From Paenibacillus sp. FSL H7-0331 (GTDB lineage: Bacteria > Bacillota > Bacilli > Paenibacillales > NBRC-103111), in contig NZ_MRTH01000010.1 in assembly GCF_001956045.1 (NCBI RefSeq), forward strand, positions 1 through 64,000: 64,000 nt of DNA, given 5' to 3'. Of the stretch, positions 1 to 64,000 are shown piece after piece (the stretch's first letter is position 1; each line of letters opens with the position of its first letter). Made by a program: the position numbers and the translations under genes. The notes under the pieces were generated by a model. That model did no database searches, was not told where the DNA came from, and saw only the letters and a list, made by a program, of their open reading frames with translations.

Positions 1-2012
1 CACATGTAACTTATGCCTTTAAATTCGGTATTATCGGCTGTTGAATACGGACCAAGCGTACCGGATGTAAACGTGTTATCTACCACATCCATGATGAGTC
101 CATTTTTTTCATAGACCTTGATATGTGTGCCTGTTATTTTAATTTTGAAAGCTACCTGCTGTTCATTCGCCAGGTAGTGGCTCGCGGGTTGAGAAATTGC
201 GGTTTTCCTACCGTTTACGATACGAAACAGTTGCACAGAATCTTTATATACTTCGACTCTATACATATTTTGGTGATTTTGAATTCGGAATCCCATACCC
301 GCGTGATAATCAGGACCGTCCAGCTTGGAAAACTTCATATTCCATGAAATTGTACCGTTGATCACCTGTTGAGACGAAGGATTGAACAGTTGGCCGAAGG
401 TAATAGGTTCGTTGCTGTATGGGGATTGTCCTGTACTCGGCTTGTAGCCATACGTTACGGCATAGTAGCTTCCGGACTTCGTAATAATACTGTCCGTATA
501 TCTGCTGCTGTTTCTCGGCCATTGTTTCTCTAATAGTTGTTGGTTTATTTGTACCCCACTTGTAAGGTCTATTGTTCTGGAACCTAATGACGTAGTTCCA
601 TAGCCATTCCTATACGTTGTATAATTGGGATAACCGTTTGAGGTCGCAGTGCCTTCGACCCATTCAAAAAAATCTGAAGGTTTTGTTGTCGTAACGGCAC
701 TCGTAACCAGATTTTCATAGTAGTAATTACAACCAGCAGGTGTCTCATATTCAGAGTCATAAGGCCAACAATAGGATAAAGCAACATATTTTTGGTCAGC
801 TGATACTCCTACTCCGTTAAATCCATTGATTTTATCATGGGATACGATCTGTTTAACGATAGAAGGAAATCCAGTCTCAGCATCCCATCTGATTAAGTGC
901 GGCTTATTTGATATTTTGACTATTGTATAATAGTACCCTTTTGAATCTCCGGCAGGTGCCCAATACCCAATATCGCCGCCATCAATACTATCTTTAGTCT
1001 CTGTGGAAACTCCAAGGATATCATCATAGCCGTTGGGTAGATAGGCGACATAGGCATACCACACAGTCGGATTATATGTAGTTATTTTGGGTTCAGCCGG
1101 GATATTGTCAAATGATTCCGTCTTATAGGGAGTAGCCATATTGTCAGGTTTAAAGGATTTAATAGTCCGCGCCGTAAGGTTAATTTCTTTGAAATCCGAA
1201 TTAAACCTCATACGAGCATAGTGACCAGGCTCATCCCCATTACTGAATGTCGCTCTCTTACTGTTCGGAAAAACAGTCAGCGTAGCTCCATCGAGTTGCT
1301 GCCCGTAACCTCCCGATGCTGACGGTGATGCATTCAACGCAATCAGATCAGCAATACGATACCTCCACCAATATTCGTTATATTGATAACAAGCACATCC
1401 GGGCGTAAATCTTGGACCCACTTGAGTCCGATACAAGATTTCTCCTAAATCTTTACGCACATACAACCCTGGGACATTACCACTAACTGCAAAGTTGCCT
1501 AAAAGGATAGGTTCGTGTGTGTCTCCTACGATATGATAATTCTTCACATTACCGTCACCCGAATCACTCAAGTATTCCCCTTGACCTAAATAAAAGTATG
1601 CGCTGGAGTCATAGGCAGGTAATTTAATTTCCTTTCGATTCAAGCCAACATTTTCGGCCCCAATTGGCATAGAGAATTTACTATGGTTTCCTTTGCCCAT
1701 CCTAGCGCTTATTAATCGACCATCAGCAGATGCATACCACCCATTGTTGATCCAGGACTTATCTAAGCTGGTATTCGTCCAGTTCATAAAATCGGACGCT
1801 GGGAAAGGAGTTACATTGATAGGCATGGGCTCTGTGGCAATACCTGTAGCTGTAAAGGTGGCAACCGGATTGTCATTGTTCACCTCTACCGGAAAATTCT
1901 TCGTTGCACTATCTCCAATCGCCTCAATAGGTAATGAATCTATAAAAATTGAGAAGAATACAAGAACCACCATGACGCTGTTTATCCATTTGTTTGTGCG
2001 TATCCGAGTCAA
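1..2012 (-). CDS. Large secreted protein, C-terminus beyond window
   Basis: An open minus-strand frame of about 670 codons starts at TTG 2012 and runs off the left edge, so the C-terminus is missing. The TTG follows a GGAGGGG ribosome binding site at good spacing. Residues 1-30 form a signal peptide: basic start, then a hydrophobic run with VMVVLVFFSIF. The remainder is Tyr-, Ser- and Gly-rich and looks extracellular. The last visible 120 residues, containing GMGFRIQNHQNMYRVEVY, resemble a concanavalin/LamG-like jelly-roll as found in carbohydrate-binding or DUF1080-like modules; this fold call is inference. It lies 61 bases after the CARDB/PKD gene on the same strand and is probably the third gene of the SLH operon. 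Catalytic function is unknown; a wall-bound or exported glycan-binding protein is the best guess. Confidence 0.7.
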   Translation of the reverse strand, partial: MTRIRTNKWINSVMVVLVFFSIFIDSLPIEAIGDSATKNFPVEVNNDNPVATFTATGIATEPMPINVTPFPASDFMNWTNTSLDKSWINNGWYASADGRLISARMGKGNHSKFSMPIGAENVGLNRKEIKLPAYDSSAYFYLGQGEYLSDSGDGNVKNYHIVGDTHEPILLGNFAVSGNVPGLYVRKDLGEILYRTQVGPRFTPGCACYQYNEYWWRYRIADLIALNASPSASGGYGQQLDGATLTVFPNSKRATFSNGDEPGHYARMRFNSDFKEINLTARTIKSFKPDNMATPYKTESFDNIPAEPKITTYNPTVWYAYVAYLPNGYDDILGVSTETKDSIDGGDIGYWAPAGDSKGYYYTIVKISNKPHLIRWDAETGFPSIVKQIVSHDKINGFNGVGVSADQKYVALSYCWPYDSEYETPAGCNYYYENLVTSAVTTTKPSDFFEWVEGTATSNGYPNYTTYRNGYGTTSLGSRTIDLTSGVQINQQLLEKQWPRNSSRYTDSIITKSGSYYAVTYGYKPSTGQSPYSNEPITFGQLFNPSSQQVINGTISWNMKFSKLDGPDYHAGMGFRIQNHQNMYRVEVYKDSVQLFRIVNGRKTAISQPASHYLANEQQVAFKIKITGTHIKVYEKNGLIMDVVDNTFTSGTLGPYSTADNTEFKGISYM

Positions 2013-2073
2013 TATTGCCCCTCCTATCCATGCTGAATAGGCGGGCCGATTACGATCCCACCTATTTTCAAAA

Positions 2074-4746
2074 TTAATGTACGAGATCCGTGGGTTGTCC
2101 CGGTGCCTCAACCACACGAAGCTTGATATTAAATTTCCCTACATGCTGACCTCTCAGCTCTACGATGTGGACTCCGGTTTTCGCGATATAGAAAGATTCT
2201 GCATTAGATGAATATAGATACTCAGCTCCTATCACCAAACTATCCTCATCGATTTCAGCTGTTTCACCTTCATTAAAAATGCCATCATTGTTGCCATCAT
2301 AGGTAAATGACCATAATCGCTTCACGATGATATCCTGATCAACGCTTAATCCGGTTCCAAGTACAGTAAAGGTTGCCAATCCTCGATTTGCTACATCACG
2401 TCCTGCTTTATTATTACCTGCGATATCGACAATAGGAGGCAGATCGGGTTTGACTTCTACCGTTTTGGTCGCCGATCCTGTAAGTCCCTCTGTGTCTGTG
2501 ACGACAAGCGTAACCAGATAATTCCCGAGCTTAGGCGTTTTAAAATCTTTGAGTTTCCCAGATAGCGGCTGGATGTACTCAATTTCTGCTTGTGTCCCTG
2601 CTGTTTGTCCAGCTATTGGTGCTATCGTCCAGGCATACGTCAACGCCATATCTCTTGGGCTGCTGCTTTTCTCTCCGGATAATTCAATTCTCCGGCCTTC
2701 CTTCAGCCAGCCGCCTACATCAATGACAGCAACAGGCTCAGGACCGATGACATCCAGGTATGAGCAAGCTTTAGCGCTTATGCCTGATTCATTGGTTCCG
2801 GTTACGCAAACTTGGTGGGTACCTTTGACAGATGCCGTTATATTTGAATACTGCATCTTGTTTAATGGTGAGGTCCAACCCATGAAAGCTGGTAATCCTG
2901 CAAGCCAGCTTGTACTCCCTGTGAATGTCCAGCTCAGTGTCACTTTCTCGTTTTTGCTATCGGTGGCTGCTGCTTTTACAAAAACATTTTCATCCTGTAC
3001 CACACTGGACGTTTTCGCTCCTGTGCTGGTTTTGTACCAATCCACTTGAACAGTAGGGGCACCTGCGACTTTGATAATTTCAAAAGGTTCGGGACCTATC
3101 AACGATATTCGGCCGCAGCTATCCTCGACGTCATACATGACGATAACGGTTCCAGCTCCGATATTACCAGGATAGGTCGTAGACCCCGCCATTTGCCACG
3201 CAAAACCTATGGTATCTTTGCCACCAACAATAGGCGTCCAGCCGTATGCGTATGCATTATTGCCCTGCGAGACTCGAAACCGCCCTGTAACGGCTGTGCA
3301 GCCATTGGCCGGATCTGTCAGTGTGACGTTAAAATCATTGGGATTCTTCCATTCGATGGTTGGGAAATGGACCTTTAGGGTTCCTTTCCATTCTCCGGGA
3401 CAGCCTGCGCCTAAACTGCAGCCTCCAGGATCGGTTCCGCCACCATTACAATTGGCTGAAGCTGTAAAGGACTCGGTTTTCGTGTTGTTAGTAGTCGATT
3501 CCTCATCTAATGAATTGTCGCTATTGGCTAAAACTGTGATTCCCTTCGTTCCTGGAGCTGAAAATTGATAGGTGAACGTCCCATACTCCGTGGTAGTTCC
3601 TATCCCATTAAACGTATGGGTAATGATCTCCACTCCATCGGCTGAAATTTTGACTTTAAACGGGCTGGATGTAGCTGGGCCGCTGTTCGTGATGGAATAC
3701 TTGAAGGTGGCACTTTTTCCGGCTTCGATGCAAGAAGATCCTGTTAAGGTAGGAACAGTTAAATCTACTTTGGCTGTAGGTGCTGCTGTGTAGGCTACGG
3801 CTTCGAGTTTGGGGTATTTGTAGACGTAGCCGGTTAGTTTGATTTTCCAGTTGCTGTACCAAGTTAAAATCCGACCATCAGGCGTGTCCTCCGGATCTTC
3901 GTCTGGATATGTTGAAAATAGCGTGGTAAAGTTGAATCGGAATTTTTTTGTAGGGATATCAATATAGTCGGTCGATAAGCCACTTATATTAGCAGCAGTT
4001 AAGGTTCCTAAATCATCAAGTTGAAAATCGGTAGTATTGAATTCTAGATGTACGGCATCATTAAAATTTAGTTTGATTGTAGGAGCACTTAATACGCTTA
4101 ATTCGGGTACATTTAAGGTCCCTTCTCTGTAATCGTAGGCACTATCACAATACTGTACTGTAGACTCGTATCCGGAGGGATACGCTGGAAGTGTTGGACC
4201 ATAAGGCATTCCTCGTTTGTGTTGAAGGCAGGAAGTAGGTGGTGGGAAATCATAAACAGCATTGTCTTTGTTTCTATAAAATCGATGTGTTAATCCCCCA
4301 TCTGCTGCTGAATCATCGTAATCGAACATCCATACCTTTTTGTTTGGATCTCGGAACCACTGAAAAGAACCGTCATCAAGTTTTACGTAGTTGTTTGTAC
4401 CAACTATGATTTGACCTTGCTGCTGTAGGGGGGTTGCTGCTTTATATTTATTGCCACCTACGCTGATCATTTGCTGCAAAACTGTGTGCGTATTCGCATC
4501 CCTAAGTTCCACCTTGGTTATGGGATCGCCTGAAGGATTGGAAATCGTAACCTCTTTGGGTGTTACGCTTTGCTGTTTGGAACCAAATGAGCCATCAGGC
4601 ATCGTAAAAAGCATATCTACGCTATCGTAATCGACAACTTGGGCAGACAATGGTCCAGCAGCCTCGACTTCATCCGGATCAAAGAGAAATAAATAATTAG
4701 ATAGGATCAGGGATAAAACTACAGTTATATATAAGAGTCGCTTCAC
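2074..4746 (-). CDS. Secreted CARDB/PKD-repeat surface protein
   Basis: 890 residues starting at GTG, with GGGAGG nine bases upstream; it begins two bases after the SLH gene stop, so the two are translationally linked. A signal peptide (residues 1-29, ending VEAAG) is followed by an unassigned N-terminal region. A CARDB-like beta-sandwich lies near residues 320-430, with the pattern GKSATFKYSITNSGP and a terminal DEESTTNN stretch. After a Gly/Cys-rich linker come several Ig/PKD-like domains, the clearest around 690-790 with LTYAWTI and GNYLVTLVVTDTEG. Such modules mediate spacing and adhesion outside the cell. No catalytic motif was found. It probably acts with the neighbouring SLH protein as a wall-associated complex. 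Family names are from pattern recognition only. Confidence 0.8.
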   Translation of the reverse strand: MKRLLYITVVLSLILSNYLFLFDPDEVEAAGPLSAQVVDYDSVDMLFTMPDGSFGSKQQSVTPKEVTISNPSGDPITKVELRDANTHTVLQQMISVGGNKYKAATPLQQQGQIIVGTNNYVKLDDGSFQWFRDPNKKVWMFDYDDSAADGGLTHRFYRNKDNAVYDFPPPTSCLQHKRGMPYGPTLPAYPSGYESTVQYCDSAYDYREGTLNVPELSVLSAPTIKLNFNDAVHLEFNTTDFQLDDLGTLTAANISGLSTDYIDIPTKKFRFNFTTLFSTYPDEDPEDTPDGRILTWYSNWKIKLTGYVYKYPKLEAVAYTAAPTAKVDLTVPTLTGSSCIEAGKSATFKYSITNSGPATSSPFKVKISADGVEIITHTFNGIGTTTEYGTFTYQFSAPGTKGITVLANSDNSLDEESTTNNTKTESFTASANCNGGGTDPGGCSLGAGCPGEWKGTLKVHFPTIEWKNPNDFNVTLTDPANGCTAVTGRFRVSQGNNAYAYGWTPIVGGKDTIGFAWQMAGSTTYPGNIGAGTVIVMYDVEDSCGRISLIGPEPFEIIKVAGAPTVQVDWYKTSTGAKTSSVVQDENVFVKAAATDSKNEKVTLSWTFTGSTSWLAGLPAFMGWTSPLNKMQYSNITASVKGTHQVCVTGTNESGISAKACSYLDVIGPEPVAVIDVGGWLKEGRRIELSGEKSSSPRDMALTYAWTIAPIAGQTAGTQAEIEYIQPLSGKLKDFKTPKLGNYLVTLVVTDTEGLTGSATKTVEVKPDLPPIVDIAGNNKAGRDVANRGLATFTVLGTGLSVDQDIIVKRLWSFTYDGNNDGIFNEGETAEIDEDSLVIGAEYLYSSNAESFYIAKTGVHIVELRGQHVGKFNIKLRVVEAPGQPTDLVH

Positions 4747-4748
4747 CT

Positions 4749-5975
4749 CTATTTGCCTCCCAATGATTTGTCAATTACAGATTCATAAACAATAAAAGTC
4801 CCCTTTTCCCCCAAACCTTGTGCTGGGTTTTTATACACACTAAACCCATTTTTATCTATACCCTTCATTTTAGGAACTAATTGTCCAGTTACGAGTCTTA
4901 CATCATGAGTACCTGCAGGTAATGTAGTCCGTCCGAATTTAATTACAGGACCCTCTCCGGCTGATTCAGCATAAGGAGTAACATCTAGTAACATCCCATC
5001 TTTACCGATGTTATCCCCTGTAATATATAAATTAGTTAAACTCAAATATGAATATAAAAAACCTTTTAACGGCGTTTCGCTTTCTACGTAAAAATGATCA
5101 AAGGACAAAAATGCATAGGCATTAGTTGGCACATCCTGGGTTGCTGTACGTTCATTTCCCACTTTCATAATCCAACGCATAGTATCTGGAATCAGCTTGC
5201 GGTTAGGATCGGTAGGATCACCCATATCAACGACGATATATTTTTCTGTTTCGGAATATCCTTTGATCCCCTCATAGCGAATCTTATCAAATTCAAATGG
5301 TATGTTATTTTCAATAGCCCATCCAAAGTATTCAGGGGCCATCGTAGAAGCATTCGTCTTATGCCAGAGGATCTCAGCCGCCGAAGTCGCATACTTGTCC
5401 GATGGCAGCTTTTCCCCAGCTTTAAGCTTCAGCATCCGTTCAATAACCGTGATCGCCTGCGCTCTCGTTGTTGGTTGATCCTCACCGATCGTTCCTTGAT
5501 TATCCAAGCCATTGATAATGCCTTTACTTGTTGCCAAATACATCCACTTTAAAGCGTCTGTGTTCTTCTCTCCGGCGCTTCTAACGGCTATCCTGGCCAT
5601 TTCTTCTCGTGTGATGGGGGTATTGATATCCCCACTTGTATAGTCCTCGTAGTGATGGATACCGTTCGTTACAGCTGACTCGATAAATGGCTCGTACCAT
5701 GGTTTGTCTGGTGCCGCTAACGTCTTCAAGCTCATAGCTGTAATTGCCATTTTAATGAATTCAGCTCTGCTCACATTTTGCTCCGGTTTAAAGGTTTCAT
5801 CTGCATATCCGTCGACATAGCCTTTTTTCACTGCAATTTGGACATCTGTCTCTGCCCAGTGTCCACGAATATCTTTAAAGTTAATCGAGGCAGCTGCATG
5901 GATCGTAGCCGTAGGTAGCGAGACGGTGAATGCTGTTAGTAAAGTAACGGTTGTTAACGATTTTAATAGTTTCAT
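4749..5975 (-). CDS. S-layer homology (SLH) domain protein
   Basis: 408 residues from ATG, with GGAGG ten bases upstream. The signal peptide (residues 1-28, cleaved near IHAAA) is followed by three SLH repeats (about 32-75, 90-135, 140-185), recognisable by FKDIRGHWAETDVQIAVKKG, ADETFKPEQNVSRAEF and later PITREEMARIAVR and PTTRAQAITVIERML. SLH triplets bind pyruvylated secondary wall polymer, anchoring the protein to peptidoglycan. The C-terminal 220 residues match nothing I recognise. It is the first gene of a three-gene minus-strand operon with the CARDB/PKD protein and the edge-truncated secreted protein. Upstream are a sigma-A-like promoter and a hairpin with a T-run, so expression may be attenuated. 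Confidence 0.9.
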   Translation of the reverse strand: MKLLKSLTTVTLLTAFTVSLPTATIHAAASINFKDIRGHWAETDVQIAVKKGYVDGYADETFKPEQNVSRAEFIKMAITAMSLKTLAAPDKPWYEPFIESAVTNGIHHYEDYTSGDINTPITREEMARIAVRSAGEKNTDALKWMYLATSKGIINGLDNQGTIGEDQPTTRAQAITVIERMLKLKAGEKLPSDKYATSAAEILWHKTNASTMAPEYFGWAIENNIPFEFDKIRYEGIKGYSETEKYIVVDMGDPTDPNRKLIPDTMRWIMKVGNERTATQDVPTNAYAFLSFDHFYVESETPLKGFLYSYLSLTNLYITGDNIGKDGMLLDVTPYAESAGEGPVIKFGRTTLPAGTHDVRLVTGQLVPKMKGIDKNGFSVYKNPAQGLGEKGTFIVYESVIDKSLGGK

Positions 5976-6028
5976 AGGATATTGCCTCCATTATGGTATC
6001 GATTATGTATTTGTGGAAACCAGGATTT

Positions 6029-6082
6029 AAACAAAAATAGCACCCCAAACCTAAGGTAAAAAAAACCTCGAATGGCGGTGCT
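6029..6082 (-). terminator. Intrinsic terminator or attenuator in SLH leader
   Basis: On the minus strand AGCACC (6082-6077) pairs with GGTGCT (6044-6039); inside it GAGGT pairs with ACCTT. An ATTTTTGTTT tract follows. It lies between the promoter at 6141-6170 and the SLH start codon, so it would terminate the leader transcript unless read through. It could instead simply end transcripts from the gene at 6194. Confidence 0.6.
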
Positions 6083-6140
6083 TCCGACATAATATTATGA
6101 AATTATTTGAAATCATCCAATATTTACCTGCAATAGTTCG

Positions 6141-6170
6141 ATTATACAAGAATTTGGATTATTTATGCAA
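6141..6170 (-). promoter_or_regulatory. Sigma-A-like promoter for the SLH operon
   Basis: TTGCAT (6170-6165), an 18-base spacer and TATAAT (6146-6141) read on the minus strand. Predicted transcription begins near 6134, giving a leader of about 160 bases that contains the terminator-like hairpin before the SLH gene. Confidence 0.6.
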
Positions 6171-6193
6171 CAGTAAAATTTAGTTTCCATCCG

Positions 6194-6580
6194 TTACTTG
6201 GGATCCAATTCACCATAAGCCTGCTCCAGGCCATCCTCAGAGCCCTTGGCATGGCCTACTTTAAATCCTTCCTCGTACCCGCTGTTGAAGCCTTTGTTAT
6301 ACTCCTCACTATACGCTGCCTCTTTATGCGGGCCGGCTTTAGGGCTATTGACCTTGCGTCTGGAAGTACGGATTTTGCCCCTGCTCAGTCGCTTTCCAGA
6401 GCGGCCTGACACCGTTTTTTTTGCAGCGATTGCCTTTTTTGTAGAAGCAGTTTTTGGGGCAGAGACTTTTTTACCGATTGCTTTTTTTCGGCTGGAAACC
6501 GATTTCTTAGCACGGATGCGCTTGCTGATTGTGAGCGGTTTGCGAACGGATCGACGCTTTCTGGATGCAGTCACTCCCAT
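6194..6580 (-). CDS. Small basic protein with Gly-x3 repeat tail
   Basis: 128 residues from ATG, with GGGGAGG upstream. Residues 7-82 are a Lys/Arg/Ser/Ala tract with RKKAIGKK-like clusters and no hydrophobic core. Residues 97-117 form a tandem Gly-x3 helix (GFNSGYEEGFKVGHAKG). No catalytic domain exists. The same two-part layout occurs as the N-terminal extension of glycosyltransferases at 7962, 9474, 10663 and 11943, so this protein is the stand-alone form of that module. It is the last gene of the small-protein group, 58 bases after the gene at 6639. By analogy with basic coat proteins such as CotG it may be a structural spore component or a docking partner; that is inference. I know of no named family. 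Confidence 0.75.
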   Translation of the reverse strand: MGVTASRKRRSVRKPLTISKRIRAKKSVSSRKKAIGKKVSAPKTASTKKAIAAKKTVSGRSGKRLSRGKIRTSRRKVNSPKAGPHKEAAYSEEYNKGFNSGYEEGFKVGHAKGSEDGLEQAYGELDPK

Positions 6581-6638
6581 TGCCAGTGTTCCTCCCCTCT
6601 AGTTCAGACTGTTTCCCTTGATCTTCCTTGTTGCATCT

Positions 6639-6995
6639 CTATTCCTGTATACCTTGGCGTAATTCCGTTACATGTTCGTGGTTCAGCCATGGTTTGCCAT
6701 TATGTCCTCGAACTCGTACTCTGCGCCGAATTGTAATTCCGGTAATTTTGGCTGTAAGCTGTCGTTGGTAATTACTGATCTGCTGAATATTGTCAACAAC
6801 GCGCTGTACGGTCTCTTTCGGGTTCGTAGTAATGCTCTCAGAGCTGATATGGGCATCTGCAGATTTCTGGGTAAGGTCTGCAACAGCTTCTAGTATTTGG
6901 GTAAGCGCACGCTGACTTCTCGCAATGGAGGTTAGCATATGCATTTGTATGCGCTGTTCATGGGTGTAGGCTGGAGCGTTGGGCCGGTCCGTCAT
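6639..6995 (-). CDS. Small helical protein, locus-specific
   Basis: 118 residues, mostly predicted alpha-helix (residues 12-85), ending in a basic segment with RRRVRVRGHNG. Its ATG overlaps the stop of the gene at 6992 by four bases (ATGA), indicating translational coupling. The pattern of repeated helices with a mid-protein spacing resembles the two neighbouring small proteins at 6992 and 7398, suggesting a diverged family of coiled-coil bundle proteins. There is no signal peptide or membrane segment. I do not recognise the family. Position inside the spore glycosylation string suggests a structural spore-coat or exosporium role, which is inference. Confidence 0.65.
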   Translation of the reverse strand: MTDRPNAPAYTHEQRIQMHMLTSIARSQRALTQILEAVADLTQKSADAHISSESITTNPKETVQRVVDNIQQISNYQRQLTAKITGITIRRRVRVRGHNGKPWLNHEHVTELRQGIQE

Positions 6996-7348
6996 TTGAA
7001 GCTCCCACCCAGATTGAACAAGTCGCCCATACCACCGCCGCCAGAACCCGAGCCACCGCCCATCATATCTTCCTCTTCTTTTTGATTTAAAATAATGGTG
7101 AGATTTTTGGCCAGTGCACTTTCCATCTTCGTAAGTCCGTCAATCAGTTCGATTAATTGATCATGAACATCCATCGTTTCCTTCACTTGCTGAGCATGAT
7201 CCTCATAGGCAGAGAGGTTGAGACGATTACATATCCAATGACGCGACTTTACTGCTTCAATCGCCTTCGCTTCCAAAATTATGGCTATATTCAATTGGAA
7301 CTTGGCCGCTGCTGTCATCATCCGATTAAACGATTCCGGTCTGCTCAA
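6992..7348 (-). CDS. Small helical protein with Gly-rich tail
   Basis: 118 residues starting at TTG with AAGGAGG eight bases upstream. The first 90 residues are helical, including an ELIDGLTKMESALAKNLTII segment that parallels a matching segment (SLADLEDALAENLSSVM) in the protein at 7398. The last 25 residues are a Met/Gly/Ser run (MMGGGSGSGGGG) ending FNLGGSFK, a flexible low-complexity tail. Coupled to the downstream gene by an ATGA overlap. No transmembrane or catalytic signature. The likely role is structural in the spore surface layer; the function is unknown. Confidence 0.65.
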   Translation of the reverse strand: MSRPESFNRMMTAAAKFQLNIAIILEAKAIEAVKSRHWICNRLNLSAYEDHAQQVKETMDVHDQLIELIDGLTKMESALAKNLTIILNQKEEEDMMGGGSGSGGGGMGDLFNLGGSFK

Positions 7349-7397
7349 AGCACTACCTCCTTAACTGTACAATGTATACTACCAGATGGTCTGCGAT

Positions 7398-7688
7398 TTA
7401 TTCGTCAGCAGCCTGATCTCCCATTTCCTTCATCACACTGCTCAAATTTTCCGCCAAAGCATCTTCTAAATCGGCCAAGCTATTTAAATAGGCGGTAACA
7501 CTTTTTGTAATAAGAAGAGAGTGCTCCATCAGCGACTGAATTTCGCCAAGGTTCGGATCTACTGTTGAGACTTGATGATTAAGCGATGATAAATGAACAA
7601 CCACATGCCGCTTGGCCTCAATGATATTCGCCATTTGCTCCTGCGAGTTGGCCATATGATGAATCATCTCCGTGATTTGATTTTGCAC
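7398..7688 (-). CDS. Small helical protein, relative of 6992 product
   Basis: 96 residues from GTG, preceded by GGAGGGG. It is all helical by composition, with the segment SLADLEDALAENLSSVM near the acidic C-terminus that matches its neighbour at 6992. The N-terminal MIHHMANSQEQMANIIEAK resembles residues 18-38 of the protein at 6639. It is the first gene of the three-member small-protein set plus the basic Gly-x3 protein, all minus strand. A 273-base gap with dyad repeats separates it from the glycosyltransferase at 7962, so it may have its own promoter. Function unknown. Confidence 0.65.
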   Translation of the reverse strand: MQNQITEMIHHMANSQEQMANIIEAKRHVVVHLSSLNHQVSTVDPNLGEIQSLMEHSLLITKSVTAYLNSLADLEDALAENLSSVMKEMGDQAADE

Positions 7689-7715
7689 CCTTTACCCCTC
7701 CTCAGAGCTTCCGTA

Positions 7716-7802
7716 GGAAGCTGACCTCGTTAGCATTTACTTAGTACTTCCTTCGTAAGCTATCGCAGAACTTTTTCCAGGGAAGCTAACCTTGTTAGCA
7801 TT
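7716..7802. repeat. Two direct copies of a 22-base dyad element
   Basis: 7716-7737 and 7781-7802 match at 20 of 22 bases. Each contains an inverted repeat: GCTAAC-CTT-GTTAGC in the right copy and GCTGAC-CTC-GTTAGC in the left, 65 bases apart start to start. They lie just upstream of the gene starting at 7688. They look like operator sites, or hairpins in a leader. The rest of the 7689-7961 gap shows no gene. Confidence 0.5.
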
Positions 7803-7961
7803 GTTTAAAGCTATTCGCTGAAAAGCTAATTAAGAAAATCGGATATCATCAGAAGCTGCTTAGAGCTTTCTTGTAAAAAATGGACTTCTCACAATCGCAC
7901 GGTATCTCCTGTAGCCTATGCCGAAGTAATTAGGAAAGCCACTCTTTCCACTGCCCAAACC

Positions 7962-9410
7962 TTAAATATTGTCCGATCTCAGCGTAATTGGAGCAATAAT
8001 TGGCAGTCCTATCGGCATGCTGCTTAACTGAGAGTCATTCGTAGCTACCGGCTTTTGGCGATCGAATCCCCATACTGATATAGCAAGCTCGGATACAATC
8101 CTTCTCAGCCGCCCGCCCTCATGAAGGAACAATTGTCCATCCCGCTTTTGAAGCAGAGTCCCTTCCTGCACGCCTGAGCTTGGATCAGCCATTGCATGAG
8201 CACGATTACGAACCTCATCAGCATGTATCCCATTTCCGCGTATACATCCCCTCAGCTCCACATGCGATAGACGGGCTGGGGATACTGGCAAACTGTCCGT
8301 TCCCGTCAAAAGGCGACGTACGCCAGCATGCAGCTCATAGACAGTACCCCGGTTTCCCTGCACAACGGCATGATCCGGGTAGTAATGAATCATCGATCTC
8401 CGTTCTCCATTGGCAGGCAAGCCCTCCATTTCAGATATGAGCTGGTCCACACTACCCCATTTTTTAGCATAATAGTCAAGGTTGCGTCCATATACCTCTC
8501 CCATCTCCGAACCGAGCGCCTTCATGCTCACACTGCCGACATGATGAATAAAAGAATCGCCTGCGATCACAAGATCCAAACCAAGCAGCCGAACCCTGAG
8601 GCAAAAATCATCGTCCTCACAATTCCCGATCAGGAAGCCTTCATCAAAATAACCAAGCCGCTCGAACAAATCCCTTCGGAAAAGTAGACAAAAACCGGTG
8701 ATCCGAGCTGTTTTTTTCCAGCGAAGCGGATCGGGTCGATTAAATTCTGCAGCAAAACGGTGCATTTCCTCCAATGATGTATACGAGGTGGCAACCAGCT
8801 GCTCCCCGCTAATATAGTTCGTCATGGGACCTACTAGGCCGAATCGTTCATCACTATCGAGACAGCGATGCAGGTTAGTCAACCAGCCTTGTGTAACCAC
8901 TGTATCGTTATTAAGCAGCAGCAGCCTGGACCCTCTGGCCATTTTCATGCCCTGATTCACTCCACCGGCGAAGCCGATATTATCCGGATTGATCCGGTAA
9001 CGTAATTTACCTGCCATCGTCCGCAGATAATCTGCTGTACTGTCGGTTGAAGCGTTGTCGATCACAATGATTTCGTGAGGCTCAGGTGTAAACTGACTGA
9101 TGCTTTCGATGCACTGCCGCAGCAGCTCACCTTGATTAAAGGTCGGGATAATGATACTTGTGCCCTCGAACATAACGGTGAAAGAAGCTGCACCTGCAGT
9201 AACACCTGAAGGATAACCGATACCATAGCCTGCCTGATAACCGGCAAGATATCCCAACCTGTATCGAGCAGATACCTTGGAAATCTTCAATTTACGTCGC
9301 GATTTCCTGTTCATCAATGGCGCTTTCCGCCTGCGCGAAGAACGTTTGGCTTTCCTTATCGTAAGAACGGCTTTCCGCTTTCTTATAGCCTTTTTACGTC
9401 CCCTGGTCAT
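7962..9410 (-). CDS. GT2 glycosyltransferase with basic/Gly-x3 N-terminus
   Basis: 482 residues from ATG behind GGAAGGAGG. Residues 1-51 are Lys/Arg-rich. Residues 53-73 are the Gly-x3 run (GYLAGYQAGYGIGYPSG). A GT-A fold family 2 domain spans about 84-330: TSIIIPTFNQGE opening, VIDNASTD, the metal motif in LLLLNNDTVV, and the acceptor-side CEDDDFCLR with a following HH. The last 150 residues are unassigned and may be a second binding domain. This enzyme class transfers nucleotide-activated sugars such as rhamnose to growing glycans in the cytosol, here the mother cell. It ends the string of seven glycosyltransferase genes 15996-7962. Its donor cannot be read from sequence; the nearby dTDP-rhamnose genes make rhamnose a candidate. 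Confidence 0.85.
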   Translation of the reverse strand: MTRGRKKAIRKRKAVLTIRKAKRSSRRRKAPLMNRKSRRKLKISKVSARYRLGYLAGYQAGYGIGYPSGVTAGAASFTVMFEGTSIIIPTFNQGELLRQCIESISQFTPEPHEIIVIDNASTDSTADYLRTMAGKLRYRINPDNIGFAGGVNQGMKMARGSRLLLLNNDTVVTQGWLTNLHRCLDSDERFGLVGPMTNYISGEQLVATSYTSLEEMHRFAAEFNRPDPLRWKKTARITGFCLLFRRDLFERLGYFDEGFLIGNCEDDDFCLRVRLLGLDLVIAGDSFIHHVGSVSMKALGSEMGEVYGRNLDYYAKKWGSVDQLISEMEGLPANGERRSMIHYYPDHAVVQGNRGTVYELHAGVRRLLTGTDSLPVSPARLSHVELRGCIRGNGIHADEVRNRAHAMADPSSGVQEGTLLQKRDGQLFLHEGGRLRRIVSELAISVWGFDRQKPVATNDSQLSSMPIGLPIIAPITLRSDNI

Positions 9411-9473
9411 CCGGAGTATGACCTCCTTCCGGTTGGTATGATGTTGTATAGCTGGGCTCTACAGCCCGTTGTT

Positions 9474-10622
9474 TCAATACAAGGTTTCTTTGCGGGTTGC
9501 CAGCTCATCTGCCAAATGGCCAAAATCGATAGCGACCTTGCCCATCTCGGTTGCGATTCGCTGTGCTATCGTGACTGCTGACACCCCTGCTGATATAAGT
9601 GCAAGATCAAAGTCATGACGGGATACCTCCGCCATCACACGCGGGATATCCCTCACTCCATGTACCGGAGTAACAATACCGCTAACCGTCATACCTTGCT
9701 CCGTCAGGACAGTAGATAACGTTTCTGCCATATTGCCTACAAGCAGTATCCGACTTCCCCGTAACAGTCCTGCAAGTCGTCCTTCTTTAAAAATATAATA
9801 GTTGACAAGGGAGTGAGTCAGGCTCAAGTTATGGTAGTCGACACCATGTGCGCGCAGCGCTTGGAAAGCCATAGGCTGATAGGTGAAATTGCGAAGCTTC
9901 GGAATGCCAACCACAGTCGCCTGCTTCAAGGAGCTAATGAGTTGATCTCTTGCCGCCAAATCCGGGACATCGACTCCGGCATAGCTGAGAAACTTCCCTT
10001 CCTCCTTCACCTGATCAATGCTGAGTATGGTTTCCTGCGCCATCGTCAACACTTCGCCATCCCCAATGCGCACAAGGGAAAAGGGAGTTTTGGTATCCAG
10101 TGCATGACGCAGACGATGAGTAATTTGCTCTGCATTTTGCAAAATAAAAAATTGTGAATGCAGCTGCCCGATCCCCGCTTCAATAATATGCCTGATTGAT
10201 ATTTCAGGTAGAATCGCATCGAATGGCAGCAGCGAATCGACAATTCCGTCGCCTCCTGCATACAAGCCTTCCTTATGTCCATCACGGTGTCCTTGATTAT
10301 AGCTCTGCTCGTGGATCCGCTCGTGGATCAGGCTGTTGGAGTTCTTGGACTGGCCATCCTGATATCCGGACTGATAGCCCTTGGAATGCGATTCATCCAG
10401 CATCTGATTGACTATGGACGGACGGAACCGTTTGGTATTATCCGCTTTTCCTCTGCTGAGGGTTCTTCTCCCTGTTTTATTTAAATCTTTACTACGTTTT
10501 CCACCGGGCTTCCTCTTCAGCTTGAATGTCGACTTATGCGTGCCTCGGAGCTGCTTGCCATAAGAAGAGGTTTTACCCCCTGCAGGCTGCTTACTAACCT
10601 TTCGTTTTACCTTTATTTTCAT
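9474..10622 (-). CDS. GT-D fold glycosyltransferase with basic/Gly-x3 N-terminus
   Basis: 382 residues from ATG with GAGGTG eight bases upstream. Residues 1-68 are Lys/Arg/Ser-rich. Two Gly-x3 stretches follow: about 81-91 (KGYQSGYQDGQ) and 107-126 (SYNQGHRDGHKEGLYAGGDG). The enzymatic part, about 160-380, carries RIGDGE (185-190), the acidic signature of the GT-D (DUF1792-like) family, and a later Rossmann-like ILLVGNMAETLS segment and AIDFGHLADEL end. Known GT-D enzymes extend O-glycans on Ser-rich surface adhesins, so a role in glycosylating the collagen-like protein would fit. It lies 40 bases after the CgeB-like gene and 63 before the GT2 gene. Confidence 0.8.
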   Translation of the reverse strand: MKIKVKRKVSKQPAGGKTSSYGKQLRGTHKSTFKLKRKPGGKRSKDLNKTGRRTLSRGKADNTKRFRPSIVNQMLDESHSKGYQSGYQDGQSKNSNSLIHERIHEQSYNQGHRDGHKEGLYAGGDGIVDSLLPFDAILPEISIRHIIEAGIGQLHSQFFILQNAEQITHRLRHALDTKTPFSLVRIGDGEVLTMAQETILSIDQVKEEGKFLSYAGVDVPDLAARDQLISSLKQATVVGIPKLRNFTYQPMAFQALRAHGVDYHNLSLTHSLVNYYIFKEGRLAGLLRGSRILLVGNMAETLSTVLTEQGMTVSGIVTPVHGVRDIPRVMAEVSRHDFDLALISAGVSAVTIAQRIATEMGKVAIDFGHLADELATRKETLY

Positions 10623-10662
10623 AGTTTCAACACCTCATCATCGTCACATTGTGTGCAGCTGT

Positions 10663-11925
10663 TCATGACAGAAAGGCAGCATGCAGCAGCTCTTGAAGCC
10701 GTGAGCTATACGTGTGCTCCCGTACTGTTCGTGCCAGTCCGTTCAACGCTATTCGTCTGCGCTGCTGCTCATTCTGCAAGTAATACTCGATTTTATGGGC
10801 AAGCTCCTCCGGGGAAGCAAACGTCTCGATCTCCACACCCGGTGTATAAAATGTCTCCAGTCCTCCTCTGGCATCGACCAGTTGAAGGGTTCCTACAGCG
10901 CCAATTTCAAACGTGCGCGGATTGGGCGAGATTGCTGGTATCCTTCGCTGATTGGCATTGATCTCATCATCATCAAAAGCGCGATGACAGTTAATAACGA
11001 TCTTGGCACCCGCATAGCAATTGACTGTATCCTCACTTGTCAGCCAAGCGGCATCTCCACGAATAAACGGCTGCAGCAGCGAATAGCGCTCCAGCCGTTC
11101 CCACCACCTGCCGGCAATTAACGTTTTTTTCGATGCCAGCAGCGGAGCGATCGCATCAAATAAGGTGATGCGATTGCGATAGCCGCTTCCCAAAAAACAG
11201 ATATCATTATGGAACTCGGAAGCAACTCGCTGAGGCTTGTATATATGTGTGGATACCGCCAAAGGAATAAAGTGGACGTTTGGGCATCCAAGGCCGCGAT
11301 ACCATTCAACACAGTTCAACTCCTGCGTAAACACGATATCGTAGTTCAGAGCAATCGCTCCGGACAAATCGGCGTAGTAAGGATCATCCGTGAACCAGAC
11401 AGCCGTGCGATGGCCTCGCTGACGAAGCAGTTGAATGGTCTCGGCGGATACATAATCCATACCATTAAACACGAGTACGAGGTCAGGCTTCATAGTCTGA
11501 GCTATTAAGGCCACATCATCAAAAGGAGTAGCTACTCGCAGCTCAGAGACAAGCTCATGCAAGCTAAGCAGCAGTCCGCGTTCTATCGTTGCATAGGGAT
11601 CTCCCTGCCCGGAAACGACAAACATAAGCCGCCACTGTCTGGTTCGCAGAGGTTCCTTACGCTGATTGCTGCGTATGACCGTCTCACAGCTTCCCAAATG
11701 ATACCCCTCGGATATACCAAGCGGATAGGCTGTTTTCCAGCCCTGGCGAAAGCCCGCGCTCATTCTCTCTATAGGTTTCTTTATAATCCTTGAAGCCTTC
11801 GTGATCCTTGAACCTCTTCGTATCCTTGAATTTCTTAAGCTCCTTGAAGTCCTCGAAATTCCTGAGCCTACTCGCCTTCGTATTCTCCATGAATGTTTGC
11901 TTTTTCCCGCAGCCTTCATCGTCAT
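10663..11925 (-). CDS. CgeB-like glycosyltransferase with basic/Gly-x3 N-terminus
   Basis: 420 residues; the second in-frame ATG at 11919 has better spacing from GGGGGGAG than the first at 11925. Residues 1-50 are Arg/Ser-rich. Residues 58-80 form the Gly-x3 element (GFRQGWKTAYPLGISEGYHLG). The rest matches the CgeB (DUF3880 plus Glyco_trans_1_2) layout: KPDLVLVFNG, WFTDDPYY, DIVFTQELNCVEWYRGLG, HFIPLAV and a late GAKIVINCHR/FEIGAVG nucleotide-sugar region. In Bacillus subtilis CgeB shapes the outermost glycosylated spore layer. It is a tandem paralogue of the next gene upstream (11943-13133), 17 bases away. Confidence 0.85.
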   Translation of the reverse strand: MTMKAAGKSKHSWRIRRRVGSGISRTSRSLRNSRIRRGSRITKASRIIKKPIERMSAGFRQGWKTAYPLGISEGYHLGSCETVIRSNQRKEPLRTRQWRLMFVVSGQGDPYATIERGLLLSLHELVSELRVATPFDDVALIAQTMKPDLVLVFNGMDYVSAETIQLLRQRGHRTAVWFTDDPYYADLSGAIALNYDIVFTQELNCVEWYRGLGCPNVHFIPLAVSTHIYKPQRVASEFHNDICFLGSGYRNRITLFDAIAPLLASKKTLIAGRWWERLERYSLLQPFIRGDAAWLTSEDTVNCYAGAKIVINCHRAFDDDEINANQRRIPAISPNPRTFEIGAVGTLQLVDARGGLETFYTPGVEIETFASPEELAHKIEYYLQNEQQRRRIALNGLARTVREHTYSSRLQELLHAAFLS

Positions 11926-11942
11926 CTCCCCCCTTTCCGCTA

Positions 11943-13133
11943 TTATGGGAACAGTAGCTGCAGCATCGTCAGCAGCCTTTTGCTGTAAGTATGCTGCTCC
12001 ATCGTACGGCGCAGCCCACGAAACGCAATAGCCTCCCGCTCTTCATCATGCTCCAGATAATAGCTGGCTTTTTCAATAAAATCCTGCGGCGACTCATAGG
12101 TTGCAATCTCTCGTCCGGGTACGTATAGCTGCGGCAAATCCGTTCGTGAATCCGTTAGCTGAAAAGCACCGCTTGCACATATTTCGTACGTACGAGGATT
12201 GATTGAATGTCCAATAATGCCTCTACTATTAAAGTTAGCGGGGTCTTGATCCGAGCGGTGCAGATTGATGACGATCTTTGCTCCGTTATAAAAGCTCGCT
12301 GTTTCCTCAGGAGGCATCCAATTGATGTTCGGTTTGATTTTATCCCTGAGCAGCTCGTAATTTCCCAGACGGTCCCACCACCAGCCAGCGATCATCGTCT
12401 TTTTCTGAGCCAAAAAAGGGGCTACCTGTTCAATAAACGCGATACGATTCCAAAATCCGTTGGCTATAAAACAAATATCGGTATGATAGGTCATCTCTAC
12501 TCTCTTCGGCGCATACAAGTGCATCGCTGCAGCAAGCGGAAGGTAATGAACCTGCGCACAGCCGAGCTCTTTATACCAGGCAACACAATTCATCTCATGT
12601 GTAAACACGATGTCATAATGCGGGGCAAGTACAGCACTAATGTCTGAATGATACGGATCGTCTACCGTCCATACGACCGTTCGAATCCCCTGCGCCCGCA
12701 AAGCGTCAACCTGTGCAGAAGGGAATCGGGTTCCGTTTAAGGCGATAACCAGATCAGGGCGAAGCTGTGCTGCCATCGAAGCAGCATCCTCTCCCTCATG
12801 AAGTGGGGTGACCACCCTGACTAATTTTTGGAGGGCTGCAATAATCCCATCATCAAGGGAAACAAAACCTTCCTTCACATAAAAAACGTGTACATCCCAA
12901 TGAGCCTCCGGTTCCGGGGCTCCCTTACCCATAACTGCCTCGCAGCCTCCCAGATGAAACCCGTATTGGGTCCCATGTGTGTAGCCATCCCGTCGACCTA
13001 TTTCATAACCATTGGTTATAGGGTTGTGCGGAATGATCGATTGGATCTTCCGCCTGATTTTCCATCGGGTTTTCTTTCCGCTCTTCAATTTTGATTTGAG
13101 CGCTACTTTACGTACACTTCGCTTCGTTTTCAA
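11943..13133 (-). CDS. CgeB-like glycosyltransferase, tandem paralogue
   Basis: 396 residues from TTG 13133, whose bases overlap the stop of the gene at 13130 (TTGA); GGGGGCGA lies about nine bases upstream. Residues 1-31 are Lys/Arg-rich. Residues 42-63 give a regular five-step Gly-x3 run (GYEIGRRDGYTHG then GFHLG). The GT part mirrors its neighbour at 10663: PDLVIALNGT, WTVDDPYHSD, DIVFTHEMNCVAWYKELG, HYLPLAAAMHLY, GAKIVINLHR and PRTYEICASGAFQL. Clear similarity to the CgeB family supports a role in spore-surface glycan assembly. Two diverged tandem copies suggest different sugar linkages. Same operon as the GT2 genes on either side. Confidence 0.85.
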   Translation of the reverse strand: MKTKRSVRKVALKSKLKSGKKTRWKIRRKIQSIIPHNPITNGYEIGRRDGYTHGTQYGFHLGGCEAVMGKGAPEPEAHWDVHVFYVKEGFVSLDDGIIAALQKLVRVVTPLHEGEDAASMAAQLRPDLVIALNGTRFPSAQVDALRAQGIRTVVWTVDDPYHSDISAVLAPHYDIVFTHEMNCVAWYKELGCAQVHYLPLAAAMHLYAPKRVEMTYHTDICFIANGFWNRIAFIEQVAPFLAQKKTMIAGWWWDRLGNYELLRDKIKPNINWMPPEETASFYNGAKIVINLHRSDQDPANFNSRGIIGHSINPRTYEICASGAFQLTDSRTDLPQLYVPGREIATYESPQDFIEKASYYLEHDEEREAIAFRGLRRTMEQHTYSKRLLTMLQLLFP

Positions 13134-13879
13134 GCCGTATCGCCCCCTTCGATTCTCACGAAGCTTCGGGGATCAACACCCCACTTTTGCACAAATTTAT
13201 GCTCGTTTGGGTTATCCTGATTTAGGACCTGCTGGTTGTCTTCTTTATTATGACTGGCATTACCCAGATCAAATACAAACGTATCGCCGGCCATCAGTAA
13301 GCGATAACCACTCAAACGTGCCCTGTAACAGTAATCATCTTCAAAGTAACCTGGTGGAAACTGTTCGTCGAGAAAGCCAATACGCTCTACAAGCTCTCTT
13401 TTGATTAAAAAGCAAAATCCAGCCAGTCTTTCAACCGACTGCCATTTCCGTGAATCGGGTAAGTTGATCATTTCGGGCGAATGCTTAGGGGTGCTAATTG
13501 GCATATCCGCCATTTGCTTACTGCTTGTAGGACGGGTTACAGGGCCAACAATTCCGATCTCCTCACTGCTGTAAAGGCAGTTCAACAGGTTGGAGAGCCA
13601 ACGGGGAGAAGCCACAACATCATTGTTCAGCAGCAGCAGCGCATCTCCACTGCCGAGATGCAGTCCCAGATTGTGCGATCTCGTAAATCCACGACTGGAC
13701 GGAGTAGAGATGAAGCGTACCTGCTGCTGGCGGCAGTACTCGACGGAGCCGTCCGTGGAACCGCCGTCGACCACAATAATTTCGTAGGGGATATCAGTAT
13801 ATTTCTGAATGGAATGAATACATCGCCGCAGTAAAGGAAGTCCGTTTCTATTAGAGATAATCATACTCGTCATCTTCAT
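13130..13879 (-). CDS. GT2 family glycosyltransferase
   Basis: 249 residues from ATG with GGAGG nine bases upstream. It is a compact GT-A domain without the basic extension: SMIISNRNGLPLLRRCI opening, VVDGGSTDGSV, metal motif in LLLLNNDVVA, GIVGPVTRP, and FEDDYCYRARLSGYRLLMAGD near the acceptor side. This is the same subfamily as the enzymes at 7962 and 31714, often rhamnosyl- or similar transferases. It overlaps the downstream CgeB-like gene by four bases and follows the GT2 gene at 13898 by 18 bases, so it is an internal operon member. Lacking a tag of its own, it may be recruited through partners; that is inference. Confidence 0.85.
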   Translation of the reverse strand: MKMTSMIISNRNGLPLLRRCIHSIQKYTDIPYEIIVVDGGSTDGSVEYCRQQQVRFISTPSSRGFTRSHNLGLHLGSGDALLLLNNDVVASPRWLSNLLNCLYSSEEIGIVGPVTRPTSSKQMADMPISTPKHSPEMINLPDSRKWQSVERLAGFCFLIKRELVERIGFLDEQFPPGYFEDDYCYRARLSGYRLLMAGDTFVFDLGNASHNKEDNQQVLNQDNPNEHKFVQKWGVDPRSFVRIEGGDTA

Positions 13880-13897
13880 TCTTGTGAGCCTCCTTCC

Positions 13898-15028
13898 TTA
13901 CGCCAGATAAGATCTTTTTCGAATGAGATCGGTAAAGGACAGCCTTGCCCCGCCCAGTTTCTGTACGGCATGGAGCGCTTCAATATGATCCCCGATGATC
14001 ATATCGGACACAGAATTATGTGCACCTGCGTTATGTTGATTGACTCTGTTTGTTGTAATCACATCTACACTCCAAGGAGCGGTTACAACCAGTCCTTTGG
14101 CAAGTGCCAGCGCCTGGGCTTTAGGCGGCACCATCAACTGCTCTATGCCAATCGTATCCAGAGCTTTGCGCGATAATGCATGAGGCACCGCTGTTAGCGA
14201 ATCGGCACCCAGATCAGATCGACACAGCGAGACATTGATCAGCTTTTTCACCTTACTAACCCCATCCCAATGCGTATATGTCTTCAGGTAAGGCGAGATG
14301 TGATTCAGTGCCACGTCCGCCCCCCGCTCAATAGCAGCTATAAACGGAATCAATTGTTCAGCAGCAACGGTCATATCGCCATCCACATACAGAACAATAT
14401 CAGCACCCGTAAGCTTTGACCCAACAGCCCGACCCACATCATAGCCCAAAGGCTCGGAGTAATGGACAACTATCGCATTCGATCCTTTTCGAACCTTCTG
14501 GAAGGTCGAATCACCAGAGCCGTTCACGACGACTATGATTTCCTCCAATGGCATCCGTTGAAGCTGATGCAGCACGTTCATCACCGTTGCTTCCTCATTC
14601 ATTACGGAGATCACGACGCTCACTGTACGCTGGGTTGGGAGCAGCATCCAGTCTTTAACATTAATGCCTGACACAAGACTGTAACCAATAAGATAACCTT
14701 TTACCGCTTCCCAATAATGCTTCCATGCTCTATCGTTAAATGGTTTCTGCTTGATTCTCGTCACCCATAGGTCATTTAACAATTTTTTCTGGTTGCCGTC
14801 CTCAGGCTTTGGATCATGCAGCGCATCTTCTCGACCTGCTTGTTCGCCCCACGCTTTCCAATCTACAGGAGTACGAGGCAATGATCGCAGCGCAAATTTT
14901 AACGAGCTTTTTTTACTCCTCGGCCGGAGCGCTCCCAGTGGACGTCTTAACCGGCCATTCCGGCTCGAGACAGCTTTTCGCTTCATGCTGCTTTCAGCAA
15001 TAATACCCTTACTTTTGCGAAGCTTCAT
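13898..15028 (-). CDS. GT2 glycosyltransferase with basic N-terminus
   Basis: 376 residues using ATG 15028, seven bases after GAGGTGA; a GTG at 15037 overlapping the previous stop is the alternative. Residues 2-50 are Lys/Arg-rich, and a short GYLIGYSLVSG motif occurs near residue 110. The GT-A domain begins about 135: SVVISVMNEEATVMN, VVVNGSGD, GYDVGRAVGSKLTGADIVLY and the DXD-type VDGDM. Later VPPKAQALALAKGL and IIGDHIEAL recur in its neighbour at 15034, showing tandem duplication. Related to polyprenol-phosphate- or processive-type GT2 enzymes, but without membrane segments. Part of the glycosyltransferase operon. Confidence 0.82.
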   Translation of the reverse strand: MKLRKSKGIIAESSMKRKAVSSRNGRLRRPLGALRPRSKKSSLKFALRSLPRTPVDWKAWGEQAGREDALHDPKPEDGNQKKLLNDLWVTRIKQKPFNDRAWKHYWEAVKGYLIGYSLVSGINVKDWMLLPTQRTVSVVISVMNEEATVMNVLHQLQRMPLEEIIVVVNGSGDSTFQKVRKGSNAIVVHYSEPLGYDVGRAVGSKLTGADIVLYVDGDMTVAAEQLIPFIAAIERGADVALNHISPYLKTYTHWDGVSKVKKLINVSLCRSDLGADSLTAVPHALSRKALDTIGIEQLMVPPKAQALALAKGLVVTAPWSVDVITTNRVNQHNAGAHNSVSDMIIGDHIEALHAVQKLGGARLSFTDLIRKRSYLA

Positions 15029-15033
15029 ATTTA

Positions 15034-15996
15034 TCACCTCACCAGCTCTCTCTTTCTGCCCATATCTGTTTTACCGTAACGTTCCCCATGCTGTAGTGTC
15101 AGCCAATAAATGGCCTCCAGATGATCTCCTACTATTAAATCGCCAACGGGATCCAGCTTTCGACTTTTACGACGCAGCGGATTCAGCTTCAATACGTTAA
15201 TATAATGAACAGCCTCCATACGGAGCTTGGTCGCATGGGCTATCGCCTGTGATTTAGGTGGCACAGCCAGATTCTCTGCTTCAATCTCGTGTAATGCCTT
15301 TCTGCTAATGGCATGGGGTATCGTCGTCATCGAAGCCCCTTTCAAGTCAGCTCTGCCTAATATTGCATTCAAAGCATGCTTGGCAGCCACAACCTGATGG
15401 ATCTCTTTTCGGTTTGTTAGCCCGGAGTAGCTATTCAGCGCCACATCGACTCCATCACTCACAGCTTTCACAAAAGGCCGCAGCTCACGTGCCGAAATGA
15501 CCATATCCCCATCCAGAAACAGGATCACATCACCCTTAGCCACCCTCGCCCCGATGCTTCTGCCAACATCATGTCCCAACTGCTCCTTGAACTCGATTAC
15601 GATTGCACCAAGTCTTCTGGCCAACTGCTTCGTCCCATCCTTGGAGCCATTGCATACGACAATAACCTCGCAAGCCTTATGAACGGCATAAGCTTGTTGG
15701 ATAACGCGCGCCAATGTTCTTTTCTCATTGAATACCGGAATGATAATCGAAACCTTAGGCTTCGAGGCATTTCGGACAAGAGTTTGTCGCAGCGGCTTTT
15801 TCATGAATTCCCAACTCCTGTTCCAGGCTAGTAGTCTCTTCTCCTTCTCCATCTTATGTCTATCCGTCAGGTGAAACAGGGCATTCGTTCCATAGGCCGT
15901 AAAATCGGGCGAAAAGCCCGTCCAGAACCAAACATTGAAGAAGACTTTCCTTCCCTTCGCCATAGTCAAACGCCGTTTTTTACGAGTAGGGGTCAA
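15034..15996 (-). CDS. GT2 glycosyltransferase, paralogue of 13898 product
   Basis: 320 residues from the longest start, TTG 15996; ATG 15963 is an alternative, and neither has a clear ribosome binding site, unlike neighbours. A short basic start (PTRKKRRLTMAKGRK) replaces the long tract. The GT-A domain spans about 80-260: SIIIPVFNEKRTLARV, VVCNGSKDG, GHDVGRSIGARVAKGD and LDGDM, then VPPKSQAIAHATKL and IVGDHLEAI shared with the downstream paralogue. First gene of the glycosyltransferase string 15996-7962; its stop overlaps the next GTG. The divergent region with 16161 must hold its promoter, which I could not assign with confidence. Confidence 0.82.
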   Translation of the reverse strand: MTPTRKKRRLTMAKGRKVFFNVWFWTGFSPDFTAYGTNALFHLTDRHKMEKEKRLLAWNRSWEFMKKPLRQTLVRNASKPKVSIIIPVFNEKRTLARVIQQAYAVHKACEVIVVCNGSKDGTKQLARRLGAIVIEFKEQLGHDVGRSIGARVAKGDVILFLDGDMVISARELRPFVKAVSDGVDVALNSYSGLTNRKEIHQVVAAKHALNAILGRADLKGASMTTIPHAISRKALHEIEAENLAVPPKSQAIAHATKLRMEAVHYINVLKLNPLRRKSRKLDPVGDLIVGDHLEAIYWLTLQHGERYGKTDMGRKRELVR

Positions 15997-16160
15997 GGGT
16001 CTATAAGTCGTTCACTACGCCTGCATAGTATGGAGTCAAGTGCATATCCACTGCTGCCTTCTATCCGTCCCACAAGCTGGTTTGCGCATACAAAGCCTCG
16101 TTGAAAAGCAGGTATTCTATAAGAATGCCAACAAATGCTTCCCCGGAAAGGGTGACAATC

Positions 16161-17630
16161 ATGACTTTAGCCATTAAAGTAAGGAAGAAAAAGAGGTCTC
16201 TGGCAGCAGCCGATCGTTCCGGTAAAAAGCTTAAAAGAAAACTCAGACTTAGAAGAAAAAAACACAGAATCAAAACCCGATTAAAAGGGAAATTAAAATT
16301 AAGAAGGTTAAAACGAAAAGGCAAGCTGAAAGTTAGACGAAAAATCAGAATGAAACGTAAAAAAGGCCTCCGTAGGAGAAAATGGAAGCTTTCAAGAAAA
16401 CACAGAAGATTCAAGAAAAAAAGATTGAAAGCCAGACGAAAGAAACGTTCTCCTGTCCCTCCACAGGCAGCTGTTGTAGAAGCAGTCCCACCACCGGCTG
16501 CGCCTCCCTCTGTCGGACCAGGAAATGCACCCGGCATTAACTTGATTGGTTTTATCCGTGCTGAAATTGGGCTTGGAGAATCTGCGCGTCTGGCGGCTCG
16601 GGCGATTCAAACAACGGATGTCCCTTTTGGCATCCTCGACTTCCCCTTAAATGTCGCAAGCCGTATGGACGATACGACCTGGGCTCATAAAGAAACGCAG
16701 CATCCCGCTTACAATACAAACATCCTTCATATGAATGGCGATTCCCTTCTTCATGCACAAATGCATTTTGGTCAAGAACTTTTTCAAGGTCGCTACAATA
16801 TCGGATTTTGGCACTGGGAGCTGCCCGACTTCCCGGACGAAAACTTGCCAGGATTTGATCTGGTCAATGAGGTTTGGGTACCGACCAGCTTCGTACACGA
16901 ATCCGTATCCAAAAAATCTCCGGTACCTGTCGTCCGTATTCCACATGGAATCGAAGTCGAGGTTTCGCCGGACATTAACCGAGACACGTTTGGACTTCCG
17001 AGCAACCAGTTCCTCTTTTATATGATGTATGACGTTCAGAGCCATACAGCGAGAAAGAACCCTCAAGCTGTCATTGAAGCATTCAAGCTTGCTTTTGAAA
17101 TGAATAATCCGAATGTCGGCCTTGTCTTGAAAATCAATAATATGAGCTTCCAGCCTTCAGATCTGGAGGGACTGCGAGAGCTGGTCAGTGGACACAGCAA
17201 TATATATATCATCGATCGTATTCTATCACGTGTAGAGGTTAATTCCTTGCTTCAATGTACAGACTGCTTTGTTTCCCTGCACCGTTCGGAGGGCTTCGGA
17301 CTTGGTCTCGCGGAAGCGATGTATTTGGGGAAACCGGTCGTTGCAACGAACTGGTCAGGTAATACGGACTTTATGAACCCAACCAATTCCTGTCCCGTTA
17401 ATTATCAGCTCGTACAGGTAGGCCAGGATTGGGGACCTTATAAAGCCTATCAAACTTGGGCAGAGCCTGATGTGCATCATGCAGCACAGCTCATGCATAA
17501 TCTCGTTAACAATCCGGAATGGCGCCATTCGATAGCTGCTAATGGTCAACAGACCATCCGCAACGAGTATTCGCCACAAGTAGTAGGCCAAATGGTTAAA
17601 GAACGTCTGCGAAGTCTCGGATTAGTCTAG
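16161..17630 (+). CDS. GT4 glycosyltransferase with long Lys/Arg N-terminus
   Basis: 489 residues. ATG 16161 is chosen because GGAAAGGGTGA lies just upstream; a TTG at 16101 and an ATG at 16125 extend the frame but lack a site. Residues 6-96 are almost wholly Lys/Arg/Leu (over half basic). A Pro/Ala linker (about 98-120) follows, then a GT-B family 4 domain from about 125: IGFIRAEIGLGESARLA, NIGFWHWELPDFP, VWVPTSFV, and the donor-site SEGFGLGLAEAMYLGKPVVA. It transfers an activated sugar in the cytosol. The basic tract parallels the tags of the divergent operon but lacks the Gly-x3 run. Divergent from the gene at 15034. Confidence 0.83.
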   Translation: MTLAIKVRKKKRSLAAADRSGKKLKRKLRLRRKKHRIKTRLKGKLKLRRLKRKGKLKVRRKIRMKRKKGLRRRKWKLSRKHRRFKKKRLKARRKKRSPVPPQAAVVEAVPPPAAPPSVGPGNAPGINLIGFIRAEIGLGESARLAARAIQTTDVPFGILDFPLNVASRMDDTTWAHKETQHPAYNTNILHMNGDSLLHAQMHFGQELFQGRYNIGFWHWELPDFPDENLPGFDLVNEVWVPTSFVHESVSKKSPVPVVRIPHGIEVEVSPDINRDTFGLPSNQFLFYMMYDVQSHTARKNPQAVIEAFKLAFEMNNPNVGLVLKINNMSFQPSDLEGLRELVSGHSNIYIIDRILSRVEVNSLLQCTDCFVSLHRSEGFGLGLAEAMYLGKPVVATNWSGNTDFMNPTNSCPVNYQLVQVGQDWGPYKAYQTWAEPDVHHAAQLMHNLVNNPEWRHSIAANGQQTIRNEYSPQVVGQMVKERLRSLGLV

Positions 17631-17670
17631 CTGCTTGAAAATGTAGGAATACCCTCGGAGTAATGCCCGA

Positions 17671-17698
17671 ACAAGTCCCCCTCTCGCTGCATTTACTA
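17671..17698 (+). promoter_or_regulatory. Sigma-K-like promoter
   Basis: AACA with AC at 17671-17672, a 17-base spacer, then CATTTACTA (17690-17698), one base from the CATAnnnTA consensus. It sits 32 bases before the start of the small protein gene at 17730. Confidence 0.5.
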
Positions 17699-17729
17699 TT
17701 ATATGTAAAGCGGGAGGAGGTGAATTACT

Positions 17730-18104
17730 ATGGCAGTTACTGTATACTCCACCGGCTCTATTTCTAACAAATTGCATGTGGGCGACCATATTCGAGTTAA
17801 TGTCGATAACAGAACGGAAGCTATTCAAACATTCCGTGCCTTGCTGTGGAACACATCGAATGGTCTCAGCCCCAAGATTCTGCTTGACGAAGTGCTCGCA
17901 ACTGTCGGAGCCAACGGCGCGGTCAATTTCCGATTGACGGCAACTGCAGTTGCGCACGATGCATTCGAAATCGAAGTACGCTTATCCGATGCACATATGA
18001 CAGTTGTGTTGGATGATGGCACGGGCGGTTTGAGATTGAAGCATAAGCTTCCTATTCTTCCGGGTGAATTCTTCGTCGATTTTGATCCGAACGGCAGCGT
18101 GTAA
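17730..18104 (+). CDS. Small beta-rich protein, putative spore-surface component
   Basis: 124 residues from ATG behind GGGAGGAGGTG, a strong ribosome binding site. The sequence alternates hydrophobic and polar residues (VTVYSTGSISNKL, HIRVNVDNRTEAI, FEIEVRLSDAHMTVVLDD) in the manner of a single beta-sandwich, with no signal peptide and no catalytic motif. I recognise no family. It lies 100 bases after the GT4 gene, before a good terminator, and faces the collagen-like gene tail to tail. A sigma-K-like promoter precedes it. A structural exosporium or coat protein is the likeliest role (inference). Confidence 0.7.
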   Translation: MAVTVYSTGSISNKLHVGDHIRVNVDNRTEAIQTFRALLWNTSNGLSPKILLDEVLATVGANGAVNFRLTATAVAHDAFEIEVRLSDAHMTVVLDDGTGGLRLKHKLPILPGEFFVDFDPNGSV

Positions 18105-18125
18105 GTTCATACACTGCAAGACCGA

Positions 18126-18153
18126 ATGATCGCCATATGGCGGTCATTTTTTT
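18126..18153 (+). terminator. Intrinsic terminator after 17730 gene
   Basis: ATGATCGCC pairs with GGCGGTCAT around an ATAT loop (one G-T pair), followed by seven T residues. It ends the plus-strand transcript. Confidence 0.85.
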
Positions 18154-18232
18154 GTCGTATTGATATAATCATCTTATCTGACAATGATGAGCGGTTGCAT
18201 TCCCCCGTAACAACACGATACGGGTGCCTGGA

Positions 18233-18265
18233 GCAAAAAAAGAACAAGCTTATTGGCTTGTTCTT
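18233..18265 (-). terminator. Intrinsic terminator after collagen-like gene
   Basis: AAGAACAAGC (18240-18249) pairs with GCTTGTTCTT (18256-18265). On the minus strand the stem is followed by a run of T residues, so it terminates the collagen-like gene about 80 bases after its stop. Confidence 0.8.
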
Positions 18266-18345
18266 CAGAAATACTTTTATTGTATGGCTTATACTCGACT
18301 CTAGGAATCTGGCTCTACTGAGCATTTGCAATACCAAAATATTAA

Positions 18346-20760
<2,415 letters not shown>

Positions 20761-20884
20761 CTAATAAAGTATATGAATTTGATTTTTTATGGATACGGTA
20801 AATGACTCAGGCTATTAATATAAAATGACATAAAATAGAAAAAAAGGGCTTTGTTAACCATGCACTTCATGAATCGGTTTTAAT

Positions 20885-20925
20885 GGAAAACGTATATATT
20901 ACGGTAACTTGATTGTCATCGCGAA
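20885..20925 (+). repeat. 41-base duplicated element, copy 1
   Basis: Matches 25663-25703 at 37 of 41 positions, with weaker similarity for about 40 bases to the left. Its centre, CGTATATATTACG, is a near-perfect palindrome. It lies about 150 bases before the collagen-like gene, pointing opposite to it. Confidence 0.65.
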
Positions 20926-21078
20926 CCTCATTCCGAGTTCATTATCCAGCGAAACAGGCCCCAGCGGAATTTAATAGATAGAGTCAAATTTCATAATGTT
21001 GCTCAACCAATTCCGCTAGAATGAGACAAATCGATATAAGGAGTAATCTGCCCCGGCTCAGGGCCAAGCATTAGCGCA

Positions 21079-21123
21079 AAAACCAAAACTACCTGACTGC
21101 CAGGTTCTATTGGCGTCAGGTAG
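21079..21123 (-). terminator. Intrinsic terminator after 21172 gene
   Basis: CTACCTGAC (21089-21097) pairs with GTCAGGTAG (21115-21123), extended by GCCA/TGGC after one bulged base. On the minus strand it is followed by a T-rich stretch (TTTTGGTTTTTG). It ends the 23823-21172 transcript. Confidence 0.8.
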
Positions 21124-21171
21124 TCTGGAGCTTTTCAATTCTATGGACAGGATCGTCATACAGCCTAACTT

Positions 21172-22035
21172 TTAGTCCAAGGTTGCCAGAATCATTTCTA
21201 TTCGTGCGATATCTCCTACAAATTGATGATGATCCCCTACTCGTCCACGATAAGACTCCAGAGCAGTCCTATATAACTCATTCGTATTCAAAAATCCATC
21301 TTCTCGTGAAGCAATCGTAATATCTAACCATTCACTAAATGCTTGTAAACCCATCGTATTGTTATTTTGATTCGGGTGTCTTCGAAAATAACTCAAAGCT
21401 TCTGAAATATACACAGCGTTTCCTTTGGATAACAATAATAACCAGGCAGCCATATCATTGATAAGAGAATATTGCTTCCCCTTGTATACTCCATATAGCT
21501 CGGTAAGATCTTTTTTTCTAAACATTACCGTTGTAGGTTCACCGATAACATTGAGACAACAGGCTAATGCAACATTGCCCAACATTTTTCCATCCATTAT
21601 CCTTGTTTCTTGGTATAGTCTAGCTGTAGCATGGATAGGAGGGAGAAACTGACCTGATTCATCGATGGTTTGTCGATAAGATGTGACAAGGCTAATGTTG
21701 TCAAATTCATTAAAAAAATACATCATTTTCTTGATTTTATCTTGATGAAAAACATCATCGTCCATCAAGTAATTGATATACTCGCCTGAAGCCAGATCAT
21801 AACATTTGTGCCAATTTGCAAGAAACAAATTTCGTTCATTTCGATGATACTTGATCTGAGGAAATGAATGTAAATAAGGAACCATCATTTCTTGTACTCG
21901 ATCATCTGTACTATCATCGCAGATAATGATTTCGATATTCGGGTAGGTTTGCTCCAATACACTTTCGATCGCTATTTGCAAAGTATGCGGTCGGTTGTAC
22001 GCAGGTATGACGACACTGACTAACGGAAGGTCCAC
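21172..22035 (-). CDS. GT2 family glycosyltransferase
   Basis: 287 residues from GTG, seven bases after AAAGGAGG. It is a standard GT-A family 2 domain: LVSVVIPAYNRPHTLQIAI, IICDDSTDD, and the metal site in YINYLMDDDVFHQDK. The later region contains FRKKDLTELYG and YFRRHPNQNNN, found in protein- or lipid-glycan GT2 enzymes with long C-terminal acceptor regions. It is the last gene of a minus-strand operon behind the aminotransferase and the PglD-like acyltransferase, so it may transfer the acylated amino sugar those enzymes make, as the anthrose operon does in Bacillus anthracis. That parallel is inference. A terminator follows. Confidence 0.85.
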   Translation of the reverse strand: MDLPLVSVVIPAYNRPHTLQIAIESVLEQTYPNIEIIICDDSTDDRVQEMMVPYLHSFPQIKYHRNERNLFLANWHKCYDLASGEYINYLMDDDVFHQDKIKKMMYFFNEFDNISLVTSYRQTIDESGQFLPPIHATARLYQETRIMDGKMLGNVALACCLNVIGEPTTVMFRKKDLTELYGVYKGKQYSLINDMAAWLLLLSKGNAVYISEALSYFRRHPNQNNNTMGLQAFSEWLDITIASREDGFLNTNELYRTALESYRGRVGDHHQFVGDIARIEMILATLD

Positions 22036-22057
22036 GTTAATTCCTCCTTTCTCCGGC

Positions 22058-22693
22058 TCATAGCAAATTTTTTTTGAATTTAGCAGGTACTCCAGCGTAC
22101 AAGGTTTGCTCTGGCACGTTCTCCTTTACAAAGGAACCTCCACCAATGACGGACCAGGGTCCAATCGTCGTTTTTTCACGGATGGAAGAACCAATCCCGA
22201 TATACGCCCCTTCATGAATCGTAACATTCCCTGCGATTTGGACACCGGGAGCAATCGTCACATAATCCTCGATTCGATCATCGTGACTGATATTCACGCT
22301 TCGGTTTATAATAACGAAATTCTCTATTACCACGTTTGTGGTTAATATCGTTCCTTCACAAATGACGTTACCGATTCCTAAACGATTTCGTTTAGACATG
22401 AATACAGAAGGATGTACCAACGTTTCTGCAAACTGAAAACCTAATTTTTTCGTTTTTTCCACTAATCGTTTCTTTAAACTTGGACTGCCCACTCCAGCGC
22501 ATACAATCCTTACCTTCTCTTGTAATGAAGAGATATCTGGCAGATCCCCTAACACCGGAATATCATCTATGATCTGCCCTTTATATTCAGGTCGTTCATC
22601 CAGAAATCCCATCACTTCAATTCCGATTTGCTCACAAAGGTGAAGAACCTCGCGGCCATGACCTCCACATCCCCATATCACAAGTGACTTTAT
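22058..22693 (-). CDS. PglD/NeuD-like sugar acyltransferase, unusual start
   Basis: About 211 residues. The N-terminal Rossmann part has GCGGHGREVLHLCEQIG and FLDERPEY. The C-terminal half is a left-handed beta-helix of hexapeptide repeats (VTIAPGVQIAGNVTIHEGAYIGIG), ending GVPAKFKKNLL. Such enzymes acylate the 4-amino group of nucleotide-linked amino sugars. The family N-terminus would fall at 22693, but that codon is ATA, overlapping the aminotransferase stop as ATAA; the adjacent ATC and a GTG at 22681 are the other near options. The upstream GTG/TTG/ATG codons lie deep inside the aminotransferase. Length from ATA equals its paralogue at 27019 (212 residues). Confidence 0.8.
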   Translation of the reverse strand: MKSLVIWGCGGHGREVLHLCEQIGIEVMGFLDERPEYKGQIIDDIPVLGDLPDISSLQEKVRIVCAGVGSPSLKKRLVEKTKKLGFQFAETLVHPSVFMSKRNRLGIGNVICEGTILTTNVVIENFVIINRSVNISHDDRIEDYVTIAPGVQIAGNVTIHEGAYIGIGSSIREKTTIGPWSVIGGGSFVKENVPEQTLYAGVPAKFKKNLL

Positions 22694-23823
22694 GATGGAA
22701 CCATCCCTTCTACAATTAAACGAACATCTTGATTGGTCATTTCTTCCCATAGAGGTAAGCTTACGATGCGATTGGATATTTGCTCTGTAACTGGCAAAGG
22801 TGTGTGTGGATACCCATTCAAAAGTGGGTGCTGATGACAAGGAGGAGCAAAATAAGTACGTGCTTCGATGTTTTGACTCGCGAGTGAGTGAATGATGTCA
22901 CGATTGTGTAGACCATCCGGGCAGCACATCGACATAAATTGATAAGGAATTACCCCTACAGTCTTTTGAACGGCCCAGCCCTTATTTAATAGATCCTTGT
23001 GATCTAATTGTTCGAGGTACCAGGTATAAATTTGCTGTCTCGCTATTATTTTGTCGTCAAAAGTATCCAGAGTGGATAAGGCAATCGCCGCCGTATATTC
23101 GGAAATTTTTCCATTTAATCCGAGCAAGTCCGTTTCTCTATTCGTAGAAAACCCAAAATTTTCTGCTTGACGAATACGGGAAATTAACTCAGGATTTGCA
23201 CTGTATACTAACCCTCCTTCTCCAACACCAAACGATTTGGTAGCGTGAAAGCTATACACGACGCAGCCAGGAAATCCCTTTCCAAAATGATTGTGGTTAT
23301 CTGTCACACCAAAGCTGGCAGCTGCATCTACAACCACAGGTATCCCGGATTCATGGATCTGTCGATAGAAATCGAGGTTCATATGGGTTCCAAAGGTAGC
23401 GTATGGGACAACAGCAGCCACTTCATCACCCAATATTTGCAGGCACTCACTAACCATCTTCTCATCCATACACCAGTTATCCGAATCAATATCTACAAAA
23501 AACGGTTCCAAGCCACACCATATGGCAGCCAAGGGGGTAGCAGCAAATGTAAAGCTCGGCATCAAAACATACTTTCCCTTGGGACGTTTACTTTGGGAAA
23601 TAGCCAGTATCAAACCAATGGTCGCATTGTTAACTGTTGTAACAGCTCCCAGGTGGTCAAAGTATTCATCCATTACTCTTTGTTCAAAGCGTGTATTGAG
23701 GGGGCCGAAATTACTGTAAATTCGAGATGATTCTATCTCTGTCAAATAAGGGATCAACGTATCATGCTTGACCAGATTAGGTCGTAAAAATGGAATCTTT
23801 ATCATAATGGAATATTTTGTCAT
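22690..23823 (-). CDS. DegT/DnrJ/EryC1-family sugar aminotransferase
   Basis: 377 residues. ATG 23823 directly abuts AAAGGAG, so ATG 23805 may be the real start. The PLP fold shows MPSFTFAATPLAAIWCGLEPFFVDID, VVPYATFG, VVDAAASFG and the Schiff-base Lys in YSFHATKSFGVGEGGLV. The SFHATK motif is typical of enzymes acting on dTDP-4-keto-6-deoxyhexoses (VioA-like), while the other aminotransferase in this window is perosamine-synthase-like. dTDP-4-keto-6-deoxyglucose would come from the RmlA/RmlB genes at 36-38 kb. It is followed by the acyltransferase and a GT2 gene, suggesting an N-acylated amino sugar. Exact substrate is not resolved. Confidence 0.85.
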   Translation of the reverse strand: MTKYSIMIKIPFLRPNLVKHDTLIPYLTEIESSRIYSNFGPLNTRFEQRVMDEYFDHLGAVTTVNNATIGLILAISQSKRPKGKYVLMPSFTFAATPLAAIWCGLEPFFVDIDSDNWCMDEKMVSECLQILGDEVAAVVPYATFGTHMNLDFYRQIHESGIPVVVDAAASFGVTDNHNHFGKGFPGCVVYSFHATKSFGVGEGGLVYSANPELISRIRQAENFGFSTNRETDLLGLNGKISEYTAAIALSTLDTFDDKIIARQQIYTWYLEQLDHKDLLNKGWAVQKTVGVIPYQFMSMCCPDGLHNRDIIHSLASQNIEARTYFAPPCHQHPLLNGYPHTPLPVTEQISNRIVSLPLWEEMTNQDVRLIVEGMVPS

Positions 23824-23843
23824 CTCCTTTCTTTACCTTAGAT

Positions 23844-23870
23844 ATATATATGTAATACGATCGCTTTGGT
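23844..23870 (-). promoter_or_regulatory. Sigma-K-like promoter
   Basis: On the minus strand AC (23870-23869), a 16-base spacer and CATATATAT (23852-23844), a near match to CATAnnnTA. It lies 21 bases before the aminotransferase start. Confidence 0.4.
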
Positions 23871-24020
23871 CATAGACACAAACTGATGAATAATAATATT
23901 GAGCTGGCATGGAGTCATATTTTCCGATATTTCCGATATATATAATTCGATGTATACCAACTTACCTATACTCAGCACGAAGCTCAAGTTTGTGTTGACT
24001 ATCTTAAAAGGGGGATGAAT

Positions 24021-25550
24021 GTGTCAGCGAATCAAACTCCACTATTGACAACTCATCTATTTCTTTCCAAAAATGATTCTTGGGATGGATTGGAAGATAT
24101 GTTAGCCAGACTGGCTGAAAGTAGCATTACAGTGAAGTTGTATGAACCTGAGGATGCCGTGTTGGATATAAATCCCAGGAGTCCCCGAGTCTATGTTTCT
24201 TTGGGAACTGGGTGGGAACCATTTAAGACATTGAATGCCTTACCCATTCAGGAGAGGAAACGTTGGTTACATTATAAATCCCCTGAAGAAATTCAACCCT
24301 CCCTATTATTTTACTGCTGGCTCAAGCAGACCGAACCTCTCCCTGAAAATAAAACCCTAAGTCCGACTCGTTTTTCTTCAGATCATCCCTTAGTGTCTAT
24401 ATTTACAGCAAGCTACAGGTCCAAAGACAAAATCCAGCGACCTTATCGCTCTCTATTGAATCAGACGTACTCCAATTGGGAATGGGTCATTGTAGATGAC
24501 TCCGGTGATGAGGACGAGACGTACAACCAGGACTTACTCCCTTTAGACGATCCCCGTGTACGGAGATATCGCCAGGACTCACGTAGTGGCTATATAGGAG
24601 CTATCAAGCGGTATGCAGCAGGTCTATGTACGGGGGATATTTTAGTAGAGGTTGATCATGATGACGAGCTGACTCCTGACTGTCTGAAGAAGATCGTCGA
24701 TACATTTCAGCAGCACCCTGAAAGTGGCTTTGCTTATGGGGATTGTTCAGAGGTGTACATAGGGAGCCATCATGCTCACTGGTATGGCTGGGATTGTGGT
24801 TTTGGATACAGTATGTATTATCGAGTATGGGTTCATACGATGAATCGATGGCAAAATGTGCAGAAGCATACTACCATTAATGGGAATACGATTCGACATT
24901 TGGTCGGTTTACCGAATCACCCTCGTGCGTGGACGAGGGATTTTTACCATCAGATTGGAGGACACCGCGAAGAATTATTAGTTGCAGACGATTATGATTT
25001 GTTGGTTCGGTCGTTTCTTTGTACCCGATTTGTAGCGATACCTGATTTACTCTATATCCAGTATCGGAATGAGAATGGAGATAACTCTACATTTCAAAGA
25101 AATAGGCAGATTCAGATTCTGGTCAACGAACTGAACAGCTATTACAGTCAAAGAATTCACACGAGAGTGGATGAACTGGGTTTACTTGATGATATACCGT
25201 ATAGTCGTATATGGGAGACAGCTGTAGATCACCCTGCACGGAAGTCTGCGCATATCATTCATGAACAAGAATCCCGAGTTTCGATCCTGTTTCCTATTCC
25301 CCACTCCAGCCCTACACAGGAGCACCCTCAATTACTTAAAACTCTTCAAAAGGGTATAGAGACTGGCTTTACCGATATCGAAGTCATTGTTGTAGGTCGT
25401 GTTCCTGCTGAAGTCGAGATCTTTGCGTCGATAGCACCCATGGGCGCCATCCGCTGGTGGCCAATGGAACCGGATGATACTTTAGAAACGTGTATCCAAT
25501 ATGCCAAGTTTTGTGCTTCATGCAAGGAGAAAATAGTCGTGCAGTCATGA
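24021..25550 (+). CDS. GT2 glycosyltransferase with partial second domain
   Basis: 509 residues from GTG 24021, chosen because AAAAGGGGG (24006-24014) abuts the ATG at 24015 but is six bases from the GTG. The first 115 residues are an unassigned alpha/beta region. A complete GT-A domain spans about 120-370: VSIFTASYRSKDKIQRPYRS, WVIVDDSGDED, the metal motif VEVDHDDELTPD and LVADDYDLLVRS. From about 425 a second GT2-like start appears (RVSILFPIPHSS, then DIEVIVVGR) but stops before its own metal motif, so it is probably a degenerate duplicate. Divergent from the aminotransferase; alone on its strand. Confidence 0.82.
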   Translation: MSANQTPLLTTHLFLSKNDSWDGLEDMLARLAESSITVKLYEPEDAVLDINPRSPRVYVSLGTGWEPFKTLNALPIQERKRWLHYKSPEEIQPSLLFYCWLKQTEPLPENKTLSPTRFSSDHPLVSIFTASYRSKDKIQRPYRSLLNQTYSNWEWVIVDDSGDEDETYNQDLLPLDDPRVRRYRQDSRSGYIGAIKRYAAGLCTGDILVEVDHDDELTPDCLKKIVDTFQQHPESGFAYGDCSEVYIGSHHAHWYGWDCGFGYSMYYRVWVHTMNRWQNVQKHTTINGNTIRHLVGLPNHPRAWTRDFYHQIGGHREELLVADDYDLLVRSFLCTRFVAIPDLLYIQYRNENGDNSTFQRNRQIQILVNELNSYYSQRIHTRVDELGLLDDIPYSRIWETAVDHPARKSAHIIHEQESRVSILFPIPHSSPTQEHPQLLKTLQKGIETGFTDIEVIVVGRVPAEVEIFASIAPMGAIRWWPMEPDDTLETCIQYAKFCASCKEKIVVQS

Positions 25551-25662
25551 ACCTACATTTGGCAAAATGTGTCTTTTAACAAGGAAGCAGCCATTGCAAA
25601 AACGAAGTGATAAAAGGAAGAAATGGGCTTAATGTCCCTCCTCACCATGAGTCCATTTTGCA

Positions 25663-25703
25663 GGAAAACGCATATATTACGATAACTTGATTGATATCGC
25701 GAA
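25663..25703 (+). repeat. 41-base duplicated element, copy 2
   Basis: Counterpart of 20885-20925 (37 of 41 identical). Here the core reads GCATATATTACG, which contains a perfect sigma-K -10 pattern (CATATATTA), but no AC lies at the right distance upstream. It is 55 bases before the aminotransferase gene at 25758 and points toward it. Confidence 0.65.
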
Positions 25704-25757
25704 TCGCGTTTGGAAAACATTTTCCTGCGGAGCATGCACTAGGAGGAATAATTAGGG

Positions 25758-26882
25758 ATGGAAAAATTTCATAACGTGGCACAGCCCATACTGAATGGAA
25801 ATGAAAAAAAGTATGTCATGGATTGTTTGGACTCGACATGGATCTCCTCTAATGGATCCTACATTCATAAATTCGAACAGGAATTTGCTCAATTTGTTCA
25901 AACCAAGCATGCCATAGCGTGCAGCAATGGAACAACGGCACTTCATCTCGCTCTAATGGGACACGGGGTTACAGTACATGATGAGGTTATCGTTCCTTCA
26001 TTTACATTCGTTGCTACAGCCAATGCCGTAGCACATTGCGGAGCCACTCCTGTATTCGTTGACGCAGAACCCGATACCTGGAATATGAACCCTCTATTAA
26101 TTGAAGAGAAAATAACCCCACGCACCAAAGGAATCATTGCTGTTCATCTTTATGGACATCCTGCCGATATGGACCCTATTATGGAAATCGCTGATAAGTA
26201 CGGTTTATTTGTTATTGAAGATGCAGCTGAGGCCACTGGAGCCGAGTATAAAGGAAAAAAAGTCGGTTCAATAGGTCACAGTGCCATTTTCAGCCTATTT
26301 GGCAATAAAATCATTACGACAGGTGAAGGTGGGATCGTAACCACAAACGATGGCGAATTAACGCAAAGAATCAGATTGTTAAAAGGGCAAGGCATGGATC
26401 CCGATCGTCGCTACTGGCACCCTGTTATTGGATATAACTATAGAATGACCAATATTCAGGCCGCCATCGGCTGTGCACAATTGGAAAATATACAATGGCA
26501 TATTGAGCAAAGAATACGCATTGCCGAGCTTTATAAAGACCAGCTTCAATCATGCTCAGCGCTCACAATGCCCGTTCAAAAAGATTGGGCCAAAAACGTA
26601 TATTGGCTGTTCAGTGTACTGCTGAATGACGTTACCGAAGCTCAGCGCGACGAAATGATAGAACGGCTGGTTAGGCTTGGAATTGAAACCAGACCTTTTT
26701 TTCACCCTATGCATGCTTTACCTCCTTATCAGCATTTGCAGCCTCAATCTGAGTTTCCAGTAGCCAACCGGATCAGTTCCCAGGGGATTAATTTGCCTAG
26801 CTCGGGAAATCTGACCGCTGAAGAGATACATTTTATAAGTGACAGCTTCAAAAAGGTGTTATCTGATGTGCTGCATAATTGA
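25758..26882 (+). CDS. GDP-perosamine synthase-like aminotransferase
   Basis: 374 residues from ATG with AGGAGG about 12 bases upstream. Motifs: WISSNGSYIHKFEQEFA, ACSNGTTALHLAL, VPSFTFVATANAVAHCGATPVFVD, VIEDAAEATGAEYKGKKVGSIG and FSLFGNKIITTGEGG with the catalytic Lys. The FGNKIITTGEGG form and the following LKGQGMDPDRRYWH are hallmarks of GDP-perosamine synthases (Per/RfbE). They use PLP and glutamate to aminate GDP-4-keto-6-deoxymannose. The substrate would come from ManC (34335) and the GMD-like enzyme (30709). A PglD-like acyltransferase lies convergent at 27019. This is the strongest substrate assignment of the two aminotransferases. Confidence 0.88.
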   Translation: MEKFHNVAQPILNGNEKKYVMDCLDSTWISSNGSYIHKFEQEFAQFVQTKHAIACSNGTTALHLALMGHGVTVHDEVIVPSFTFVATANAVAHCGATPVFVDAEPDTWNMNPLLIEEKITPRTKGIIAVHLYGHPADMDPIMEIADKYGLFVIEDAAEATGAEYKGKKVGSIGHSAIFSLFGNKIITTGEGGIVTTNDGELTQRIRLLKGQGMDPDRRYWHPVIGYNYRMTNIQAAIGCAQLENIQWHIEQRIRIAELYKDQLQSCSALTMPVQKDWAKNVYWLFSVLLNDVTEAQRDEMIERLVRLGIETRPFFHPMHALPPYQHLQPQSEFPVANRISSQGINLPSSGNLTAEEIHFISDSFKKVLSDVLHN

Positions 26883-26919
26883 ACTCGGACCGCCCACACA
26901 TATCCTCTTTTCTTCTTAT

Positions 26920-26960
26920 CGACAAAAGACGTTTCCGCAAGTCGGAAACGTCTTTTGTCG
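26920..26960. terminator. Bidirectional intrinsic terminator
   Basis: A perfect 17-base-pair stem: CGACAAAAGACGTTTCC and its complement around a GCAAGTC loop. AAAA and TTTT tracts at the outer stem give T-runs both ways. It separates the converging aminotransferase (25758) and acyltransferase (27019) genes. Confidence 0.85.
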
Positions 26961-27018
26961 ATGCCATTGGCTGCTGGTCACAGCCTTTCTTTCAGCGTAA
27001 GTACCTACATTCAACTTT

Positions 27019-27657
27019 TTAATCCCACTGTCTAATAATCCGGGCAGGAACTCCTACGGCCAGACAATGATGTGGAATAGCATCGACCACAACGGCTCCT
27101 GCACCCAGTATAGACCACTCACCAATATGCATCCCGTCGATAACTTTGGTACCTGTTCCAAGAAATACACCCTCTCCTATAACAGCGTTCCCTGAGAGAG
27201 TCACCCCTGGCGCTGCATGGCATAGAGACCCGATCTCGCAATCGTGGTCGACAGAAGCATTCGTATTAATAATGGACCCATCACCAATGCGTGCATCGGC
27301 CTGTATGACCGCACCAGGCATGATAGCAATACCCATACCTAACTGTGCTGAAGATGCCACGTAAGCAAATCGGCTGATTGCGTTAACAAAATGAAAGCCG
27401 ATGAAGGCAGCTTTGCGGGATAGCCGCTGCCTTACGGTATTATCACCGATCGCAATAAAAGCATGTTGAATTCCCGAATCATACAATTCTCGCAGTATGG
27501 TATCATCTCCCAGAATCGGTATATCAGAGACCCAGCCCCTGGCATAAGGGTCCGTACAACCAACAATATCTATCTCTGGATCAGATTTCAGGATGTCGAT
27601 GATAACCTTGGCATGTCCGCCGCAGCCAATAATAACCACCTTCGTTTTGGATAACAT
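27019..27657 (-). CDS. PglD/NeuD-like sugar N-acyltransferase
   Basis: 212 residues from ATG behind AAGGAAG. The N-terminal nucleotide-sugar part has VVIIGCGGHAKVIIDIL and the C-terminal beta-helix has hexapeptide repeats with the catalytic-type His in NTNASVDHDCEIGSLCHAAPG, ending GVPARIIRQWD. It would transfer an acetyl or longer acyl group to the 4-amino group of an activated 4-amino-4,6-dideoxy sugar. The neighbouring GDP-perosamine-synthase-like gene, though convergent, makes GDP-N-acylperosamine the natural product. It lies 19 bases after the GT4 gene at 27677, so both share a transcript, and is a paralogue of 22058. Confidence 0.86.
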   Translation of the reverse strand: MLSKTKVVIIGCGGHAKVIIDILKSDPEIDIVGCTDPYARGWVSDIPILGDDTILRELYDSGIQHAFIAIGDNTVRQRLSRKAAFIGFHFVNAISRFAYVASSAQLGMGIAIMPGAVIQADARIGDGSIINTNASVDHDCEIGSLCHAAPGVTLSGNAVIGEGVFLGTGTKVIDGMHIGEWSILGAGAVVVDAIPHHCLAVGVPARIIRQWD

Positions 27658-27676
27658 GCCGCTCTTCCTTTCGTTA

Positions 27677-29419
27677 TCATTGCTTCTTGCTCAACACTTC
27701 ATCGAACAAGCTGTCATATTCACGAGCGGCATCTGACCATGTCCTCCTGAGTACCCCTCTTATCGCAGCTTTTTGTAATGGAGCCAGCCCTTCGTGAGTA
27801 CGCCACAGCTTTCTAATAGCGGCTTCAATCTCTTTCACAGAGTAAGGGTCAAAAGAAATAAAAGCACTCATATCGGTTATGACCTCTGTTGCCACATCAA
27901 TTCTACTTATTGCGACGGGGGTATCAACCGTCAGGGATTCCAATATGGGAAACGGACAGCTTCCTTCAAAAAGAGTGGGGACAATCGTGCCAACAGCATA
28001 TTTATACAAAGAAGGAAGATCAGCCGAAGAGAGTCTTCCCAAAAACACAACACTGTTTCGCTCCTCCTGACTGTGACAACGCTCCAAAAGTGCACGGATT
28101 CTCTGTTCAAAGGGGCGGTTCCTGTAGTCATCGGTTAACACCAAACGAAGTCTTGAAGCTTTGCCTTCAGACGTTTTTTTGAAATTCAGAAATGCCTCGA
28201 TCAGTCGGTCATGATTTTTATGCAAACGCATGACCGAAGGAAAAACCAGATAAGGATTGTGCAAATTGTACTTGCGCCGGAATGTGCTTTCAAAGCGTAG
28301 ACCGAACGACCGGTACTCTTCCAAGGGTGGTGCCAAACGAATCACCCGCGTCTGACGCAAAGGCAGCTTCAGAAATTTCAAACCTTCATGATCCCGGATG
28401 TAATTGGAGTTAAAGACAACCTTGGCGGCCTTGCCAGCCATAGCATCGACGATCGGCTGCAGGTGGGTTAGAAACTCAGGTTGCTGGTCCGCGTACAGCT
28501 CCTTGAAATGCAGATAGACCAAATCATGCACACAAAGTACATAAGGCTTGCTCAGCTCCAAAGCCCACTTCAAGCCAACATAAGGAACACACCAAACATC
28601 GACATCCAGATGCCTGTTCAACCAACTCATATTCGGAAAGCTGTGAATCCATAGCCGGTTTGAATATGTGGAGAGCTGCTTGCTCAACAATAGCTCTGCT
28701 TGCTCCTTATTTGGGTGTGTTACGGCAATGTGGACCATGACATCGCTGCGGTTGTGCAGCCAACCTTCCACCAGCCTGCCGATAAAGCTCCCAATACCTT
28801 CGCCGGAAAGTGTTACGGGGTGGTGATAACCAAGAAATACACCTATATGCTTCATAGACCCATTAGATGCGTGCTTCATTGCACGATTGTAGGAAGAGTT
28901 TTTCACCAAAAAGGGATGATACTTGCTTAACAATTCCTGAAACTCCTCAGATAACAAAAAGCCGCTTCTAATTGCTGTGCGTGCTGTCCCTGCTTCAAGC
29001 TGCTGTATATAGCTCTGCAGCTCCAGGTCATCCGGCTGTCGATTGAGAAATTCCTGATACAATGCTCTAATAAATGCCCTATGATCAGCATGGACAAGTC
29101 GCTGAAGCACTCTGGCCAGCGGGAATTTATCGGAGAATTGCTTGGATGACTTATCATATAACGCTGCTGCTTCCTGACTTTGTAAGATAGCATCCATCAG
29201 CACAAGCCTCGGACATCCTCCTTGTAGCTGAGTGAGATGGGAATGAAATCCGCCTTCATCCGGCTCACGGAGCAATAATTGCTTATACAGCTCCCAGATG
29301 AACAGCTCTTCCTCCAGGTCCATAAGCTCGCCAATGAGTTCAAAGGTAGTCAGACCCTCCCCCTTTTCTATCTTTTTATTAAATTCCTTACTGCCATTCC
29401 TTAATTGAGATGCATTCAT
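27677..29419 (-). CDS. DUF4214-GT4 fusion glycosyltransferase
   Basis: 580 residues from ATG 29419, ten bases after GGAGTGA; the longer frame would overlap the divergent gene. The N-terminal 170 residues hold two DUF4214-like helical repeats (FIWELYKQLLLREPDEGGF and FIRALYQEFLNRQPDDLEL), a module often fused to exported or surface glycan enzymes. A GT-B family 4 domain follows: VLCVHDLVYLHF, VVFNSNYIRDHE, FPSVMRLHKNHDRLI and FEGSCPFPILESLTVDTPVA near the donor site. Upstream of the acyltransferase in one operon, so it may transfer the acylated perosamine-like sugar (inference). Divergent from the GT2-TPR gene. Confidence 0.85.
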   Translation of the reverse strand: MNASQLRNGSKEFNKKIEKGEGLTTFELIGELMDLEEELFIWELYKQLLLREPDEGGFHSHLTQLQGGCPRLVLMDAILQSQEAAALYDKSSKQFSDKFPLARVLQRLVHADHRAFIRALYQEFLNRQPDDLELQSYIQQLEAGTARTAIRSGFLLSEEFQELLSKYHPFLVKNSSYNRAMKHASNGSMKHIGVFLGYHHPVTLSGEGIGSFIGRLVEGWLHNRSDVMVHIAVTHPNKEQAELLLSKQLSTYSNRLWIHSFPNMSWLNRHLDVDVWCVPYVGLKWALELSKPYVLCVHDLVYLHFKELYADQQPEFLTHLQPIVDAMAGKAAKVVFNSNYIRDHEGLKFLKLPLRQTRVIRLAPPLEEYRSFGLRFESTFRRKYNLHNPYLVFPSVMRLHKNHDRLIEAFLNFKKTSEGKASRLRLVLTDDYRNRPFEQRIRALLERCHSQEERNSVVFLGRLSSADLPSLYKYAVGTIVPTLFEGSCPFPILESLTVDTPVAISRIDVATEVITDMSAFISFDPYSVKEIEAAIRKLWRTHEGLAPLQKAAIRGVLRRTWSDAAREYDSLFDEVLSKKQ

Positions 29420-29500
29420 ACGGGGAATCACTCCTATTACAACTCTTGTCAAAGTATTACAGTATATTAGACTAGCAGACGCTTCGTCACGGCAAAAGTC

Positions 29501-29527
29501 ACTGAAAAGCACCGATTGCATACGATA
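29501..29527 (+). promoter_or_regulatory. Sigma-K-like promoter
   Basis: CACT with AC at 29501-29502, a 16-base spacer and CATACGATA (29519-29527), a perfect CATAnnnTA. It precedes the GT2-TPR start by 34 bases. Confidence 0.6.
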
Positions 29528-29561
29528 AAGGATAGGAATTTTCAATAAAGGAGTGCCTACG

Positions 29562-30644
29562 GTGATCACGATCAGCCTATGTATGATTGTTAAGAATGAG
29601 GAAGAATCAATAGGAAGGTGTCTGGGTTCTGTTCAAGCGCTCGTAGATGAGATTATTATTGTCGACACAGGCTCAACGGACAGGACCAAGGAAATTGCTG
29701 AGCAATATAACGCGAAGATATATGACTTTGAGTGGATTAACGATTTTGCCGCAGCCCGGAATTATTCCTTTTCATTAGCGACTATGGAATATATATGGTG
29801 GCTTGATGCCGACGATGTCCTGTTGGAGAATGACAGGGAAAAGCTGCTTCAGCTGAAAAGTACGTTTGATAGGAGCATTGACTCGCTTGCTATGGATTAT
29901 CATTTGAGCACCGGACCCGATGGCAAGCCAACCTTCAGCATGAAACGCAATCGGATCGTCCGAAGAGCCTGCGGCTTTCAATGGCATGGCTTTGTCCATG
30001 AGTATTTGGCTGTCCATGGCAAGATAGTTCCCAGCCCTATCGCCGTTACACATCAAAAAGAAAAAGTACACACGACCCGCAATCTCGATATTTATGAGGA
30101 GCAACGAGCCAAACAGACCCCCTTCTCACCACGTGAAACGTATTACTATGCCAACGAATTAAAAGACCATCGCCAGTTCGAGAATGCCATTACTCATTAC
30201 CAGGCTTTTCTGGATACGAAGCAGGGTTGGATCGAGGATGTCATGGCAGCCAGCTGTAAAATCGCGGACTGCTATGAAGCGATCGAAAAAATTGATGAAG
30301 CTTTGGCGGCTATACTGAAATCTTTTGAATACGCGGTTCCAAGGGCTGAGTCTGTCTTTCGATTAGGACGTTATTTCATGCATAGAGACGCACTGGATCA
30401 AGCGATCTTCTGGCTTTCAATGGCGACTACGCTGGAACCTCCTAAAGAAAGCTGGGGAATGCAGCAATCAGGCTATTGGACATGGCTCCCCCATGTACAG
30501 CTGTGTATCTGCTACTATCGGAAAGGGGATATGATCACATCCCATTATCATAATGAAATTGCTCTTACCTACCATCCTGATGATGAAATGATGCTGAGCA
30601 ATCGGAAATTACTGCTGCCTTACCAGCCTGAAGATCCTAATTAA
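29562..30644 (+). CDS. GT2 glycosyltransferase with TPR-like C-terminus
   Basis: 360 residues from GTG 29562, eight bases after AAAGGAG; a GTG at 29553 lies within that site. GT-A domain residues 1-190: ISLCMIVKNEEESIGRCL, IIVDTGSTDRTKEIAEQYNAK, DFAAARNYSF and the metal motif WWLDADDVL. From about 195, helical pairs (YYYANELKDHRQFENAITHYQAFL, KIADCYEAIEKIDEALAAIL and a FRLGRYFMHRDALDQA repeat) resemble TPRs for acceptor binding. This layout is shared with protein glycosyltransferases of the SunS type. It has its own sigma-K-like promoter and a bidirectional terminator. Confidence 0.87.
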   Translation: MITISLCMIVKNEEESIGRCLGSVQALVDEIIIVDTGSTDRTKEIAEQYNAKIYDFEWINDFAAARNYSFSLATMEYIWWLDADDVLLENDREKLLQLKSTFDRSIDSLAMDYHLSTGPDGKPTFSMKRNRIVRRACGFQWHGFVHEYLAVHGKIVPSPIAVTHQKEKVHTTRNLDIYEEQRAKQTPFSPRETYYYANELKDHRQFENAITHYQAFLDTKQGWIEDVMAASCKIADCYEAIEKIDEALAAILKSFEYAVPRAESVFRLGRYFMHRDALDQAIFWLSMATTLEPPKESWGMQQSGYWTWLPHVQLCICYYRKGDMITSHYHNEIALTYHPDDEMMLSNRKLLLPYQPEDPN

Positions 30645-30655
30645 TCCGATATGCT

Positions 30656-30701
30656 AACAAAAAGGGTCCTGCACACTTGATTGTGCAGGACCCTTTTTGT
30701 T
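30656..30701. terminator. Bidirectional intrinsic terminator
   Basis: AACAAAAAGGGTCCTGCACA and its exact complement flank a six-base loop. A- and T-runs on both sides serve the plus gene at 29562 and the minus gene at 30709. Confidence 0.9.
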
Positions 30702-30708
30702 ATGTGAA

Positions 30709-31659
30709 TTATACGATTGCTCTCCAGTAATTCAATAAATCCTCCATCGTTTGTGTGAAAGGAATTTCTGGCTTCCAGCCAGTTTTTTTATGGAACTTGC
30801 TGTAGTCACCCAATAAAATCTCAACATCAGATGGACGCAGACGGGCTGGATCCTCTTTGATCTCAATCTGAACCGTACTTAAAGACAGCAGCAAATTGAG
30901 CATTTCCTGAATGGTGCAGCAAGACCCCGATGCAATATTGTAAACTTCACCCGGGTCGCCTTTTTCAAGTGCCAGCCAGTAAGCGTGGACGACATCGCGA
31001 ACATCGGTAAAGTCACGCTGAGCTTGCAGGTTGCCTACATATAAGACCGGAGCCTTCAGTCCTTTTTCAATTTCGGCAATCTGTTTGGCGAAGTTGGAGG
31101 TTACAAAGTTTTCACCGCGCCGGGGTCCGGTGTGATTAAAGGTACGCGTACAAACGACATGCAGACCGTAGCTTTTATAATATTGATACCCCAGATAATC
31201 CTGCGCGACCTTGCTGATGGCATAAGGGCTCAGCGGACGAATGGGATTTAACTCGGTAATCGGCACCTCAGTTGGATCTACATAACCATACTCCTCACTG
31301 GAGCAGGCAATTTGTATTTTACAATCCAGGTTGAACCGCCGGACAGCTTCGAAGATATTGACTTGTCCAGCTACATTATTATGAATGGTGTCTATAGGTG
31401 AATTCCATGAAGTCGGAACAAAGCTCTGTGCGGCCAGGTGGAAAATAAGATCAGGCTTGACGTCCTGAATTAAATTCTCTACCGAGAACGGGTCTCTGAG
31501 CTCACACTCCACCAGATTAACATCATTCATTAAATGCTGGATATGATTCATCCGGCTGCGATGCCGTATAGTTCCATAAACCTCCGTATTATTTTTCAAT
31601 AAATATTCAGCTAAATGACTGCCTACAAAACCGGAGATGCCTGTGATTAATGCTTTCAT
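30709..31659 (-). CDS. GDP-mannose 4,6-dehydratase-like SDR
   Basis: 316 residues from ATG behind AAGGAGG. Extended SDR: nucleotide motif GISGFVGSHL, IRHRSRMNHI, FHLAAQSFVPTSW, CSSEEYGY with the Ser and Glu expected for GMD-type catalysis, and YAISK with the Tyr/Lys pair. GDP-sugar-type C-terminal signature: FTDVRDVVHAYWLALEKG and RLRPSDVEILLGD. It would convert GDP-mannose to GDP-4-keto-6-deoxymannose, feeding the perosamine-synthase-like enzyme at 25758. A GDP-4-keto reductase (RMD) role is the alternative, since the protein is shorter than many GMDs and has GFVG rather than GQDG. It lies 54 bases after the GT2 gene at 31714, same strand. Confidence 0.8.
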   Translation of the reverse strand: MKALITGISGFVGSHLAEYLLKNNTEVYGTIRHRSRMNHIQHLMNDVNLVECELRDPFSVENLIQDVKPDLIFHLAAQSFVPTSWNSPIDTIHNNVAGQVNIFEAVRRFNLDCKIQIACSSEEYGYVDPTEVPITELNPIRPLSPYAISKVAQDYLGYQYYKSYGLHVVCTRTFNHTGPRRGENFVTSNFAKQIAEIEKGLKAPVLYVGNLQAQRDFTDVRDVVHAYWLALEKGDPGEVYNIASGSCCTIQEMLNLLLSLSTVQIEIKEDPARLRPSDVEILLGDYSKFHKKTGWKPEIPFTQTMEDLLNYWRAIV

Positions 31660-31713
31660 CTATTTAAGATCCTCCTTATATGCGGTGAACCAATGTCCAG
31701 AGCCGCCTTTCCA

Positions 31714-32559
31714 TTATTTTCTGCCAAGCGGAACATAGTGCCGATCCTTGCGGAACGGTGTTTCTCTTTGAACAATCTCCGAGCCCACATACCTGTCTGT
31801 GAGACCCCATTTAACCCAAAATTTAATCCCATTCTCACGCATAACTGAACCGAAGATATCCTCCTTGTTGGCATGAAAACTGATGTGACCATGATGATGA
31901 ATAAACGAATCCGATGCGATCCACAGCTTCTTCCCACTAATTTGCGTTCGCAAACAGAAGTCATCATCCTCATAGCAGCCAGGGAAAAATCGGTCATCCA
32001 GCCCACCTATCGTCTCAACCAAACGTCGGTGGAAAGCCATGCAAAACCCGACCAAGCGCTCCGCCTCAAAGCCTGATCCTTCGAACATCGTCGTAAAAAG
32101 CTCTGCAAACTGTGCCATTCCCTCCATCGTTTGATAAGGAACCGGATGAATTTGCTGTGCTGAAAACACAAAATTAGAGCGCGGTCCCACGATGCCGATC
32201 GACTCATCTCTTTGCAGCCAACCCAGCAAATGAGTCAGCCATCCTTTGGTTACGACGGTATCGTTATTAAGCAGTACGATATATTCACCTCGAGCTGCAG
32301 CCATGCCTTGATTACAGCCGAATGCGAACCCCCTATTCTCACGATTAACGATAAGCTTGGAGTTGCGGATAGTTCGCAAATACGAGACCGTCTCATCCGT
32401 GGAACCATTATCAATAAAAACAACCTCATAGCTTTCAGGGGTATGCTTCATGATGCTGTCCATACACTGCTTCGTATAATCCATGGCATTGCGTGTTAAA
32501 ATGACGATCGAGGTCATACCCGAAATATAGGGGGTATCGGCAGTCAGATCATTAGGCAT
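31714..32559 (-). CDS. GT2 family glycosyltransferase
   Basis: 281 residues from ATG; AAGGAG is 13 bases upstream and an internal ATG 14 codons in is possible. GT-A domain: SIVILTRNAMDYTKQCM, FIDNGSTDETV, NRGFAFGCNQGMAAARGEY, metal motif LLNNDTVVTKGWL, then CYEDDDFCLRTQ and SFIHHHGHISF. Very like the catalytic part of the tagged enzyme at 7962 but without the basic extension or the long C-terminal part. It precedes the GMD-like gene, suggesting that GDP-sugars may be its donor; this is inference. Confidence 0.85.
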   Translation of the reverse strand: MPNDLTADTPYISGMTSIVILTRNAMDYTKQCMDSIMKHTPESYEVVFIDNGSTDETVSYLRTIRNSKLIVNRENRGFAFGCNQGMAAARGEYIVLLNNDTVVTKGWLTHLLGWLQRDESIGIVGPRSNFVFSAQQIHPVPYQTMEGMAQFAELFTTMFEGSGFEAERLVGFCMAFHRRLVETIGGLDDRFFPGCYEDDDFCLRTQISGKKLWIASDSFIHHHGHISFHANKEDIFGSVMRENGIKFWVKWGLTDRYVGSEIVQRETPFRKDRHYVPLGRK

Positions 32560-32649
32560 GGATAATCGGATGCTCCTTCACCGTAATTTCTTATCTATCT
32601 GATAGTTCAATAGACTTGTATTAAATTATGCCGCTGCTTGTTAGAATGG

Positions 32650-32708
32650 AACGGCAAAAAGCCGTCCTGCACGGATTCCGCAGCACGGTTAAGAGCCGTT
32701 GCTTTTTT
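32650..32708 (+). terminator. Terminator-like hairpin upstream of methyltransferase
   Basis: AACGGC (32650-32655) pairs with GCCGTT (32695-32700) with further internal pairing (ACGGC-AAAAA-GCCGT), followed by GCTTTTTT. It lies 75 bases before the methyltransferase start in the divergent gap, so it could attenuate that gene. No gene ends on this strand just upstream. Confidence 0.45.
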
Positions 32709-32782
32709 ATACCTTGTTCATATATTACAACAAGGTCCTTTCATACTTGCAGGACGAAACCCTAAAGCAGAGGTGTATCTCA

Positions 32783-33484
32783 TTGAAATGGATTTTCCAT
32801 AACCCTGATTTTGCCTATGAATGCTATCATCCCACGATTTTGAGCATTTCCGCATGGCTCGGTCATCGTCATTTTGCCTATGACTTAATACGCTTTATGA
32901 AACCGGACACATTGGTTGAGCTGGGTACGCATTGGGGAGCTTCCTTCTTCAGCTTTTGTCAGGCAGTCGCAGATGACGATCAGGTCCAGACGGATTGTTA
33001 TGCGGTAGATACGTGGGAGGGGGATCCACATGCCGGTCTCTATACCAATGAGGTGTACGCGACCGTATCACGCGTTACTGAACAGCTTTACGCGCACAAA
33101 GCCAGCCTAATCCGCAAAACCTTTGATGAGGCCGCAAACGACTTCGAGGATGAAACGGTTCAAATCCTGCATATTGATGGTTATCATACTTATGAAGCTG
33201 TATCACACGATTACCATACATGGCTGCCCAAGGTGGCACCTAATGGGATCGTCTTATTCCATGATATATCCTGCTATTTCAAGGATTTCGGCGTTCATCA
33301 ATTTTGGGATCAACTAAAAGTACAGTACCCTCATATAGAATTTACGCATTCTTGGGGGCTGGGCGTGCTATTCCCCAAAGGTGTTGATGCCCATTTTCAA
33401 GAAGTGCTTGCGATGAGAGACTTTCTTTCGCATATTTACAGTAGCCGGGCCACTGAATTAGCACGCCGGGGGGCGCAAATATGA
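32783..33484 (+). CDS. SAM-dependent methyltransferase (class I)
   Basis: 233 residues from TTG 32783, seven bases after AGAGGTG; an in-frame TTG at 32699 has no site. SAM-binding motif TLVELGTHWGASFF, then YAVDTWEGDPHAG, an acidic motif ILHIDGYHTYEAVSHDYHTWLPKVAPNGIVLFHD typical of the Methyltransf_24 family used on sugars and glycolipids (each part short and separated by loops). O-methylation of spore-surface sugars is known for B. cereus group exosporium glycans, so a sugar O-methyltransferase is a sound guess. The gene overlaps the following GT gene (ATGA), so the two act together. Confidence 0.83.
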   Translation: MKWIFHNPDFAYECYHPTILSISAWLGHRHFAYDLIRFMKPDTLVELGTHWGASFFSFCQAVADDDQVQTDCYAVDTWEGDPHAGLYTNEVYATVSRVTEQLYAHKASLIRKTFDEAANDFEDETVQILHIDGYHTYEAVSHDYHTWLPKVAPNGIVLFHDISCYFKDFGVHQFWDQLKVQYPHIEFTHSWGLGVLFPKGVDAHFQEVLAMRDFLSHIYSSRATELARRGAQI

Positions 33485-34146
33485 ACGATCAACAGATCTG
33501 TTTTATCACCTGCGTTTCCAACCCCGCTCAATATGAGCAATCCCTCCACTATCAACGTAGTCTCCACGTGCCGGAAGGCTTCAGCATCGATTGGATTTCC
33601 ATTCCCGAGTCGGAAAATATGGCAAGAGGATATAACACCGCGATGAACAGCAGTCAGGCCAAGTATAAAATTTACCTCCATCAGGATGTCTATATCCTTC
33701 AGCCTTATTTTCTGGATGATTTGATTCAGTTGTTCGAGAAGCACGAACAGTTGGGAATGGTCGGGGTTGCTGGAGCTGCAACAATACCTCCGAATGGAAT
33801 TTGGTGGGAGAGTCCGTATTTGTACGGAAAAGTCTACAGCAGCCATTCAGGTCGTATATATCCACTTGAATTTCGTCCCATTCAACAAGCGTATGAGCGG
33901 GTTCGGGCGATTGATGGTTTGATCATGGCAACTCAGATCGACTTGTCCTGGCGGGATGATGTATTCTCGGGATCTTTTTTTTATGACACGTCACAAAGCC
34001 TGGAGATGATTAAAGCAGGGTATGAGGTTGGGGTATGGAACCAGACTGCACCATGGTGCATCCATGATTGCGGAATAGTCAATCTTGTAGGGTATGAGCA
34101 TTACCGACAGCTGTTTATTGATCATTATGAAAGCTACCTGGGATAA
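33481..34146 (+). CDS. Small GT2-like glycosyltransferase
   Basis: 221 residues from ATG overlapping the methyltransferase stop. The N-terminus ICFITCVSNPAQYEQSL and SENMARGYNTAMNSSQAKYKIYLHQDV, with an HQD metal motif in place of DXD, match the short GT2 subfamily found in glycan loci (Glyco_tranf_2-like). The Trp-rich IPPNGIWWESPYLYGKVY and the later FFYDTSQSLEMIKAGYEVGV are consistent with an acceptor region. No membrane segment. Coupled with the methyltransferase, it probably adds or precedes a methylated sugar. Followed by a terminator. Confidence 0.8.
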   Translation: MNDQQICFITCVSNPAQYEQSLHYQRSLHVPEGFSIDWISIPESENMARGYNTAMNSSQAKYKIYLHQDVYILQPYFLDDLIQLFEKHEQLGMVGVAGAATIPPNGIWWESPYLYGKVYSSHSGRIYPLEFRPIQQAYERVRAIDGLIMATQIDLSWRDDVFSGSFFYDTSQSLEMIKAGYEVGVWNQTAPWCIHDCGIVNLVGYEHYRQLFIDHYESYLG

Positions 34147-34167
34147 TATAATTACAAAGACACATAC

Positions 34168-34201
34168 AAAACTCACTGTTTCCTGAGAGATGGTGAGTTT
34201 T
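34168..34201. terminator. Bidirectional intrinsic terminator
   Basis: AAAACTCAC and GTGAGTTTT pair around a 16-base loop, with T- and A-runs as part of the stem. It lies 22 bases after the plus-strand GT gene and beyond the minus-strand manC stop. Confidence 0.65.
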
Positions 34202-34334
34202 GCAAGAAAGCGTGCCAACATCTTCAATAATTGTGGAGATCATACGTCTCGTACATAGGTGCTCCCCATTTTCATAAACAACTCAAACAAATCCCCCCAT
34301 ACTAATGGGAGGATTCATCAGATGTTTGCGGTTC

Positions 34335-35378
34335 TTATTGTGGATCTTGCTGTTGCTCTCGTATTCGCTCCATCTCCAGCAGAGCCTGTTTAATCGTTTG
34401 CTCATCCGATTTGGGACATACCAGCAATCCCTCTGGTGTAGAAACGATAATTAAATCGGCAACCCCTATAACTAACGTTTTTTGCTTATCTGAAAAAACA
34501 ATATTATCTCCTGCACGAAGCATATGAACCGATCCGCTGATCAGATTCCCCTGCTCATCACTTGGATATAGGCGAGTCAATGCCGTCCACGTCCCTACAT
34601 CATCCCAGCCAAACCGGACAGGGATACAGTAGATCAAATCGGCCTTCTCCAGAATCGCATAATCCACCGACACCTTGGGTAAAAGAGGATACAGCTGCTC
34701 CAGCTGTTCGTCGCTTAGGCTGATCAAGCGCGACATATCAGGCTCGAATTGTTCCAAATAATCGGCTATGGTTGATGGCCTCCAGGCAAAGATACCGCAG
34801 TTCCAGTACACATTCGCCATATGGACAAGCTTGGTCGCCTTCTCCAGGTCAGGCTTTTCGATAAACCGTTTAACTCTGTAAGCCCGGCCATCGTCCTGAG
34901 CCTTTCCTATTGCTTCTATATAGCCGTAGCCCGTCTCGGGACGTGTTGGGACAATGCCAAGAGTCACAATCACACCCTCTTGGCGCGCTGCCTCTACCGC
35001 CTGCTCAATCGCCTGAATGTAAGCTTCGTCATCTCCGATATACTGGTCGGAGGGAACCGTTACAAAAGGTTCATCCTGACCCTCTTGCAAAAAATGCCGT
35101 GCTATCAATGCCATGCAGGGTGCGGTGTCTCTCTGCTCCGGCTCGATAATAAGCTGCCGAGAGTCCAGTTCCTTTAGCTGCTCCAATACGAGCTGCGTAT
35201 ACTTTTGGACCGTAGCCACATAAATGTCGGCTGCCGGTATCCATCTAAGAAACCGCTGATAGGTTTCCTGAAGCATCGTATTGTTTGACGTCAGAGCTAG
35301 AAATTGCTTGGGTACTTCCTCTGTGCTTCTCGGCCAAAACCGGTTGCCCTTACCGCCGGCCATAATGACAACCTTCAA
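34335..35378 (-). CDS. manC: Mannose-1-phosphate guanylyltransferase
   Basis: 347 residues. TTG 35378 is chosen: it follows GAGGGGTGA at normal spacing and gives the family N-terminus (KVVIMAGGKGNRFWPRS); a GTG at 35387 overlapping the rmlD stop is the alternative. The pyrophosphorylase signature is clear, plus EPEQRDTAPCMALIARHFL, VTVPSDQYI, RFIEKPDLEKA, WNCGIFAWRPSTI, and SVDYAILEKAD with FGWDDVGTW. It lacks the C-terminal isomerase domain of bifunctional ManC/AlgA. It makes GDP-mannose from GTP and mannose-1-phosphate for the GMD-like and perosamine-synthase-like enzymes. Last gene of the rmlA-rmlB-rmlD-manC operon. Confidence 0.92.
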   Translation of the reverse strand: MKVVIMAGGKGNRFWPRSTEEVPKQFLALTSNNTMLQETYQRFLRWIPAADIYVATVQKYTQLVLEQLKELDSRQLIIEPEQRDTAPCMALIARHFLQEGQDEPFVTVPSDQYIGDDEAYIQAIEQAVEAARQEGVIVTLGIVPTRPETGYGYIEAIGKAQDDGRAYRVKRFIEKPDLEKATKLVHMANVYWNCGIFAWRPSTIADYLEQFEPDMSRLISLSDEQLEQLYPLLPKVSVDYAILEKADLIYCIPVRFGWDDVGTWTALTRLYPSDEQGNLISGSVHMLRAGDNIVFSDKQKTLVIGVADLIIVSTPEGLLVCPKSDEQTIKQALLEMERIREQQQDPQ

Positions 35379-35383
35379 TACAA

Positions 35384-36250
35384 TCACCCCTCATTTGACC
35401 TCACATACTGAATATCATTTTGAATACAATCCTGCAGCGCCAGCTTCCACTCACGCATGCGAGAGAAGCCGTTTTGACGGATCGCCAAATCGTCGAAAGC
35501 GGAATTATCAGGCCGAAGCGCAGGCAGCGAAAAAGTCGAGGCACTTACCGCTTCCAGACTGATATCTGTCCGATTCGCCGTCTGCAGGATAGCCTCGGCA
35601 AACTCGTAACGGCTGCAGCACCCTTGATTGGACACATGATACAAGCCGTACTTCTCTGTTTCCACCAATTCCCCAACAAATCGTGCCAAGTCTAACGTAT
35701 AGGTTGGGGAACCGGTCTGGTCATAAACCATCGTTAATCGGGACTGCCGATCAGCCATCGACAGTACCTTCGTCACAAAATTACTTCCGTGTTTGCCGTA
35801 CAGCCAAGAGGTACGTACTATAAAATAGCGTTGGCTGATCATTTCCACGAATTTTTCCCCATGGAGCTTGGAATTTCCATACACACTCAAAGGATTGGTC
35901 CGGTCCATTTCTGTATAGCTTCCTGTCTTGGTTCCATCGAATACATAATCCGTGCTGATATAAACAAGCTTGGCAGCACAATGATGTGCAGCCAATGCGA
36001 CATTACGTGTTCCTGTTGAATTGATAGCATAAGCTTTATCCAGCATCGTCTCAGCCAGATCTACCTGGGTAAACGCAGCAGCATGAATGATGACATCCGG
36101 ACAACACGCGGTTATTTGCTGCTTGACGGCCAGCTCATCCGTAACATCCAACTGTTCTCTGGAGAGCGGCAGAAGCTCATGGGCGGGTGACAAAGCGCGG
36201 ATCAAATCATGGCCCAGCTGCCCGCCAGCTCCTGTAATCACGATTTTCAC
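35384..36250 (-). CDS. rmlD: dTDP-4-dehydrorhamnose reductase
   Basis: 288 residues from GTG overlapping the rmlB stop. SDR motifs GAGGQLGHDL, IHAAAFTQVD, YISTDYVFDG, and the YGNSK Tyr/Lys pair; VRTSWLYGKHG is characteristic of RmlD. It reduces dTDP-4-dehydro-L-rhamnose to dTDP-L-rhamnose with NAD(P)H. Its substrate is made by RmlC, for which no gene is visible in the window. Equivalent to SpsK of the Bacillus subtilis spore polysaccharide operon. Between rmlB and manC with overlaps on both sides or near. Confidence 0.93.
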   Translation of the reverse strand: MKIVITGAGGQLGHDLIRALSPAHELLPLSREQLDVTDELAVKQQITACCPDVIIHAAAFTQVDLAETMLDKAYAINSTGTRNVALAAHHCAAKLVYISTDYVFDGTKTGSYTEMDRTNPLSVYGNSKLHGEKFVEMISQRYFIVRTSWLYGKHGSNFVTKVLSMADRQSRLTMVYDQTGSPTYTLDLARFVGELVETEKYGLYHVSNQGCCSRYEFAEAILQTANRTDISLEAVSASTFSLPALRPDNSAFDDLAIRQNGFSRMREWKLALQDCIQNDIQYVRSNEG

Positions 36251-37266
36251 GGCCCTTCACCCTCCTTGTTAGAATTGAATGTACCCGATTGATAGGTTCC
36301 GTCAAGAATACCCTGCCACCAAGACTGATTGCTTCTATACCAGTCCAGAGTGAGGAGCAGTCCCTCATCCAGAGTATGCGTTGGCTTCCAGCCCAGTTCA
36401 TTGCGGATTTTTGAGGTATCCACCGCATAACGCCGATCATGACCAAGCCGATCGGGCACGAACTGGATCAGCTTCTCCGATTTTCCCAGCTCCTGCAGAA
36501 TCCGCTTGACCATAACGAGATTGGTTCTTTCGCTGCTGCCGCCGATGTTGTAGACTTCTCCTGAGCGGCCACCGTGAATCACAAGATCGATAGCTGCACA
36601 ATGATCATCCACAAACAACCAATCGCGGATTTGCAGTCCATCGCCATATACCGGCACGACTTCATCCTGCAAAGCGCGCGTAATAATCGTCGGAATCAGC
36701 TTTTCGGGAAATTGGTAAGGACCATAGTTGTTCGAGCAGCGCGTAATGACCGCTGGCAGTCCATACGTCTCATAATAAGCCCGGACGAGCAGATCTGAGC
36801 CTGCTTTGCTGGCCGAATATGGACTGTTCGGTGCAAGAGGCGTCTGTTCGTTAAAGCTTCCCTGATCACCAAGCGTCCCGTACACCTCATCCGTGGAAAT
36901 ATGCACAAACTTGCTGACCGCATGCTTTTTCGCGGCTTCGAGCAGTGTTTGGGTACCAAGCACATTCGTCAGGATAAACCGCTGCGGATCCAGAATGCTT
37001 CGATCTACGTGAGATTCAGCGGCAAAATGAACAACCGTGTCGATCTTCTCCTCTGCCATAACCCTCTCTACAAGATGGGCATCCGTAATGCTGCCGCGAA
37101 CTTCCGAATAACCAGGCAAATCGCGAATATCTGCAACATTGTGGCTGTTACCGGCATAGGTTAACAGGTCCAGATTGACACCGGTATCCCGCGGATGTTT
37201 TTCCAACCAATAATGCAAAAATCGACTACCAATAAACCCCATTCCACCGGTGACCAATAGCCTCAT
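36247..37266 (-). CDS. rmlB: dTDP-glucose 4,6-dehydratase
   Basis: 339 residues from ATG overlapping the rmlA stop. Extended SDR: GGMGFIGSRFLHYWLE, DIRD, VHFAAESHVDRSI, catalytic STDEVYG with Asp-Glu, YSASKAGSD, and TRCSNNYGPYQFPEKLIP followed by RDWLFVDDHC. It converts dTDP-glucose to dTDP-4-keto-6-deoxyglucose with tightly bound NAD. The product can go to rhamnose (RmlC/RmlD) or to an amino sugar through the aminotransferase at 22690. Corresponds to SpsJ. Full-length for the family. Confidence 0.95.
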   Translation of the reverse strand: MRLLVTGGMGFIGSRFLHYWLEKHPRDTGVNLDLLTYAGNSHNVADIRDLPGYSEVRGSITDAHLVERVMAEEKIDTVVHFAAESHVDRSILDPQRFILTNVLGTQTLLEAAKKHAVSKFVHISTDEVYGTLGDQGSFNEQTPLAPNSPYSASKAGSDLLVRAYYETYGLPAVITRCSNNYGPYQFPEKLIPTIITRALQDEVVPVYGDGLQIRDWLFVDDHCAAIDLVIHGGRSGEVYNIGGSSERTNLVMVKRILQELGKSEKLIQFVPDRLGHDRRYAVDTSKIRNELGWKPTHTLDEGLLLTLDWYRSNQSWWQGILDGTYQSGTFNSNKEGEGP

Positions 37267-37988
37267 AAAACGTCACTTGCCGATAGCCGTATACTGGCCT
37301 CAAGCAGTGATCGATGCGTCCCCGCATCGGTCCACCAGCCTTCCAGCAGACGATAGGTTAGCATTCCTTGTGCCGCATATCGGTTGTTCACATCGGTAAT
37401 CTCCAGTTCCCCGCGCTCCGATGCCTGAATCTCCTGAATCTTGTCAAATACATTAGAATCATACATATAAATGCCCGTCACGCAATAATCCGATTTGGGA
37501 TATGCCGGTTTTTCCTCTATGGCTGCAATTCGATCTCCTCTCATCTCAGGAACGCCATACCGACGAGGGTCCGCAACTTTCTTCAGAAAGACCATGGCAT
37601 TCCCCTGCTCCGTCTCTGCAAACATCCGTACCGCTGATTCCAAACCATCCTCAAACAAGTTATCGCCAAGCAATACTACAAACTTATCCTGCGGTTGAAT
37701 AAACCCGTCAGCCAATTCCAGTGCCTGGGCAATACCTCCGGCTTCTTCTTGAATCTTATAAGTGAGACGCACTCCCCAGCCGCTGCCGCTGCCGATATAT
37801 TCCATAAATAATCCTGCCGACTGTTTTCCAGTAACCAGCATAATATCCTTGATCCCCGCCGCAGCCATTTTGGAAACCGCATAATGAATCATCGGGAAGG
37901 GCCCTACAGGCAGCAAATGCTTATTAATAATTTTCGTCATAGGTCTTAGCCGCGTACCTGATCCCCCAGCCAAAATAACCCCTTTCAT
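37263..37988 (-). CDS. rmlA: Glucose-1-phosphate thymidylyltransferase, short form
   Basis: 241 residues from ATG behind AAAGGGG. Pyrophosphorylase signature GVILAGGSGTRLRPMT, then KHLLPVG, VTGKQSAGLFMEYIGSG, LGDNLFED, FLKKVADPRRYGVPE, IEEKPAYPKSDYCVTGIYMYD and GWWTDAGTHRSLLEA. About 50 residues shorter than enterobacterial RmlA; this is the short Gram-positive type like SpsI (about 246 residues). It makes dTDP-glucose, the first step toward rhamnose and other deoxy sugars. First gene of the four-gene operon; each gene overlaps or nearly overlaps the next. No rmlC between them. Confidence 0.94.
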   Translation of the reverse strand: MKGVILAGGSGTRLRPMTKIINKHLLPVGPFPMIHYAVSKMAAAGIKDIMLVTGKQSAGLFMEYIGSGSGWGVRLTYKIQEEAGGIAQALELADGFIQPQDKFVVLLGDNLFEDGLESAVRMFAETEQGNAMVFLKKVADPRRYGVPEMRGDRIAAIEEKPAYPKSDYCVTGIYMYDSNVFDKIQEIQASERGELEITDVNNRYAAQGMLTYRLLEGWWTDAGTHRSLLEASIRLSASDVL

Positions 37989-38216
37989 GGATCTACCCCT
38001 TTCTTGAAACGATTCTGCAAGTCACCCTCTAACAAGATATGCCTGAAGCAGAGAAACACATGGACTCCTGCCGAGGAAGCAGAAAAAATAAGCAACATGT
38101 CCCCCAAAAGCATTCTCAGCCGCTTTAAATGGAGATCATACGAAGCCGGACAGCACTAAAAACAAAAGAAATACATCAGTTAAAACAATATAATGACAAA
38201 ATCTTAAATCTGTCAT
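37989..38216. other. Intergenic gap between rmlA and SDR genes
   Basis: About 300 bases separate the divergent starts at 37988 and 38289. The right end holds the SDR promoter. In the rest I see no gene, repeat or clear promoter for rmlA; a CATATCTTG at about 38040 on the minus strand lacks a matching -35. Confidence 0.5.
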
Positions 38217-38245
38217 TTGATTTTTGTTTGTGCATCGTATATACT
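38217..38245 (+). promoter_or_regulatory. Sigma-A-like promoter
   Basis: TTGATT (38217-38222), 17-base spacer, TATACT (38240-38245), ahead of the SDR and TetR genes. Confidence 0.7.
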
Positions 38246-38288
38246 ACATGTATTCCAAGTCCCAATAACGAATCGAAGGAGATGTATC

Positions 38289-39032
38289 ATGAGCAATAAA
38301 ATAGCAGGCAAGGTCGTTCTTATCACAGGTGCTTCCAGAGGAATCGGGCGTAAGATCGCGGAGGATTTTGCTGAGCGCGGGGCCAAGGTTATCGTTAATT
38401 ATTCAAGCAATAAAGAAACTGCCGATGAGGTCATTGCGGCAATCCAACAAAATGGAGGTGAAGCAGTCGCCATTCAAGCGGATATCAGTCAGGTAGCAGA
38501 AGTGGAGCACCTGTTCCGCAGCGCTATGGAGTTATATGGACAGGTCGACATTCTGGTCAATAATGCAGGGATCATGATCACGAAACCCATTGAACAAGTA
38601 ACTGAAGCCGATTTTGATAAACAGTTTGCCATTAATGTCAAAGGCACCTTCTTTGCTTGCCAGCAGGCTGCCCTACACATGAAGCAAGGCGGAAGGATCA
38701 TCAACTTCTCGACTTCGGTTGCAGGTGCCATGTTCCCAGCGTACAGCGTATATGCAGGCACCAAAGGTGCCGTTGAGCAATTCACCAGACATTTGGCCAA
38801 GGAATTCGGTCCCAAGGGCATTACCATCAATGCTGTTGCTCCCGGACCTATCAATACGGAGCTATTTACTGTAGGCAAGACAGAGGAGCAGATCCAGACA
38901 ATTGTAAGAATGAACTCTTTTGGACGATTGGGTGAACCGAAGGATATATCCGATGTTGTTCTGTTTCTGGCCAGTGAGCAAACCCGCTGGATGACCGGCC
39001 AGACGATCCGGGTTAACGGAGGCTTCGTGTAA
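38289..39032 (+). CDS. Short-chain dehydrogenase/reductase
   Basis: 247 residues from ATG 38289 behind AAGGAGATG. Classical SDR: VVLITGASRGIGRKIAEDFA (nucleotide motif TGASRGIG), DILVNNAGI, catalytic Ser in INFSTSVAG, YSVYAGTKGAVEQ with the Tyr and Lys, and VAPGPINTELF. It ends in GQTIRVNGG. It oxidises or reduces a small carbonyl compound with NAD(P); FabG-like alignment, substrate unknown. A TetR gene starts four bases after its stop, so the pair is one operon, and TetR probably controls it. Confidence 0.9.
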   Translation: MSNKIAGKVVLITGASRGIGRKIAEDFAERGAKVIVNYSSNKETADEVIAAIQQNGGEAVAIQADISQVAEVEHLFRSAMELYGQVDILVNNAGIMITKPIEQVTEADFDKQFAINVKGTFFACQQAALHMKQGGRIINFSTSVAGAMFPAYSVYAGTKGAVEQFTRHLAKEFGPKGITINAVAPGPINTELFTVGKTEEQIQTIVRMNSFGRLGEPKDISDVVLFLASEQTRWMTGQTIRVNGGFV

Positions 39033-39035
39033 GTC

Positions 39036-39635
39036 ATGGCCGCTGAATCTACATTAAGCAAGGAAACGATTTTGGATACAGCCGAGCAAGTGCTGCGACG
39101 TTATGGGGATAAAACGAATGTCGTCGATGTCGCCAAGGTGTTACGTGTCAGTCATGGTACACTGTATCGTCATTTTGCAAGTAAAGCGGCACTGTTGGAG
39201 GCCGTAACCGAGCGTTGGCTGCACCGGATCTCACTTCCACTTGAAGCTATCTCCAATCAGCAGGACGGCAGTTCCCCAGAGCGTCTGCGTATCTGGCTTG
39301 AAACTTTAATTCGTAGCAAGCAGCAATCGGCGGCTGATGATCCTGAGCTATTCTCCATCTATACTGCAGTCACCTCACAAGGAACCGAATTAATCGAGAA
39401 TCACGTACACTATTTGATCACGCTGCTGTCACGGATTGTCGAGCAAGGGGTCATTGAGCAGGTGTTTAAAAGCGGAGAGCCCGGAGCGACAGCAAGAGCC
39501 ATCTTCATGGCTACTGTGCGCTTTCATCATCCCGCCCATGCTTATGAGGGGGATGCTGTTACCAAGCAGCATGATTTCGAGCTGGTCTGGCAGCTCATTC
39601 TTGCAGGAATTGTTCGCGCAGATACGAAGCTGTAA
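39036..39635 (+). CDS. TetR/AcrR-family transcriptional regulator
   Basis: 199 residues from ATG. The N-terminal helix-turn-helix (about 8-55) is clear: ILDTAEQVLRRYG, DVAKVLRVSHGTLYRHFASK. The C-terminal ligand-binding part is all helical, as in the family. It follows the SDR gene by three bases and its ribosome binding site GGAGG lies inside the SDR end, showing co-translation. It most likely represses its own operon; the promoter at 38217 would be the target. Followed by a strong terminator. Confidence 0.88.
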   Translation: MAAESTLSKETILDTAEQVLRRYGDKTNVVDVAKVLRVSHGTLYRHFASKAALLEAVTERWLHRISLPLEAISNQQDGSSPERLRIWLETLIRSKQQSAADDPELFSIYTAVTSQGTELIENHVHYLITLLSRIVEQGVIEQVFKSGEPGATARAIFMATVRFHHPAHAYEGDAVTKQHDFELVWQLILAGIVRADTKL

Positions 39636-39662
39636 GCATTAAGGTACGGCACAAAAAGATAA

Positions 39663-39704
39663 GGCTATCCGAACAGTTATGTACGCTACTGTTGACGGAT
39701 AGCC
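39663..39704. terminator. Intrinsic terminator
   Basis: GGCTATCCG pairs with CGGATAGCC around a loop with AACAGT/ACTGTT pairing, flanked by AAAAAG on the left and TATATTTATT on the right. It serves the TetR gene and, in the other direction, the ROK kinase gene. Confidence 0.8.
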
Positions 39705-39802
39705 TATATTTATTATACCAGTACCGATAATGAAAATTTGCTTCAGCAGGTTAGTTACAGATCATTCTAGAGTCTGGAGTTCTTGCCGTCTTCATGTATC
39801 TA

Positions 39803-40771
39803 CTATTGAATGGCTCTGTTGCCCGCAGCCATCGCACTTCCGACGATTCCGGCATCATCTATCATTGCAGCTGTGACAATCGTCAGCCGTTCCCAGTAGC
39901 CATGGTACACCGATTGCTGAAGCTGCTCCCGCATTGGCGCAAACAAGCGTTCACCCGCCAGCGCGGCGCCACCGCCAATCACGATCACATCGGGACTGTA
40001 CAGTGTTACCGCATTAGCAAGACCTTTACCAAGCAGCATGCCCGTATGGTTCATCACCTCGATAGCCAGCGAATCGTGCTGATCATAGGCTTTGGAAACA
40101 TCAGCCGCTGTGATGCTCTTGTCAGGTGCGGCCTCCAGCCATTCCCGAAGTATGCTGGGTCTGCCACTCTGAACCAGCTCTTGTGCCTGACGGGCAATAC
40201 CCGTGGCAGACACCGCCGTCTCCAGACAGCCGCGCATTCCGCAGCCGCAAGTATAAGGAATTTCCGGCATAATAATATGTCCCAGCTCACCTGCCATATA
40301 GCCGCCGCCATAATAAAGCTTACCCTGATTAATAACAGCCGCAGCAAGTCCCGTTCCAATCGTGATCCCGAGCACATGCTCATAGCCTTGGGCAGCTCCA
40401 CAAACCGCCTCACCGTACACATACATTCTGACATCATTATCAATATAGGTTGGTATCCCTGTACGTTTACGAATCTCTTCCGCTGTAGGAACCTGGGTCC
40501 ATCGTAAATTCCCGGCAAACAGGGTTATTCCTTTGTCAGGGTCAATGAAACCCGGGGTTCCGACGCCGATAGCCCGTACCGCTTCACGCTGAATACCACC
40601 AAGAGCCAACAGCTCGTCCACCATACATTTTATTTTGTCAAATACATAATCACTGCCCCGCAGTGCTTCTGTAGGTTGTTTGATTTTGTGTAGCAATTTG
40701 CCGGAGGCATCGGTCAAGCCGCATACAACATTCGTGCCTCCAATATCGATTCCAATTAAAAAATCCATCAT
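39803..40771 (-). CDS. ROK-family sugar kinase
   Basis: 322 residues from a double ATG after AAAGGTAGTGA. ATP-binding IGIDIGGTNVVCGL, sugar-site NDVRMYVYGEAVCGAA, TIGTGLAAAVI, GELGHI and the zinc motif CGCGMRGCLET define ROK glucokinase-type enzymes. It phosphorylates a free hexose in the cytosol (glucose, N-acetylmannosamine or similar). It follows the DeoR regulator by 24 bases, so both form one operon with likely autoregulation. The sugar cannot be named. Confidence 0.88.
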   Translation of the reverse strand: MMDFLIGIDIGGTNVVCGLTDASGKLLHKIKQPTEALRGSDYVFDKIKCMVDELLALGGIQREAVRAIGVGTPGFIDPDKGITLFAGNLRWTQVPTAEEIRKRTGIPTYIDNDVRMYVYGEAVCGAAQGYEHVLGITIGTGLAAAVINQGKLYYGGGYMAGELGHIIMPEIPYTCGCGMRGCLETAVSATGIARQAQELVQSGRPSILREWLEAAPDKSITAADVSKAYDQHDSLAIEVMNHTGMLLGKGLANAVTLYSPDVIVIGGGAALAGERLFAPMREQLQQSVYHGYWERLTIVTAAMIDDAGIVGSAMAAGNRAIQ

Positions 40772-40795
40772 TCACTACCTTTCCCATAGTTATGG

Positions 40796-41590
40796 CTATG
40801 TATGTTGATCAGCCAAATAGACAGTCACCTTCGATTGCGCCAAAGCTGACGCGAGCTCTGGATCCAGAACAGCATCGGTCACACAAATATCCAGCGAGGA
40901 TAACGGAACAATTCCGAATAACGAGGCTTTGCCGACCTTCGAATGATCGAGTACGGCAATCTTCGTTCTGGAGCGCTTCAACAGCAAGCGTCCAATCTGG
41001 GCTTCCAGCTCCGAGTAAGTTGTAATCCCATGCTCCAACGATAACCCATCGGCGCCCAGAAACATTTTACCAATATTTAAATCTTCAATGACCTTTTCTG
41101 CAAGCGGCCCGCACAGCTCAAAGCTATTTTTACGCATCACACCGCCCGTTAGAACCACCTGTACACCCTCACTGTCAGCAAGCTCCATAGCAATGTTGAC
41201 AGCGTTGGTTACAACGGTAATATTCCTTTTGTTTTTAATCGCTTTGGCGATAAGAAAGGTTGTTGTTCCACCGGACAATCCAATCACGTCGCCTTCTTCA
41301 ATCAAAGCAGCCGCAGTAGTAGCTATGGATTCCTTTTCCAACCAGAGCAGCTGCTTTTTTTCCTGAAAGGACGCTTCACGATGCCCTGTAAAGCCTTCCC
41401 ATTGTGCACCTCCGATCGTACGGATAACCCCTTCTTTTTTCACCAAAACATCTAAATCCCGGCGTGCAGTCGCTTCCGAGCAATGGAATTTTTCAATTAT
41501 TTCCTGAATGGTCAACCGACCATGAGCTTTTAAAGCATTCATAATCCTACTGCGCCGTTCTTCACCTTTGGATAGTTCCTGTTCGCTCAT
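40796..41590 (-). CDS. DeoR-family sugar regulator
   Basis: 264 residues from ATG 41590 behind AAGGAGAGGGAGAGGG; the 32 codons upstream in frame contain the promoter and are not coding. Helix-turn-helix near residues 15-60 (RRSRIMNALKAHGRLTIQEI, CSEATARRDLDVL) and a sugar-phosphate sensor domain with GLSGGTTTFLIAKAI, VVTNAVNIAMEL, VVLTGGVMR and LGADGLSLEHGITTYSELEA. It is expected to repress the downstream ROK kinase until a sugar phosphate binds. A sigma-A promoter lies 40 bases upstream. Confidence 0.92.
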   Translation of the reverse strand: MSEQELSKGEERRSRIMNALKAHGRLTIQEIIEKFHCSEATARRDLDVLVKKEGVIRTIGGAQWEGFTGHREASFQEKKQLLWLEKESIATTAAALIEEGDVIGLSGGTTTFLIAKAIKNKRNITVVTNAVNIAMELADSEGVQVVLTGGVMRKNSFELCGPLAEKVIEDLNIGKMFLGADGLSLEHGITTYSELEAQIGRLLLKRSRTKIAVLDHSKVGKASLFGIVPLSSLDICVTDAVLDPELASALAQSKVTVYLADQHT

Positions 41591-41629
41591 CCCTCTCCCT
41601 CTCCTTGCACATCCATCATCTATGTTGAT

Positions 41630-41658
41630 AGTATAGGGGTTTATTATGATAATTTCAA
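41630..41658 (-). promoter_or_regulatory. Sigma-A promoter for DeoR-ROK operon
   Basis: TTGAAA (41658-41653), 17 bases, TATACT (41635-41630) on the minus strand. Repeated ATTATCAT sequences within and just upstream of it are candidate DeoR sites. Confidence 0.75.
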
Positions 41659-41671
41659 TCATGATAATGAC

Positions 41672-41707
41672 CAAAAAAATCAGCAACCTCTAAAAGCGCT
41701 GCTGATT
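41672..41707 (-). terminator. Intrinsic terminator of decapeptide-repeat gene
   Basis: AATCAGCA and TGCTGATT pair around a 14-base loop. On the minus strand seven T residues follow the stem, 16 bases after the gene stop. Confidence 0.8.
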
Positions 41708-41722
41708 ATAGACACAAATTGC

Positions 41723-44700
41723 TTATGGGGTCCGACCCATTGCAATCCAGTTCACAGTTCCGTCCAACTGAGGCGAATAACGGCTTCGAACAATCTGGAT
41801 GACAGCACTGTCGCAGTTTTTTTGTTGAATAACACCATAGCTGTTGGTTTGATCCGTTGTGACCACTAACGCGTACTGTTCATCGGCAAATGGCTCATCA
41901 AAATGAATTCCGATTTCTACGGACTCTTCTTCCACCCGCATCAGAAAGGAACATATGCCGAATTGTTGAACTGTTGTGGCGACTTTGGTGGAGGCGGCCG
42001 TATTTGTATTCAAAATCTCAGCTGAGGTTGCAGTTGTATCCGGAAACTCTGCTTCCACTCCACTTGCAATCATCACGTCAGCTGTCGCGTCAGTTGTATC
42101 CACAGCCTCCGTTTCCGCAACTTTTGTATCCACCGGCTGAACGCCCGTTGCTTGAAATCTCGAAGATGCAGCTAACAACAGCTTTTCAACCAGTCCGGTT
42201 TCCAAATGTATCGAAGTTATGCTCCCAGGAAGCAAGTGGTAGCCTGAGATTGACTCTTGTTTAATATGCAAGCCATCGATCGAATCGTTGCCCAACTGCT
42301 CGCTTCCCACTGCACCATCCGCTATATGGCGACTCGTCACCACACCTTTGGCCAACTGGTCACTTCCTACAGAACCTGTATTCAGATGCACGGAGTCCAC
42401 CGCGCTCGGCGCCAGCTTTGCAGCTGTCACCGCCTGATTAACCAGCTGTACGGTGTCAATTGCCTCCTCAGCAATATGTTTACCGATAATCGCGCTGGCT
42501 TCAATATGACAGCTGGCAACTGCATCCAAAGCAAGCTGCTCACTTCCCACACTTCCATTGCTCAGGTGTGCGGCCTCCACGGCTCCCCATGCCAGCTTCG
42601 TTCCCGTTACCGCTTGCTCCTGCAGCTGTGCTGTGCTTATCGCCTCTTCAGCAATGTGCTCGCTGCTCACCGCTTCCAGTGCCAGATGACGGCTCGTCAC
42701 CGCACCTTCAGCCAACCTCTCGCTATCCACGCTCCCGACACTCAGATGCGCCGTATCCACGGCCCCGATCGCCAATTTGCTTCCCGTCACAGCTTGCTCT
42801 TGCAGCTGTGATGTACCGATTGCTTCGCCAGCTACATGCTTCGCCTCGACTACGCCACACGCCAGCTCACGACTGCTCACCGCTTCCGCTCCCAGATGAC
42901 GATTCGTCACTGCACCTTCGGCCAACTGCTCTTCACCTACAGCTCCAGCAGCCAAATGTGCAGTACTTACAGCGCCCCATGCCAGCTTCGCTCCCGTCAC
43001 TGAACGCTCCTGCAGTTGAGCAGCTCCTATCGCTTCCTCTGCGATATGCGGACCGCCAATCGCACCCCACGCAAGTGCCCGACCGCTTACCGCTCCTGCA
43101 GCCAAATGGCGACTCGCCACCGCACCTTCGGCCAACTGCTCGCTTCCTACTGCTTCCGCGCATAGATGTGCGGCTTCCACTGCACCCAACGCCAGCTTCG
43201 CTCCTGTCACAGCCTTATCGTTCAGCTGTGCCGTGCCGATTGCTTCCTCAGCAATATGAGCACTGCCCACTGCACCCCATGCCAGCTCACGACGGCTCAC
43301 AGCACCTGCAGACAGATGACGGCTCGTTACTGCACCATCAGCCAGTTGCTCACTTCCCACCGCTTCGGCACTCAAGTGAGCGGCTTCTACTGTACCTGGT
43401 GCCAGGTTCACTCCTGTTACCGCCTGATCCTGCAAATGCGCCGTGCCAATCACATGCAGCTCCAGATGATCGCCTCTAATGGACCCCAGTGCCAGCTCGC
43501 GCCCGCCAACCGTGCCTTCCGTCAGATGACGACCCGTTACTGCACCGTCCGCCAGCTGCTCACTACTTACTGCACCTGCAGTGAGATGCACAGCTTCCAC
43601 AGAGAATGGCGCCAGCTTTGTTCCTGTTACCGCTTGTTCTTGCAGCTGAGCTGTACCTACTGCTTCTTCGCCAAGATGCTTACTTGTAACAATACCAAGC
43701 GCCAGCTCACGACTGCCAACCGCGCCATCAGCCAGCTGAATGCTCGTTACGGCACCCAATGCCAACTGCTCGCTGCCCACCGCACCGTCAGCCAAATGCT
43801 CTGCCTCCACCGCACCACGTGCCAGCTTGGCCCCGGTCACCGACTGCCCATGCAGCTGAGTCGTATTAATTGCATTCGCGGCTATATGAACTCCACTTAC
43901 TGCACCCCATGACAGCTCTCGCCCACTAACCGCACCCGCTCCCAAATGGCGACTTACCACTACGCCCTCGGCCAGCTGGTCACTTTTCACAGCACCTGCG
44001 CTCAAATGTGCAGTATGCACAACACCATCAGCGAGCTGAGCCGCCTTCACCGAGGCTGCGCTCAAATGTGCAGTGGTCACAGCACCATCAGCCAGCTTTT
44101 CCGAGGTCACGCTTTTATCAGCCATTTTCTCACGGGTTATCGCTTCTGTTGCCAAATGAATGGCTTTCACAGAAGCCTTCGATAAATGGTTAGACTGAAT
44201 GGCTCCAGTAGAAATATGCTCGCCAATTACCGATTCTCGGCCAAGTTTATCTGACGTCACACTCGATTGCGCCAGCTTTGCCGTCGTAACCGATAAGTTA
44301 GTCAGCTTATCCGTCGATACCGATTCACTGGATAGCTTCGAGGTGGTGATGCTGTGATTAGCCAACTGCCCGGATAATACAGCACCCTCTTGAATATGCT
44401 GATGCTGGATCGATCCTGTTGCCAGCTTTTCCGAAGTTACAGCTCGATCCTGCAGCTTCGAAGTCACAACGGACTGATCTTGCAAATGCTCTTTACCCAC
44501 GGCAAGCAGCCCGATATGGAGAGCCTGAATCGCTTTCTCAGTAATGTGTCCGCTGCTTACCGCATTGCCGGATAGATGCTCACTGGTAACAGCCTTCCTA
44601 CCCAGCTTCGCCGAAGTGACAGCTTGCTCCTTTAGCTTATCCGAGCCTACCGATGCCGCACCTAGCTGCTCCGCGCCTACGCTTTGCGGAGCAAGCTTGC

Positions 44701-45871
44701 CTGCGGTTACCGCCCCATCCGTCAAATGTTGGGCTTCCACACTTTTAGGCTGAAGATGCCTTTTTTCTATCACCAAATCCTGTAGATGTATACCACCCAC
44801 CGATTGCTTCGCCAGCTTCTCGGAGGTTACCGTATGATCTCGCAAGTGCTCACCCGTCACGGCACCGCCAAGGATATGCTCTGCGATAACCTGCTTGGGC
44901 CCAATAGAATCACTGTGCACGATGCCGCTTGCCAGATGCTCATGCAAAATAGATTTTGACTGTAAATGATCTGAATTAACGCTCCAGGCTGCCAGCTTTT
45001 CCTCCGTCACGGATTGCTTGCCCAGCTTCACCGCCGTAATTTCCCCATCTGCGATTTTACTCGCCGTTATGGAGTGGTCACGCAGCTTCTCTGTTGTGAC
45101 CGACAAGTCTGCCAGCTTTGCCGAATTGATGATGTAATTGGCCAGATTCGTCGCCTGAATCGTACCGCTTTTGATTTTCTCAGACGTGATCGACTGGTTT
45201 TGAATCAACTCGCCAGTAATCGCTTCCTCAGCCAAATGCTTGGTTTGAATCGAATATTCGGCAATTTTCATGGCATCAATCGTTTTGTCTGCCAGCTTCT
45301 CAGAGGTGATGCTGTTATCCTGCAGCTTTTCGCCTCCAATCGCTCTTTCCTGAATCTTGTCACCCGTGATTGCAAAAGACGCAATATGCTCCTCTGTAAT
45401 TGATCGAAGTCCCAGCTTTTGCTGAGTCACACTGCGATCCCCAAGCTTTGCCGCAGTCACTGCATAGTCGGCCAGCTGTTCGTTTCCAATTGCGCCGCGC
45501 TTAACCTTACTACCTTCAATCGCATTCCGCGCAATCTTCTCAGCAGTAACCGATTCCTCAGCCAAATCGTCCGTGTAAATAACGCCTCCGCTGCCTGCTC
45601 CGTCAGCAGCCTTACGCGTTAACAATAAGGGTACACTGTCAGTCCTTGATTTCCCCACTTTTATAAGAGGTTCCTCAGTGGTTTGTTGAGCCTCTGGCTG
45701 GGCAAGTTCAGTATGACTGATCGTAGCATCGATATTATCTGCTGGATGAATCTTCTTAATTCGATCCGAATCCTGAACATCATCCAACCATTTCAATTCA
45801 TTAATATAAGCCCCGTTCTTTTTTGGCAGCAGTCTACTCTTACTCAAACCACGGCTAGTTGGCTTCTTCAT
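41723..45871 (-). CDS. Giant decapeptide-repeat protein, putative spore fibre
   Basis: 1382 residues from ATG 45871, ten bases after GGGAGG. A short basic start (KKPTSRGLSKSRLLPKK) precedes about 110 tandem ten-residue repeats of the form [A/S]-V-T-x-x-x-L-A-x-[G/x], such as SVTSEKLADG and AVTGTKLAPF (about residues 95-1225). The last 150 residues are a Thr/Ala-rich linker and a compact domain ending NWIAMGRTP, which recalls the WIAG-tail domain of Paenibacillus proteins (from memory). The periodicity suggests a beta-solenoid or fibrous stalk like phage tail fibres. No signal peptide. A sigma-K-like promoter points to mother-cell expression and a place on the spore surface. Confidence 0.85.
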   Translation of the reverse strand: MKKPTSRGLSKSRLLPKKNGAYINELKWLDDVQDSDRIKKIHPADNIDATISHTELAQPEAQQTTEEPLIKVGKSRTDSVPLLLTRKAADGAGSGGVIYTDDLAEESVTAEKIARNAIEGSKVKRGAIGNEQLADYAVTAAKLGDRSVTQQKLGLRSITEEHIASFAITGDKIQERAIGGEKLQDNSITSEKLADKTIDAMKIAEYSIQTKHLAEEAITGELIQNQSITSEKIKSGTIQATNLANYIINSAKLADLSVTTEKLRDHSITASKIADGEITAVKLGKQSVTEEKLAAWSVNSDHLQSKSILHEHLASGIVHSDSIGPKQVIAEHILGGAVTGEHLRDHTVTSEKLAKQSVGGIHLQDLVIEKRHLQPKSVEAQHLTDGAVTAGKLAPQSVGAEQLGAASVGSDKLKEQAVTSAKLGRKAVTSEHLSGNAVSSGHITEKAIQALHIGLLAVGKEHLQDQSVVTSKLQDRAVTSEKLATGSIQHQHIQEGAVLSGQLANHSITTSKLSSESVSTDKLTNLSVTTAKLAQSSVTSDKLGRESVIGEHISTGAIQSNHLSKASVKAIHLATEAITREKMADKSVTSEKLADGAVTTAHLSAASVKAAQLADGVVHTAHLSAGAVKSDQLAEGVVVSRHLGAGAVSGRELSWGAVSGVHIAANAINTTQLHGQSVTGAKLARGAVEAEHLADGAVGSEQLALGAVTSIQLADGAVGSRELALGIVTSKHLGEEAVGTAQLQEQAVTGTKLAPFSVEAVHLTAGAVSSEQLADGAVTGRHLTEGTVGGRELALGSIRGDHLELHVIGTAHLQDQAVTGVNLAPGTVEAAHLSAEAVGSEQLADGAVTSRHLSAGAVSRRELAWGAVGSAHIAEEAIGTAQLNDKAVTGAKLALGAVEAAHLCAEAVGSEQLAEGAVASRHLAAGAVSGRALAWGAIGGPHIAEEAIGAAQLQERSVTGAKLAWGAVSTAHLAAGAVGEEQLAEGAVTNRHLGAEAVSSRELACGVVEAKHVAGEAIGTSQLQEQAVTGSKLAIGAVDTAHLSVGSVDSERLAEGAVTSRHLALEAVSSEHIAEEAISTAQLQEQAVTGTKLAWGAVEAAHLSNGSVGSEQLALDAVASCHIEASAIIGKHIAEEAIDTVQLVNQAVTAAKLAPSAVDSVHLNTGSVGSDQLAKGVVTSRHIADGAVGSEQLGNDSIDGLHIKQESISGYHLLPGSITSIHLETGLVEKLLLAASSRFQATGVQPVDTKVAETEAVDTTDATADVMIASGVEAEFPDTTATSAEILNTNTAASTKVATTVQQFGICSFLMRVEEESVEIGIHFDEPFADEQYALVVTTDQTNSYGVIQQKNCDSAVIQIVRSRYSPQLDGTVNWIAMGRTP

Positions 45872-45932
45872 CCTGCACTTCCTCCCGTTTTGGTAATGCT
45901 TCTTGTTGGGCACCGCATTTAGTAGTCTTTTG

Positions 45933-45960
45933 TAACATATGCATTCACCCAGATGGAAGT
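45933..45960 (-). promoter_or_regulatory. Sigma-K-like promoter
   Basis: On the minus strand AC (45960-45959), a 17-base spacer and CATATGTTA (45941-45933), a perfect CATAnnnTA. It drives the decapeptide-repeat gene with a leader of about 55 bases. Confidence 0.65.
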
Positions 45961-46046
45961 CATTGCCTATGGAAAAATAGGCGCAGCTACGAGCCGTTTG
46001 CTGTAGTGAGTTCTATAAACATATCCAAAACCTTGTAAATGACAAA

Positions 46047-46078
46047 GCCCTCTGGATCCAAGTAATGATCCGGAGGGC
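46047..46078 (-). terminator. Intrinsic terminator of 46113 gene
   Basis: GCCCTCYGGATC arms with one mismatch pair around an eight-base loop, then TTTGTCATTT on the minus strand. It closes the uptake operon. Confidence 0.75.
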
Positions 46079-46112
46079 TGATTTATTTTGCAGCTTATAA
46101 ATTGGGTTATAA

Positions 46113-49100
46113 TTACGGACTGACGGAATGCCTTTCGAACTTGACTGCGTCAGCCCTCGTATAGATCATATTGGCAGGAAGGGTTGGCGGATCTACCGTT
46201 GTCGGGGTCTCCCTGGTTAAACGAACATACTCGCTGCCGTCTCCAGTAAAGTCGAATGTTCCGAGATTGACCCAACCCGACGAGCCAACTGTCGCATCGA
46301 TATACGTGGCTTCAGTAACCGACTGATGCTTCACTTCCACTTTAACATGATTATCATTTGCCGTAGTGTGGACGAGCTTATAAATGGAGACGGTGTACCT
46401 CCCCTCTGGAAACTGTGCCTTCCATGTCGCCGATGATCCTTGGACCGTAGAGTAACGGGACTTAACACCAATTTTGTATCCGGCTAAATTGCTTTGGCTC
46501 CAAGACCCTTCCGTGGCGTATAATCCAGCCGTATTCGTACTGTCGACAATAACCGTCAGGTCCCTGATGGATATGGTTAATGGCGTTGTCGTTAAGGTCA
46601 CTCCGTCAATCGTTACGGTGGCCCAAACCGTGATGTGATCCGTTTCACCATCGAGGTGTTGGAGGGTCAGCACACCATTACTGTCCACTTCAGCCAGATC
46701 GTTCCTGTCGACGTAATAGTGCATGTTGGCATTTCCCAGATTACCAATCAAGCCGTTGTACAGATAGCCGGTTACGGTCAGCTGAGCGGTTCGAGTCATC
46801 TGCAGTTCGCTCCGATTCGACATAATGGCTACCGACTCCAATGGCGGCATCTTATTATTGTTCACCCACATGACAGCATCGGCAACTACCTGTGAGTTGT
46901 TGGCCTTGTTGGTTAGTTCGACATACCCGCTATGGCCTGAGGCAAAAGGATAGGCTCCCAGAAACACCCATGACCCGTTGCCCGTTGTCTCATCAACCGT
47001 AACCGTCTCAGAACCTCCACTGTAATAAACCTTAAATGAGGCATTCGTTGACCAATTTTCGTTCGTCGCTGTTATTTGAGGAAGCTTGGAATACACGCTA
47101 TAAGTTACGGTTTCCGGCAGCTCCGGTCGCCAGACCATCCTGCTGGTCGCTGTTCCGGCAGTCGATTTCGCATAAGCATAGTTATCGTAATAATAGGTAT
47201 TAGCCGTTGAATCACGTATCCAGACACCTTCTGTCTCTGCCTCAGCATTATCCACAATGATAGATGATCCCTGCTGCCACTCCGGTTGAGACGGAGTTAC
47301 CGTTACCTGATCAGGCAGGTATAACGTCCGCGTACGGGTGTGCTTGTCCTCTGACTCTACATAATAGGTGAACGTTTGGGACATGTCGTTTACCCTAATC
47401 GACCATTCCATCGGATATATCGTATCTGGAACGGTAGTGTATGTGGCCCCTCCATTCAACGAGTAATGGAGCGTCGCTGGTTTGGTCGTTTTTGCCTGCA
47501 CGTAAGCGTCATAGGACGTTTCGTCGGGCTTGACGATTAGCATGCCTTTAACTGCGTCTATCGGACTGTGGATATCGAAGAAATAGCTTGCACTCGATGT
47601 ATCGGCAGTTCTGGTCTGGTGCAGCGGCACATTAATATCGAGCCCCTCCACAATAATCGCGGTTATTCCTCTGCTTGAAACCGTAGCATTAATAATTCCA
47701 TTTCGCATAACCCCTTGCTCTGGTGTGCCATTATCGCGGATGATGGTTACTGCATAATCTTGTGCCGGATTGAACCCGATGATTTGCGGATTCAATTGGA
47801 TTGGAGTCTGTACTTCAGCGTTGGATTCATTACTCAATCCGATGTAGAACTTATTTCCGCTCTCCCCCGTTATCCAGTTTAATTGAGGATGGTTGGTCTG
47901 AATGATCCCCTTGGGCATCCAGAGCCAAACGTTGGAATTGCCATAAAAGGTGCCTGGTTTATGACCGTAGAGGTGATATTTGAACCACAAAAAATTAGTC
48001 TCGAATACGGAAGGAAATGCAATCTTCCCATTCGATTTCAGCGATTGCTCGCTGATCAGATAATCCATCGTTTGCCCGAGCTGCGCCGGCATATGGTGAT
48101 AATAAATCGATGTAGCCCCGCTTGGACCCTCCAGAGGAAAATCCGGTTCGAGTTGACTAACGGCGAAACCCTTGTAGTAGTAGCCCGGATAGCTGGAATA
48201 GCGTCCGATTACCGCATTATGAGCGATATCCTGCAGCAGCTTATCGCCTGTATACAGCGACAACCTCAGCATGAACGGAGCCTCCTGCGCATTCATCCGA
48301 TAAAATCCCGAAGTACTTCCCGCCTCAAAAGTCAGCCCGCTCTGTGAAACAAGCCAACTGTCCACTTGTACGCCTCCGGCCACATCCTCCGGGAGCTTAT
48401 CTCTGGGATAATCATACTTGCCACTTTCCGGCCAATGGAACGACTCCGCGTAATTATACGTATTCGGTTGAGGGATCGTAACGGTACCTCCAGGGACCGG
48501 ACGTGTAACGAACATGGTAGCGTACTGTTTGGCTTCCTTGTACGCGGAGTTCAAGTATTTGGGATCTTTCGTTTCCTCGTAAAGCTCCAAAATCTCCATC
48601 CACAGCTTGCTATAATAATAGATAAACTCATTTTTACTCACATTTACGGACTCAGGGGTATCGATATTTTGAGCGATATAGTTATCTGCTGCAGTTTTGG
48701 CAGCCTGTAAATACTGCGCATCACCAGTCATACGATACATCATCAGGGGTTGAATGACAGGACCCCTGTCTTTCTGGTCGGGATTGCGGAAACGGTACTC
48801 CTCCAGCCCCAGCTCTTGAATGCTTGCTGACCCGCCCATCATTTGATAAACAGCAGCTATGGTGGAAACATCGAACGGCAAGGTCGCCATTTTCCATAAT
48901 GACGGCACGCCGTATACTGGCTTCTGCGTCGGCGACCAACCGATACCATTTCGGGATACTCCGTACTGGATGGAAGGCAGCGCCCGCGTATCGTAAAGCT
49001 GGTCGTCTCCGGTCAAATAGTACGCCCCCAGAAGCACGGCATTCGACGTTGTTCGAACGCTATCCTCGTTCTCAATATCAATGAAGCCCTTGGCCCGGCT

Positions 49101-50657
49101 CCACCAGCCGCTGGGTGACGGAACATAATCAACTGAATCGTCGCCCTGCGGCTGCATCTTGATCAAATCAATCATATTGAACATCGCATCGGTAAGCGAC
49201 TGACTGGCAACATTTTTTCGGTATGCGGAATAACCATATTCGCTGCGTATAATATCCTCGTAGGCCTCATATAAACTACTTTTTTGTGCGATCAACCCGA
49301 TATGGAACTGATATTTGCTTTCTGCAGTCATTCTCGAATAATTCCCTACCTGAGGAGCATACAGGATCGGCTGAACGCTGCCTTCATTGTTGACAAGACT
49401 CATACCAAGCCGTTGATTGGTAACGCCTCCTGTAGGTTCAAATTCGAGCGGAAGCTCTGCGGACGGTACAAATACCCCGTATGAAACAGCATTCTCCGTG
49501 CCCTTATTCTTTTCAACCAGACTCATTGGAGCAGTCAGCTCCCTTAATCCTGTTGATTCCACGGAACCTATCATTTTTGCATGCGACCTGAAACCGTTTA
49601 ACACTTCATTTACGTCAGAGATTAACTCCGCTGTGAAAGATTGATATCCGATTACATAATTCCCATCCCGGCGAGGGGTAAAAGCGAAGGAAACTTCAGG
49701 TTTGTTCGCTGACATGGACCAGTTCACTTGCAAATCGTAATCGCTTCCATGCAAAGAGTCGGTTAATACCGCAGTATGGCTATTTGGAAAATCGATACTG
49801 TCGAATGTAATCCAGCGCTTGTTCATCGTATCATAGTAATTGGCTTGACTCCCCGCATTCCCATCCAATAAAACCCATTGTTCCTCAAGTCTCTCAGGCA
49901 CATTATTGACTGGGACCCAGTTCCCTGATCCCTCGTCCTTGTAGAACAAATCACGAACGATCGATTTGCCATCCTCCCAGGCTGCTTCATAGAAGGTCGC
50001 CTTATAGCTTGCGTTTTCTATGCTGCCTTTTTCCGTATAACTGAGGTTCGTCAAAGTGCGGCTGCGTAGAGGAGGCAACGGTGGAGCCTGCTGCTTGATG
50101 TTCCCTTCGAATTTGACAGCATCAGCCCGTGTAATGATAGTGCCGGTCGTAGGTTGAATTCGGGTAAGTCTGACAAATTCGGTATCTTTACCGTTGAATT
50201 CATACTCACCCAAATCGACCCATCCGACAGCCGGGCCTGACGAAGGCCTCAGATCCATAAATATGACATCCGTAATCCCGTTGTGAATAATTTCAATTTT
50301 TACATTACTGTCTGCTTTATCCGCCCAATTAAGCTTATTAAACGATATTCTCGCCATACCTGATTCTAATCGCGGATTCCAGGTCATGCTTCTGTTCACA
50401 GCATCCGTATATTTGGAACTGGAATTATTATACCCCTTCACCCCCGTACTTGTGGACCAATTTGGAGCCGAGAAGCCGGTATTGGTGTTATAAACATCTG
50501 CGGTGACGACACTATCGATCGTCAGGCTTCCATCATCAACGATAAATGTCTTATACGGTAAGATTTCTGCAATAACAGTCTTGATCCCGAGCAGGTTTAC
50601 AGGAAATATCATAGTCATGATGAGAACTATTAAAAAAAACGGTTTGCTTCTTATCAT
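46113..50657 (-). CDS. Large secreted carbohydrate-active enzyme candidate
   Basis: 1514 residues from ATG 50657, with GGGGAGG 11 bases upstream; a TTG 11 codons earlier lacks a site. The signal peptide (FFLIVLIMTMIFPVNLLG) is followed by three copies of one beta-sandwich module: about 35-190, 1180-1310 and 1385-1510, each ending in a W-V-x-L-G-x-Y-x-F...RADAVKFE-type stretch as in golvesin/xanthan-lyase-like binding domains. The middle (about 500-1050) is helical with paired-helix repeats (YYYSKLWMEILELYEETKDP), typical of an alpha/alpha-toroid in glycan lyases and unsaturated-glucuronyl hydrolases. I cannot name the family. End of the SBP-permease-sensor operon, so it likely breaks down the transported polysaccharide outside the cell. 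Confidence 0.8.
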   Translation of the reverse strand: MIRSKPFFLIVLIMTMIFPVNLLGIKTVIAEILPYKTFIVDDGSLTIDSVVTADVYNTNTGFSAPNWSTSTGVKGYNNSSSKYTDAVNRSMTWNPRLESGMARISFNKLNWADKADSNVKIEIIHNGITDVIFMDLRPSSGPAVGWVDLGEYEFNGKDTEFVRLTRIQPTTGTIITRADAVKFEGNIKQQAPPLPPLRSRTLTNLSYTEKGSIENASYKATFYEAAWEDGKSIVRDLFYKDEGSGNWVPVNNVPERLEEQWVLLDGNAGSQANYYDTMNKRWITFDSIDFPNSHTAVLTDSLHGSDYDLQVNWSMSANKPEVSFAFTPRRDGNYVIGYQSFTAELISDVNEVLNGFRSHAKMIGSVESTGLRELTAPMSLVEKNKGTENAVSYGVFVPSAELPLEFEPTGGVTNQRLGMSLVNNEGSVQPILYAPQVGNYSRMTAESKYQFHIGLIAQKSSLYEAYEDIIRSEYGYSAYRKNVASQSLTDAMFNMIDLIKMQPQGDDSVDYVPSPSGWWSRAKGFIDIENEDSVRTTSNAVLLGAYYLTGDDQLYDTRALPSIQYGVSRNGIGWSPTQKPVYGVPSLWKMATLPFDVSTIAAVYQMMGGSASIQELGLEEYRFRNPDQKDRGPVIQPLMMYRMTGDAQYLQAAKTAADNYIAQNIDTPESVNVSKNEFIYYYSKLWMEILELYEETKDPKYLNSAYKEAKQYATMFVTRPVPGGTVTIPQPNTYNYAESFHWPESGKYDYPRDKLPEDVAGGVQVDSWLVSQSGLTFEAGSTSGFYRMNAQEAPFMLRLSLYTGDKLLQDIAHNAVIGRYSSYPGYYYKGFAVSQLEPDFPLEGPSGATSIYYHHMPAQLGQTMDYLISEQSLKSNGKIAFPSVFETNFLWFKYHLYGHKPGTFYGNSNVWLWMPKGIIQTNHPQLNWITGESGNKFYIGLSNESNAEVQTPIQLNPQIIGFNPAQDYAVTIIRDNGTPEQGVMRNGIINATVSSRGITAIIVEGLDINVPLHQTRTADTSSASYFFDIHSPIDAVKGMLIVKPDETSYDAYVQAKTTKPATLHYSLNGGATYTTVPDTIYPMEWSIRVNDMSQTFTYYVESEDKHTRTRTLYLPDQVTVTPSQPEWQQGSSIIVDNAEAETEGVWIRDSTANTYYYDNYAYAKSTAGTATSRMVWRPELPETVTYSVYSKLPQITATNENWSTNASFKVYYSGGSETVTVDETTGNGSWVFLGAYPFASGHSGYVELTNKANNSQVVADAVMWVNNNKMPPLESVAIMSNRSELQMTRTAQLTVTGYLYNGLIGNLGNANMHYYVDRNDLAEVDSNGVLTLQHLDGETDHITVWATVTIDGVTLTTTPLTISIRDLTVIVDSTNTAGLYATEGSWSQSNLAGYKIGVKSRYSTVQGSSATWKAQFPEGRYTVSIYKLVHTTANDNHVKVEVKHQSVTEATYIDATVGSSGWVNLGTFDFTGDGSEYVRLTRETPTTVDPPTLPANMIYTRADAVKFERHSVSP

Positions 50658-50686
50658 AAATTTCACATCCTCCCCATGATCTGCTT

Positions 50687-50944
50687 TCAAACTATACGAA
50701 TGTCAACGAATGAATGGGCGGTTCCAACGATTGATAGCGCTTTCACAAAAGCCTCCTTTGTTCGAATTTTCGTGACGAAGCCATTATAGGTCTGGCTGGT
50801 CTCTCCGTCTTTGTTAGCCTGGCATGCGTGGTCCCAATTGCTTTGGGGGACATCCACTCGTATGGAAGTAGCATTTGTGCCGACTATAATGGCGGCTGTA
50901 CCAGCAGCAGTCTTCCAAGCTGAATCACTGTTTGCTTGTACCAA
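50687..50944 (-). other. Out-of-frame continuation of SGNH hydrolase
   Basis: Open frame of 85 codons in the +1 frame relative to the hydrolase, with only a TTG start (50944) and no ribosome binding site. It continues past the hydrolase stop by 197 bases and ends 29 bases before the next gene start, just where an operon neighbour should end. This points to a frameshift (real or sequencing error) between about 50973 and 50887. A separate small gene is less likely. Confidence 0.5.
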
Positions 50945-52092
50945 TCCGGATGCTGCCGAACATGCTCAAGGCTTCGTTCATTGCCGCTTGCCTCAAACAC
51001 TGCCGCTTTGTCTGTCTTATCGGAATCAATCTCGAAGCGAACCGTATGCTTCCCATTCGGAAGCTCCGGCAAATAAACATACTGATTCCTATTATGATCG
51101 TTATACAGTGTAAATCGATCAACGAGGAAGGGTTTTCCCCCATCCACCGTCACCTTCAGTCTGCCGGAATTCGGTCCCCCGATATCGAATAGCCCGATGT
51201 GAGTGCCTGTGAACTGCACCGTGAGCGCTTCTCCCGGGTCGACTGCCCGCCATATGCCGGGAAATAACCAATTGTATTCACGGACCAAGTCTGAATCATC
51301 AGGCATCATATACGACCACCCTGCCGAAAAATGGGCATGGCTATCCAACGGCAGCATAGCGGCATACTCCCAAGGATTGCCCGGGACCAAAAGCTCCTGA
51401 GGCCAGTTATGTTCAAATTTTGGCAAACCGCCTCGAAGCTCGCGAATTTTCTCAAACGACCGGGTGATCGTATTCGAGTAAATCCGGTGCCCGTCTGGAA
51501 TTGTAGGATGAATCGAATCATGCGTAAAAACAACTGCTCCAGAAATGGGCTCGTCTGCCCCAGAGGTAAAGATGAGCTTGCCCTCTGACACCAAATGGCT
51601 GACAGCTATGCCCAAATGAATCGAAGGAATACCGTAATACTCGGCCACTTCCTCCTGCATAATAGCTCCCTTCTGGTATTGCCCGGCCTGAAATCCGGCG
51701 ACGTCCCGCTCCTTCAACGTATATACAAACAGGATATCGATAAAACGACTCCGCTTGCGGATTTGACGCACGATTCCTTCGATCCGCATCTTGGACTCGG
51801 AAACACCTCCGTCGTTTCCAACAAATTCGACAAACACCAGGTCAGGCTGATGCCGCAGTACATCCATCTCCAAACGTGCACAACCTAAATCCGATCCCGT
51901 TCCAGAAATGCCTGCATTTATACAGCGGATATCCGCCTTGGGATATTGCTCACGAAGCCATTCCGCCGTCATGACCCGATATCCTTCAGATCGGGTATTG
52001 CTGCCGCCAAAATAAACTATGGTCACCGCATCCCCATTTTCCAACTTATGAATTACATTAGGAAGCCCTCTTCTTGGGAATAATTCCTTCAT
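50884..52092 (-). CDS. SGNH/GDSL-type carbohydrate esterase
   Basis: 402 residues from ATG 52092, eight bases after AGGTGA; a GTG at 52113 is the alternative. SGNH blocks: FGGSNTRSEG (Ser), INAGISGTGSDLG (Gly), FVGNDGG (Asn) and TTHDSIHPT-like DSIHP with the catalytic Asp/His pair. A beta-sandwich with GLFDIGGPNSGRLKVTVDGG follows. Such enzymes remove acetyl or methyl groups from plant polysaccharides. No signal peptide, so it acts inside on imported oligomers. The C-terminus appears cut short by a frameshift. Directly after the regulator gene in the operon. Confidence 0.82.
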   Translation of the reverse strand: MKELFPRRGLPNVIHKLENGDAVTIVYFGGSNTRSEGYRVMTAEWLREQYPKADIRCINAGISGTGSDLGCARLEMDVLRHQPDLVFVEFVGNDGGVSESKMRIEGIVRQIRKRSRFIDILFVYTLKERDVAGFQAGQYQKGAIMQEEVAEYYGIPSIHLGIAVSHLVSEGKLIFTSGADEPISGAVVFTHDSIHPTIPDGHRIYSNTITRSFEKIRELRGGLPKFEHNWPQELLVPGNPWEYAAMLPLDSHAHFSAGWSYMMPDDSDLVREYNWLFPGIWRAVDPGEALTVQFTGTHIGLFDIGGPNSGRLKVTVDGGKPFLVDRFTLYNDHNRNQYVYLPELPNGKHTVRFEIDSDKTDKAAVFEASGNERSLEHVRQHPDWYKQTVIQLGRLLLVQPPL

Positions 52093-52113
52093 CGCCAATT
52101 CACCTAACCTCAC

Positions 52114-53739
52114 TTATTTGGATTCATATCTTGTCATTTTCATTCGATATTGCTTGGGTGTATCCCCGGTATATTCCTTAAACAGCTTACAAAAATAACC
52201 TTCATTCACAATTCCTACTTCTTCACACAATTCCAATAAAGAATAATCCTGAACATTTAACAGCTCAAGTGACATTTGAATTTTTTTGCGATTGATGTAA
52301 CTGATAACCCCTTCGTTCATTGTTTTTTTGAATAGGCTGCTGAAATACGATGGAGCTAAATTCACATCCTCGGCAATAGCCTCCAACGTTAGACGCTGTT
52401 TCAGATTTTTGTCTATAAACCGCATGGCTCTCATGATTTCTGCACGATGCCTAAGTTGGCCAGCGTGTACATATTCGAATGTGAAATCGCCAATATACGC
52501 AAGCTGCTCCCGAAATGTCATAAATTCTACGGGAAACTCTTCTACATCTGCGGTTATAGTGCTCGCCGATTTAAATTTTGCTGTTATGTCTCTGTACAAG
52601 TCTCGAAGCATAGGCGCCATAATGGACTTATGAATTTTGTTCTCCATAACAAATTGGTTTAAAGCAGCTAATTCTTTGTCCAGCACTTCCTTGGAAACCC
52701 TCCTGTGCAGCCGTCCGAGAAAATCAGCCGTTTTCTGTTGAAAGTCCTCCTTTCTTTTATTATCATAATGGAACCTGTTCGCAGGCGTTTTGACTACTTT
52801 CTCTGCATGATAATAGAAATCCTCACTCCCATTTTCTGCTTCCGTGTAAGCTTTTTTGATGGATTCCCAGCCTCGGTGCGGATGTCCAAAAGCTACGGAT
52901 ACCATTTGATTCAAATATTGATTCAGATGGTGCACGATCTGACTGCCCAACGTTTGGCAAGCGTATTCCGTATCCTTGTCACTGCGGGTATTTTCCCAGG
53001 AAAGAAAGCCAATAAATCGATTATCGGACAGATCTACAGCTACTCCCATTCCAACATTCATCACCGTCTCTTCGATGACATTAGTAATCGCATATTTCAA
53101 GATGCTTTGATCAACCGCCGAATATTCATTTCGGAAGCTTTCATACAGATTCATTTCAACAATAAAGCAACAGTAGTTCGCTTGAAAAAAATGGAACTGC
53201 ATACGATTGGCGAAATCCGTTGCCCGATGCGTTGGTATCTCCCCTCTGATCAATTCGTTAAAAAATTGTTTGCGCACCCTATATTTATTTTCAAGCACGG
53301 ATACGTTTAAAGATTGTAATTCCTCTTCTTTTTTCTTAAGCTCATCCCAAATTCCGGCTGCCTTATTCAAAGCTCGCTCTAAATCAGCTTCCCTTAACGG
53401 AACCTTAACAATGTATTCCAAAACATTGGCATGGATAGCTCTCTGTGCATATTCAAAAGAAGAATAGGCGGTCAAAAGAATGTATTGGGTACGCGGCAGC
53501 TCCGGCTTTAACTGCTCGATCATGGAAATTCCATCCATTTGCGGCATGACAATATCGGATATCACGATATCCGGTTTGAGCCTTAGACACTCCTCTATCC
53601 CCTTCATACCGTTATTCGCTTTTCCGACTAAACGGAATTTATGTTCCTTATTGGATAGCGCTTTAAAAAACAGCTCCAATCTTTGAATAATCAGATCTTC
53701 ATCGTCAACGATGAGGCAGGTATAGGCTCTCACAATCAT
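52114..53739 (-). CDS. YesN-type response regulator, AraC output
   Basis: 541 residues from ATG overlapping the kinase stop (ATGA). Receiver domain 1-125: acidic Asp-Asp-Glu at 12-14, phosphorylation Asp 62 in VISDIVMPQMDG, LLTAYSSFEYAQRAI and Lys in YIVKVPL. A long middle region is typical for the family. AraC helix-turn-helix pair at about 440-535: IAEDVNLAPSYFSSLFKKTM and ELCEEVGIVNEGYFCKLFKEYTGDTPKQYR. It responds to the YesM-like kinase next to it and should activate the surrounding uptake genes. Confidence 0.92.
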   Translation of the reverse strand: MIVRAYTCLIVDDEDLIIQRLELFFKALSNKEHKFRLVGKANNGMKGIEECLRLKPDIVISDIVMPQMDGISMIEQLKPELPRTQYILLTAYSSFEYAQRAIHANVLEYIVKVPLREADLERALNKAAGIWDELKKKEEELQSLNVSVLENKYRVRKQFFNELIRGEIPTHRATDFANRMQFHFFQANYCCFIVEMNLYESFRNEYSAVDQSILKYAITNVIEETVMNVGMGVAVDLSDNRFIGFLSWENTRSDKDTEYACQTLGSQIVHHLNQYLNQMVSVAFGHPHRGWESIKKAYTEAENGSEDFYYHAEKVVKTPANRFHYDNKRKEDFQQKTADFLGRLHRRVSKEVLDKELAALNQFVMENKIHKSIMAPMLRDLYRDITAKFKSASTITADVEEFPVEFMTFREQLAYIGDFTFEYVHAGQLRHRAEIMRAMRFIDKNLKQRLTLEAIAEDVNLAPSYFSSLFKKTMNEGVISYINRKKIQMSLELLNVQDYSLLELCEEVGIVNEGYFCKLFKEYTGDTPKQYRMKMTRYESK

Positions 53740-55475
53740 GCATCTCCTTTAAATAGACCTGCCGGGAATACGGCACGGACACGGGTTATTTCCTTCGGTA
53801 TGCTTATGATGTTCAGCCCGAACTGTTCCCCGTAATGCAGCCTTATTCGACCATGAATATTGTTCAACCCGATTCTTTTTCTCTTTACTTCCAGATCACT
53901 CCATTCAGAATTTAAAATATGCTTGATCGTATCCGCTGGAATGCCCTCTCCTTGATCAATGACTTCGATCACGACGTTAGTATCCGCCCTATAAGCATGA
54001 ATAGTAATGGAACCTTCGATTCCTCCGCCGTTGTAACCATGGAAGATGCTGTTTTCCACCATGGGCTGCAGTAGCATTCGAAAAACCGGAAAATCCATCA
54101 GGCCTTCTTCAATGTTCTCCACTAACTTGAAATACCGATTATACCGAATGTTCTGGATCGCGATATAGTCCGATACATTATGTAATTCCTGACGCAATGA
54201 AACCTTCTCCGACGCCTCCGCTATTCCGTATTCCAATAAAGAAATGAGGGACCCGATCACCACATCCACCTTCTCTAATTGTCCAAGATGGATGACATTG
54301 CTTATCGAGCCGAGCGTGTTATACAGAAAATGCGGGTTTATTTGAGATTGCAGCACTTGGATTTCCAACTTCCGCTCCTGTTCATTATGAAGCTCCGATC
54401 CTCGGATCAACTCTACAATTTGCTGCAGCATACGGTCGAAGGCTCGCGAAAGATCGCCGAATTCATCGTTACGGTTAATAGAAATGCTAGTTGTCAGATC
54501 GCCTTGCTCCACCTTTTTCATTTTTAATTTGAGAGCATGGAGCGGATTCCTAATATATTTGGCAATAAAAAAAGAAATAAACAGACTTAATAGCAAGCCT
54601 CCAGCCAGAAGCCAGATATAATAGGTTTCCAACCTGGCCAATGCAGCTTCCATCCGCGATTCATCGTTAATCGAGATGATGAACCAATTGAATTTCTCGG
54701 TCGGCTTCTTCAGAATGGAGACCGGTACCCCTTCTTTTCTATGCAGCTGAAGGCTTGTTCCAGTAGTATCAAGAATCTGTTGCGCTGAGGTTTTCCCAAT
54801 TGAAAAAGTATGATCCTGCACATCCAGAGGTCCGGTATGCTCCGAAAATCCGGCAATAATTTGACCCGAAGCGGTAATAAGTGCTAGATTCATGTGCTCT
54901 TGTTTATTAATCTTGAATAAGGTCTCCTCAATCGCTTTAAGATCCAAGTCTACAGCAATGGCCATAGGGTCCGGAGAACCGTTCAGATATCGGACCATCG
55001 TAACCGTCCAGCCGGAATATTTCGATAAATAAGGCTCGCTGACAATCGTAGTCAATCTGTTCGTGCTTGCCGCAGCAAACATAGGCATTCGATCCGCCAG
55101 AGGCTCATCAAAGATCCGCGTAGGCGTACTTCCGCCAATGATGGATAAATCATCCCTAATCAGGTAGATGTTATTGACATAATTACTATTGAGCTCATAC
55201 AGCTCCCTTAATTGCTTTTTTATTACTTCCGGACGGTTTATGTTTGCTTTCACCGAGGTTTCGATCGAGAACAGGATCGTCTGAAAAGACGAGAAATTAA
55301 CCGTTAAATACTGGTCGACCTTGTCTAGGATTTGGTTTGAGAAATAGATGTCGTTCGTTCTTATTTCCTTTTGGACATATCGGTAGGACAATTGGCTAAT
55401 CAAAATAATGCAGCTTAATACAAATGCAAAGCATATTAAAAATAATTTCATCGGCAAGCTAATTCTTCTTCGCAT
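53736..55475 (-). CDS. YesM-type sensor histidine kinase
   Basis: 579 residues from ATG with AGGAAG upstream. Transmembrane segment 10-30, an extracellular dCache-like sensor of about 255 residues, second segment 287-307, HAMP 308-360, and a LytS/YesM-type kinase domain with phospho-acceptor His 382 in SQINPHFLYNTL. The C-terminal HATPase has MVENSIFHGYNGGGIEG and VIDQGEGIP. It senses extracellular sugars or the binding protein, and phosphorylates the overlapping YesN-type regulator. It lies 89 bases after the binding-protein gene. Confidence 0.93.
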   Translation of the reverse strand: MRRRISLPMKLFLICFAFVLSCIILISQLSYRYVQKEIRTNDIYFSNQILDKVDQYLTVNFSSFQTILFSIETSVKANINRPEVIKKQLRELYELNSNYVNNIYLIRDDLSIIGGSTPTRIFDEPLADRMPMFAAASTNRLTTIVSEPYLSKYSGWTVTMVRYLNGSPDPMAIAVDLDLKAIEETLFKINKQEHMNLALITASGQIIAGFSEHTGPLDVQDHTFSIGKTSAQQILDTTGTSLQLHRKEGVPVSILKKPTEKFNWFIISINDESRMEAALARLETYYIWLLAGGLLLSLFISFFIAKYIRNPLHALKLKMKKVEQGDLTTSISINRNDEFGDLSRAFDRMLQQIVELIRGSELHNEQERKLEIQVLQSQINPHFLYNTLGSISNVIHLGQLEKVDVVIGSLISLLEYGIAEASEKVSLRQELHNVSDYIAIQNIRYNRYFKLVENIEEGLMDFPVFRMLLQPMVENSIFHGYNGGGIEGSITIHAYRADTNVVIEVIDQGEGIPADTIKHILNSEWSDLEVKRKRIGLNNIHGRIRLHYGEQFGLNIISIPKEITRVRAVFPAGLFKGDA

Positions 55476-55564
55476 CGGTCATCTTCCTTATGAATCTGTA
55501 TGAAACTAAGAATAGCATAGAACGACATAGAGAGGGACAATGACTTTCCACTGACTTCCTTTAT

Positions 55565-57151
55565 TTACTTAATTATGCCTGCATCTTTAAATTGCTTGAT
55601 TGCGCTGTCTTTATATTTTTGCATGTCAAACTTGGTATCCAACGTTTTGAGAAATTGATCCCAATTGGAAAGAGGGTCTTTGCCCGTCATAAATTTGACC
55701 AAGCTCTCATTAATAAAACGCGTGCGATCAGCTGACAATGTATCGCTCAAGTCTGCCGTCAATAAATTTCCGGGCAACGGATCTAGTACATATTTCTGGT
55801 TATTCGTAAAAGCTTCTGCCGTCTTTGGATTCTTGAAGCTAAAATACTCGGTATCATCCCCTCGGCGCGGCATCCTATAATGATCGACCCACAGGTATTT
55901 TTCTTTCAATTCTTTCGTTAAATCGGGGGTTTTGTTTTTAACCTTGCCGTCCATCAGATCCCAATGAATCCCTTTGATTCCGTATGCGAAATGAGGATAT
56001 GCTTCCTTGTCTGTAAAGAGATATTCCAGCAAGGACAGGATGCGAATGATTTTGTCCTTGTCGGCTTTTTTGGAAATAGCCCATGAATTGCCTTGGAACG
56101 ATTTTCTCTCCAATATTTCATCGCCATAAGGCCCTTTCATCGGTGGAATGACAATCCATTCCGGTACCTCTCCGCCGATTTCTTTCATTTTTTGCTGGGC
56201 ATCCGGCTCCAGCCTGCGGGCATCTCTTACCATGAAGCCGACCTTACCCTTATATAGCTTTTGGTCCAACAAATCGGGTGTATTCATCGTCACCCAGTCC
56301 GGATCCACAACTTTGGCTTCCATCATTTTATTAATGTAGGCGAGTGCCTCTTTCATTTTGGGTTCGATAAACAGGAAGACCGGTTTATTGTCTTTCACTT
56401 CAATGGCAGAAGGGGGATTGACGCCAAACATCCACATCAAACTATCAAAGCCATAGGTTTGCAGATTGCCTTCTTTATTCATACCGCCGATGAAACCGTA
56501 CGTATCGCTCTTGCCGTTTCCATCCGGATCTTTCTCTGTAAAGGCTCTCATTACTTCGAACAGCTCATCAGGAGTTGTTGGCACTTTCATATTCAGTTTT
56601 TTCAGCCAGTCGTTGCGGATAAAGAGGCTTCGACTGATACCGTTCACATTATCATAGCCGGGAACCGCAATCGTTTTTCCCTGATAGAACATCGCATCCC
56701 AGGAATCTTTACCAAAACGCTGCTTTAGTTTGGGAAATTGCTCCAGGTACGGGGTCAAATCCGCCAGCACACCTTGGTCATAATATTGAGCGAGATCAGC
56801 ACGGCTCTTCAAGAAGAGCAAATCCGGGATATCTCCGCCGGCAATTAGCGTATTCAATTTGGTCGTTGCTTGCCCGGATTGAGGAATAATCATGTTCAAG
56901 TCAATATTCATTGCATTTTCCAGCATTTGGCGTTGAATATCTTCTTCACGAGGAGGAAGCGGAGCAGCAGCGTTGAATGTGCCTTGGTTAAACATCGAGA
57001 TTTTTATTTTGTTGGCAAACTGGCTAGCCTGGCCTTGAGAGATGCCCGATACTGCTGGAATAACTTCTTTATCTTCCCCACATCCTGATAATATCGCTCC
57101 CAACCCCATGATGGATGCCAAAATAGTATATGTAATCTTTGTATGTTGCAT
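55565..57151 (-). CDS. Sugar ABC transporter substrate-binding lipoprotein
   Basis: 528 residues from ATG behind AAGGAGAGG. Lipoprotein signal with lipobox LSGC, lipidated Cys 24. The mature protein matches LplA/YtcQ-type binding proteins: ADLAQYYDQGVLADLTPYLEQF, FIRNDWLKKLNMKVPTTPDELFEVMRAFTEKDPDGNG, and LEYLFTDKEAYPHFAYGIKG. These bind oligosaccharides from pectin-type polymers in related clusters. Anchored outside the membrane, it feeds the two permeases just upstream. The ATPase (MsmX-type) is not in the window, as usual for this class. Confidence 0.93.
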   Translation of the reverse strand: MQHTKITYTILASIMGLGAILSGCGEDKEVIPAVSGISQGQASQFANKIKISMFNQGTFNAAAPLPPREEDIQRQMLENAMNIDLNMIIPQSGQATTKLNTLIAGGDIPDLLFLKSRADLAQYYDQGVLADLTPYLEQFPKLKQRFGKDSWDAMFYQGKTIAVPGYDNVNGISRSLFIRNDWLKKLNMKVPTTPDELFEVMRAFTEKDPDGNGKSDTYGFIGGMNKEGNLQTYGFDSLMWMFGVNPPSAIEVKDNKPVFLFIEPKMKEALAYINKMMEAKVVDPDWVTMNTPDLLDQKLYKGKVGFMVRDARRLEPDAQQKMKEIGGEVPEWIVIPPMKGPYGDEILERKSFQGNSWAISKKADKDKIIRILSLLEYLFTDKEAYPHFAYGIKGIHWDLMDGKVKNKTPDLTKELKEKYLWVDHYRMPRRGDDTEYFSFKNPKTAEAFTNNQKYVLDPLPGNLLTADLSDTLSADRTRFINESLVKFMTGKDPLSNWDQFLKTLDTKFDMQKYKDSAIKQFKDAGIIK

Positions 57152-57217
57152 ATGGACCTCTCCTTTTGCTTTTATACGATCACGATTTTCCTGTAATACC
57201 TATACGGGGATTGCCTT

Positions 57218-58117
57218 TTAACCTTTAATCGATCCCATGAGCACACCTTTGGTAAAATGCTTTTGCATAAAGGGATAAACAATCAAAATCGGAACCGTAG
57301 TCACAACTACAGCAGCCATTTGCACAGCGAACTTGCTAACCGTTCCGGAATTGGCGAGTGAATCAGCGCTTTGTGTTGCCACGTTAAGCAGGATGTTTCG
57401 CAAGACGACTTGAAGAGGCATTAAATTCGTATTATTCAAATAAACGATAGCATCGAAATAACTGTTCCAATGCCCAACTGCGTAAAATAAGGATATCGTA
57501 GCAAGGACAGGTAAGGATAGAGGTAAAATGATTTTCCATAATGCTTGAAGTTCACTTGCACCGTCTACTCTCGCCGATTCCTCGATTTCTGCAGGTAATT
57601 GCTCGAAAAAGCCTTTAATGATCACCAGATTAAATGCACTAATGAGCTGTGGAATAATCAATACCCACGGACTGTCCAGCAATCCCAGAGAGCGAATTAA
57701 TAAGTAAGTGGGGATTAAGCCTCCCCCAAACATCATGGTAAAAACAATGAATAATAAAAATGGGCTGCGCCCAGGCAAATATTTTTTGGATAATGGGTAA
57801 GCCGCTATCACCGTAAAAAACACATTAAGCGCTGTACCCACTACCGTTCGAAACAACGTAATTTTATACGCCTGCCCGATACCATGAGAAATAAATACTT
57901 CTTTATAGGCTAATAAAGTAAAGGATTCTGGTATAAGTACAATTCCTCTTCTTAATACTTCCGATTCTGGAGTGACGGAAACAGCAACCACATATAAAAA
58001 GGGAAGTAAGCAAATAACAGATAGCAAAATAAGAATAAAATAAACGGCTGCTTGCCATACTTTTTCCCCAAATGTCAGATTGATCATATTGAAAACCACC
58101 TCACCAAATTTGCCCAT
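57218..58117 (-). CDS. Sugar ABC permease, LplC/YtcP type
   Basis: 299 residues from ATG inside the end of the upstream permease gene (17-base overlap). Six transmembrane segments, and the MalG-type coupling motif ESARVDGASELQALWKIILPLSLP near residues 192-216 (EAA loop). N-terminal VICLLPFLYVVAVSVTPESEVLRRG is typical of LplC/YtcP. Partner of the permease at 58101, together forming the channel for the oligosaccharide bound by the lipoprotein at 55565. Confidence 0.94.
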   Translation of the reverse strand: MGKFGEVVFNMINLTFGEKVWQAAVYFILILLSVICLLPFLYVVAVSVTPESEVLRRGIVLIPESFTLLAYKEVFISHGIGQAYKITLFRTVVGTALNVFFTVIAAYPLSKKYLPGRSPFLLFIVFTMMFGGGLIPTYLLIRSLGLLDSPWVLIIPQLISAFNLVIIKGFFEQLPAEIEESARVDGASELQALWKIILPLSLPVLATISLFYAVGHWNSYFDAIVYLNNTNLMPLQVVLRNILLNVATQSADSLANSGTVSKFAVQMAAVVVTTVPILIVYPFMQKHFTKGVLMGSIKG

Positions 58118-59048
58118 CGAATTTTTTGGCGAGCTTATTCGTTACCAAAACTAAACCAAATCCGATGACAGCTTTAAACAATCCTACAGCAGTAGCCAAA
58201 CCAATCTTAAGACGCTCCAGCCCTTCACGATATACCCATGTGTCTATAATATCGATCTTCTCCTGATTAAAGGTGTTGGCAAACATGAATATTTGATCAA
58301 AACCAGCGTCCAGAATATGGCTTAATTTAAGAATCAGCATCAGAATAATGACTCCTCGAATACCGGGTAATGTAACATGCCATAACTGTCTCCACTTGGA
58401 AGCACCATCCATCCTTGCCGCTTCATATAAGCTCGGATCGATTCCTGCTAATGCTGCAAGGTACAATATCGCTCCCCATCCGATGTCCTTCCATATTTCA
58501 GATAAGATGATTAGCAGCCGACCCCAGCCTGGTTCACTCAAGAAGGAGACGGGTTGGAAGCCATTTTCCTTCAATATCATGTTAACAAGTCCATCTCCCG
58601 GAGCTAATAATGCCACCATCATTCCATAAACAATGACCCATGATAAAAAGTGGGGCAAATACGTAATCGTTTGTACGATTTTCTTAAACCATTGGACATA
58701 AACTTCATTGAGCAGCAAAGCAAGTAAGATCGGAGCGGAGAAGCCGAACAATAGCTTGTACAGCGATATGATTATCGTATTTCTCATAATATCCCAGAAA
58801 TAAACCCCGTTCATAAAATCCTTGAAATTTTTCAATCCCACCCACGGGCTATCCCATAACCCCAAGGCCATGTTGTAGTTTTTGAAAGCAATAATAATTC
58901 CCGCCATAGGTATGTATTTGAATAGGGCAAAGTATAGTAATGCCGGGAGTAAAAGAGCATACATCACTTTATATCTTCGGATTGTGCTTATCAAAGATTT
59001 CCACTTTGAGAGGAGGGGGAAAGCGCCCGCTGCCAATTTCATTTGCAT
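58101..59048 (-). CDS. Sugar ABC permease, LplB/YteP type
   Basis: 315 residues from ATG 59048 (a second ATG two codons on has better spacing from AGAGGTGA). Six membrane segments; MalF-type motif YEAARMDGASKWRQLWHVTLPGI near 205-228. YALLLPALLYFALFKYIPMAG and the WVGLKNFKDFM stretch match LplB/YteP. First gene of the seven-gene uptake operon (permeases, binding protein, kinase, regulator, esterase, large enzyme). A possible promoter upstream has TTGAAA and a weak TATGGA. Confidence 0.94.
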   Translation of the reverse strand: MQMKLAAGAFPLLSKWKSLISTIRRYKVMYALLLPALLYFALFKYIPMAGIIIAFKNYNMALGLWDSPWVGLKNFKDFMNGVYFWDIMRNTIIISLYKLLFGFSAPILLALLLNEVYVQWFKKIVQTITYLPHFLSWVIVYGMMVALLAPGDGLVNMILKENGFQPVSFLSEPGWGRLLIILSEIWKDIGWGAILYLAALAGIDPSLYEAARMDGASKWRQLWHVTLPGIRGVIILMLILKLSHILDAGFDQIFMFANTFNQEKIDIIDTWVYREGLERLKIGLATAVGLFKAVIGFGLVLVTNKLAKKFDGQIW

Positions 59049-59143
59049 ACCATCACCTCTGCTTTATTTATATATTTATACTAACATCTCCATATCGTCT
59101 AAATTTCTGTAATTTCAAGAATTTCTTATAAGATCTTAAGTAA

Positions 59144-59188
59144 ACAAAAAAAGGCTGAGCAGAGTATTATTTCTGCCCAACCTTTTTA
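59144..59188 (-). terminator. Intrinsic terminator after chromate transporter genes
   Basis: An A-rich arm with GGCTGAGCAGA pairs with TCTGCCCAACC (two mismatches) with a T-run following on either strand. It ends the 60522-59300 transcript before the uptake operon. Confidence 0.65.
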
Positions 59189-59299
59189 TGCTTTTCATCC
59201 ATTGCTACATGTGTGTGGCTTACTTTCACTATTACCTGCTGTTTTTACAGTAAGATTTGACGAACAGTCCTCTCAGCTTGTACTGCTGCATACTGTCTT

Positions 59300-59836
59300 T
59301 TACATAAAAAAAGCAATCCCCATCAACGCCGAAACCGACAATACGACAAGCGGATGCAGGTGATACTTCATCGTTCCAATCATCGCAAAAATAAAAATCA
59401 GCAGTGCAGCCAGTGTATGTCCATTGATCCCAAGCAGTGGTTGTCCGTTCGTGCCTACTCGATACGCCGCATAGACGATAAGCGCTGCCACCATCGGTTT
59501 CAAGCCATAAAAGATCATGGACAACAAGCGTTCCCGACCTACCTTAAAAAAGAACACCGCCAGAGCAATAATGATAATAAATGAAGGTAAAATCATTCCG
59601 ATTGTTGCCGCAGCCGCTCCCGGAATCCCGGCAACCTTGTACCCGATCAGCACAGCACTGTTCGTTGCAATCGGACCCGGCGCCATACCGGCCAAGGTTA
59701 CAGCTTGGGCAAAATCAACGGAGGTCATCCACTGCTGGGATAAAGCCTCCCGTTCAATCACACTTAATATGGCGTAACCGCCGCCAAACGATACAAGCCC
59801 TATTTTGAAAAAAGTAACCAATAATGTCCACAGCAT
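59300..59836 (-). CDS. Chromate transporter, half-size ChrA subunit
   Basis: 178 residues from ATG behind GGGAGGGG. A single CHR domain: LVSFGGGYAILSVIEREALSQQWM and VTLAGMAPGPIATNSAVLIGYKVAGIPGA, followed by several hydrophobic helices. Short-chain CHR proteins work as pairs of opposite membrane orientation, replacing the fused long form, and export chromate or sulfate-like anions. Second gene of the pair, 29 bases after its partner. Unrelated to the spore genes around it. Confidence 0.9.
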   Translation of the reverse strand: MLWTLLVTFFKIGLVSFGGGYAILSVIEREALSQQWMTSVDFAQAVTLAGMAPGPIATNSAVLIGYKVAGIPGAAAATIGMILPSFIIIIALAVFFFKVGRERLLSMIFYGLKPMVAALIVYAAYRVGTNGQPLLGINGHTLAALLIFIFAMIGTMKYHLHPLVVLSVSALMGIAFFM

Positions 59837-59865
59837 GAACGCTGCCCCTCCCTTCTGTCATCCGA

Positions 59866-60522
59866 CTAAATACCATCGCCCCAAATATATTGGCCAGCTT
59901 GGATCGGACCGGGTACAGGTGCAGTTCTTCCGCCAGTCTTCGTTGGTGGAGGTACATCCTTGAGCTTTTCTTTCATTTTAAATATCCAAATACCCGCAAT
60001 CGTTCCGATCAGCAGCAGCAAAGCGGGATGGATCGAGGTAAACAGCAGCGCGGCCAGTGCACCAGCTACGATAATCAGTGTCGATTTGTCATGAACCGCT
60101 GACTTTAGCATTCTCCAGCCAGCAACCGCAATGAAAGCGACGACGGCCGAATGAATGCCTTCAAAAGCAGCCGAAGCCTTCACAGAGTCCTCCACGGTAG
60201 TGTAACCAATTGCCAGCGCCATCATAATTATAAAGGTCGGTAGTCCGATACCTATAATGGCTGCAATGGCTCCCCTGAGTCCAGCAACTCGATACCCAAT
60301 GATCGTAGCCGCATTCACACCAATGCCACCTGGAGCCGATCCGGCAATCGACAAAGCACCGCTTATTTCTTCCTCGTCCATCCATTTACGCTGTTCAACA
60401 ACTTCTTTCTCAATAGCTGGAATCATCGCATAGCCGCCGCCGAAAGAGATTGGACTGATTTTGCAAAAGGACCAAAAAATTTGCCCTAATACAGTTGTCA
60501 TATTCTGCTCATTGTTAGTCAT
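59866..60522 (-). CDS. Chromate transporter, partner ChrA subunit
   Basis: 218 residues from ATG 60522, nine bases after AGGGGA; the longer frame starting at 60615 covers the promoter. CHR domain: ISPISFGGGYAMIPAIEKEVVEQRKWM and ALSIAGSAPGGIGVNAATIIGYRVAGLRGA, then hydrophobic helices and a cytosolic Lys/Pro-rich tail. With the gene at 59300 it makes the split two-protein transporter known from Bacillus (YwrA/YwrB type). A TATAAT promoter lies 35 bases upstream. Confidence 0.9.
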   Translation of the reverse strand: MTNNEQNMTTVLGQIFWSFCKISPISFGGGYAMIPAIEKEVVEQRKWMDEEEISGALSIAGSAPGGIGVNAATIIGYRVAGLRGAIAAIIGIGLPTFIIMMALAIGYTTVEDSVKASAAFEGIHSAVVAFIAVAGWRMLKSAVHDKSTLIIVAGALAALLFTSIHPALLLLIGTIAGIWIFKMKEKLKDVPPPTKTGGRTAPVPGPIQAGQYIWGDGI

Positions 60523-60556
60523 GTCGCAGCATCCCCTGTCTTTAGCTTCTATATTC

Positions 60557-60585
60557 ATTATACAACACTTAATTTCTTTTTGGAA
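60557..60585 (-). promoter_or_regulatory. Sigma-A-like promoter for chromate genes
   Basis: TTCCAA (60585-60580), 17 bases, TATAAT (60562-60557) on the minus strand. The -10 is perfect and the -35 weak. Confidence 0.45.
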
Positions 60586-60690
60586 TAAACTCTTGTATAA
60601 AAGTTTCTTCCGCATTTAAAAAGATCCGGTTATATAACGAATAATCGTCTATAAAGAGGGGAATACTCTGAATTGCATAGGGACTTTATT

Positions 60691-61854
60691 TCATTTTACA
60701 TTTAATTGCTCTCTATAAAATTTCAGCCATCTTTCTGCTGTTCGTTCCCACGTGAATTGCTCGTGAACCTTGCGTACACTCGCTTCGCCCAAAGCTTGAC
60801 TCCATTCCGGATGTGTTAATAGCCTGACAATAGAGGGAGCCAGATCGTATTTTAATCGCACAGGGCTAATACTTAAGCCGGTCCGCTCATGGTCGATAAT
60901 TTCTTTCATTCCTCCGACATGTGTCGCCACGACTGGAACACCCGAGGCCATTGCCTCTACGTTCACCAATCCAAAAGCTTCATTTTTCCCTGAAGGCACC
61001 ACAAGCACATCTGCCAGACGAAACCAATCGGCAATACCCGTGTGCGGCACATATGGGATGAATCGGATAGAAGCCTTCAGTTTTGCAGCCATACGCTTAA
61101 GCCCTCTGGCATAGGAGGTCGTCCTTCGGGAACTGTAAAAAGCGCTCCCAACTACAAATACAACTGTATTAGGTACCCGCTTCACAACATCCGGCATGGC
61201 TTCCAACAAATGATGAACCCCTTTCATCCGAAGTAAACGCCCTACATATAAGATGACCTTTTTATCCCCCAAACCAAGCTGATCCAGCGTTTCCTGTCTT
61301 CGAGCCGCTCCGTGTGTTGACCAACGGGAAGTAAATTGTTCCGTATCTACCCCGAGGTAGTTCACCCGTATTTTCCTTCGGGTACTCGGTGCTTTTTGGA
61401 TAAGCTGCTCCTTCATAAACCGGCTATTGACCACGATATAATCAGCAGCTTTCAGACAGCTTTGCAGTTCCACACGACTAATATGAGGACTCGAAATGTA
61501 AGTAGTCGAATGCAAAACAAGGCAAATTACCGCCTGTGGATACCGCTTACGTAAGTAACGTACAAACCGGGGACGGTTCTCTACCTGCATTAGAGCTGGA
61601 CGAAGTCCTTTCAACCTTTGGCTAACTTCCGATATATAGCCAACCGGAGAACGGGCTGGCACCCGAATATATTGGACTCCATCCAGCATCTCTGTATGGG
61701 GCATATCCGGACTTTCCTTGCCAAAAATGACTGGACACACTTCGGTTGTCACACGACGTGCTACCTGCTCGACCACAAGCTCGACCGAGCTGCTCGTCGC
61801 ACAAGGCACTACGAATGACCCGGGTGTAATGATCGCAATGACAGGTACCTTCAT
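60691..61854 (-). CDS. CotSA-like spore coat glycosyltransferase (GT4)
   Basis: 387 residues from ATG behind AGGAGG. GT-B family 4: N-terminal VIAIITPGSFVVPCATSSSVE, LVLHSTTYISSPHISR, VNSRFMKEQLIQ, KVILYVGRLLRMKGVHHLLEAM, and donor site NEAFGLVNVEAMASGVPVVATHVGGMKEII. The opening and the overall length match spore coat protein SA (CotSA, about 377 residues) of Bacillus. No basic/Gly-x3 tag here. It is separated from the chromate genes upstream by their promoter region and stands alone; it probably modifies coat glycans. Confidence 0.85.
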   Translation of the reverse strand: MKVPVIAIITPGSFVVPCATSSSVELVVEQVARRVTTEVCPVIFGKESPDMPHTEMLDGVQYIRVPARSPVGYISEVSQRLKGLRPALMQVENRPRFVRYLRKRYPQAVICLVLHSTTYISSPHISRVELQSCLKAADYIVVNSRFMKEQLIQKAPSTRRKIRVNYLGVDTEQFTSRWSTHGAARRQETLDQLGLGDKKVILYVGRLLRMKGVHHLLEAMPDVVKRVPNTVVFVVGSAFYSSRRTTSYARGLKRMAAKLKASIRFIPYVPHTGIADWFRLADVLVVPSGKNEAFGLVNVEAMASGVPVVATHVGGMKEIIDHERTGLSISPVRLKYDLAPSIVRLLTHPEWSQALGEASVRKVHEQFTWERTAERWLKFYREQLNVK

Positions 61855-61994
61855 GGGAAACCTCCTATTAAAATTTTACTTTTGTAAAATCAGCTTCTTA
61901 AGCACTGGCCAGCTTCAATTTACACCAGTATATTCATCGCTTTTAACCTCGGGCACGGCAGCGTAGTCATCACGCATGGATGACGATTTATTTA

Positions 61995-62023
61995 TTGTAT
62001 ATTTATGCATTTATAAGTATAAT
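61995..62023 (+). promoter_or_regulatory. Sigma-A-like promoter
   Basis: TTGTAT (61995-62000), 17 bases, TATAAT (62018-62023), 28 bases before the aminotransferase start. Confidence 0.65.
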
Positions 62024-62051
62024 AATTCATTATTGAGAAGGAGTGATATGT

Positions 62052-63263
62052 ATGGGTATTCAAACTGAACTGGAAACTGCCACTTTACTGGCAGCAGCAA
62101 GCACCTCGATTTTATCAACCGCAGTAAGGCCCGAGCTTGTGATGGAGCGCGGACAAGGTATGTATTTATGGGATACGGATGGCAAGCGGTATCTGGATTT
62201 TGTCGGAGGATGGGCAGTTACATGTCTGGGTCATTCTCCCGCAGTTATTCAAGAAGCCTTGGCACAGCAATCGGCTGCACTGGTTCATTCCAGCCCCTCC
62301 TTCTACAACAAACCGATGATTCAGTTTGCCAAGCTTTTAACCGACGGAACCGGTTATGACAGAGCTTTCTTTACGAGCAGCGGCGCTGAAGCCAATGAAG
62401 GTGCCATCAAGCTTGCCAGAAAACACGGCTCGATTCATCTTGGCGGTGCTTTTGAAATTATTACTACGGTTAATGGTTTTCATGGACGTACGCTGGCTAC
62501 GATGTCGGCAACAGGCAAGAAGCAGTGGGAACCTCTTTTCGCACCCAAAATACCGGGCTTCAAGCATGTCCCCTTGAATGATCTCGATGCTTGTCTGGCT
62601 GCAATCAATCCTAATACGTGTGCTATTATGCTGGAGCTGGTTCAAGGTGAGGGGGGCGTCCATGAGGCTGAGGTGGAATATGTGCAGCAGCTTCGTAAAA
62701 TTTGCGATGACTCCGGCATCATGCTGATCTTTGATGAGATACAAACCGGATTCGGTCGAACAGGCAAGCTGTTTGCTTATGAGCATTATGGGGTTCAAGC
62801 GGATGTGATGACATTGGGCAAAGGCATAGGTGGCGGATTTCCGCTTTCGGCTATGTTGACTAAAGAAGCCTTTAATATTTTTGATGTCGGGGATCAAGGT
62901 GGGACCTACACTGGACAGCCGCTCGCTATGGCGGTGGGGCTAGCCGTCGTCAATGAGCTGATTCGCCTGGAGCTTCCTCATCATGCAGAACAACAGGGCC
63001 GTTACATCGTCGAACGACTGCATCAAATCGAGGATAAGTATAACCTGAAGCACATTCGTGGCAAGGGATTGCTGCTAGCCTTTGACCTACCGAAGCCAGT
63101 TGGTGCCGAATTGGTTGCAGCATGCTTGCAGGCAGGTCTGCTGATCAACGCTCCCAATTCGTTAACCATTCGTTTAATGCCGCCTTTAGTTGTGTCCGCA
63201 ACAGACATTGACGTTATGTTTGATCTGCTTTGTGATGCTTTGGATGGCATTTTTAGAACCTAG
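62052..63263 (+). CDS. Class III aminotransferase, acetylornithine type
   Basis: 403 residues from ATG 62052, seven bases after AAGGAGTG. Motifs: GMYLWDTDGKRYLDFVGGWAV, FFTSSGAEANEGAIKLARKHG, NGFHGRTLATMSATGKKQWEPLF, LELVQGEGG, LIFDEIQTGFGRTGKLFAYEHYG, PLP Lys in MTLGKGIGGGFPL and GGTYTGQPLA. It is closest to acetylornithine/succinylornithine aminotransferases (ArgD) by these patterns, but no arginine genes lie nearby, so another omega-amino acid substrate is possible. Housekeeping promoter; not evidently linked to sporulation. Confidence 0.88.
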   Translation: MGIQTELETATLLAAASTSILSTAVRPELVMERGQGMYLWDTDGKRYLDFVGGWAVTCLGHSPAVIQEALAQQSAALVHSSPSFYNKPMIQFAKLLTDGTGYDRAFFTSSGAEANEGAIKLARKHGSIHLGGAFEIITTVNGFHGRTLATMSATGKKQWEPLFAPKIPGFKHVPLNDLDACLAAINPNTCAIMLELVQGEGGVHEAEVEYVQQLRKICDDSGIMLIFDEIQTGFGRTGKLFAYEHYGVQADVMTLGKGIGGGFPLSAMLTKEAFNIFDVGDQGGTYTGQPLAMAVGLAVVNELIRLELPHHAEQQGRYIVERLHQIEDKYNLKHIRGKGLLLAFDLPKPVGAELVAACLQAGLLINAPNSLTIRLMPPLVVSATDIDVMFDLLCDALDGIFRT

Positions 63264-63320
63264 TCACCATAAGGGAGGGACTCGTCAAATTCCACTTTAT
63301 TCCTACAGCACCTGTCCATA

Positions 63321-63348
63321 ACGGGTCTGTCCGCGTACACATACACTA
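63321..63348 (+). promoter_or_regulatory. Sigma-K/sigma-E-like promoter
   Basis: AACG with AC at 63321-63322, a 17-base spacer and CATACACTA (63340-63348), a perfect CATAnnnTA that also fits the sigma-E -10. It lies 35 bases before the YheC/D gene. Confidence 0.6.
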
Positions 63349-63383
63349 AGGGGAAACTCAAATCATCGGAGGGAGTGGATACC

Positions 63384-64000
63384 ATGCCCTATCCCTGTGT
63401 GGGCATTCTCGTGAATGATAAGCTGCATCGCAGCATCCCCTTAGGCAAAACCAAATATGAAGCCGTACACTTGTATGTGAAGGCAGGCGCCAAATATGGA
63501 TTTACCCCCTGCTTTTTCCGAATAGACGATTTAGAACCGGGTGCACAAACCGTTAATGCTTACGTCATGCACAGCGGACAATTTATTCGCAAAATCGTAC
63601 CCGTACCTGAGGTCATTCACAATCGTGCGATTTATAACGGGCGCAAACAATTTAGGCAAATTAACTCCTGGATCAAGGAAGGCAAACAGCTGTTTAACCA
63701 ATGGAACCGTTACGGAAAGTTGTATGTTCAAGATGTATTGATGAAAGACCCGAGCCTGCGCCCGCACATACCAGCCACATACGACGCAAGCATAAGCCAT
63801 ATCCACATGATGATGAAGCTGTATAATGATTTGATTATTAAACCGAACAAAAGCAGTGTCGGACGTGGGGTCATGAAGCTGGAAAAAACGGTTCGAGGCT
63901 GGAAGCTCACGTATCCCGCATCATTAAGTATTCACAATAGAACGTGGCGTACGCTGACTTTTCAAGGCAATCGACTGCCACTCCTGCTCCGAAGCAGACT
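63384..64000 (+). CDS. YheC/YheD-like ATP-grasp spore protein, partial
   Basis: At least 205 residues from ATG 63384 behind GGAGGGAG; the gene runs off the right edge. N-terminal PCVGILVNDKLHRSIPLGKTK, then EAVHLYVKAGAKYGFTPCFFRIDDL, EVIHNRAIYNGRKQFRQI and LYNDLIIKPNKSSVGRGVMKL, the last being the ATP-grasp nucleotide loop. This is the pattern of the YheC/YheD family, endospore-coat-associated proteins of Bacillus with unknown ligase substrate. A sigma-K/E-like promoter in front supports mother-cell expression. The C-terminal catalytic part is outside the window. Confidence 0.85.
   Translation, partial: MPYPCVGILVNDKLHRSIPLGKTKYEAVHLYVKAGAKYGFTPCFFRIDDLEPGAQTVNAYVMHSGQFIRKIVPVPEVIHNRAIYNGRKQFRQINSWIKEGKQLFNQWNRYGKLYVQDVLMKDPSLRPHIPATYDASISHIHMMMKLYNDLIIKPNKSSVGRGVMKLEKTVRGWKLTYPASLSIHNRTWRTLTFQGNRLPLLLRSR

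What the first reader, a model, noticed from the sequence alone, without database searches (positions are those of the whole stretch)
6194..17630. A shared basic/Gly-x3 module tags unrelated glycosyltransferases
Seen: a GT2 (7962), a GT-D (9474), two CgeB-like enzymes (10663, 11943) and a stand-alone 128-residue protein (6194) carry a Lys/Arg/Ser-rich tract then a run of Gly every fourth residue with Tyr/Phe/His between. Two further enzymes (13898, 16161) keep the basic tract and have a weak or absent Gly-x3 run. The catalytic folds are not homologous, so the shared tag was added separately. Gly-x3 helices pack tightly together (as in FliH or Yae1) and basic tracts resemble CotG-like coat proteins. 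Inference: the tag docks glycosyltransferases onto the forming spore or onto each other, with the 6194 protein as hub. I know of no named system of this kind.
Basis: partly seen in the sequence, partly recalled or inferred. Interest (0 to 1): 0.85.

Follow-up and report, generated by a model that had tools for sequence, protein, structure and literature searches.

The report
Docking tag on spore sugar enzymes
In Paenibacillus bacteria, several unrelated sugar-attaching enzymes and one tiny neighbour protein carry the same glycine-every-fourth-residue helix, which probably joins them into one machine that coats the spore with sugars.

Summary
A glycine-every-fourth-residue (Gx3) helix and a Lys/Arg-rich tract sit at the N-terminus of three glycosyltransferase folds (GT2/GT-A, GT-D, CgeB/GT-B) and in a small stand-alone protein. 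116 of 120 listed GT-D and 118 of 120 listed CgeB homologues carry the run. 11 of 12 GT-D relatives inspected elsewhere do not. In 104 family genomes, 115 of 143 Gx3 hits lie within 60 kb of a WIAG-tail protein gene. In class-wide sampling no tagged glycosyltransferase was found beyond genomes of the order scan.

Two corrections: the 'tag' is two separable modules (CgeB mostly Gx3 only; GT2c and GT4 basic tract only), and the stand-alone protein recurs, usually beside a CgeB pair.

The Gx3 pattern resembles FliH and Yae1-Lto1, where glycine mutations in Lto1 reduce complex formation. Gx3 helices are acidic in the stand-alone protein and mostly basic in CgeB, also in loci picked by another marker. 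Best reading: docking helices that join the enzymes, with basic tracts holding the complex on a spore surface layer. Assembly and location are inferred, not shown.

The parts
6194..6580 (-). Stand-alone 128-residue protein: basic tract plus Gx3 run (candidate adaptor)
   Evidence: counterparts in L001-L005 and many other loci
6335..6565 (-). Basic tract of p6194; the N-terminal part has 37% Lys/Arg, sequence drifts but composition is kept
6230..6301 (-). Gx3 run of p6194; the last 45 codons differ from L001 by 15 synonymous and 2 non-synonymous codon changes
6639..6995 (-). Small neighbour u6639, function unknown
6992..7348 (-). Small neighbour u6992, function unknown
7962..9410 (-). GT2a glycosyltransferase (GT-A fold by family) with basic tract and Gx3 run
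9192..9263 (-). Gx3 run of GT2a (6 of 6 in register)
9474..10622 (-). GT-D fold glycosyltransferase with basic tract and split Gx3 run
10251..10388 (-). Split Gx3 run of GT-D; helical but mostly low confidence in the model
10663..11925 (-). CgeB1 glycosyltransferase with basic tract and Gx3 run (one Gly replaced by Ala)
11692..11763 (-). Gx3 run of CgeB1
11943..13133 (-). CgeB2 glycosyltransferase (GT-B fold) with basic tract and Gx3 run
12948..13019 (-). Gx3 run of CgeB2, inside a confident helix (residues 40-69) not covered by solved GT-B enzymes
13130..13879 (-). GT2b glycosyltransferase, no tag (internal control)
13898..15037 (-). GT2c glycosyltransferase: basic tract only
15034..15996 (-). 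GT2d glycosyltransferase, no Gx3 run
16161..17630 (+). GT4 glycosyltransferase: long basic tract, no Gx3 run
16003..16031 (+). Sigma-E-like promoter match before GT4, kept in L001 and L002
   Evidence: consensus recalled, function not tested
18346..20736 (-). Collagen-like protein with BclB-type exosporium C-terminal domain (candidate acceptor)
34335..37988 (-). ManC- and RmlD/B/A-like sugar-nucleotide genes (candidate donor supply)
   Evidence: gene names are my reading of the sequences (recalled), no family search was run on them
41723..45913 (-). EKL-repeat giant protein with WIAG-tail domain (candidate acceptor or surface fibre)
45933..45960 (-). Sigma-K-like promoter match before the WIAG-tail gene
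   Evidence: consensus recalled

Best explanation
The cluster encodes a spore-surface glycosylation machine whose enzymes are joined by a common docking helix. SHOWN: the Gx3 run sits on three unrelated glycosyltransferase folds and on a small stand-alone protein, is conserved at protein level, and is largely restricted to the cluster's copies. It has a FliH-like make-up (aromatic residue right after most Gly). In CgeB it is predicted as a helix that solved GT-B enzymes do not cover. INFERRED: Gx3 helices of different proteins pair through close Gly-face packing, as the deca-GX3 motifs of Yae1 and Lto1 are thought to do. The acidic helix of the small adaptor pairs preferentially with the mostly basic helices of the CgeB enzymes. 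The disordered basic tracts of the adaptor, GT-D, GT2a, GT2c and GT4 then hold the assembly on an acidic surface of the forming spore's outer layer. There it builds a glycan (probably rhamnose-containing) on collagen-like BclB-type and WIAG-tail proteins.
For: Conservation: GT-D 116 of 120 listed, CgeB 118 of 120 listed with 3 or more in-register Gly, 113 with 4 or more. Class counts against shuffles and untagged neighbours. No aromatic Gx3 run in 12 of 12 GT-D relatives inspected elsewhere; one, L238, has three in-register Gly without aromatics. Locus confinement: 22 of 22 hits at E<=1e-3 in one locus per genome for 5 genomes; 115 of 143 hits within 60 kb of a WIAG-tail gene. Among 11 class-scan genomes not in the order scan, the best hit was inspected in 10 and none is a glycosyltransferase. 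Small protein with enzymes: 24 of 25. WIAG-picked loci in genomes without a profile hit: 23 of 24 CgeB have 3 or more in-register Gly. Purifying selection on Gx3. Aromatic x1 residues 60-79%; FliH Tyr/Phe over 45% (PMC2674601, passages). Lto1 Gly mutations reduce complex formation with Yae1 (PMC4523923, passages). Charge contrast. Helix and folds. Spore link.
Against: No interaction, localisation or glycan data. p6194 itself finds no homologue at E<=1e-3 by word search; its kinship rests on position, on L001, L002 and L112, and on weak matches in L082, L084 and L136. The high confidence and invariant last two glycines of the CgeB helix could mean packing on its own enzyme. The GT-D tag model is mostly low confidence. 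The charge contrast is not corrected for relatedness; 15 of 91 CgeB helices are acidic, and in 4 of the 10 check loci one CgeB helix is acidic and in one the small protein's is basic. L112 has the small protein without a tagged enzyme in 18 kb. 36 of 104 family genomes have no profile hit at E<=0.01, and 8 of 19 WIAG-picked stretches hold no CgeB. The collagen-like neighbour also exceeds the cut-off of a cell-wall adhesin model, SclB, 438 bits against 325, probably through its collagen repeat. Promoter matches cover few genes.
Confidence: 0.55

Rival explanations
1. The Gx3 helix only makes homodimers of each enzyme, as in FliH; there is no mixed complex and no hub.
For: FliH forms homodimers (PMC2674601 passages). 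Each enzyme class keeps its own composition around the Gly.
Against: A stand-alone protein consisting of little but the two modules is kept beside the enzymes, which homodimerisation alone does not explain. Helix charges differ between partners in the direction expected for mixed pairing.
Confidence: 0.2
2. The basic tract is the working part: a CotG-like, possibly phosphorylated, coat-incorporation signal that makes the enzymes structural parts of the spore; the Gx3 run is a spacer helix.
For: The basic tract of p6194 keeps composition, not sequence. CotG and CotB have Ser/Lys-rich repeats and are phosphorylated by CotH (PMC7821199, abstract passage). CotH homologues exceed the cut-off in 4 of 5 genomes. 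CgeB 10663 has a short repeat in its tract.
Against: CgeB mostly lacks the basic tract but keeps the Gx3 run. The Gx3 codons are the best conserved part of p6194. No tandem repeat in p6194. cotH lies on other contigs.
Confidence: 0.12
3. In CgeB the Gx3 helix packs on its own catalytic domain and helps catalysis or acceptor binding; the likeness between enzymes is convergent.
For: Confident helix in the model (pLDDT 87-97); the last two Gly are invariant in an alignment of 84 sequences.
Against: Solved GT-B relatives align only from about residue 68-81 on. Three of five CgeB-type copies inspected elsewhere have no run of 4; the other two score 4 in uncertain upstream extensions. The same pattern sits on three folds and on a protein with no enzyme.
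Confidence: 0.08
4. Chance or composition artefact of Gly- and Lys-rich coding sequence.
For: Single window proteins can fail a shuffle test: GT-D 15.5%, CgeB 10663 526 of 5,000 by the stricter measure.
Against: Class-wide shuffle tests, untagged neighbours and synonymous-biased change.
Confidence: 0.02

Closest known systems
Yae1-Lto1 deca-GX3 adaptor complex (eukaryotes)
   Same: Soluble Gly-every-fourth motifs; two different GX3 proteins form an adaptor complex, and glycine mutations in Lto1 reduce it (PMC4523923, passages). One of three stand-alone proteins scanned (L084, 30.4 bits) is over the Pfam Yae1_N cut-off of 27.5.
   Different: p6194 (15.3) and L016 (22.9) are under the cut-off. 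The neighbours here are glycosyltransferases, not Rli1 or the CIA machinery. The run has about 6 repeats plus a basic tract.
FliH/YscL glycine repeats (flagellar and type III export)
   Same: Soluble GxxxG runs with Tyr/Phe at x1; dimerising protein (PMC2674601, passages).
   Different: Matches to FliH models cover little more than the run, at 23 bits or less against cut-offs of 180-293. Not in a flagellar gene cluster.
CotG/CotB (ExsB-like) spore-coat proteins
   Same: Lys/Arg/Ser-rich tracts; the window's tracts lie in a cluster with a spore-surface domain.
   Different: No tandem repeat in p6194 (a short one in CgeB 10663) and no cotH on the cluster's contigs in the genomes searched.
CgeB and other crust glycosyltransferases of Bacillus subtilis
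   Same: CgeB homologues; the B. subtilis crust contains rhamnose and CgeB is listed among its glycosyltransferases (PMC10502511, passages).
   Different: Five CgeB-type proteins inspected elsewhere show no clear aromatic Gx3 run. The B. subtilis protein itself was not examined.
GT-D (DUF1792) glycosyltransferases
   Same: Same catalytic domain: NF040628 264 bits against 75, fold match 4pfx.
   Different: The cluster's copies carry an N-terminal basic plus Gx3 extension.

Membership tests
Yae1_N (PF09811) | Score at or above the Pfam gathering cut-off (27.5 bits) | tested here: not met
   p6194 15.3 bits. Others scanned: L016 22.9, L089 377-residue enzyme 16.9, L084 stand-alone 30.4, which alone meets it.
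Yae1_N (PF09811) | Adaptor for Rli1 iron-sulfur insertion with an Lto1 partner | not testable with these tools
   Function defined in eukaryotes.
FliH | Whole-protein match over the cut-off of a FliH model, C-terminal domain included | tested here: not met
   Best NF004270 23.2 bits against a cut-off of 180, residues 87-120 only.
CotG-like coat proteins | Tandem Ser/Lys-rich repeats | tested here: inconclusive
   Tandem Repeats Finder on the DNA, 6100-17700: two rows, a 12-bp unit x1.9 in GT-D and an 18-bp unit x2.5 in the basic tract of CgeB 10663; none in p6194. Diverged protein-level repeats were not tested.
CotG-like coat proteins | Gene neighbour of the kinase gene cotH | tested here: not met
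   CotH over cut-off in 4 of 5 genomes, on other contigs than the cluster. Phosphorylation was not testable.
CgeB / Glyco_trans_1_2 (PF13524) | Pfam match over cut-off and GT-B fold | tested here: met
GT-D glycosyltransferase | Match over the NF040628/PF22882 cut-off and DUF1792 fold | tested here: met
   264 bits against 75; 272 bits against 27; 4pfx E 6.6e-6.
Exosporium BclB-type protein (neighbour 18346) | TIGR03721 over cut-off plus collagen repeat | tested here: met
   143.1 bits against 93.15; PF01391 301 bits. The SclB adhesin model is also over its cut-off (438 against 325).
Heteromeric GX3 docking system (proposed) | Physical mixed complex through Gx3 helices | not tested
   No complex prediction or experiment was available.

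The most novel reading that the evidence does not exclude
Spores of Paenibacillus and its order are glycosylated by a self-assembling enzyme array that uses a portable docking helix. Charge-matched Gx3 helices decide which glycosyltransferases of unrelated folds sit next to the adaptor and to each other, so the glycan's build order is written in the tags, and the basic tracts park the array on the growing spore surface. It would be a docking-domain system of its own kind, a bacterial GX3 counterpart of cohesin-dockerin or polyketide docking domains.
Probability: 0.3. Interest if true: 0.9.

Novelty: new variant of a known kind. Interest (0 to 1): 0.76.

Why it matters
How spore-surface glycosyltransferases work together, and where, is, as far as I know, an open question. 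This gives a concrete answer that can be tested by mutating single glycines. The 2009 FliH study called its long Gly repeat extremely rare in other proteins (PMC2674601, passages); here is a second large set of proteins with it, spread over an order. If the helices do pair across different proteins, they are a small genetic tag for co-assembling unrelated enzymes, usable in engineering. It also suggests functions for many proteins now called hypothetical, and names a WIAG-tail protein and a BclB-type collagen protein as possible targets.

Tried and rejected
The stand-alone protein as a word-search query gave nothing at E<=1e-3 (15 candidates); position and the profile search were used instead. 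Dityrosine cross-linking as the role of the tyrosines: disfavoured because Phe outnumbers Tyr at x1 in the stand-alone proteins (50% against 29%). A Gx3 relative of known structure: no significant hit (best E 0.45, a lipase). GT-D by sequence in the PDB: none at E<=0.1; the fold search then gave 4pfx. Sporulation promoters: GT4 (sigma-E 3 of 8, expected 0.1), the WIAG-tail gene (sigma-K strict 3 of 14, expected 0.1) and GT2d (sigma-K strict 3 of 33, expected 0.2) stood out. The rest did not or barely did: CgeB2 sigma-K strict 1 of 72 and sigma-E 2 of 72, GT2a sigma-K strict 1 of 33, and no strict sigma-K or sigma-E match for CgeB1 (29), u6992 (18), RmlA (41) and SDR (7). WIAG-tail presence as a co-occurrence test: uninformative, since 104 of 104 genomes have it. 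Literature: no paper on this system was found (open-access PMC library only). Five papers were seen as passages, PMC11952670 among them without use here; the others as search listings only.
Full report
WHAT WAS CLAIMED.

CHECK IN THE WINDOW. The open frames are where stated. In the first 130 residues, in-register glycines (six positions, spacing four) number 6 (p6194), 6 (GT2 7962), 6 (CgeB 11943), 5 (CgeB 10663) and 4 (GT-D 9474). Shuffling the same residues reaches these in 0, 0, 0.02, 0.12 and 15.5% of 5,000 trials. Counting only unbroken runs over the whole protein, shuffles reach the observed run in 1, 2, 0, 526 and 104 of 5,000. The other window proteins scanned have 3 or fewer in-register glycines. 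13898 and 16161 have the basic tract only. The window is close to Paenibacillus sp. FSL H8-0034 (98% identity in GT-D) and P. periandrae (94%); its own genome is not held.

CONSERVATION OF THE TAG. GT-D 9474 has 289 relatives in the protein collection, 120 of them listed; 116 of these 120 have at least two in-register Gly steps in the part before the catalytic domain. CgeB 11943 has 394 relatives, 120 listed; 118 of 120 have three or more in-register Gly starting in the first 130 residues and 113 have four or more. One of the 118 (P0124, a shorter protein) reaches three inside its catalytic part. One of the two misses, P0125, matches the P. thalictri locus, where the open frame in L003 starts further upstream and carries the run. 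Five named Paenibacillus loci (L001-L005) keep tagged CgeB, GT-D and GT2 genes side by side; L005 shows one CgeB-type gene.

A CLUSTER, NOT A GENOME-WIDE FEATURE. A 24-position profile of 16 Gx3 runs (A1) was searched against whole genomes. In the five genomes of L001-L005 the 22 hits at E<=1e-3 all lie in one locus per genome. The profile was built from some of these runs, so the new information is the absence elsewhere and the short open frames it found in L003, L004 and near L005, which were not in the profile. At E<=0.01 it hits 11 of 13 genomes of the genus and 68 of 104 of the family. At E<=1e-3 it hits 147 of 296 genomes of the order and 31 of 398 of the class. Of the 31, 20 carry handles from the order scan. 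The group of the other 11 is not told. Their best hit was inspected in ten: three FliH, two Gln/Asn-rich proteins, three recombination-nuclease-like proteins, a membrane-like protein and an unknown (names recalled); none is a glycosyltransferase. For G593 no locus was fetched, and further hits in G462 and G472 were not read.

TWO MODULES, NOT ONE. I annotated 65 loci by similarity to the window's proteins. Gx3 (4 or more of 6): CgeB1 28 of 29, CgeB2 63 of 75, GT2a 31 of 34, GT-D 21 of 32, GT2c 6 of 35 (2.1 expected), GT2b 0 of 34, GT2d 0 of 34, and 5 of 14 u6992, a protein with a Gly-rich tail. Basic tract (11 or more Lys/Arg in 30): GT-D 28 of 32, GT2a 20 of 34, GT2c 32 of 35, GT4 11 of 12, GT2d 10 of 34, CgeB 14 of 104. 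The stand-alone protein has both, but that class was defined by having both, so its count is not evidence. The 'shared module' is therefore a Gx3 helix and a basic tract that can occur separately.

THE STAND-ALONE PROTEIN RECURS. It lies in window-like position in L001 and L002, as 80-81 residue proteins in L004 and L003, and as two proteins of 93 and 99 residues near and in L005. I sampled 25 loci where the profile's only hit was this short frame (8, 17). 24 have a CgeB, GT2a or GT-D relative in the fetched stretch and 21 have a Gx3-bearing CgeB, within 0.63 kb in 19 of them. The weak cases: L127 (8.3-kb stretch, none), L125 and L130 (GT2a only), and L112 (only a distant GT-D relative without a run). 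Two small neighbours, u6992 and u6639, are often next to it. Between the window and L001 the last 45 codons show 28 same, 15 synonymous and 2 non-synonymous codon changes; the part before is only 43 of 84 identical but keeps 34-37% Lys/Arg. That looks like selection on a helix sequence and on a bulk charge, respectively.

AN INDEPENDENT SAMPLE. The WIAG-tail protein (NF012201) is present in 104 of 104 family genomes, once in 99 of them, and in 0 of 14 control genomes. Of 143 Gx3 hits, 120 lie on its contig and 115 within 60 kb; in the 59 genomes with a hit on that contig the median nearest distance is 10.8 kb. I then fetched stretches beside this gene in 20 of the 36 genomes that had no profile hit; 19 were long enough. 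Eleven hold CgeB genes, and 23 of their 24 CgeB proteins have three or more in-register Gly; a small basic protein with a weaker Gly/Ala-x3 run lies in the stretch in 10 of these 11. The other 8 stretches hold no CgeB. So part of the profile's misses are weak tags, not absence.

UNTAGGED RELATIVES. Twelve GT-D relatives elsewhere were inspected (three are second copies in genomes of the order scan). Eleven are bare domains of 236-274 residues without a run; the twelfth, L238 (473 residues), has three in-register Gly without aromatics. Five CgeB-like proteins elsewhere (L187, L191, L213-L215) show no clear aromatic run; L213 and L214 score 4 in uncertain upstream extensions and L191 scores 3 without aromatics.

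MECHANISM. The residue after each Gly is Tyr or Phe in 69% (GT-D), 69% (GT2a) and 79% (stand-alone) of steps, and Tyr, Trp or Phe in 60% for CgeB. In FliH, Tyr/Phe make up over 45%, and its authors argue for Gly-face helix pairing with aromatic-Gly contacts (PMC2674601, passages). In yeast, Gly changes in the middle and end of the deca-GX3 motif of Lto1 reduced binding to Yae1, and the pair acts as an adaptor (PMC4523923, passages). Mean helix net charge differs by class: stand-alone -2.6, GT-D -1.8, GT2a -0.8, CgeB1 +1.4 (21 of 28 positive), CgeB2 +2.0 (45 of 63 positive). Paired differences to the stand-alone helix are +4.0 (CgeB1, 14 loci), +5.2 (CgeB2, 25 loci), +1.6 (GT-D, 10 loci) and +2.0 (GT2a, 17 loci). 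In the independent WIAG-picked set the mean CgeB helix is more basic than the small protein's in 10 of 10 loci (+2.8 against -2.75), though one CgeB is acidic in four of them and the small protein is basic in one. The loci are related, so the P values should not be taken at face value. The pattern is what mixed pairing between the small protein and CgeB would give.

SPORE LINK. The collagen-like neighbour ends in a BclB-related exosporium domain (TIGR03721, 143 bits against 93.15); its collagen part also exceeds the SclB adhesin model's cut-off. CgeB is listed among the glycosyltransferases of the B. subtilis crust, which contains rhamnose (PMC10502511, passages). Mother-cell promoter-like sites precede GT4 (sigma-E-like; identical in L002, and in L001 the two elements are kept with a partly diverged spacer) and the WIAG-tail gene (sigma-K-like; the same core in L092, L093 and L111). 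The consensus sequences are recalled. This is supportive, not proof of sporulation expression.

VERDICT. A real feature spread over an order and not described in the literature searches named. Docking through Gx3 helices is the best reading; the adaptor role, the complex and the spore location remain to be shown.

Noticed in passing
41723-45913 (window): EKL-repeat WIAG-tail giant protein: family domain in 104 of 104 family genomes (single in 99), 0 of 14 control genomes; itself has a basic N-terminus (12 Lys/Arg in 30). Function unknown.
   Followed up: partly
6639-7348 (window): Two small proteins (u6639, u6992) with no family match over a cut-off, repeatedly next to the stand-alone tag protein in other genomes.
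   Followed up: partly
L089:4346-5479; L005:12644-13792; L028:418-1689: Further Gx3-tagged proteins of 377-423 residues without a close match in the window; the L028 one has weak GT4 matches.
   Followed up: partly
L033 (G003 contig 79): A second small protein plus tagged GT2-like pair away from the main cluster.
   Followed up: no
L140 (G481): 116-residue protein with a long repeated Gly-x3 run rich in aromatic residues, in a genome not in the order scan; unknown.
   Followed up: no
2074-5975 (window): A large secreted-looking protein and an SLH-like protein kept as a pair in L112 and L114.
   Followed up: no
17730-18104 (window): Small protein without family match between GT4 and the collagen-like gene, kept in L001 and L002.
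   Followed up: no
L112 (G006): Genome with the stand-alone protein but no tagged enzyme in the fetched 18 kb; a possible loss case.
   Followed up: partly
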